IMG/VR virus record: IMGVR_UViG_3300024353_000055
Span: 1-28,039 of that record
Source: a virus
Length of the DNA stretch: 28,039 bases
Direction: 5' to 3' (one strand)
A program made the position numbers and the translations under genes. Below the pieces are notes generated by a model. The model was not told the origin of the DNA and ran no database searches. It saw only the letters and a list, made by a program, of their open reading frames with translations. Below, piece after piece: positions 1 to 28,039 of the stretch (the first letter of the stretch is position 1; each line of letters begins with the position of its first letter).

Positions 1-45
1 CTTTGGTCGGAAAGGAATAAAGGCAAAGGAATAACTGAAAAATAA
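1..45 (+). CDS. 3' end of an unidentified upstream gene (partial)
   Basis: Frame 1 is open from the first base to a TAA at 43-45 and gives 14 residues (LWSERNKGKGITEK). This is the likely tail of a gene entering from the left. In comparable phages terminase or portal genes lie upstream of the MuF gene, but these few residues do not identify either. The reading frame could also be open by chance. Confidence 0.35.
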   Translation, partial: LWSERNKGKGITEK

Positions 46-270
46 CCTCCCCGCCTTTGAATTTGAGCCACCAACGGCGGGATAATTGAAGGCTCAAGAA
101 TTTCCTGTTTTGCGCTTTAGGGTCTCAGTGCTGAAATGGAGACCAGACATCGGCACCGTCGGTGCCCAGTTGATCGCCCAACTGAGACGGAGAGGCTGGT
201 GGCAGGAAATTCAAACTGTTCAAAGGCACGGGTCTCAAATGGACTTGAGGCTCGTGCCTGAAAGAATAAA
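46..270 (+). other. Strongly self-complementary intergenic region, candidate structured RNA or leader
   Basis: No convincing protein is encoded here, but the stretch is full of pairing. 50-55 can pair with 76-81 and 63-69 with 91-97, which interleave as in a pseudoknot. 98-107 pairs perfectly with 203-212, and 122-129 perfectly with 181-188. 152-157 pairs with 161-166. A 15-pair hairpin (two G-U pairs, 6-base loop) spans 224-259, just ahead of the methyltransferase ATG at 271. GGTCTC at 121-126 can instead pair with GAGACC at 139-144, so two states are possible. No U-tract follows the last hairpin, so it is not a standard terminator. Function unknown. Confidence 0.4.
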
Positions 271-2055
271 ATGCAAGAGTATCTGAACCAAATAGTCTGT
301 GAGGATTGCGAAACATTCATGGCCAAGTTGCCCGATGGGTCGGTCGATCTGATGGTCACCGATCCGCCATACGGTTACTCCTTCATGGGCAAGGACTGGG
401 ATAAAGCCGTGCCGAAAGTTGAAGTCTGGAAAGAAACCCTGCGTGTCCTGAAGCCTGGAGCCTTTGCTTTTGTGATGTGCGCTCCCCGGCAGGACTGCCT
501 TGCAAGAATGATATGTAATTTGCAAGATGCTGGATTTGTGACGGGATTCAGCTCGATCTATCATACTTACGCCAGTGGCTTCCCTAAAGCGTTGAATGTT
601 TCCAAGGCGATTCTGAAGAGGTTTTTACAAGTGTCCTTGCAAGATGTTTCCCGTTACCCTCATAAAGACGGAGATTCTCAATCCGGTTATCAACACAATT
701 GCCGTTTATGTGGTGGATTACTTCAAAACGGAGTAGTAATCTTTCGAAATGTTTCGCCATTACAAGACGATGCTCCAAAATATAGCCGTCTTTCCTCGCC
801 ATCGGTAGAAATTCCTGTGGACAACGGACATAAACATAAGGTTTCTTATGCCGACGTATCTTTCCACCACGCCACGCAGGATTTGCAACCCCTTGAATCT
901 TGGCAGACCATTGTTTCTTCCGTTCTGAAGTCCATGCCCGACGACTGGCTTCTCCAGTTTTCTTCCGATAATTGGGGTTTAGGCGATAAGTTTCAGTTGC
1001 CACAAGACTTCTCTCGGCAAGACGACATTTGTTCGAACAATAAAAGCGTAGATTTGGCCGAGACTTTTTTTCCACCCAAGCACGATAAGTCAGGAACTTC
1101 TTATGGCAATAATGACAAGTCTTTTCAATCATATTTATATTATACAAAATATTGCCCGACCTGTCAAGAGCAAATGTCCAATGGATTGCCAAGATTATTT
1201 GGTGGTTATGGTGGGGCACAATTTAAGCCTGCAGTTGAGGTCGTCCTTGTTGCCATGAAGCCCTTGTCTGAAAAGACCTTTGTAGATCAGGCGTTGAAGA
1301 ACGGAAAGGGAGTGACATGGCTGGATGAGGGAAGGATACCTTATGAGAGTGAGGGGGATATAGTTAGTGTTCACGGCTATCCACAACAGGATGCTATGGG
1401 AGCAATGAAGGGCAATCCCGTGAGTGGTAAACCTCAATATACTCAACCTGCTGGTCGTTTCCCCGCCAATCTGCTGGTGAGCGGGGATTGCTTGAATGAT
1501 GGGAAAATACAGAAATCAGGCAAAGCCATAAATAGGAATCGTGGTAAGCGAATCCCTTCAATAGTAAATTATGCTAATCATAATGGGATTGATATAGGTT
1601 ATCCTGACTCCGGCTCCTTCTCCCGCTACTTTGACCTTGACCGCTGGTTTGCCGAGAAGACTAAACAACCATTCAAGCAATTACCCGAATCCGTGCAGAA
1701 GACCTTCCCATTCCTGATAGTGGCGAAGGCGAGCAAATCAGAAAAAAATAAAGGATTGGAAGGGAAAGAATTCACAAGGAAATGTAGATGGAATAATGCA
1801 GGTAAATGGCAAGACTTAGAAACTAAAAAATATGGCAACCACCACCCCACCTGCAAGCCCCTCAAGCTCATGTGCTATCTAATTACTCTCGGCTCAAGAG
1901 AGGGTGACGTGGTTCTCGATCCTTATATGGGATCCTGGACAACGGCGGTGGCTTGCTGGATGCTGAAGAGGGATTTTCTGGGATGCGATAATGAGCCTGA
2001 ATATTGTGAGATAGGGAAGAAGAAGATAGAGGCACAGAAAGTTAGGGTGATTTGA
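271..2055 (+). CDS. Beta-class DNA methyltransferase with a ~195-residue central insert that is antisense to an HNH gene
   Basis: Predicted SAM-dependent DNA methyltransferase of 594 aa acting on adenine N6 or cytosine N4. The catalytic motif IV, DPPY (31-34), comes first. The C-terminal motif I is DPYMGSWTT (550-558), so the order IV, recognition region, I is that of the beta class. The second glycine of the usual GSGTT is a tryptophan (W556). Segments typical of phage methylases are visible: SGFPKALN near 107, KPAVEVVLVAMKPLSEKT near 318, SGSFSRYFDLDRWFAEK and NHHPTCKPLKLM before motif I. Residues ~118-312 do not resemble the family and are the reverse strand of the HNH gene at 584-1132, yet the frame stays open throughout. 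Likely roles are protection from host restriction or marking of phage DNA. Whether this copy is active is uncertain because of the insert and W556. Confidence 0.85.
   Translation: MQEYLNQIVCEDCETFMAKLPDGSVDLMVTDPPYGYSFMGKDWDKAVPKVEVWKETLRVLKPGAFAFVMCAPRQDCLARMICNLQDAGFVTGFSSIYHTYASGFPKALNVSKAILKRFLQVSLQDVSRYPHKDGDSQSGYQHNCRLCGGLLQNGVVIFRNVSPLQDDAPKYSRLSSPSVEIPVDNGHKHKVSYADVSFHHATQDLQPLESWQTIVSSVLKSMPDDWLLQFSSDNWGLGDKFQLPQDFSRQDDICSNNKSVDLAETFFPPKHDKSGTSYGNNDKSFQSYLYYTKYCPTCQEQMSNGLPRLFGGYGGAQFKPAVEVVLVAMKPLSEKTFVDQALKNGKGVTWLDEGRIPYESEGDIVSVHGYPQQDAMGAMKGNPVSGKPQYTQPAGRFPANLLVSGDCLNDGKIQKSGKAINRNRGKRIPSIVNYANHNGIDIGYPDSGSFSRYFDLDRWFAEKTKQPFKQLPESVQKTFPFLIVAKASKSEKNKGLEGKEFTRKCRWNNAGKWQDLETKKYGNHHPTCKPLKLMCYLITLGSREGDVVLDPYMGSWTTAVACWMLKRDFLGCDNEPEYCEIGKKKIEAQKVRVI
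584..1132 (-). CDS. HNH homing-type endonuclease, antisense inside the methyltransferase gene
   Basis: Predicted HNH nuclease of 182 aa, the only convincing minus-strand gene in the window. An N-terminal zinc-finger pattern is C6-x2-C9 with C32-x3-C36. The HNH core follows: GYILEHRLVM with E120-H121, then VIHHING with H140-H141 and N143, then DNRIENL with N149 and N153. This layout is standard for free-standing phage HNH endonucleases. The open frame extends upstream to 1219, but ATG at 1132 is preferred because the finger begins right after it and a consensus promoter ends 6 bases before it. With that promoter the transcript would start at or next to the ATG, making it leaderless. The stop (584-586) lies antisense to conserved methylase codons, so the last residues are encoded by host-gene sequence. 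It probably arrived as a selfish element. Confidence 0.85.
   Translation of the reverse strand: MIEKTCHYCHKKFLTYRAWVEKKSRPNLRFYCSNKCRLAERSLVATETYRLNPNYRKKTGEASRRAWTSERKKQWSAKIQGVANPAWRGGKIRRHKKPYVYVRCPQEFLPMARKDGYILEHRLVMAKHFERLLLRFEVIHHINGNCVDNRIENLRLYEGNGKHLARTLVKTSSESPWKHSTL
1139..1167 (-). promoter_or_regulatory. Perfect consensus sigma70-type promoter for the HNH gene
   Basis: On the minus strand, TTGACA (plus coordinates 1162-1167) is followed by a 17-base spacer and TATAAT (1139-1144), an exact match to the housekeeping consensus at ideal spacing. Six bases separate the -10 hexamer from the HNH ATG at 1132, placing the predicted transcription start at the ATG itself. It opposes transcription of the methyltransferase gene. 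Confidence 0.75.
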
Positions 2056-2064
2056 AAGGAAACG

Positions 2065-2508
2065 ATGCAATTCAAAGATCAGCCAAAATCAACCAGGTTA
2101 AAGGAAGAGTTTAGTTCTGATGAGCTCCGGTCCTTGCTTCGAGGTTGTGTGCTGGATTTAAGCTGGTATTGTTTGACCCATTGGGGAAAGAGTTTGACCG
2201 TTACCAGTGTTTTGCGGAAACCTCTCCAGCAGGTCAATTTATGCAAGGCTTATGAGTTTAAGAGTGGATTCAGGCACTGCATTGGTTCGGCGATAGACCT
2301 TTCTATAAAGGTTTTTGACGTAGACGAGCTTAATCAGATTGAAAAATACATAGAGGAAAACTGGAAAGATTATTGTTCTCTCAGAATACACACCAAAGGC
2401 ACAGGGAAGCATGTTCATCTTGGACTCATAGACGATCTGATAGACAAAGTAAAACTATTCAGAATGATTTCGACAACAAAAAACGCCAGGGAGTGGCTTG
2501 TAGAATGA
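2065..2508 (+). CDS. M15-like zinc peptidase (putative endolysin or cell-wall peptidase)
   Basis: A 147-aa protein whose second half carries the zinc ligand pattern of M15 / D-Ala-D-Ala peptidases: H71-x-x-G-x-A-x-D78 in HCIGSAIDLS and a later H-x-H (116-118) in GKHVHLGL. Family members cut peptide cross-bridges of peptidoglycan and are common as phage endolysins or tail-associated lysins. No signal peptide is visible, so it would need a holin or another export route, or act from the virion. An AAAGGAAA ribosome site precedes the ATG. The stop overlaps the next gene in an ATGA. The motifs are clear, but the rest of the sequence is divergent and I give no gene name. Confidence 0.6.
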   Translation: MQFKDQPKSTRLKEEFSSDELRSLLRGCVLDLSWYCLTHWGKSLTVTSVLRKPLQQVNLCKAYEFKSGFRHCIGSAIDLSIKVFDVDELNQIEKYIEENWKDYCSLRIHTKGTGKHVHLGLIDDLIDKVKLFRMISTTKNAREWLVE

Positions 2509-3746
2509 AACGCTGGGATTTATACCACCGACAAAGGATGTTTGACGAGATAACGAGACATTATGATCTCAATGGCAAGAGAGTATTTGTCGGTGGTTGT
2601 GGTTATGGTGTTTTTGAGGAGTGGCTTTTTAGATCCTCTATCAATCCATCATATGTTGTTGGAATGGATTTTTTGTCGGAGAAGATAGAGATAGCGAAGA
2701 CCAAAGTCACAAAAGCTCATTTTGTAGTTGGGGACATTCGGGATACAAAACTCCCCGATGGCTCCTTTGACGTGGCTGTGCTCATAGACACTCTTCATCA
2801 TGTGCCCGATCCAGTCAGGGCGTTAAAAGAGATGGGCAGGATAGCGAAAGACGTAATTTTGTATGAGGCGAATGCCCTGAACGTAGTTCGGAGATGGAAT
2901 GACTGGAGGTCTAACGGGGTGGAGCCAAATTCCTTTTACAAATGGGAACTTAGAGGATGGCTGAGAGAGTTGGGGTTTGACAGAATTCTAATCAAAAACA
3001 CGCACTGTATTCCCCGATTCACGCCTGATGCGATTTTTGGCTTTATGGAGAAGCTTGAAAAGATATTGGAAAAAATACCGGTGTTGAAAGAGATGACTGG
3101 TGCGCTGTTTGTGTTAGCTGAAAACGGGAAAAGTAGAATGAAACGCTGGAATACTGTTGAGGCATTTTATCAAAAAAGAAGTTCTTGGCGAAATCCTAAA
3201 GAAGAGAACTTTAGATTCAAGAAGGCTACTCGACTGGCTGACGTTCCAATGGGTGCAAAGGTTTTAGATGTTGGATGCAGGGATGGTCTTTTAAAAAATC
3301 ATTTAGACGAGTCTGTGATTTATCATGGAATTGACATTGTGAATGGATTCAAGCGGAAAGATATAACCATCCAAGACATTACCCAGGGAACGGACTTCAA
3401 GAGGGGTTTTTTTGATTATGTATTCTGCATAGACGTTTTAGAACATCTGATTAACCCATTTTTTGTATTAAGGGAAATCAGACGAATCTTAAAGCCAGAT
3501 GGTGTCTTGGTTTTATCTGTGCCCAACCCCTATCATTTTAAGGAGATCGTTTGGAATTTATTGAAAATAAAAGATAGGCAAGGTCACATTTTTAGCTGGA
3601 CAAAACAGACTATGCAGAAATTAGCCGAATTCTGCGGGTTTCAGTTGTTAGATACTTCAGGCACATATCTAATACCGCCGATTGGCTGTAACAACATAAT
3701 GACTCGATCGGTTATATATAAATTCCAAAAGGGGAATAAAGCATGA
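2505..3746 (+). CDS. Two-domain SAM-dependent methyltransferase (tandem class I domains in one chain)
   Basis: A 413-aa protein made of two class I methyltransferase domains. Domain 1 (about 1-210) has the SAM loop VGGCGYG near 29 and the LPDGSFDVAVLIDTLHHVPDP segment typical of the Methyltransf_11 group. Domain 2 (about 212-413) has VLDVGCRDG at 253-261, then FDYVFCIDVLEHLINP and RRILKPDGVLVLSVPNP. ATG 2505 is chosen because it overlaps the previous stop as ATGA and begins MKRW. Domain 2 begins with an in-frame MKRW at 3138 within the same 17-base sequence, so it may be a joined pair of genes or may also start internally. Substrates are unknown. Glycan or small-molecule O- or N-methylation is possible. 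Confidence 0.8.
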   Translation: MKRWDLYHRQRMFDEITRHYDLNGKRVFVGGCGYGVFEEWLFRSSINPSYVVGMDFLSEKIEIAKTKVTKAHFVVGDIRDTKLPDGSFDVAVLIDTLHHVPDPVRALKEMGRIAKDVILYEANALNVVRRWNDWRSNGVEPNSFYKWELRGWLRELGFDRILIKNTHCIPRFTPDAIFGFMEKLEKILEKIPVLKEMTGALFVLAENGKSRMKRWNTVEAFYQKRSSWRNPKEENFRFKKATRLADVPMGAKVLDVGCRDGLLKNHLDESVIYHGIDIVNGFKRKDITIQDITQGTDFKRGFFDYVFCIDVLEHLINPFFVLREIRRILKPDGVLVLSVPNPYHFKEIVWNLLKIKDRQGHIFSWTKQTMQKLAEFCGFQLLDTSGTYLIPPIGCNNIMTRSVIYKFQKGNKA

Positions 3747-3850
3747 AAAGGAGTTCTATCAAATTCCTTTTGTTTGTAGTTATTTCCGTCTCCTGTGCAA
3801 TTTTTATTATTAACCTTTTAGAACAAATTATATGGTGGATAGTAAGATGA
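3743..3850 (+). CDS. Small single-pass membrane peptide (35 aa)
   Basis: The ATG at 3743 overlaps the stop of the methyltransferase (ATGA), and its own TGA at 3848-3850 overlaps the next ATG, so the frame is locked into a translationally coupled chain. The peptide is MKRSS, then one hydrophobic span (about residues 7-25, FLLFVVISVSCAIFIINLL), then a short WW-containing tail ending in R. It could be a holin-like or accessory membrane peptide for the neighbouring peptidase or the metal-cluster protein. No homology is recognised, and the call rests on the double overlap. Confidence 0.55.
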   Translation: MKRSSIKFLLFVVISVSCAIFIINLLEQIIWWIVR

Positions 3851-4290
3851 AACGCAAAGACTTCTTCAAAACAATTCTGTCCTCTGGGGCGGTTATCTTG
3901 CTTCCGGTTATTGGGTGGACAAAGGAGAAATACATCACCGATTGCAAGGACTGTCGGCGGGATTTTGAATGCTGTAAAGTGTTTGTAATATCACTCTATG
4001 GTAAAGAGCCAGAGATAATCAAAAAACTCGCCAAGAAACAGGACAAAAAGGTGCACGTGGACTTTGACAAAGACAGAAAATGTCATGTTATAAGAGAAAG
4101 ACTTTGCCCATTCTACAACGAGAAAAAGCCATTGGGCAAAAACTGTGGTATTTATAAATGGAGACCCTTCGGTTGTCGGATTTATCATTGCTACGACTTC
4201 GGATTCAGCAACAAAAAGCTTGAAAAGATTGAGGCCTTTCATAGAGAGGATTGGAATTTTGGAAGCAAGGTTAAACTGTCGGACATTTAA
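3847..4290 (+). CDS. YkgJ-type CxxC...CC metal-cluster protein with a Tat-like or membrane-anchor leader
   Basis: A 147-aa protein with the cysteine layout of the YkgJ / zinc-or-iron-chelating family: C33-x2-C36-x5-C42-C43, later CPFYN, NCGIYKWRPFGCRIYHC. These proteins bind a metal cluster, and their biochemical role is poorly known. The start at 3847 is chosen over 3832 because of the ATGA overlap and the MKRK opening. The N-terminus MKRKDFFKTILSSGAVILLP resembles a twin-arginine leader with R-K in place of R-R, followed by a hydrophobic segment. The 3' end overlaps the likely start of the next gene. It is unusual in a phage structural region and may be a host-derived cargo gene. Confidence 0.65.
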   Translation: MKRKDFFKTILSSGAVILLPVIGWTKEKYITDCKDCRRDFECCKVFVISLYGKEPEIIKKLAKKQDKKVHVDFDKDRKCHVIRERLCPFYNEKKPLGKNCGIYKWRPFGCRIYHCYDFGFSNKKLEKIEAFHREDWNFGSKVKLSDI

Positions 4291-5425
4291 GACTTTAATT
4301 TTTAGTTGTCTGCTGTTAGTTGTCAGCTGTCAGTTGTCGGTTGCTGGCATGGTCACTCATGTAGACACTTTAAGACCAACATATGGTGGAAACGCGGATG
4401 AGTGGACGGGGAATTATTTAGACATTGACGAAGCAGAGCGGGACGATGACAGCACTTATATATCTGCAAATGCTGCGGGTTTGCAAGAATCCTGGCTTTG
4501 TATGGCATCAGGTGGCTGTCCTGCCAACTGGGTTTACATACCAATGGCAGATACAGTAAAGATTTCTGTGTGGGGGAGAATCACCATTCCGGGACCGGAA
4601 GTCATCTTCGGTCAATGTGAAAACCTGGAAAGCAGAGTTAATTGGTGTTATGCAGACACGCAGGTCTTGACTTTAAGTTATGCCGAATATATCTGGTCGA
4701 TCTATGGCGATTCGTGCAATGATAGTAGCTGGTCGGCTTATAGATTAGCCACGTCACAATGGGGGGTTGAAAGTTACATGGCGGCTGGTTGGCCCAAAGG
4801 GGGATATGCCAGAGGCACCCAGTCTTACCTGGTGGCTTACTGGGACTTTTCCGACTCAGCCGAGATATTGACCGTATCCGCCTCTCTATGTTCGACTTGG
4901 ACGGTATTTGGCTGTGACGATGTGGCGGGATGTTTAACCTCGCAGGTATGTGGTGACATTCGGACTGATACAAAAGATGAAATTCAGGCATGGAGAATGA
5001 GCACCTATTCAAACCCATCCGGCACCAAAGTCGATTCGATAGAGGGAAGGCTAACGGGTTTTGTAGTAGATGATAACCAAGACTCGCTAACGGTTTTCTA
5101 TGCAATTGAATCGGGCGGGACTTGCACCAAGTATGGAGTTGATACCATACCCGATCTCGGTCCCTATTCAAATTTTGGGGGACCGGAACATTCTGTGGTC
5201 TGGTCAACCTGCCCTGCTACTGGAGTAGCTTGGACGGTCTCAGATCTTACCGACCCGAACAAGGGCTTCGGGGTAGTTAATTTGCACAACTCACATATCG
5301 TAGCTTCATGGTTTGTAGTCATAGTTTATTATTCGGCGGCGGAGGCGGCGGCAGGTCAAGTAATTATTATCAGCCAAAATTTTCATAGACCTAAAAGTGC
5401 AAAGATTGATTGGATAATGAAATGA
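4259..5425 (+). CDS. Secreted beta-rich, fibre-like protein 1
   Basis: No catalytic domain is recognised. The frame is open from 4145, but the N-terminal part there would overlap the YkgJ gene deeply. A TTG at 4259 with a GAGAGGA ribosome site at 4244-4250 gives a protein of 388 aa. This starts with a typical Sec leader (MEARLNCRTFKTLIFSC, hydrophobic core, then SVAG). The mature part is rich in D, S, T, G and aromatic residues with several cysteines, as in extracellular beta-structured fibre or adhesin domains. The leader core is encoded by a degenerate 7-base tandem repeat (4304-4345). The 3' end overlaps the next gene as ATGA. It may be a tail fibre, or a protein displayed by the infected host. 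The start codon is uncertain. Confidence 0.55.
   Translation: MEARLNCRTFKTLIFSCLLLVVSCQLSVAGMVTHVDTLRPTYGGNADEWTGNYLDIDEAERDDDSTYISANAAGLQESWLCMASGGCPANWVYIPMADTVKISVWGRITIPGPEVIFGQCENLESRVNWCYADTQVLTLSYAEYIWSIYGDSCNDSSWSAYRLATSQWGVESYMAAGWPKGGYARGTQSYLVAYWDFSDSAEILTVSASLCSTWTVFGCDDVAGCLTSQVCGDIRTDTKDEIQAWRMSTYSNPSGTKVDSIEGRLTGFVVDDNQDSLTVFYAIESGGTCTKYGVDTIPDLGPYSNFGGPEHSVVWSTCPATGVAWTVSDLTDPNKGFGVVNLHNSHIVASWFVVIVYYSAAEAAAGQVIIISQNFHRPKSAKIDWIMK
4304..4345 (+). repeat. Six-unit degenerate heptanucleotide tandem repeat (AGTTGTC)
   Basis: Six consecutive 7-base units run AGTTGTC, TGCTGTT, AGTTGTC, AGCTGTC, AGTTGTC, GGTTGCT. Three are identical. Seven is not a multiple of three, so the array is read in all phases, and it encodes the hydrophobic core of the leader of fibre-like protein 1. 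Confidence 0.7.
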
Positions 5426-6618
5426 AAAAATTCATCCCATGGATTATAATCTTTTGGTTCTTACCTGCGATATGTTTTGCTGGTGGAATTACTCGTGTCC
5501 TTCCAGCGGTGGATTCGGCTCAAATAGACGAATGGGGATTTTTTCATACTTCTGGTGGCACGATGACTGGCAATATAATTATGTCTGATGATGGCTGGAT
5601 AGGGGTTTCAGAAGATTCTATACGTTTGGTATTTGATACCACAGAGCACGATGTGGTTAAGTTTCTTGGCGGACACGTAGCCATAGGTGACGCTCCGGTT
5701 CCAGATAGTGCCGCTTTAACGATTCTGTCGGCTATGGCTCATCAATTCCGTCTGGCTTATAGTGCCGCGAGTTGGTTTGATTTTGAGTGTGATCCAGACG
5801 GTAATATACAGATACGGACAACTGGTGGAGAGGTGTCTTTTACAGATGAAAATATTAAAACAAGTGGTTATGTGACTGTCGGGAGCGTTATAGCAGGTCC
5901 AGACTCACAGCTTACAGTTTACGGTGGAGCACACGTAAGCAAAAACGTGCGGATCGAAGGGGACATAGCGATTGAGGGTGATGACATTACGATGGGGACA
6001 AACACATCCGGCTATATCCTGCGGGCAGACGGCTCAAATTACAGCCCGGTTGCGCTTACTCAATCTTCGGATTTGGCAGGATTTCTTTCAGATGAAACCG
6101 GATCAGGGGTGGCGGTCTTCGGGACAAGCCCCAGCTTTACGACCTCTATCAATATACCCAACGAGACAAATCCCACCACCGATGCGGTAGGTGAAATTGC
6201 CTGGGACTCAGACGATAGTGGGCTTGAACTCTATGACAGCACTTATGATGTTAGTATTCTGTTGCCTGTCTTAGATGACAAAGAGGCGGTTATTACCAAA
6301 CCAGACGAGATGGGCATTGAAGATATACCTCTGTTTCATGTTGATATTGACAAATATCCGCATGGAATAAAATTGATAAATGTTCAATGGGGACAGTCTT
6401 CAGCCGTAAGTGATACTTTTGTTTTGCATGAATACAGTACTATCTCAACCTTTGCCAGCACCATTGACTCCGTGGTTAGTTCAGCAACTTATGCTGAAGA
6501 GACTACGATAACGGATTCTGACATAGCGGCGGATGCCTGGATTTTTGCTGATGTGGCTAATTGTGATGTGGACTGGATATTTATTAAGATAATTTTCTAT
6601 GTCAAAGAGGGGGACTGA
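5422..6618 (+). CDS. Secreted tail-fibre-like protein 2
   Basis: A 398-aa protein that begins MKKFIPWIIIFWFLPAICFAG, a clear Sec leader with likely cleavage after CFA. ATG 5422 overlaps the previous stop as ATGA. The body resembles phage tail fibres built on repeated beta segments. It has GGTMTGNI near 37, a HVAIGDAP segment, SLTILS-type and VYGGAHVSKNVRIEGDI segments, and the fibre signature LAGFLSDETGSGVAVFGTSPSF near 225. The section NPTTDAVGEIAWDSDDSGLELYD is also typical of such fibres. Known fibres bind host receptors. A signal peptide is unexpected for a virion protein assembled in the cytoplasm, so either it is exported as a surface protein or the leader has another role. Confidence 0.65.
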   Translation: MKKFIPWIIIFWFLPAICFAGGITRVLPAVDSAQIDEWGFFHTSGGTMTGNIIMSDDGWIGVSEDSIRLVFDTTEHDVVKFLGGHVAIGDAPVPDSAALTILSAMAHQFRLAYSAASWFDFECDPDGNIQIRTTGGEVSFTDENIKTSGYVTVGSVIAGPDSQLTVYGGAHVSKNVRIEGDIAIEGDDITMGTNTSGYILRADGSNYSPVALTQSSDLAGFLSDETGSGVAVFGTSPSFTTSINIPNETNPTTDAVGEIAWDSDDSGLELYDSTYDVSILLPVLDDKEAVITKPDEMGIEDIPLFHVDIDKYPHGIKLINVQWGQSSAVSDTFVLHEYSTISTFASTIDSVVSSATYAEETTITDSDIAADAWIFADVANCDVDWIFIKIIFYVKEGD

Positions 6619-6626
6619 TAATAAAA

Positions 6627-6648
6627 AAGGAGGTGGGTCATGCATTAG
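6627..6648 (+). other. Strong ribosome site with a two-codon minigene (ATG CAT TAG)
   Basis: AAGGAGGTG (6627-6635) is a near-perfect complement of the 16S rRNA end and lies at ideal distance from ATG CAT TAG (6640-6648). Such start-stop minigenes can stall or drop off peptidyl-tRNA, as known for lambda bar minigenes. It could instead be the relic start of a lost gene between fibre-like genes 2 and 3. Confidence 0.4.
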
Positions 6649-6676
6649 GAAGAAAACAGAGATTAGGAAAGGACGA

Positions 6677-6727
6677 ATGGAAACAGAAATGAGAACCTTT
6701 TTACTTTTAGGAGGTGTGTTTGAATGA
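6677..6727 (+). CDS. Possible 16-residue leader peptide coupled to fibre-like gene 3
   Basis: ATG 6677 follows AGGAAAGGA and encodes METEMRTFLLLGGVFE. Its TGA at 6725-6727 overlaps the ATG of the next gene (6724). The codons for LGG contain the AGGAGGTG ribosome site of that gene, so translating the leader would run over it. This is a plausible coupling device, but an ORF this short can arise by chance. Confidence 0.3.
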   Translation: METEMRTFLLLGGVFE

Positions 6728-7944
6728 ACAAGATTAGCGGGTTTTTTAGAGGGTTAAGCAAGGCCATGAGACTTTTTTTCCTCATTGGAACTTTGCTTTC
6801 AATTCTGATCGGCACGACATTCCTGTTTTCTCCTACAACCGTTCAGGCTATTATCAATCGAGCATTGGGACTTACGGTTCCGCCTGGTGAAGGTTTATAT
6901 GATAGGGGAGATTCACTGCATGTCTTGACCGATTGGACTATGCAGATCAACGATGATTCGACAGGGATAGATACCACCAATCTCTGGACCCTGATGGCTA
7001 TGGGACGGGTGGAATCAACCTGGATTGCCGATGGCGGTATCGGTGCGGCGGACTTACATGCCAATGCCGTAGGCAATGCCCAGTGTGAACAAATTGATTC
7101 AGCTTGGATTACAGATGGCTCTATCGGGACTTCGACTATCAGAAATGGCGGGATATGGAATGAGGATTTGGCAGACGATGCTGTGGGAAACGCTGAATGC
7201 CAAGCCATTGATAGTGCCTGGATAACAGATGGATCGATAGGGACATCCACCATCAAAGATGGTGGAATCTTCACCGGGGATGTTGCGGATCAAACTCTTA
7301 CCAAGGCGGACATAGATACCACTGCCAGTAACTTTGTATTCAACGATGCCTATCGAATTACATCAGCAACGGCGGACAGTGCGTTTATGACCAAAGGCTA
7401 TATTGACGCTGTGGGTGGGGGCGGAGCTATACACGATTCTCTCTGGACATTTGACCAGTTTTACGATGGATTTGATATTTCTTTCAGAACAGGCTCAGAG
7501 GCCATCACCGAGATAACCGTCTACGATAATTTAGCTAATGATAGTGCTGGTCATTTTGTGCGGCATGTGCATACGGGCACCACCGCGGGTAAAAAAGATA
7601 CGGTTGTAGCTTCCTGCAAGCTCCCAATGGGCATAGATGGAGATGGCATTGATTCTCTCACTTACCAGATAAGAACCTCGCATGTGGCTGATTCGGTTTA
7701 CGTTCAGATTAAGGTTTGGAAGCGCACTACCGAGTTGGGTGCATTAGTTTTCTGTGATTCTGTTGCCGCCACCGCCACAACCACAGGGGCTTGGGAGCAC
7801 AAAACGACTGGTGCCTTTGAAGCTGCCGCCAATGCCGGGAACGAGTTAGAAGTCTGGTTCATAGTGACCTTTCCGTCACAGACAGCCAATATAGTCTTAA
7901 CTGACCACAAAAGTAAACCGAGAGCTTGGTATACCGGCAAGTAA
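6724..7944 (+). CDS. Membrane-anchored or secreted fibre-like protein 3 with 38-residue internal repeats
   Basis: A 406-aa protein. The N-terminus (MNKISGFFRGLSKAMRLFFL, then a hydrophobic span to about residue 40) looks like a long leader or uncleaved anchor. From about residue 98 there are repeats around the core SAWITDGSIGTSTI. Two well-matched copies start near residues 114 and 152, with a weaker one before them (STWIADGGIGAADL). The C-terminal half (about 235-406) has regular beta-strand-like alternation, including VYDNLANDSAGHFVRHVHTGT, and resembles a receptor-binding or adhesin domain. An AGGAGGTGTG ribosome site precedes the ATG. A structural fibre or surface protein is likely. No enzyme motif is seen. 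Confidence 0.5.
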   Translation: MNKISGFFRGLSKAMRLFFLIGTLLSILIGTTFLFSPTTVQAIINRALGLTVPPGEGLYDRGDSLHVLTDWTMQINDDSTGIDTTNLWTLMAMGRVESTWIADGGIGAADLHANAVGNAQCEQIDSAWITDGSIGTSTIRNGGIWNEDLADDAVGNAECQAIDSAWITDGSIGTSTIKDGGIFTGDVADQTLTKADIDTTASNFVFNDAYRITSATADSAFMTKGYIDAVGGGGAIHDSLWTFDQFYDGFDISFRTGSEAITEITVYDNLANDSAGHFVRHVHTGTTAGKKDTVVASCKLPMGIDGDGIDSLTYQIRTSHVADSVYVQIKVWKRTTELGALVFCDSVAATATTTGAWEHKTTGAFEAAANAGNELEVWFIVTFPSQTANIVLTDHKSKPRAWYTGK

Positions 7945-7958
7945 ACGGAGAGTGAAAT

Positions 7959-8996
7959 GTGAAGAAGATCGCCGTAGCGTTAGCCATACTTTTATCTTTA
8001 TCTGTCACTGCCATAGCACAGGATATTACCCTGCGGGATACACTATGGCTGAGGAAGGCTACCCACGTAGATTATGATCTTGAAAGCTGGGATACAGTCT
8101 TTGTTGTTGTTGTTCATGGAACGGAAAGGGATACGGTTTTTCTTTCCAGTAATGGGAAGGGGCGTTGGAATGGATTCTATGTCCCTTCCTATTCTGGTAA
8201 CTTTGTAGCGGAGTATAACGCTGTTTACACAGGCGGTGACACCGTTGTTGAAGAACAGTATTTTGCCGTCCTGGACACGGCGGCTTTCTTTGGAGCGGCG
8301 GCGGGTATTACAGCGGCGAGTGTAGTCGATGAATTTGAAGATAGGGGTTATGGCTATGGCTCCGGGGTTTTTGCTTGCACGGTTTATACAAAGCTCAACA
8401 CGGACAGTTCGGTTATTCCAAATATCCACGTTATAGCCAAGAACACTGATCAGACCCAGCTTTTGGCGAATGGGTATACTAATGCAAATGGCTGGGTTGT
8501 TTTAGGCTTGGATAGCATTGCTGGCGGGGCTTATCACAAGTTCTGGCTGATGAATATAGAATATAGCTTTGATTTTCCTGAATCGGCGGACATAAATACG
8601 GATACTTCTGTTACATTCTATGGATCGGCGTTTGACTATGGAGATCCACCAGCTGAAAATAAGTGTGCGGTCTACGATCAGATTTTCGACATTGAGCTTG
8701 ACAGTTTAAGTGGGGTAGTGGTGACGGTGAAACTTCATGTGCCAAGTGATTCTATTTTGCGATATAACGGCTTCCCTGTCTCACCATACAGAAAGTCTTA
8801 TACCACGGGCATAAGCGGACGCTGGCGGTTTGACCTCATTCCTAATTCCGATCCGAATTTGTTGCCCGCAAACACACGATACATATTCAAGTTTAAGTAT
8901 CCGGAAGTAGACGGAAGTTATTTTATCTATGAGGATACCACCGAGGTTCCAGATCAAGAGTCGGCTCGATATAGGGACATAAGCGGAAAGATGTGA
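7959..8996 (+). CDS. Secreted fibre-like protein 4 with a carboxypeptidase-regulatory-like beta domain
   Basis: A 345-aa protein starting at GTG 7959 with a GGAGAG ribosome site. MKKIAVALAILLSLSVTAIAQ is a classical Sec leader cleaved after AIA. Residues ~135-205 (VYTKLNTDSSVIPNIHVIAK through NGYTNANGWVVLGLDSIAGG) match the pattern of CarboxypepD_reg or Ig-like modules, which decorate phage fibres and bacterial surface proteins. A second similar module follows at ~225-330. The stop overlaps the start of the MuF gene. The gene sits directly before conserved head genes and shares leader type and composition with the three genes before it, so they probably act together. Fibre or host-surface protein is inferred from composition. 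Confidence 0.55.
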   Translation: MKKIAVALAILLSLSVTAIAQDITLRDTLWLRKATHVDYDLESWDTVFVVVVHGTERDTVFLSSNGKGRWNGFYVPSYSGNFVAEYNAVYTGGDTVVEEQYFAVLDTAAFFGAAAGITAASVVDEFEDRGYGYGSGVFACTVYTKLNTDSSVIPNIHVIAKNTDQTQLLANGYTNANGWVVLGLDSIAGGAYHKFWLMNIEYSFDFPESADINTDTSVTFYGSAFDYGDPPAENKCAVYDQIFDIELDSLSGVVVTVKLHVPSDSILRYNGFPVSPYRKSYTTGISGRWRFDLIPNSDPNLLPANTRYIFKFKYPEVDGSYFIYEDTTEVPDQESARYRDISGKM

Positions 8997-10006
8997 GGTT
9001 AGATAACAGAAAACCGATGGCATCAATTTCTAATAATTTAGCAATAGCGAATGCTAAGATTCCTCAACGGCGCAGGCCACTATTCATGAGCATCAATACG
9101 GTCTTTCAGACGGATCCCACCCGGACGACCATGCTTCGGACAAGATTCGTTCGGCAGATGAACAGACGATTCGGTGAACTCAAGCGTGACATTCGAATCT
9201 CAATCGTGGACAACGATTGCTTTGGGATTCAACCCGAGGTGTTGCGCACACTGAGTCCGATTCCGACAAAGGCTTACGAGTTCAAGAGAACATCGGAGAA
9301 AATTCGGTTGTTTATGAAGTGGCTTGAGGAACAGGAAAAATTGGGAATACTGGAGATCATCATGCGTCCGGGAGTGCATCCGGGCATTGAAACCGCCTGG
9401 ACTGATATGTTTATAGATTCAGCCTATTCACAGGGAATGCGTCGGGGACGAGCGGAGCTTCGTCTCAGAGGATATGTTGTCCCTACATTCGAGAGTGTTC
9501 CTGGTGGGGTCGGGGCGGTAATGAGCCAGCCGTATCATGCCGACAGGATCGGAGCGATATACACTCGCACATTTGAGGATCTTAAATCGGTGACGCAGGT
9601 TATGAATGCCCAGGTTCGGCGGCAGATCGCCGATGGATTGACGACAGGACTGGCACGGGGCATGGCTGAGGGAAAAAACCCACGGGTCATCGCCCGGGAA
9701 CTTGTCAAGGATGTGGCCAACCACGTGGACAAAATAGGCGTCACTCGTGCCCGGACAATAGCACGTACAGAGGTTATCCGGGCACACCATGTGGCGACGA
9801 TCACGGAATATGAGCAGGCAGGGAGGGAGATGGGGGTTGAGATAATGGCTGATTGGGCTACTGGCGGCAACCCATGCGGGATTTGCATTGACTTGCGGAA
9901 TGACGGACCCTACAGCCTGAAGGAGATCGAGGGTATGATTCCGGCGCATCCTAATTGTGTATGTGTAGCTTTACCGATTATTGAAAAAGAGAAGAGAGAA
10001 AAATAG
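8993..10006 (+). CDS. MuF-like minor head protein (phage Mu gpF / SPP1 gp7 family)
   Basis: A 337-aa protein. The C-terminal half carries the family pattern: ARTIARTEVIRAHHVATI near 255-275, then GNPCGICIDLRNDGPYSL, then IPAHPNCVCVALP, with two cysteines and HPNC-C at the end. In known phages this protein sits inside the head next to the portal and is needed for head assembly or DNA delivery. The start is GTG 8993, overlapping the previous stop. ATG 9017 is a possible alternative. Normally the portal gene lies directly upstream, but here four fibre-like genes do. The 3' stop overlaps by one base the GTG of the next small gene. Confidence 0.85.
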   Translation: MRLDNRKPMASISNNLAIANAKIPQRRRPLFMSINTVFQTDPTRTTMLRTRFVRQMNRRFGELKRDIRISIVDNDCFGIQPEVLRTLSPIPTKAYEFKRTSEKIRLFMKWLEEQEKLGILEIIMRPGVHPGIETAWTDMFIDSAYSQGMRRGRAELRLRGYVVPTFESVPGGVGAVMSQPYHADRIGAIYTRTFEDLKSVTQVMNAQVRRQIADGLTTGLARGMAEGKNPRVIARELVKDVANHVDKIGVTRARTIARTEVIRAHHVATITEYEQAGREMGVEIMADWATGGNPCGICIDLRNDGPYSLKEIEGMIPAHPNCVCVALPIIEKEKREK

Positions 10007-10179
10007 TGCTTGACAGAGAAAAGAAAGCCGAGATATATTTCGTATACTTAAGGAAGCTGATCCGAGAAGAGTTTAGCGGAAGCGTGACGGTTGATCTCTT
10101 CAAGGGTGGCATACGGAGTCTAAACGAGGAAGATGAGCCAGTAATCAGACTGAAACGTAAAAGGACGGTGAAGCTGTAA
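10006..10179 (+). CDS. Small YezD/DUF2292-like protein, first gene of islet 1 (57 aa)
   Basis: GTG 10006 overlaps the MuF stop by one base and has GAGAG upstream. The peptide opens VLDREKKAEIYFVYLRKL and has the core EFSGSVTVDLFKGGIRSLNE. It aligns with the first gene of islet 2 (21541): both begin [VM][LI]DKR-like, then Y-x-x-YL-x-KL, then [EK]F[ST]G-x-V-x-[LV]-[ED]L, and then a G-I-x-x-[LM]N-E motif. The core resembles the small YezD/DUF2292 family, whose function is unknown. A promoter-like sequence lies inside its first codons. Function is not assigned. Confidence 0.6.
   Translation: MLDREKKAEIYFVYLRKLIREEFSGSVTVDLFKGGIRSLNEEDEPVIRLKRKRTVKL
10010..10039 (+). promoter_or_regulatory. Sigma70-type promoter candidate for islet 1 and downstream head genes
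   Basis: TTGACA (10010-10015), an 18-base spacer and TATATT (10034-10039), one mismatch from the -10 consensus. It lies inside the first codons of the small gene at 10006. Transcripts would run through the islet towards the attenuator-like element at 10703-10788. Confidence 0.5.
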
Positions 10180-10206
10180 TGAGCAATTTGAGGAAAGTGT
10201 GAAGCT

Positions 10207-10407
10207 ATGAATCTTAAGATTTGGAAAGATAAAGGGAAGACCCAATATCTGATAACAATTGAAGACTTTGAATTTGCTCAAATATCACTTGATCAAGTTA
10301 ACCGTAAATTGTTAGAAGAATGCGAAGTTAGTGTTGAAGTATCGGATAAAATATTGGCTTTAGAAATGCTGACTCGTAAAATAGAAAAGTTACATGAAAA
10401 TCTTTAA
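10207..10407 (+). CDS. Hypothetical small acidic protein (66 aa), islet 1
   Basis: ATG 10207 is preceded by GAGGAAAG at a workable distance. The product is charged and likely alpha/beta: a short beta start (LKIWKDKGKTQYLITI) and a helical second half ending LTRKIEKLHENL. No family is recognised. Its end overlaps the start of the next small membrane peptide. Position within the islet suggests an accessory gene. Confidence 0.5.
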   Translation: MNLKIWKDKGKTQYLITIEDFEFAQISLDQVNRKLLEECEVSVEVSDKILALEMLTRKIEKLHENL

Positions 10408-10507
10408 AGTTGACAAAGACATTGTGGATACGATTTATGCCATAGCATTCGGTGTATGTATGGCGGTGGTGTTTGGTCTGGTTTGTTACTTGAACTATGT
10501 AGGATAG
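10394..10507 (+). CDS. Small membrane peptide (37 aa), islet 1
   Basis: ATG 10394 lies inside the end of the previous gene. The peptide is MKIFKVDKDIVDTI, one hydrophobic span of about 18 residues (AIAFGVCMAVVFGLVCYL), then NYVG. It shares the opening MKI-x-x-[VI]-DKD with the next gene, and both have the same bases TTGACAAAGAC there. Holin-like or superinfection-exclusion roles are conceivable for such peptides, but nothing specific is seen. Confidence 0.45.
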   Translation: MKIFKVDKDIVDTIYAIAFGVCMAVVFGLVCYLNYVG

Positions 10508-10511
10508 GCCT

Positions 10512-10697
10512 ATGAAGATTCTAAGCATTGACAAAGACAAAGTGCAGGTGGAGCTGACGAAGGAAGACATTAAGATAATTAAGAGTGGATTGGAATGCGA
10601 ATTTGGAAAAACAGGAAGGGCGCTTTTCACCCAAAGATTTTCTAAGCCAGTTTCTCAATTGAAGGAGGGATTTGAAAAGATAAAGACACAAATGTAA
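10512..10697 (+). CDS. Hypothetical small protein (61 aa), islet 1
   Basis: The ATG lies 4 bases after the preceding stop. The product begins MKILSIDKDKVQVELTKEDIK and ends LKEGFEKIKTQM, rich in K and E, probably alpha/beta. The first ten residues echo the neighbouring membrane peptide, suggesting that start regions have been copied or exchanged between small genes here. No family is recognised. It ends 5 bases before the conserved RNA element begins. Confidence 0.45.
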   Translation: MKILSIDKDKVQVELTKEDIKIIKSGLECEFGKTGRALFTQRFSKPVSQLKEGFEKIKTQM

Positions 10698-10702
10698 AAA
10701 TA

Positions 10703-10805
10703 AAATCTAAATAGCTTTATCGGACATTCGTAATTTACGACGCCGATTTGCCGCCTACCTGTGGTAGGTGGCGGGTCGGCGTTTTTTTGTTTGTGAGAAA
10801 ACAAA
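10703..10805 (+). terminator. Attenuator-like RNA element, copy 1 (conserved box, small hairpin, intrinsic terminator)
   Basis: Order of parts: the box AAATCTAAATAG (10703-10714); ATCGG (10719-10723); a small hairpin TCGTA/TACGA (10728-10732 with 10736-10740); and a strong terminator stem. The stem pairs CGCCGA (10741-10746) with TCGGCG (10776-10781), plus ten inner pairs around a 3-base loop, followed by seven T (10782-10788). ATCGG can pair instead with CCGAT (10743-10747), which would destroy the terminator stem. TTTGTTT (10786-10792) can pair with AAACAAA (10799-10805). It lies just before the protease/scaffold gene. The same parts at the same spacing recur at 22623. Confidence 0.8.
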
Positions 10806-10836
10806 TATCATGTGAAATGAAAGGAGGAATCATGTG

Positions 10837-12765
10837 ATGAGACTACAAAGAAACATTGCGACTCTTCAGGCTGGCATCCCTATCAGGCAGGAAACATTCG
10901 AGGGGCGCCCCCATCTGGTTGTGCCTGTGGTAGCACTGGTTGAAGGTGTTCATGTTGGAAGCCACGGTCCCTGCTTCTACCCGGCGAACGAGATTGGAAA
11001 ATACGTTGAGGCTTGGAATGGAATACCACTCCCCGTGTTTCATCCAGATGAGTATGGGATGAATGTGACGGCCAATACCCCTCAGCTGATTGAGGAGAGA
11101 TCGGTGGGGAGGCTGTTCAATGTATTTTTCGATTCTGATGGCGCCAAGCTCAAGGGTGAACTCTGGATTGACATCGGCAAGGCAGACAAGATTTCTCCAA
11201 TGGTCCTTTCTCTGATTCGATCAGGGCGACAACTGGAAGTCTCCACGGCGTTGTGGTCCGATGACGACAATATCCCAGGTCAATGGAGGGATGAGGAGTT
11301 CGATACCACTGTGAGAAATTACCGACCGGATCACCTGGCTCTGTTACCGGTCGGGGAAGGAGCATGTTCATGGGCTGATGGTTGCGGAGTGAGGGTCAAC
11401 GATGCTGGTGGAGGAAAGTTAGAGGTGTCCTTTCAACTGAACATCCGGAGTACTGCGAGGACACCGAGCTTTGATGGAACCGAGTCGGTATCGTGGGCGA
11501 ACGTAACCACATCGTTTTCTGCTTATCGTGATGCATACTATCGGAGTAAAGACGGACGGCCGGATAACATTCCCACACGGGTTGCCGATGCACCATCTGC
11601 ATTGAGAAACTGGATTGCCTCAAAGACCCTGCTGGGCGAGGGCGGTGCGGATAATGAGCGGGACTTGATCTTTTTCCCAGTGGTGAACCCAAGGACTGGC
11701 AAGCTGAACGAGGGCGCTTTGCGGGCCGTAATCAGCGGACGGGGGGCACAAGCCCGGATACCCGCTGAGGCGAAGACTTCGGCGCAGCGAAAGGCCCGCA
11801 ACCTTCTAAACAAGCACTTCGGTGCAGAACTGGAGGTCGACGAAGCGATGAAGAATGAGAAAAACGGGCTTAAAGAAAAACTCAAAGCCCTTATCCGGTC
11901 GGTGGCAGACGCTGTCGGCCTGCATGTACAGGAGCTAAGCCATGAAGAATTGCGGTCGAAAATCCAGCATACCTTGGATGCGATGGACAACCCAGGATGG
12001 ATTCACTTTGTAAAGGAGATCTACGACAACTCCGTGGTGTACGAGGCACGGGGCAACAACCCAAGCGAGACGGGTCAACCGGCCCCCATCGTCAAGCTCT
12101 ATCGGCGGGGATTCTCTGTTGATGACAACGATGTGGTAATCCTAAAAGATGATATAGAGGAGGTGAAAGAGGAAAGAGCCTATGTTCCGGTCGAGAATAC
12201 ATCGACCACCAATACGAAAACAGACGCTAACAATAAACTTAAGGAGGCAAAAACGATGGAGAAAAAAGAATTGATTGAAGGTCTGATTACTTGCGATCAG
12301 ACCAAGTTCGAGGAGGGGGATCGGGAGTGGCTGACAACTCTGGAGACGGAGCAACTGGACAAACTGAAGGCACCAGAGGAAAAACCGAAAAAAGAGCTGG
12401 ATCCAAAAGTCAACAAGGAAGAGTCCAAGGAAAAGGAAGCTGTGGTGAAACTGAAGGTGTCTGTCAACATGGATGAGTTTATTGAGAGTGCGCCTGACGA
12501 ACTTCAGGGAGTCCTTAATCGGGCAATTGCCCGGGATCGCTCCATCAAGGATGACTTGGTGAAAGCTCTCATGGCGAATGATCGCAACTCATTCTCTGAG
12601 GAGGAGCTCAAGGCGAAAGAGATTGACGAACTTGAGAACTTGGTGGAATTGGGTCGGATTGAGGTCGACTTCAGTGGCCGGATCGGTGGCCCAGATACAA
12701 ACGTCGACGAGGATAAGGCTCCGGATATGATTCCGGTATTCGATCTGGAGAAAAAGTCGGCATAA
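10837..12765 (+). CDS. Prohead protease-scaffold fusion (DUF2213-type)
   Basis: A protein of about 642 aa. Residues 1-185 look like the DUF2213 / prohead maturation protease group: FHPDEYG, then EVSTALWSDD, then NYRPDHLALLPVGEGACSWA with the conserved D-H-L-A. Residues ~270-330 have the ALRAVISGRGAQARIPAEAK segment found in related phage proteins. From about 420 the chain is highly charged, with K/E-rich low-complexity sequence, as expected of a scaffold removed during head maturation. A GGAGG site lies 9 bases before ATG 10837. GTG 10834 is an alternative start. It directly precedes the decoration and capsid genes. The catalytic residues are not certain from sequence alone. Confidence 0.7.
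   Translation: MRLQRNIATLQAGIPIRQETFEGRPHLVVPVVALVEGVHVGSHGPCFYPANEIGKYVEAWNGIPLPVFHPDEYGMNVTANTPQLIEERSVGRLFNVFFDSDGAKLKGELWIDIGKADKISPMVLSLIRSGRQLEVSTALWSDDDNIPGQWRDEEFDTTVRNYRPDHLALLPVGEGACSWADGCGVRVNDAGGGKLEVSFQLNIRSTARTPSFDGTESVSWANVTTSFSAYRDAYYRSKDGRPDNIPTRVADAPSALRNWIASKTLLGEGGADNERDLIFFPVVNPRTGKLNEGALRAVISGRGAQARIPAEAKTSAQRKARNLLNKHFGAELEVDEAMKNEKNGLKEKLKALIRSVADAVGLHVQELSHEELRSKIQHTLDAMDNPGWIHFVKEIYDNSVVYEARGNNPSETGQPAPIVKLYRRGFSVDDNDVVILKDDIEEVKEERAYVPVENTSTTNTKTDANNKLKEAKTMEKKELIEGLITCDQTKFEEGDREWLTTLETEQLDKLKAPEEKPKKELDPKVNKEESKEKEAVVKLKVSVNMDEFIESAPDELQGVLNRAIARDRSIKDDLVKALMANDRNSFSEEELKAKEIDELENLVELGRIEVDFSGRIGGPDTNVDEDKAPDMIPVFDLEKKSA
12256..12765 (+). CDS. Nested scaffold protein from an internal in-frame start
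   Basis: AAGGAGG (12241-12247) lies 8 bases before an in-frame ATG at 12256 inside the protease-scaffold gene. It would give a 169-aa product, MEKKELIEGLITCD and onwards, consisting only of the charged scaffold part and sharing the stop at 12765. Phage lambda makes its scaffold Nu3 from within the protease gene C in the same way. The opening KKELIEGLI...FEEGDREWLTTLETEQLDKL resembles the separate starts of related phage proteins. The internal ribosome site is as strong as that of the full gene. Confidence 0.55.
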   Translation: MEKKELIEGLITCDQTKFEEGDREWLTTLETEQLDKLKAPEEKPKKELDPKVNKEESKEKEAVVKLKVSVNMDEFIESAPDELQGVLNRAIARDRSIKDDLVKALMANDRNSFSEEELKAKEIDELENLVELGRIEVDFSGRIGGPDTNVDEDKAPDMIPVFDLEKKSA

Positions 12766-12825
12766 CAGAACGTGCGATCGGATTTGTAGATCGTGCAGAA
12801 CACTAACAATTGGAGGAACTGTAAA

Positions 12826-13284
12826 ATGGCATTCAAAACAATAACCATCAAGGGCGACCCAGTCATAGGCGAGCGCAAGGCAGCGGCGGCGATTACCCCT
12901 GGATTTTTGCTTGAGCTTATCTCGACAGATAAAGTCCAAAAGCACGCAACCGCTGGTGGGAGTGCCTACGCCATGTTCGCATTGGAGGATGAGAATCAGG
13001 GCAAGGAAATCGGGGATGCTTACGTGACCGACAACGTCTGCCTGTTCGGTATGTTCAGTCCGGGCGATGAAGTCAATGCTCTTTTGGCTAACGGGGAGAC
13101 TGCGGACATCGGGAGCAAACTGGAATCCAACGGGGACGGGTATCTCAGGGTTGTAGATGCCGATGTATCAGTCGGAGATCTTGGTATTCAGTCCATCGTC
13201 TGTATCGCTCTCGCAGCTCTCGACATGAGCGATTCGAGTGGCGCAGACCCAGCATCACAGCGAATTCGGTGCATGGTCATCTAA
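12826..13284 (+). CDS. Capsid decoration / head-stabilising protein
   Basis: A 152-aa protein with ATG 12826 chosen over 12793 because GGAGG sits 9 bases upstream. The product is small, acidic and beta-rich: MAFKTITIKGDPVIGERKAA, then ITPGFLLEL, later LFGMFSPGDEVNALLANGE and GDLGIQSIVCIALAALD. Proteins of this size and composition between protease/scaffold and capsid genes are usually capsid cement proteins (DUF2190-like or gpD-like). The assignment relies on position and general pattern. Confidence 0.65.
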   Translation: MAFKTITIKGDPVIGERKAAAAITPGFLLELISTDKVQKHATAGGSAYAMFALEDENQGKEIGDAYVTDNVCLFGMFSPGDEVNALLANGETADIGSKLESNGDGYLRVVDADVSVGDLGIQSIVCIALAALDMSDSSGADPASQRIRCMVI

Positions 13285-13350
13285 ATTCTTGACCGCACCC
13301 GATTCGATTGAAAGAAATTAGATGTGTAAAACTAACAGGAGGACTTAAAA

Positions 13351-14352
13351 ATGAGTGAAAAAGAAATATCTGCTGCCGTTGACGCCATTTTCAAGGGAAA
13401 AGCGTTCGGTGGTGTGGCAAGTCGACTGTTGCAGAGCGGGATGAATGCGAATGCACTCCGGACTAATGACACTCTCCGAAAGGACGAGTGGAAGCACTTC
13501 GACGAGGCCGTGGTGAAGATCTCCCAGCAACGCTTGGTCGGTGTCAATGATCTGATCAGTCGAGGACTCTTTCTTAACATCGAGAATGGACTCGGCACGA
13601 CTGTGTTGCAGTACGAGACCGAGAGTGATATTGAACCCGCAGAGATCAACATGACTGGATCATCCCGGCCTGCGAGCGATCGGCCAACATACGACATTGC
13701 ATCGCTACCTCTGCCCATCGTCCACAAGGGATTCCAGCTCAATATCCGGGTTCTCAATGCCAGCCGGAAACTTGGCCAGCCTTTGGACACCACTTTGGCA
13801 CAAATGTCGGCAAGAAAGGTGGCCGAGAAGATCGAGGAGATACTCTTCGTCGGAGCCAGCACCTATACTTTCGGTGGCGGGACTTTGTACGGATATGTAG
13901 ACCACCCACAGGCGAACTCAGTGACCTTGTCGATCCACTGGGATGCCAGCTCCAAAACTGGGGCACTCATCCTGGCCGATGTCATCGCCATGAAGCAGGC
14001 ATCCATTGACGACCGCCATTATGGGCCGTGGATGTTGTACGTTCCTGCGGGCTATGAGACGGTGTTGGATGAAGACTACAGTACCAGTTACCCGAATGTC
14101 ACGATCAGGGATCGCATCAAGAGGATTGGCGGGATCGAGGACGTGAAGGTGGTAGACAAACTGACGGCTGATACTGTTGTCCTCGTTGAGATGCAGCCCG
14201 AGACCGCTCGCATGGTAATCGGCCTTCAGCCGACAACCTTGCAGTGGGATACCGAGGGTGGCATGGTCAACCACTTCAAGGTAATGGCTATCATGGTTCC
14301 GCAGATCAGAGCCGATCAGGACTTGAGATCTGGAATCGCAGTGCTGTCGTAA
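13351..14352 (+). CDS. Major capsid protein, HK97 fold
   Basis: A 333-aa protein. An AGGAGG site precedes the ATG. N-terminal helices (residues 1-70) lead to the E-loop-like LETESDIEPAEINMTG region. A-domain features follow: WMLYVPAGYETVLDEDYS, RIKRIGGIEDVKVVD, VVLVEMQPETARMVIG and the end HFKVMAIMVPQIRADQDLRSGIAVL. These are typical of the encapsulin-like branch of HK97-fold capsid proteins. It would assemble the icosahedral head around the scaffold encoded just upstream. The first 18 bases around its start are identical to those of the unrelated gene at 15400. Confidence 0.85.
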   Translation: MSEKEISAAVDAIFKGKAFGGVASRLLQSGMNANALRTNDTLRKDEWKHFDEAVVKISQQRLVGVNDLISRGLFLNIENGLGTTVLQYETESDIEPAEINMTGSSRPASDRPTYDIASLPLPIVHKGFQLNIRVLNASRKLGQPLDTTLAQMSARKVAEKIEEILFVGASTYTFGGGTLYGYVDHPQANSVTLSIHWDASSKTGALILADVIAMKQASIDDRHYGPWMLYVPAGYETVLDEDYSTSYPNVTIRDRIKRIGGIEDVKVVDKLTADTVVLVEMQPETARMVIGLQPTTLQWDTEGGMVNHFKVMAIMVPQIRADQDLRSGIAVLS

Positions 14353-14363
14353 TCAACAACCAA

Positions 14364-14388
14364 AGGATCGGTAACCAGACCGGATCCT
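14364..14388 (+). other. Stable hairpin just after the capsid gene
   Basis: AGGATCGGT (14364-14372) pairs with ACCGGATCCT (14379-14388), leaving one bulged G and a 6-base loop. It begins 12 bases after the capsid stop. Only A-rich sequence follows, so it is not a standard terminator. It may stabilise or separate the abundant capsid mRNA from downstream transcripts. Confidence 0.4.
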
Positions 14389-14408
14389 AAAAGAACAAGG
14401 AGACAGAG

Positions 14409-14762
14409 ATGTTGTTTAAACTAAAGACCGGCATGGGCAAACATCGCATCCGCCGGGATGGACGGATGGCTGTGCTTAAACCCGGGGATGAGATAGACTG
14501 CGAAAAGCACGAACTGGGCGGAGCCATATACAAGTTCGAGCAGTTGGAGCCCGATCCGTCCCCTCCGGAGCCGAGTATGGGTCTGAGGGCGGTGCATCGT
14601 GGCTTTGGTAAGTGGGATGTGATAAACGAAGCATCGGGAGTGAAGATTAACGACAAACCACTGACCAAAGGGGAAGCACGGGAGATGGCGTTGTCTCTGC
14701 CACCAGATGAAGAAAAAGATCAAACGACAGAGAAAGACAACGCTACGCCAGAGGATGAATGA
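14409..14762 (+). CDS. Hypothetical head-region protein (117 aa)
   Basis: The start ATG has AAGGAGA upstream. The first half (MLFKLKTGMGKHRIRRDGRM, LKPGDEIDCEKHELGGAIYKFEQL) reads like a small beta-barrel, often seen in short phage proteins after the capsid gene. The middle has a G-F-G-K-W-D-V-I-N segment. The tail is acidic and disordered (PPDEEKDQTTEKDNATPEDE). No firm family is recognised. The next gene starts directly after its stop (TGAATG), so the two are coupled. Confidence 0.5.
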   Translation: MLFKLKTGMGKHRIRRDGRMAVLKPGDEIDCEKHELGGAIYKFEQLEPDPSPPEPSMGLRAVHRGFGKWDVINEASGVKINDKPLTKGEAREMALSLPPDEEKDQTTEKDNATPEDE

Positions 14763-15407
14763 ATGCGACGACAGGAGGGTTTATGGCGAGTCCCAGCCCT
14801 GTGGCCTAAAGGTGAGTGTTTCATCCTCGGTGGAGGGTTGAGTCTCCGTGACGTGAATCTTGGTCTGCTGAAGGGTCGCCGGGTCATCGCCGTCAACAAT
14901 GCCTACAAGCTGGGAGACTGGATTGATGTGATGTTCTTCGGCGACTGCCGGTGGCTGAATCAATACGGAGCTGGACTCTTAGACTTTGCCGGCCTCAAGG
15001 TGACAACTTGCGAGAAGCATCTGGACAAACCCGGGATTAAGGTGGTGAAAAGGCGGAATACGCCACATGGAATATCCAGAGATCCGGGGATTCTCTCTTG
15101 GAATCTAAGCTCTGGGGCTTGTGCTATCAACCTGGCTTATCACTTTGGCGTTAAGCGGATCATATTATTAGGATTTGATATGAAGAAGAACGGCGACAAA
15201 CACAACTGGCACGATGATTATGAACCTCATCATTCGAAGTTTAATCCTTACGGGCGATTCATGCGACCGTTCCCGCATATAGCGGAGGATCTCAAGAGAC
15301 TGAATGTGGAATGTGTCAATGCGGCGCCCAGGAGTGCCTTGGATGTGTTTCCGAGGGTTAAATTGGAAGATGTACTAAAGGTCGAAAGGATGGTTAAAAA
15401 TGAGTGA
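14763..15407 (+). CDS. DUF115 / sialyltransferase-like Rossmann protein
   Basis: A 214-aa protein, first gene of the glycan cassette. A glycine-rich start FILGGGLSLRDVNLGLLKGRRVIAVNNAY (near 21-48) is followed by IDVMFFGDCRWL. The segment SSGACAINLAYHFGVKRIILLGFDM (near 118-140) is the pattern shared by DUF115-like proteins and some sialyl/glycosyltransferases. An H-rich stretch (KHNWHDDYEPHHSKFNPYG) may bind metal or substrate. Phage relatives are usually called hypothetical or DUF115, and a glycosyl-transfer role is inferred. It overlaps the next gene by 8 bases. Confidence 0.55.
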   Translation: MRRQEGLWRVPALWPKGECFILGGGLSLRDVNLGLLKGRRVIAVNNAYKLGDWIDVMFFGDCRWLNQYGAGLLDFAGLKVTTCEKHLDKPGIKVVKRRNTPHGISRDPGILSWNLSSGACAINLAYHFGVKRIILLGFDMKKNGDKHNWHDDYEPHHSKFNPYGRFMRPFPHIAEDLKRLNVECVNAAPRSALDVFPRVKLEDVLKVERMVKNE

Positions 15408-16014
15408 AAAAAAACCGCACTCCTTCCCCACGGGAGCTGCAAAACCCAAATCCACACCTGCACTGCCAATTGGAAAAAAAGGCATCAAGATAGTTACACC
15501 TGGCAATGGCGAGGGACCGTTTACAGGTTTTGGCACTAAGGTTATTGATCTGGAAACTGGCAATGAGATCAAAAATGTCCGGGAGATTCATGTTCACATA
15601 GTACCAGATGATGTTGTGTCTGCCGAATTGGTTATGCTTCCGTCGGAAATAACCATCAAGGGCGCGAAGGCTCAAGTATTGGCTGAAGACACAGTAAATC
15701 GATCTACTATGATTAATTTTCTTAAGAACAATATTTACCGATTTATAAAAATTAAGACGGAAAAATCAGATGGTGGTTATTCGGAACGGCGGGTCATGCT
15801 TGACTTGCCTAGTTTTCTGAAAGAGTTCGATCTGATTTTTCCAGCACAAATTAAAGACATCAGTAGCTTGGGAGATCCGTGGCGACGCTTTGCGCGAACA
15901 CAAGAATCGAAAAACGATGAGCCAAAGCTTCCCAGCACTAAAGATTGCATTAAAGTCATAACTGCTGGCTCTACCCCAAATTTTGAAGCCGCCAGAAAGG
16001 CGGATAAATCGTGA
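15400..16014 (+). CDS. Hypothetical protein with a small beta domain (204 aa)
   Basis: No family recognised. A K/P-rich, probably disordered start (MSEKKPHSFPTGAAKPK) leads to a beta-rich segment, FTGFGTKVIDLETGNEIKNVREIHVHIVPDD (about 40-72), then VSAELVMLPSEITIKGAKAQVL. The remainder is mixed and charged. The start codon sits inside the end of the previous gene, and the stop overlaps the next GTG (GTGA), so it is co-translated with the glycan enzymes. The 18 bases around its start equal those of the capsid gene. It may be a small virion protein carried in the cassette. Confidence 0.5.
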   Translation: MSEKKPHSFPTGAAKPKSTPALPIGKKGIKIVTPGNGEGPFTGFGTKVIDLETGNEIKNVREIHVHIVPDDVVSAELVMLPSEITIKGAKAQVLAEDTVNRSTMINFLKNNIYRFIKIKTEKSDGGYSERRVMLDLPSFLKEFDLIFPAQIKDISSLGDPWRRFARTQESKNDEPKLPSTKDCIKVITAGSTPNFEAARKADKS

Positions 16015-16748
16015 TAACTGTTGCTTGTGTCTACAAAACTGGAGGGGACTATGACGAGACTTACGTCGAACGGTTGGCCGCCAGTGTCCATCGGATGCTC
16101 AGCTTGCCACACCGATTCGTCTGCCTGACTGACGTTCCGAAACGGCATCTAAACCACTATCCTATTGACCAAGTGATTCCCCTGGAGCGAGGCTGGCCAA
16201 GTTGGTGGGCAAAGATGGAGCTTTTCGGTCTGCCTGGACCCGTGCTTTATTTTGACCTTGATACGGTTCTGACGGGTTCAATTGACGAACTTGCCACATG
16301 GATTGTGCAATCGAAGAACTCTTTATTGATGCTACGTGGTTTCTATAAGAGCGATAAGTGCTCCGGAATCCTCGGATGGAACGGCGACTTAAAGTGGATA
16401 CTGGATGCATTTATTGAGCATTATGCGAATCAGGCTACTTGGCGCAAGTGCCCGAACGCAACCTATATGCTGGTCAAAAGAAAGCAGTTTCGCGGTGACC
16501 AAGAATGGCTACAATCTTTCCTTCCCAACCATCCCCAGCTTTCCGTGATCTTGGCTCAGGATGTCATGTCAGGGATATATAGCTATAAAGTTCATGTAAG
16601 AAACAATGGATCGATTCCGCAGGATGCAAAAATAATCTGCTTTCATGGGCGTCCCCGACCGCATGAAATAAAGAATATCCCTTGGATGGAAAAGAACTGG
16701 AATAATTTGATTGAAGCCCTTGGTGAACTGGAGGAACAATCAGAATGA
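16011..16748 (+). CDS. Glycosyltransferase, GT8-like (GT-A fold)
   Basis: A 245-aa protein starting at GTG 16011 (GTGA overlap). It begins ITVACVYKTGGDYDETYVERLAASV and has the nucleotide-sugar metal motif in VLYFDLDTVLTGSIDEL, where D-L-D is the D-x-D of GT-A enzymes (near residues 83-85). Late segments IPQDAKIICFHGRPRPHEI and W-x-x-x-W fit the acceptor end of this group. It would transfer a sugar from a nucleotide sugar to an unknown acceptor. It is coupled to the epimerase by an ATGA overlap. Confidence 0.7.
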   Translation: MITVACVYKTGGDYDETYVERLAASVHRMLSLPHRFVCLTDVPKRHLNHYPIDQVIPLERGWPSWWAKMELFGLPGPVLYFDLDTVLTGSIDELATWIVQSKNSLLMLRGFYKSDKCSGILGWNGDLKWILDAFIEHYANQATWRKCPNATYMLVKRKQFRGDQEWLQSFLPNHPQLSVILAQDVMSGIYSYKVHVRNNGSIPQDAKIICFHGRPRPHEIKNIPWMEKNWNNLIEALGELEEQSE

Positions 16749-17665
16749 AGATACTGATAACTGGGGCAACCGGATTCATAGGCACATATCTGTCGAAAGA
16801 ATTGCGAATTGCCGGGCATGATGTAATGGGGGTGGATCAGGAAGATGGAGACTTGACCAGGTTTGGTATCGCTGATTGGCTTGTCAAGAGTCATAGGCCT
16901 GATGTGCTTGTTCACTTGGCCGCTAAAGTCGGACGATTATTTGGGGAGGAGGATCCCCGGATGACCGTCGATACCAACGTGGTCGCTACTATACATGTCG
17001 CTCAGGCTTGTGCCAAGTACGGAGTCCGACTCGTGTATGGGTCGACGAGTGAGGCTTTTGGGGACAACGGAGAACGAAGTGTCGACGAAAGGGAACATGG
17101 AGTTCTTCCTCACAATCTTTATGGTTTGTCAAAACGATGGGGGGAAGAAGCTGCACGATTGTATGTTGGGAAGAACCTGCAGATCCTCCGGTTCTCCATG
17201 CCCTACGGTCCGGGACTTCCCGCCGGTCAGGGGAGAGCGGCAGTGCTCACGTTCCTCTGGCAAGCCCAACGGGGGATGCCATTGGTTGTGCACAGGGGAG
17301 GATGCCGTTGCCTCTGTTGGATCGGTGACCTGACATCGGGGGTACGAATGATCGTTGAGGATGGCGGTTATGGAGTTTGGACTGTGGGTAGAGATGACAA
17401 CGAAGTGACAATGCTTGAGGTGGCTAGGATGGCTTGTTCAATAGCGAAAGCTCCTCGAAGATTGATTCATGAAATCGATCCTCCTCAGAATCAGACCGTC
17501 GTTAAACGATTGGTTATTAGAAGATTAAAAGATCTTGGATGGAATCCCCAGGTGGGTTTGATCGAGGGGATGTCAAAAACATACGAGATGGTAAAAGTGT
17601 ATGACAAAGAAGGAATGCCCCCCGAGGCATGGCGAGGGCTCGTAGAAAATGGGGTGATTTCGTGA
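16745..17665 (+). CDS. NAD-dependent sugar epimerase/dehydratase (extended SDR)
   Basis: A 306-aa protein. The nucleotide-binding loop GATGFIG lies at residues 7-13 after KILIT. Then come VLVHLAAKVG, the serine-containing YGSTSEAFG, the catalytic pair Y-x-x-x-K in YGLSK near residue 124, and RFSMPYGPG. This is the standard order of extended short-chain dehydrogenases that epimerise or dehydrate nucleotide sugars such as UDP-glucose or GDP-mannose. Length is normal (about 300). ATGA at the start and GTGA at the end couple it to the glycosyltransferases on both sides, and it probably makes their donor sugar. The exact substrate is not predictable. Confidence 0.8.
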   Translation: MKILITGATGFIGTYLSKELRIAGHDVMGVDQEDGDLTRFGIADWLVKSHRPDVLVHLAAKVGRLFGEEDPRMTVDTNVVATIHVAQACAKYGVRLVYGSTSEAFGDNGERSVDEREHGVLPHNLYGLSKRWGEEAARLYVGKNLQILRFSMPYGPGLPAGQGRAAVLTFLWQAQRGMPLVVHRGGCRCLCWIGDLTSGVRMIVEDGGYGVWTVGRDDNEVTMLEVARMACSIAKAPRRLIHEIDPPQNQTVVKRLVIRRLKDLGWNPQVGLIEGMSKTYEMVKVYDKEGMPPEAWRGLVENGVIS

Positions 17666-18366
17666 ATAAGTCGACCATACTCATAACGACCAGGAATCGG
17701 GCATCTCAATTGAGACTCGCCCTTGAGTCAATCCGTATGAAGAATTATCAGGATGTAGATATTTTGGTGATTGACGATGCCTCTACCGAAGAAACGGCCT
17801 CAGTGCTTCGGGGCTACGGGAGATTTGTGCGTACAGAACGAATTGAAAGACCCGGCGGCTATCGCCACAACCCTGCAGCCGTGCTGAATGTGGGGCACCT
17901 TTTGGCCAAGACTGACGTTGTTATTGAGCAATGTGGAGAGGTCTGTCATTTAACCAATTGTGTTGAGCCACTGATGAAGGTATGCCAGCCTGGACGCATG
18001 GCTGTGGCCAGAGTGTATTGTGGAACTCCAGACCAGATGCGTCGTTTGCAAATTAAGATTGATGAGGGAAGCTACAATTTTCCGGAGGATTTTGAATTAG
18101 ATGTATGCTCGAATAGGACTGGGACTTTAAAGGTGCCTTATTTGGGAGAGGATTCTATCGCTTTGTACACTGGATGGGAACGGCCAGCCCCTTTTTTGTT
18201 TTTGGGTGCAATTCATAGAAAGGATTTTGAAGCTGTGAAGGGTTATGATGAAAAATTGTCACGGGCGGCTGATGATGATTTAGCCAATCGACTTCAAAAC
18301 AAGGGAGTCCGATTTTGTTTCGTGGGTCGGGCGGTGGCATTCCATCTTCAACATGGGAAGAGTTGA
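17662..18366 (+). CDS. Glycosyltransferase family 2
   Basis: A 234-aa protein beginning at GTG 17662, which overlaps the epimerase stop. The open frame extends to 17629, but that start would overlap more and would precede the domain. The GT2 opening is STILITTRNRASQLRLALESI followed by VDILVIDDASTEETASVLRG, where D-D is the usual nucleotide site. FLFLGAIHRKDFEAVKGYDEKLSRAADDDLANRLQNKG near the end is the acceptor-side E/D-D region of family 2. It would add a sugar to a glycan, with acceptor unknown. It belongs to the coupled cassette. Confidence 0.75.
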   Translation: MNKSTILITTRNRASQLRLALESIRMKNYQDVDILVIDDASTEETASVLRGYGRFVRTERIERPGGYRHNPAAVLNVGHLLAKTDVVIEQCGEVCHLTNCVEPLMKVCQPGRMAVARVYCGTPDQMRRLQIKIDEGSYNFPEDFELDVCSNRTGTLKVPYLGEDSIALYTGWERPAPFLFLGAIHRKDFEAVKGYDEKLSRAADDDLANRLQNKGVRFCFVGRAVAFHLQHGKS

Positions 18367-18370
18367 CACG

Positions 18371-19276
18371 ATGATTTTGCAAGGCACATATGTTAAGGGA
18401 ATCGGTAGGGCAAATCAGTTTGGAGACGTGTATCGACCAGCTTTTGGTTGCCCGATGATAGCAACGTTTAATGTTCAAATGAATAATCCTATAACGAAGG
18501 CGCATCCTACCAAGACGGTTGATCTTACATGGCCTGGAGAATCACCCAAACCGGTAACTTTCTGGCTTTGCCAGATCAATGGACACTGGGCTTGGGCGAT
18601 GCGGTGGAAAGGCACACGGCTGCCTGAGACTCGAATTGAGTTTATCAGCAGACGTCTATTGCCCGAATGTCTAAAAGAAGAATTGCTCAAGATTGAGGTC
18701 TTTGAGCGGTGGCCAGAAGCAAAGATTCAGGACTGGGCAGGCAAACATTATCAGTGGCAAGGATTTCCTTGGTTGCCTCATCAGAGGGTAGACAGCCAAA
18801 GCGTCTGGGAGACCATCAAGCCATACGTCGACTGGTCGGGAGCCAGTGTTCTTGATGTAGGAAGCCATTACGGCTATTACAGTTTCCGGGCATCCAAGCT
18901 GGGGGCTTCTGTAACGGCAGTTGAACCGGACGATGAAGTGCGGGCCAAGGGGGAACTCATCGCTCGACATATTGAGATGCAGGATGTCCAATTTGAAAAG
19001 TCCATACACCCTTGCTCGCAGATCTCAGACATCATCCTCTATTTGAGCGTGCAACATCAATGGGATCCTATGTATGAGAATTTGACCGAGAAGGTCGCTG
19101 AACTGGCGAAATATACTAAATGCACCCTGTTCATAGAGATTATTTTGCCTCCAATGTTTGGTAAGGCATATAGCCCCGAGGATGTAGATGGAATGGTGGG
19201 CGGTCAAATACTCACAACATATAGGCATCGGCTACGGGGAAATCGGCGAATCTACAAGGTGGAGGGAATGGCGTGA
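18371..19276 (+). CDS. SAM-dependent methyltransferase (FkbM-like or class I)
   Basis: A protein of about 301 aa. ATG 18371 has GGAAGAG 8 bases upstream and is preferred over 18353. The N-terminal ~150 residues are not recognised. The second half has the SAM loop SVLDVGSHYGYYSFRASKLGASVTAVEPDDEVRA (motifs I and II), followed by weaker methyltransferase sequence with VEGMA at the end. In glycan loci such enzymes often methylate sugars. It lies between a glycosyltransferase and a sulfotransferase, which fits. Substrate unknown. Confidence 0.65.
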   Translation: MILQGTYVKGIGRANQFGDVYRPAFGCPMIATFNVQMNNPITKAHPTKTVDLTWPGESPKPVTFWLCQINGHWAWAMRWKGTRLPETRIEFISRRLLPECLKEELLKIEVFERWPEAKIQDWAGKHYQWQGFPWLPHQRVDSQSVWETIKPYVDWSGASVLDVGSHYGYYSFRASKLGASVTAVEPDDEVRAKGELIARHIEMQDVQFEKSIHPCSQISDIILYLSVQHQWDPMYENLTEKVAELAKYTKCTLFIEIILPPMFGKAYSPEDVDGMVGGQILTTYRHRLRGNRRIYKVEGMA

Positions 19277-19965
19277 TGGATGATCTGATTCTCATAACGG
19301 GAGCGGCAAGGTCTGGCATCTCACTAATCGCAGGCATCGTTCAATTGTGTGGTGCTTGGGGAGGACAGACTGTGCGATCCACGAGAGTTGACAAACACGG
19401 CTCTCTTGAGAACATGGAGATTCGGGATTCCGTTGTCAAGCCGTTCCTTCGGGGAATCAAAGCGGATCCCTCTGGACAGTGTCCGTTGCCCGATCTCAAA
19501 ACGTGCCGTGATCTTACCGACAAAGTCGCACCTTGGTGGCGGCAGCGAGTTAAGAAAATAATCGGTGACCAGGGCTACGGTGGTGGACCACTCTTTTTTG
19601 CGAGTCCGCTAAGTTGTTTGATCTGGCCGATCTGGGCCGCTGCCTTTCCGCAAGCCAAATGGATTATCGTGAGACGTAGTGACGAGGACATTGTCAATGC
19701 CTGCATAAAGACCGGTTTTATGCTTAAGTATAAACGAAAAGACGATTGGCAGAGTTGGCTTGATGTCCACAAGCGGCGTTTCGCCGAGATGATTAGTGAA
19801 CACTTAAACGTATGGCAGGTTTGGCCACAGAGAATGATTCAAGGAAAACTACCTCAGCTTCGGGAGATGATTGAGAGCCTGAACCTGCAGTGGGATCCTG
19901 TGGCTATCCGAGATTACATAACACCGATCCTGTGGAAAAAGGGAGTATTTGAAATAAGTAAGTAG
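19276..19965 (+). CDS. Sulfotransferase-like protein
   Basis: A 229-aa protein. The start ATG 19276 overlaps the previous stop (TGATG) and has GGAGGG upstream; GTG 19273 is possible. The N-terminal LILITGAARSGISLIAGIV fits the 5'-phosphosulfate-binding loop of PAPS sulfotransferases. AAFPQAKWIIVRRSDEDIVNACIKTGFM (near 125-150) matches the 3'-phosphate-binding region, where R and S contact PAPS. The end LREMIESLNLQWDPVAIRDYI is also typical. It would sulfate a hydroxyl on a glycan or similar acceptor. Sulfotransferases are uncommon in phages. Last gene of the cassette. Confidence 0.65.
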   Translation: MDDLILITGAARSGISLIAGIVQLCGAWGGQTVRSTRVDKHGSLENMEIRDSVVKPFLRGIKADPSGQCPLPDLKTCRDLTDKVAPWWRQRVKKIIGDQGYGGGPLFFASPLSCLIWPIWAAAFPQAKWIIVRRSDEDIVNACIKTGFMLKYKRKDDWQSWLDVHKRRFAEMISEHLNVWQVWPQRMIQGKLPQLREMIESLNLQWDPVAIRDYITPILWKKGVFEISK

Positions 19966-19982
19966 CGCTCAAGGAGGTACTG

Positions 19983-20345
19983 ATGGCCAGAGTAACAGAA
20001 GCCGAAGTGAAAAAGATCATTAACACAACGCTCACCGATGAGGAAGTGACACCCTTCTTAACCTCGGCGAATGTTCTCATCACGGATGTCCTTACAGATG
20101 AGGGATATGGTGACGCAATACTGAAAGAGATCGAGCGGTGGCTGGCTGCTCATTTTGTTGCCATCCAAGACCCTCAAGTGACGAAGGAGAAGATCGGAGA
20201 CGTGGATGCAGCGTACCAGGGGAAAACAGGTCTTGGGCTGAACCATACCTCTTATGGGCAGCAGGTGATGATTCTGGATCATCACGGAAAACTGGCCGAG
20301 ATTGCCCAGAGCAAGGGACCAGCGGAGGTTAAGGTAATAACATGA
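19983..20345 (+). CDS. Head-tail adaptor (gp6-like / DUF4054-type)
   Basis: A 120-aa protein with an AAGGAGG site before ATG 19983. The helical start (VTEAEVKKIINTTLTDEEVTPFLTSAN), WLAAHFVAI and the conserved VTKEKIGDVDAAYQGKTGLGLNHTSYGQQVMILD fit the head-tail connector family that forms a ring below the portal. The TGA at 20343-20345 overlaps the next start (ATGA). This gene marks the return to the standard morphogenesis order after the glycan cassette. Confidence 0.75.
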   Translation: MARVTEAEVKKIINTTLTDEEVTPFLTSANVLITDVLTDEGYGDAILKEIERWLAAHFVAIQDPQVTKEKIGDVDAAYQGKTGLGLNHTSYGQQVMILDHHGKLAEIAQSKGPAEVKVIT

Positions 20346-20707
20346 GCCCGAGTCGATCAACCTTGTTGACGGACAAGCTAAAGCAAGTCGCCGTGTATTG
20401 GGGTAATCCCCAAAATGATGGCGCTGGGGGAAGAACGTTTGACGATCCGGTCGAGTTGAGTGTCCGGTGGGAGCAACGGCAGGAGCTATTCATCGATGCT
20501 AACGGCCAAGAGAGTACTTCAAAGGCTGTGGTGTATCTGGACCAAGACATTGACATCGGAGGATATCTCTATTTGGGAGATTTAGACGATCTGTCGTCAG
20601 CCGAGGAGGGTGATCCTCTTACCGTGAGCGGAGCTTATGAGATTCGGGGATCCAAGAAACTGCCCGACATCAAAGCCGATCGATTCTTAAGAAAGGTATG
20701 GTTATAA
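20342..20707 (+). CDS. Head-tail joining / head closure protein
   Basis: A 121-aa protein starting in an ATGA overlap. Beta-rich segments VELSVRWEQRQELFIDANGQESTSKAVVYLDQDIDIGGYLYLGDL are the hallmark of small head closure proteins (SPP1 gp16 / lambda FII-like position). The end LRKVWL overlaps the next gene by TAATG. It would form the stopper ring between adaptor and tail. The assignment rests on both sequence pattern and gene order. Confidence 0.7.
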   Translation: MSPSRSTLLTDKLKQVAVYWGNPQNDGAGGRTFDDPVELSVRWEQRQELFIDANGQESTSKAVVYLDQDIDIGGYLYLGDLDDLSSAEEGDPLTVSGAYEIRGSKKLPDIKADRFLRKVWL

Positions 20708-21123
20708 TGGCTACCATAGCAAGGCCACTTGTTATAACGGGAACAGACACAGTGCTTCGGAACTTGAACCGGGAAATCATGGGCATCCGAAACCGGTCGA
20801 AGGCTGGCTTGCGGGAGGCGATACTGGTAGTTCGGAAACGGTCGCAAGAATTAACACCTGTCGGTGAGACAGGCAACCTAAGAGCATGGGTGCATACTGA
20901 AGTTTACGATACGCCAAAGGGACCGGGTGCGGTGATTGGATATGAAGCTAATTATGCGGTTTACGTCCATGAGATTCCGCCACCACCAGCTCGTAGCCCC
21001 GGTGGAAGGAGTGCAACGCACAAGGTCGGTCAATGGAAATACTTAGAGACAGCATTGAAAGAAAAGCAACACGAAATACTTGAGATCATAAGAAAGCGTG
21101 CCCGCCCAGGGATAGGGAGATAA
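20707..21123 (+). CDS. HK97 gp10-like tail completion protein
   Basis: A protein of about 138 aa. ATG 20707 overlaps the preceding stop (TAATG). ATG 20698 is an alternative. The pattern is that of the HK97 gp10 family: VLRNLNREIMGIRNRSKAGLREAILVVRKRSQELTPVGETGNLRAWVHTEV, then YAVYVHEIPPPPARSPGGR, then WKYLETALKEKQHEILEIIRKRA. Members join the tail to the head or help complete the neck. The next gene (tail terminator) begins five bases after its stop. Confidence 0.75.
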   Translation: MATIARPLVITGTDTVLRNLNREIMGIRNRSKAGLREAILVVRKRSQELTPVGETGNLRAWVHTEVYDTPKGPGAVIGYEANYAVYVHEIPPPPARSPGGRSATHKVGQWKYLETALKEKQHEILEIIRKRARPGIGR

Positions 21124-21127
21124 TTTG

Positions 21128-21523
21128 ATGAACGCACCAAGCGAGGATGTAAAAGATATTCTTGAGGCAACTTCGTCTTTGGGACTAACGTTCGCAACGG
21201 ATCTATTTGTCAGCGAGATGCCCACGGAACCTGATCAATGCGTCTGTATTTACGATACCGGAGGATACGATCCTGAAGCTGACTATACCTATGAGAAGCC
21301 GACGATACAGATTCGTGTCCGAGGAGCGAAGGGCGACTATCTTGTCGCCCATGAACTCGCCCAGAGCATTCGGGACACGCTAAACGGAGAGCATGATTAT
21401 ACGATCAACGGTGCCAGATACATCGGAATCTGGACCGTTGGGGATATTTTGTTTGTTGGGTATGATAATAACCACCGTCCGTTGCTAACGGTCAATTTCC
21501 GTCTGCATCGGACAAACGCTTAA
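21128..21523 (+). CDS. Tail terminator / minor capsid-like protein
   Basis: A protein of about 131 aa from ATG 21128. TTG 21125 is an alternative start. It begins MNAPSEDVKDILEATSSLGLTFATDLFVSEMPTEPDQCVCIYDTGG and continues with PTIQIRVRGAKGDYLVAHELAQSIRDTL and RPLLTVNFRLHRTNA. This matches the PF12691-type 'minor capsid protein from bacteriophage', which occupies the tail terminator position. It would cap the tail tube at its head-proximal end. It is the last morphogenesis gene before islet 2. Confidence 0.7.
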   Translation: MNAPSEDVKDILEATSSLGLTFATDLFVSEMPTEPDQCVCIYDTGGYDPEADYTYEKPTIQIRVRGAKGDYLVAHELAQSIRDTLNGEHDYTINGARYIGIWTVGDILFVGYDNNHRPLLTVNFRLHRTNA

Positions 21524-21540
21524 GCAAAAGAAAAAACAAA

Positions 21541-21795
21541 ATGATTGACAAGCGCAACCAGCCATACGTAGATTATCTTGGGAAGCTTGAAAAAGAAAAG
21601 TTTACTGGGAAGGTTGTTTTGGAACTAAATTTTTTCAACGGCATAATAGCAAATATGAACCGTGAGATTAAGCCGTTGCCAGGAATTACAGAGAGAGAAA
21701 GCCTGAAATTAAATCATAACCCTAAAACGGGGAGGATGAAATGGAAGCAAAGGGAAAAGATGAAATGTCAGAAAGAAACAAGAATATGTCACTAA
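21541..21795 (+). CDS. YezD/DUF2292-like protein, first gene of islet 2, with a read-through tail (84 aa)
   Basis: MIDKRNQPYVDYLGKLEKEKFTGKVVLELNFFNGIIANMNRE aligns with the first gene of islet 1 (10006). After PGITERESLKLN the frame runs through the start region of the next gene and ends in NPKTGRMKW...RICH. The duplicated copy of this stretch at 22195 has one extra G, which brings a TAA in frame after LKLKS. The long tail here is therefore probably a frameshift extension caused by a one-base deletion. The function of the family is unknown. A promoter-like TTGACA lies in its first codons. Confidence 0.55.
   Translation: MIDKRNQPYVDYLGKLEKEKFTGKVVLELNFFNGIIANMNREIKPLPGITERESLKLNHNPKTGRMKWKQREKMKCQKETRICH
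21545..21574 (+). promoter_or_regulatory. Weak sigma70-type promoter candidate, islet 2
   Basis: TTGACA (21545-21550), an 18-base spacer and TAGATT (21569-21574, 4 of 6 bases of the -10 consensus). It sits in the same place relative to the start of its gene as the islet 1 promoter at 10010, with the same spacer length. Confidence 0.35.
21677..21761 (+). repeat. Direct repeat, copy 1 (about 85 bases, gene-end plus gene-start)
   Basis: Matches 22195-22280 with three substitutions and one single-base indel. It holds the 3' end of the 21541 gene, the GGGGAGG ribosome site and the first seven codons (MEAKGKD) of the gene at 21741. Confidence 0.9.
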
Positions 21796-22169
21796 AGCCG
21801 AATCAAGGGGTGCTTGTTGTTCAGAGAGTCAACCGCACGATTAGATGCTATTCGGGTGAATTTGTAGAATTCGGTGATCATAAGGGTGTGGATCGACATG
21901 GCACCCGGATTTATATGTTAATGATAAAAGATAAAAAGGGTAACATTAACGAAGAGTGGCCTGGCAACTGTTATGAGGAAAATAAAGATGTGTTTTTAGA
22001 TCTTGAGCACATTAGGAATCAAATTCGGGAACTCGATTTTAAGATAAGTAAGTTAAGTGAACAAATTGAACCCAGATTGGAGGAACTTGAGCGTCTTGAA
22101 GGTCGATTTCCCGATAGGGATAAACGGGAGGGGTTAGGCGATAAATATGTGGATGACAGGTTAGCATAA
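21741..22169 (+). CDS. Hypothetical protein with a C-terminal coiled coil (142 aa), islet 2
   Basis: The ATG has GGGGAGG 6 bases upstream, and the gene starts inside the previous one. A basic start (MEAKGKDEMSERNKNMSLKPNQG) is followed by a small beta-rich part, VLVVQRVNRTIRCYSGEFVEFGD, HGTRIYMLMIKDKKGN. A helical segment at about 93-125 (HIRNQIRELDFKISKLSEQIEPRLEELERLE) has heptad spacing. No family is recognised. It shares its first seven residues and leader with the next gene because of the direct repeat. Confidence 0.5.
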   Translation: MEAKGKDEMSERNKNMSLKPNQGVLVVQRVNRTIRCYSGEFVEFGDHKGVDRHGTRIYMLMIKDKKGNINEEWPGNCYEENKDVFLDLEHIRNQIRELDFKISKLSEQIEPRLEELERLEGRFPDRDKREGLGDKYVDDRLA

Positions 22170-22194
22170 GAATGAACAGGTAATTTAAATCTAA

Positions 22195-22280
22195 TGCCAG
22201 GAATTACGGAGAGAGAAAGCCTGAAATTAAAGTCATAACCCTAAAGCAGGGAGGATGAAATGGAAGCAAAGGGAAAAGAT
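22195..22280 (+). repeat. Direct repeat, copy 2 (about 86 bases)
   Basis: Second copy of 21677-21761. Here the old gene end reads LKLKS then TAA. It is followed by a CAGGGAGG ribosome site and the MEAKGKD start of the gene at 22260. It is the fossil of a duplication, or of recombination at gene starts. Confidence 0.9.
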
Positions 22281-22601
22281 AAAACAAATGAACAGAAAGA
22301 ACCAATTTATACACCCATCAGTGAATTGACGGCTATCGCTGGGCCTAAATCTACGAGAGACTTCGTTGGGGAGACATATTTGGGGACGATGATAAAAAGC
22401 TTATCAATATTTTGTATGAAGTTAAAGAGAAATGTCCAAATTGACTGGTCTGACGTGGAAGTTGGCTTTCGAGAAACCAAAGATGACGATAATCAAATTT
22501 GGAGGGAAATAATTTTTCTTGTTAAATGTAAATGTGGAGAGAAACACACAATAATAAGTTTCGCCTCCTTTCTTCAATGCATAAAGAATAATAATATTTA
22601 G
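22260..22601 (+). CDS. Chimeric small protein with a tail-tube-like segment (113 aa), islet 2
   Basis: The start (MEAKGKD) comes from the direct repeat. Residues 20-43, around ELTAIAGPKSTRDFVGETYLG, align with residues 26-49 of the tail tube protein encoded just downstream, with 12 of 24 identical (I, E, I, GP, TRDF, T, LG). The remainder is unrelated to the tube, includes a C-x-C-G motif (KCKCGEKHT) and has no known family. It looks like a fragment of a tail tube gene joined to other sequence. It could interact with the tube, or be a degraded gene still in frame. Confidence 0.5.
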   Translation: MEAKGKDKTNEQKEPIYTPISELTAIAGPKSTRDFVGETYLGTMIKSLSIFCMKLKRNVQIDWSDVEVGFRETKDDDNQIWREIIFLVKCKCGEKHTIISFASFLQCIKNNNI

Positions 22602-22622
22602 AGGAGCCTAAAAAGATAGTTG

Positions 22623-22717
22623 AAATCTAAATAGTTCTATCGGACAATCCGAAAACCGGAAGCCGATTCGATCCTGAGAGATCAGGGTTGGGTCGGCTTT
22701 TTTGTTTTATAAACAAA
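22623..22717 (+). terminator. Attenuator-like RNA element, copy 2
   Basis: Same plan as 10703. Box AAATCTAAATAG (22623-22634), then ATCGG (22639-22643), then hairpin TCCG/CGGA (22648-22651 with 22657-22660). The terminator stem pairs 22661-22677 with 22682-22698 (17 pairs with G-U, GAGA loop), followed by six T (22698-22703). ATCGG can pair with CCGAT (22663-22667), competing with the terminator. TTTGTTT (22701-22707) pairs with AAACAAA (22711-22717). The stems differ in sequence from copy 1 but keep pairing, while box and spacings are identical. It lies just before the strong ribosome site of the tail tube gene. Confidence 0.8.
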
Positions 22718-22739
22718 CACTTAAAGGAGGTGTTTTACC

Positions 22740-23159
22740 ATGAGTGATGCAATTGCTGGATTGGGAGCGCAGTTCAAGAGGGGCGATGGTGCGTCCGCCG
22801 AGGGCTTTACGGCCATTGCCGAAGTGATCAATATAACTGGACCTGGGCTTACCAGGGACTTCATCGACGTTACTCATCTGGGATCAACGGGTGGATATCG
22901 TGAGTTCATCACAGGATTTCGTGATGGTGGAGAATATACCTTCACGGTCAATTTTACTCGAGCTGAATATGACCTGTTGTTGGCTGATTATGAAAGCGAC
23001 GACTCCGTCAACTACCAGGTTGTTCTCCCAGATACCGACATCACGACGCTTGAGTTCGCCGGCTTCGTGACTGCCATTCCGATGACCGTCCCATTCGATG
23101 ATAAAATCACCGTGGACGTGACAATAAAGATCACGGGTGGAGTTACCATACCTACATAA
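22740..23159 (+). CDS. Major tail tube protein
   Basis: A 139-aa protein with AAAGGAGGTG before the ATG, among the best ribosome sites here and as expected for an abundant protein. The sequence has the tube pattern: KRGDGASAEGFTAIAEVINITGPGLTRDFIDVTHLGSTGGYREFI near the start, then DGGEYTFTVNFTRAEYDLLL, VVLPDTDITTLEFAGFVTAIPMTVPFDDKITVDVTIKITG. These fit the lambda-type tail tube family (hexameric rings). It lies upstream of the frameshift chaperones and the tape measure gene, the standard order. Confidence 0.85.
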   Translation: MSDAIAGLGAQFKRGDGASAEGFTAIAEVINITGPGLTRDFIDVTHLGSTGGYREFITGFRDGGEYTFTVNFTRAEYDLLLADYESDDSVNYQVVLPDTDITTLEFAGFVTAIPMTVPFDDKITVDVTIKITGGVTIPT

Positions 23160-23180
23160 CCGAGGAAGGAGTTCTTAATA

Positions 23181-23567
23181 ATGAAGATCTTAACCAAAGA
23201 TCAAATCCTCCAGGCGGACGACATCCGCAAGGAGCAGGTGGAGGTTCCGGAGTGGGGTGGATCTGTCTGGGTGAAGACTATGTCGGGCGCGGAGAGGGAT
23301 CAACTGGAGGCCTCGATCATCAGTACACCAGGAGAGCGCAATATGGAGAATCTGCGTGCCAAGATCGTGGCTCTATCTGTGGTTGACCCGAATGGTGAGC
23401 GGTTATTCTCCTTTGAGGAGGCGATTGAGCTCACCAAGAAATCCGCCCGTGCCCTGGATCGGGTCTTCTCGGTTGCGCAGCGACTGTCCGGGTTCACGCC
23501 GCAGGACGTGGAGGACTTAACAAAAAACTCATCAGCCGGCCAGGGCGAAAGTTCATCTTCCGGTTAG
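23181..23567 (+). CDS. Tail assembly chaperone (gpG-like), unshifted product
   Basis: A 128-aa protein with GGAAGGAG before ATG 23181. The text MKILTKDQILQADDIRKEQVEVPEWGGSVWVKTMSGAERDQLEASI is typical of this family, followed by VVDPNGERLFSFEEAIELTKKSARALDRVFSVAQRLSGFT. The end after LTKNSS is a low-complexity serine-rich tail (SSAGQGESSSSG) of the kind found past slippery sites. Like lambda gpG, it would bind tail tube and tape measure during assembly. A frameshift at 23522-23528 yields the longer form. Confidence 0.8.
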   Translation: MKILTKDQILQADDIRKEQVEVPEWGGSVWVKTMSGAERDQLEASIISTPGERNMENLRAKIVALSVVDPNGERLFSFEEAIELTKKSARALDRVFSVAQRLSGFTPQDVEDLTKNSSAGQGESSSSG

Positions 23568-23574
23568 CCCTGGC
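23522..23574 (+). promoter_or_regulatory. Programmed -1 frameshift site (A AAA AAC plus downstream stem)
   Basis: Heptamer A-AAA-AAC at 23522-23528 in the zero frame ACA AAA AAC. An 8-pair stem, GCCAGGGC (23539-23546) with GCCCTGGC (23567-23574), lies 10 bases downstream. Slipping back one base joins the gpG-like frame to the gpT-like frame that ends at 23887. Confidence 0.8.
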
Positions 23575-23887
23575 TTTGGGCTATCCCCACCCGGATTACT
23601 TACTTGAGCTCTTGGACAGCCGGCAGATCTCAGAGTGGATGGCGTACTATGCGATCGAACCCTTCGGTCAATATCCCGAATATCTTCGGGCCGGGATCAT
23701 CGCGGCTACCATCGCTAATGTTCATCAGGGAAAGAAAGGCCGCAGGTTTACGGCCGAGGACTTTATGCCGAAGGAGCCCAGTGCCTCAAGACCCAAGAAG
23801 CAGTCTGTTGCCGAAATGAAGGCAATTATGCAGCAGATTGCGGGTTTGACCAAAAAGAAGAAGTTGACCAAAAAGAAGAGCAAATAA
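23528..23887 (+). CDS. gpT-like part of the frameshifted tail chaperone (gpG-T)
   Basis: This frame has no ATG of its own at the right place (the nearest start is a TTG at 23576). It continues from the slippery site as LISRPGRKFIFRLALALGYPHPDYLLELLDSRQISEWMAYYAIEPFGQ. That text is characteristic of the second domain of tail assembly chaperones. The fused protein would be about 235 aa and made in smaller amounts than the short form. The end is a K-rich tail (LTKKKKLTKKKSK). The stop is directly followed by the tape measure ATG. Confidence 0.75.
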   Translation, partial: LISRPGRKFIFRLALALGYPHPDYLLELLDSRQISEWMAYYAIEPFGQYPEYLRAGIIAATIANVHQGKKGRRFTAEDFMPKEPSASRPKKQSVAEMKAIMQQIAGLTKKKKLTKKKSK

Positions 23888-26617
23888 ATGGCGAATATAG
23901 GAACACTCACAGCCCATATCGGAGCGAATACTGCTGGACTTAACACTGGCTTGGCCCAGGCACAGGGGCGGTTAGCGGGGTTCTCTGCCGGTGCTATGAA
24001 AAGCATAGCCAAGATCGGTGGCGCCTTCGCCGCCCTCGGTTTGGCAGTTGGCGGATTAGCCCTCTTCAAGAACATTACAAAGACCGGGATTGACTTCGAG
24101 CAGACGATGACCACGGTGGCGGGGGTTATGCGGGCGACAGCGGACGAGTCAAAGAGACTTACGGAGGCGGCTCGCAAGATGGGAGAGACGACTGAGTGGT
24201 CGGCTTCTCAGGCTGGCGATGCTTTGCAGTTCTTGGGGATGGCGGGATTTGAGGCGAACAAGGCGATAAAAGCTCTGCCAGGTACGTTGGATTTGGCAAC
24301 TGCCGGACAGATCGATCTTGGTCGGGCAGCCGACATTGCCACCAACGCTCTGACCGCGATGGGGCTGGAGGTGGAGGAGCTCGAGCGTGTCAACGATGTT
24401 TTTGTCGGCACCATCACTCGGTCAAATACCAACATGGAGATGATGGCGGAGTCGTTCAAGTATGCGGCTCCGGTGGCCAGAGCCTACGGATACACCATCG
24501 AGGAGCTATCTGGATTGATCGGGATGATGGGCAACGCGGGAATACAGGGGAGCGCAGCAGGAACCCAGCTGGCGATGAGCTTCTCGCTGACCAATAAAGT
24601 GGCTGAGGAGTTCGGAGTGGAGGGCGGGAAGTATGTTGATGTGCTTGAGCGATTGAGGGAGAAAGGAATTGACGTTACGGAGGTTATGAAAGCGTTTGGG
24701 ATGCGAGCTGGTCGGGCTGCGGGTGTTCTCTATGAGGCGACAGACGCAACCAAAGAGTTTCAGGAAACTCTGGGGGGTGTCCAGGGTGAGGCGAAACGAT
24801 TGGCCGATGCGATGAGAAGCACTGTCGGCGCTTCCTTTAAGGAGCTGAAGTCGGTGATCGAATCCTTGGCACTGGACATATTTGAGACTTACAGGGATGA
24901 ATTAAAGGGTTTCGTAGTTGACACAACCGCTTGGATACGGGAGAACAAAGACAAAATCGTCGGATTTGTGGAGGGTGTCAAGGCTTTCCTCGGTGGCGTG
25001 ATAGAAGTGATAAGCTCGGTTGCAAGTCTCTTGGGTAGACTTGGGCTTGGGTTCACCAACTTTTTCAAGACCGTTGAGAGCAATGCGGTCGACACGGCTA
25101 ACTCCATTGCGGAATCAGGAGAGAAAATACAGGAGGCGCTAGCACCAGACGAACTGTTAACCTGGTGGCAGAAGTTTTGGGAAGTACTCAAGAGTGGATG
25201 GATGGCTGTCGGCGATGCAATACTCGTTGGCACAAAATTTATTATCCAATCCATTGGGACTCTGCTTGCTGGTCTCCTCAAGTTCATCCTCGATGATGTT
25301 ATCTGGAGTATAATGAAAGCTCTCTATGTCCTCGGCATAATGATCGAGGGGCTGGTTACCAGGGACTTCGGTAAGGTGCGGGCGGGGTTCCAAGGATTCA
25401 AGGAGGATATTGAGGGGATATGGACAGGAGGCAAAGAGACTGGCTTGGCGGCGATTGACTCCTGGGGGAATGCTTGGAACGATATGGTGGGCAAACTAAA
25501 ACCACCAATACCTGAGTCTGGCTTCATTGGTCCTATGCCATTTATTGGTCCGTTGCCTGCTCCAACCGTGACTCCTCCACCAACCGTATCAGGAAAACCA
25601 CCTCCTGTAATCACCATAGAACCGCCAGTTATAGCTATGCCCACCGAAGGTCTTGCGGAGTTCATGGATAGGGTGAAGGGCATGATAGCAGAATATGAAA
25701 CGATTCAACAGAACCGTTTTGACTGGCTCTATGAACATGAAAAGATTAGCTCTGACGAATACTTGGCTTTTCTAGAGCAGAGATTAAGTGGAGAGACAGA
25801 ATATTCAAATACCTGGATAGCCATACAACAACAAATAGAGAATGTAAAAGATGGCGTGGCTGAAGCAGACAAGGCAAGGTGGCAAGATCGAATCGCCGCT
25901 CAAGAAGAAGCCTTGGATATGCTCTTGGTCGGTTACAATACCTTCTGGCAGACGATGCTCGATCTCGACATGACTGGCGCTGAAAGGCGAAAAGCTATCT
26001 TCGAATCGGTCGCACGGGCATTTATGGATTATACCGCCCAGATGACAAAAGACTGGATTAAAAATGCGCTCCTGCAAAAAACGGTTACTGAGGGGGCCGA
26101 GAAATCAAAGCTCGCCGCAGTCGCCGCCGGTGCGATGGGAAGAATAGCTTGGGCGGTTAAAGAGGGTGCGGCAGCCATAGTGTCGGCGGCAAAGTCAATC
26201 TACAGCGCTGCGGCAAAGATATTTGAAGCTCATGCCTGGATACCTTTTGTTGGAGTGGCCATAGCCAGTGCTTTTATCGGTGCTATGGTGGCAACATTGG
26301 CTGGATTCAAAAAATTCCAGGAAGGCGGACTGATCGGGGGGCTACGGTGGCCTAAAGATACTGTCCCTATTATGGCTACGGGGGGAGAGTTCATGGTGCG
26401 TGAGCCAGCGGTGCGACAAATCGGCGTGCCAGCGCTTGAATACATGAACAGGACGGGGAACATGCCAAGGGGAGACACCATCATAAATATGGAGATGGGC
26501 GGGTTCACTTTTTCCGGAACTAAAAGGGCGGATGCCTACTTGATAGAGAGTTTTGTTGAGGACAAATTAGTTAAAGTGATCGAGGAAAAACTAAAAAACA
26601 GGAAATTGGTGCTATAA
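23888..26617 (+). CDS. Tail tape measure protein
   Basis: A 909-aa protein that sets tail length and is ejected with DNA. The N-terminal region IGTLTAHIGANTAGLNTGLAQAQGRLAGF is followed by the PhageMin_Tail domain: GIDFEQTMTTVAGVMRATADE, SKRLTEAARKMGETTEWSASQAGDALQFLGMAGFE, and GIQGSAAGTQLAMSF near 215. Hydrophobic spans occur near 40-60, in the centre (about 360-400 and 440-490) and near 775-810. A proline-rich linker (about 540-590) and a coiled region (WQDRIAAQEEALDML) follow. The end has GGEFMVREPAVRQIGVPALEYMNRTGNMP, common in this family. By the rule of about 1.5 angstroms per residue, the tail would be near 135 nm. Confidence 0.85.
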   Translation: MANIGTLTAHIGANTAGLNTGLAQAQGRLAGFSAGAMKSIAKIGGAFAALGLAVGGLALFKNITKTGIDFEQTMTTVAGVMRATADESKRLTEAARKMGETTEWSASQAGDALQFLGMAGFEANKAIKALPGTLDLATAGQIDLGRAADIATNALTAMGLEVEELERVNDVFVGTITRSNTNMEMMAESFKYAAPVARAYGYTIEELSGLIGMMGNAGIQGSAAGTQLAMSFSLTNKVAEEFGVEGGKYVDVLERLREKGIDVTEVMKAFGMRAGRAAGVLYEATDATKEFQETLGGVQGEAKRLADAMRSTVGASFKELKSVIESLALDIFETYRDELKGFVVDTTAWIRENKDKIVGFVEGVKAFLGGVIEVISSVASLLGRLGLGFTNFFKTVESNAVDTANSIAESGEKIQEALAPDELLTWWQKFWEVLKSGWMAVGDAILVGTKFIIQSIGTLLAGLLKFILDDVIWSIMKALYVLGIMIEGLVTRDFGKVRAGFQGFKEDIEGIWTGGKETGLAAIDSWGNAWNDMVGKLKPPIPESGFIGPMPFIGPLPAPTVTPPPTVSGKPPPVITIEPPVIAMPTEGLAEFMDRVKGMIAEYETIQQNRFDWLYEHEKISSDEYLAFLEQRLSGETEYSNTWIAIQQQIENVKDGVAEADKARWQDRIAAQEEALDMLLVGYNTFWQTMLDLDMTGAERRKAIFESVARAFMDYTAQMTKDWIKNALLQKTVTEGAEKSKLAAVAAGAMGRIAWAVKEGAAAIVSAAKSIYSAAAKIFEAHAWIPFVGVAIASAFIGAMVATLAGFKKFQEGGLIGGLRWPKDTVPIMATGGEFMVREPAVRQIGVPALEYMNRTGNMPRGDTIINMEMGGFTFSGTKRADAYLIESFVEDKLVKVIEEKLKNRKLVL

Positions 26618-26618
26618 G

Positions 26619-28039
26619 ATGGCGATTCCAAAACTGATATATTACAGTGACAACAGCTACGTTACAAGCGAAGGAACTCTCTTTGAGGGTTTCGAGACTT
26701 TCGCCGACTGGACCAAGGCAGCGGGGGATTCCATCGAAGCAAATTCGGTAAATACGAGGGAGGGAGTTCTGAGCCTGAAGTTGAACTCCGTCAATGGCGC
26801 GGCTACGGTGGCGGACAAGACCATCAGTAAGGACTTTTCGGCAGTGACGAATTTCATAATATGGATATACATCCACGATCTGAGCACGTTAGAAAAATGC
26901 GCTCTTTGGTTGAGTTCTACTGCCGATTGGAGCAAAAATTTTAACATAGAGATGACGGCAGGGCATTTCAAGGCTGGCTGGAATCGAATGGTCGTGGCAA
27001 AGGCTCAGTTTGGTTCGGGCGGGGGGGAAGTCTGGTCAAATACGATGATCAGGCTGCGGTTTAAGTGTGAAGCAAATACCGGCGAGGATACCGGTGCCAG
27101 CTTTGACGATCTCCGATACGATTATGCGGGGAAGGCAAAATGTATATTAACTTTCGACGACACTTATGCCAACACTTATTACCGAGCGAAACCAATAATG
27201 GATACTAACGGACAAGCTGGGGTGGCATTCGTTATAATACAAGATGTCGGTGTAGGTGGGAAATTGAGCATCGCACAAATGATGACCATGCAAAATGCGG
27301 GTTGGGATATTTCAAATCATACTTATGGGCATTGGTTAAACGATCAGCATCTTGCCGCTCTTTCGCAAGTAGAAATGGAGGAAGCCATTGATCTCGGTTA
27401 CGACTGGCTGGTCGACAATGGATTCAGTAAAGGCGCCCGATTCTTCGGCTATCCTTGGGGTGAATATAATCAGGCAGTATTAACGAAAGTCAAGGAGCGT
27501 CATAGAATAGCACGAAGCACCATTGAGGCATGGAATGTTAATTTACAACCGCACTTCAATTTGAATGATGATGACATAGAATTTTTAGTAAGATTTAAAG
27601 TGCTTGTGTCTTCAGATGCCCCCGCGACGGTGCAGGGCTGGATAGATAATGCCATTATCCAAAAAGGATTGTTGAGCCTTGGGTTCCACAATATAGTCGA
27701 GAGCGGAGCCTCGGGGGATACTGAATATAACCAGGCCGACTTTGAGACAATCAGTGATTACCTGAAAACCAAAGAGGATGCGGGGCTAATTGATATTATC
27801 ACATTCAGCGATTATGATGATCAGTTTATGCCATCCGATTTGACTTCAGTGGTCTATCTGGAGCACGGCCCCCTCGTTCCGTTTCCCATCGCACACGAGC
27901 CGAGCGAGAGTGTGAATCGCTCGGAAGACAAACGGATAAAGGTCTATGGTCACTCGCTGGCAGGAGATAGGAAGAGGATATGGCGGTTCAAATGTATCAT
28001 CGACGACCAGGGAAGCTCTGGCTACAAGTGGAGAGACTT
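26619..28039 (+). CDS. Tail protein with a polysaccharide deacetylase (CE4/NodB) domain (partial, runs off the window)
   Basis: ATG 26619 follows the tape measure stop by one base. The first ~170 residues form a beta-sandwich-like region (FEGFETFADWTKAAGDSIEAN, later FDDLRYDY) of carbohydrate-binding type. A CE4 domain follows: motif 1 TFDD (178-181), motif 2 H234-T-Y-G-H238, and motif 3 R274-FFG-YPWG. The D-D and H-H metal residues are all present. CE4 enzymes remove acetyl groups from chitin, peptidoglycan or capsule sugars. After about residue 400 tail-type sequence resumes. Position after the tape measure fits a baseplate or distal tail protein. 473 residues are visible, with no stop before the end. 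Confidence 0.75.
   Translation, partial: MAIPKLIYYSDNSYVTSEGTLFEGFETFADWTKAAGDSIEANSVNTREGVLSLKLNSVNGAATVADKTISKDFSAVTNFIIWIYIHDLSTLEKCALWLSSTADWSKNFNIEMTAGHFKAGWNRMVVAKAQFGSGGGEVWSNTMIRLRFKCEANTGEDTGASFDDLRYDYAGKAKCILTFDDTYANTYYRAKPIMDTNGQAGVAFVIIQDVGVGGKLSIAQMMTMQNAGWDISNHTYGHWLNDQHLAALSQVEMEEAIDLGYDWLVDNGFSKGARFFGYPWGEYNQAVLTKVKERHRIARSTIEAWNVNLQPHFNLNDDDIEFLVRFKVLVSSDAPATVQGWIDNAIIQKGLLSLGFHNIVESGASGDTEYNQADFETISDYLKTKEDAGLIDIITFSDYDDQFMPSDLTSVVYLEHGPLVPFPIAHEPSESVNRSEDKRIKVYGHSLAGDRKRIWRFKCIIDDQGSSGYKWRD

Follow-up and report, generated by a model that had tools for sequence, protein, structure and literature searches.

A repeated box-and-terminator RNA element, possibly a transcription attenuator, in the late structural operon of an uncultured phage lineage

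Why should a phage carry, ahead of two of its structural genes, copies of one short sequence that runs into an intrinsic terminator? The question is raised by a 28 kb IMG/VR virus record, analysed over its whole length (the window), in which the two copies start at positions 10703 (w1) and 22623 (w2), both on the + strand. A reading made from the letters alone (the sequence-only reading) had proposed that they are attenuation or antitermination elements.

Two copies in the window

Both copies open with the 5' box AAATCTAAATAG (10703–10714 in w1, 22623–22634 in w2), followed after a 4-base gap by ATCGGACA (10719–10726 and 22639–22646), which holds the 5' arm of a predicted antiterminator and a conserved ACA. 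The pattern AAATCTAAATAG-N4-ATCGGACA is exact at both places, as had been stated; shuffling gives an expectation of 0 matches, and no third site was found in the window with up to three mismatches allowed. Next comes a small hairpin, UCGUA-AUU-UACGA at 10728–10740 in w1 and UCCG-AAAAC-CGGA at 22648–22660 in w2, the two being unlike in sequence yet paired in both copies (UCGUA/UACGA and UCCG/CGGA). The intrinsic terminator then occupies 10741–10788 in w1 (stem 10741–10781, U-tract 10782–10788) and 22661–22703 in w2 (stem about 22661–22697, U-tract 22698–22703), all features lying on the + strand. Its 5' arm contains CCGAT (10743–10747 and 22663–22667), and the distance from ATCGG to CCGAT is the same 19 bases in w1 (10724–10742) and w2 (22644–22662). 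The claimed terminator stem with U-tract was borne out in both copies, with folding energies of -38.7 and -30.8 kcal/mol for w1 and w2 and shuffle z-scores of -8.3 and -7.6; the stems are 16–20 bp long, and in a terminator scan these two were the only strong (long-stem) + strand terminators of the window. The whole element measures about 85 bases. A flanking TTTGTTT/AAACAAA pair, which had been listed as a further shared part, is indeed present in both window copies (3' halves at 10799–10805 and 22711–22717) but is not constant in the wider family, where the constant part after the stem is T6-7-GTT.

The next gene after w1 (10834–12765, + strand) is a putative head protease/scaffold gene, a name that is provisional because no Pfam family matched it and its sole PHROG match, 760, is of unknown function. 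The name given to the gene after w2 (22740–23159, + strand) holds, since it matches Pfam Phage_TTP_12 and PHROG 158 as a major tail tube protein. A small ORF (10512–10697, + strand) lies just upstream of w1.

No close known phage was found for the window, whose major capsid protein (MCP) shares no more than 38% identity with any counterpart in the phage collection; among cellular genomes, the protein's nearest relatives (70% and 62%) come from two Candidatus Zixiibacteriota assemblies. A near relative that bears the element, G155 (52.9 kb), has an integrase-like gene, recognised by inspection, and CI/Cro-type regulators, and the phage group is therefore temperate, at least in part.

Further copies and their covariation

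The search loci were relatives of the window's genes for MCP, tail tube and protease. A copy was present at the homologous place in a tail-tube relative (L027) and another before the protease in two near-identical contigs (L041/L042/L210). A covariance model, R1, was built from four copies (w1, w2, L027 and the L042-type copy) and run on some 240 loci; outside the training set it matched one contig, G155, three times (59.4, 58.2 and 40.2 bits), with copies before the MCP gene (15440–15523), before the tail tube gene (24885–24964) and before the head morphogenesis/protease block (11810–11890), each in sense orientation. At a fourth G155 site (L232:8050) the box is present and the terminator absent. 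This brings the full copies to seven, in four related phage lineages, all on the sense strand and all preceding protease/head, major capsid or tail tube genes. The sequence-only reading had staked its claim on finding more copies in related phages; five more full ones came to light there at comparable places, three of them through the covariance model, and the claim was not refuted on this point. The box has the consensus AAAANCYRAATAG in most of the seven copies, and its left half is degenerate in one of those from G155 (G155b).

The element appears to be narrowly distributed. R1 gave no match in some 170 other relative loci, and many relatives are without the element. Exact-pattern scans across IMG/VR returned 23 matches, of which a terminator accompanied only those in three contigs (two of them near-identical), most of the remainder being one repeated coding-like stretch. 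A host origin was considered and rejected: neither R1 nor a pattern search found the element in 132 Zixibacteria genomes, where the lone pattern match looks like chance and weak copies could be missed by R1 because it was run there with stricter filters. A known riboswitch or other RNA family was likewise rejected, there being no Rfam score above the gathering threshold and only chance-level matches at a relaxed E-value. As far as these collections show, we are dealing with a new family of RNA elements, more than a chance resemblance, that is confined to a few related phages.

In the seven-copy alignment, which was fitted to the covariance model, 94% of cells pair, two-sided changes occur at 12 of 21 pairs and there are 26 further pair types; none of 500 shuffles reached these values, and they collapse in registers slid by 1–3 columns. 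Because that alignment is model-fitted, the count was first made on four copies aligned with MAFFT, independently of the model, and had the same outcome. Two-sided compensatory changes fall at all five pairs of the small hairpin and at seven pairs of the upper terminator. The differing hairpins of w1 and w2 had earlier been called covariation, which with two copies is a comparison of paralogues; now that more copies are known, the small hairpin does covary.

The other pairing in question, ATCGG with CCGAT (UCGG/CCGA), is invariant in 7/7 copies and so offers no variation from which covariation could be read, and the alignment neither supports nor refutes it. Within the terminator, the four CCGA/UCGG pairs near the base never vary, and every other pair shows some change. 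The UCGG of the box is invariant as well (7/7 copies) and identical in sequence to the 3' arm of the terminator, so that the three segments UCGG, CCGA and UCGG are all fixed. An ordinary terminator needs no invariant base while its stem drifts, and the natural reading of these sequences would be a three-way constraint on the box, the 5' arm and the 3' arm; direct recognition of the sequence is an alternative cause.

Folding along the transcript and competing explanations

In folding predictions along the growing transcript, all seven nascent RNAs pair CCGA with the box as long as the terminator lacks its 3' arm, and CCGA changes partner once that arm appears. The predicted probability of the CCGA-box pairing is mostly 0.75–1.0; L027 first passes through a short competing hairpin. 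Pairing of CCGA with upstream sequence exceeds that in 84–99% of dinucleotide shuffles per copy (upstream part shuffled) and in more than 95% for five copies, values that are not to be multiplied because the copies are related; when the antiterminator energies of the single copies w1 and w2 were tested more strictly, p was about 0.1. Indirect support for the antiterminator pairing comes from the invariance of just those terminator pairs that the box copies, together with the prediction of the transient fold in every copy. The proposal of two mutually exclusive states is in keeping with this, the box being complementary to the 5' arm of the terminator in 7/7 copies. The predicted antiterminator is worth -7 to -10 kcal/mol, as against -26 to -39 kcal/mol for the terminator, and is thus 20–30 kcal/mol weaker; the terminator should therefore win without a factor, and for readthrough to be regulated, a bound factor or some kinetic help would be required.

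Two wider versions of the folding scheme were rejected. An anti-antiterminator pairing CYGA/UCGG is predicted in L027, L042 and G155a only, with little or none in w1, w2, G155b and G155c after terminator formation, and is not a family feature. Nor are antiterminators a general rule in this phage family, the median p over 18 non-redundant terminators being 0.32; the repeated leaders before the MCP and tail tube genes of L003 fold apart from their terminators. These phages also have ordinary terminators that lack the box (G155 position 161, G013 position 5391), so the box is not simply their way of making terminators.

The best reading of the copies, the terminator and the predicted competing fold is that the element is a phage-specific, cis-acting transcription attenuator, that is, a conditional intrinsic terminator in the late structural operon, for which we would put the probability at about 0.45. 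RNA polymerase reading in from upstream would first make the box, whose UCGG would pair with CCGA across the small hairpin as an antiterminator. The UCGG of the 3' arm, once emerged, would compete for CCGA and, unless something interfered, complete the terminator beside the U-tract, and transcription would stop before the head or tail module. Were the antiterminator stabilised, or the box held, readthrough would follow, and each copy would gate its own module. Recognition of the conserved unpaired AAUAG and ACA might fall to a phage-encoded protein, to a modified polymerase or to a ligand as candidate effector; among ten G155 early proteins, no antiterminator match was found. The G155 site at which the box stands alone and the number of relatives that do without the element also count against an attenuator.

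Intrinsic terminators are found after small inserted genes (morons) in the structural operons of lambdoid phages, and the present elements might similarly end the transcription of moron cassettes upstream or insulate a gene block by limiting read-in. Late polymerase would then generally be antitermination-modified (Q-like) and pass them, and the box would have been kept because the copies share ancestry and undergo gene conversion, or because it serves as a joint for recombination. Small variable ORFs of moron type do immediately precede w1, w2, the L042 copy and G155b, and they shuffle between sites: the window ORF at 21541–21795, before w2, resembles by inspection an ORF beside the L042 element, which precedes the protease. 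Aligned over 92 nt, w1 and the tail-tube element of L027 show 84% identity. Since small ORFs and similar elements recur in this way across sites and phages, the two seem to have been shuffled together. G155 has a homologue of the ORF before w1 (L232:7845-8048) adjoining the box-only remnant on its upstream side, then a further ORF and a complete element, which looks like insertion of a cassette at the box, and splitting of an element by insertion is the best explanation of the box-only copy. Gene-block borders of this kind may in any case call for a terminator, as hinted by strong terminators in other lineages that occupy these positions without being related to the element, ahead of the protease in L003, L004, L024 and L019 and ahead of the MCP and tail tube genes in L003. 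On the other side, the G155a box starts a few nt after the stop of a decoration gene, and the L027 and G155c copies follow a connector gene with no moron between; as these three have no small gene in that position, more than the end of a moron is needed to explain the element. The elements also differ from moron terminators in having a conserved box and a base that is complementary three ways, and shared ancestry alone does not explain why hairpins and upper stems have diverged around an invariant box and stem base. We regard terminators of morons, or insulators, as a rather unlikely account of the family.

The box might instead act as DNA, serving as a late promoter of the phage with AATAG as a -10-like sequence and a start near ATCGG, followed by a promoter-proximal terminator as in Q/AlpA antitermination. 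Promoter, -10-like pause and nearby terminator are the standard Q/AlpA anatomy (PMC9371919), G155c has a TATAGT-like hexamer, and the box-only copy immediately precedes a start codon, leaving a leader of about 27 nt. Q and AlpA, however, require a promoter with a -35, a DNA binding element and a sigma-dependent -10-like pause (PMC9371919), and no conserved -35 or other upstream DNA was seen in eight copies, the sequence upstream of G155a being coding; sigma-70 -35/-10 hexamers 16–18 nt apart occur near the copies in chance numbers and are not conserved. A Q-type promoter is thus not recognisable by the features tested. The left half of the box is degenerate in G155b, the homologous position of the box-only copy suggests a split element, and a promoter gives no reason for an invariant terminator base identical to the box, all of which makes this explanation quite improbable. 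Least probable by our estimate, and very unlikely, is a put- or nut-like loading RNA for processive antitermination, whose box and small hairpin would bind RNA polymerase or a factor and of which the adjacent terminator would be the first to be overcome: conserved unpaired nucleotides do flank the variable hairpin, and HK022 put RNA likewise works through RNA structure near terminators (PMC9378689), but a processive modifier has no need of an element that recurs three times along one operon, the start of the G155 late operon (terminase) has no copy, and no boxA-like sequence was noticed by eye.

Relation to known elements and implications

Returning to the attenuator reading, intrinsic-terminator attenuators with a competing antiterminator hairpin, of the trp or ribosomal-leader type, have been surveyed (PMC2965389). 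Like these, the element has an intrinsic terminator before a gene, a terminator 5' arm shared with an upstream complementary segment in an exclusive fold (7/7 copies, predicted folds) and a conserved motif. Unlike them, it sits mid-operon among phage late structural genes, in several copies per genome and with no leader peptide; all copies were inspected for a trp-type leader ORF, and no conserved start codon or frame was found before the box, so that a leader peptide ending at the UAG of AAUAG was rejected.

HK022 put RNA comprises two stem-loops in about 70 nt, belongs to the early operons near PL/PR, exerts its effect on terminators over 10 kb distant and has the zinc-binding domain of the RNA polymerase beta' subunit as its binding partner (PMC9378689). 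The likeness is that of a short phage RNA with hairpins that acts on termination, put having two copies per genome; the present element, in contrast, contains its own terminator and sits in a structural, not an early, operon, and identity with put RNA was rejected on these features. With Q and AlpA it shares the setting of phage late genes (Q) or phage-derived genes (AlpA) and a strong terminator to be passed, and it differs in lacking a -35 or conserved upstream DNA.

Taken further, the attenuator reading suggests that this lineage of temperate phages gates late transcription module by module, with a cis-acting RNA switch per gene block and one phage-encoded or polymerase-borne signal, an idea that we hold as doubtful. 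Such gating would be a non-processive alternative to Q-type antitermination, and the terminators at the same borders in L003, L004, L024 and L019 would be independent solutions. If readthrough is indeed regulated, the phage would control head and tail synthesis through repeated RNA switches in one operon and not through a single processive antiterminator. The element is a small, delimited RNA of about 85 nt in which box, hairpin and terminator can be exchanged in reporter assays, and it may thereby lead to a new antitermination factor from an uncultured phage lineage.

Terminators at equivalent gene borders

In other lineages of the phage family (L003, L004, L024 and L019), the same borders, before the protease, major capsid protein (MCP) and tail tube genes, carry strong terminators unrelated in sequence to the element (L003:7133, 9964 and 17345; L004:5812; L024:7447; L019:4196; protease, MCP or tail tube next). 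The L003 terminators before MCP and tail tube have leader and stem sequence of their own, common to both. Ahead of the protease block, L004 and L024 present the pattern TTGGCTG...RACCA...GGGGCCA (L004:5763-5786, L024:7396-7419), whose small hairpin differs in sequence with pairing kept, which could represent a second attenuator type with two members. GTT directly follows the U-tract (T6-7-GTT) in all seven element copies, and also at several unrelated terminators in this family.

Genes beside the elements

Small ORFs of one family (K/E-FTGKVVLELNF-like) accompany the elements in three phages (window 21541-21795; just upstream of L210:2615; L232:5780-5989). Separately, glycosyltransferase-, methyltransferase-, epimerase- and sulfotransferase-like genes, assigned by inspection, occupy window 14763-19965, inside the structural operon, with MCP on one side and connector genes on the other.

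A box-only copy

The related contig G155 also carries the box alone (AAAACTGAATAAGCAGTATCGGACACCGGATAGGAG; L232:8050-8107, contig 11492-11552), with a start codon immediately 3', followed by one small ORF and then a full element; this looks like an element interrupted by an inserted cassette.
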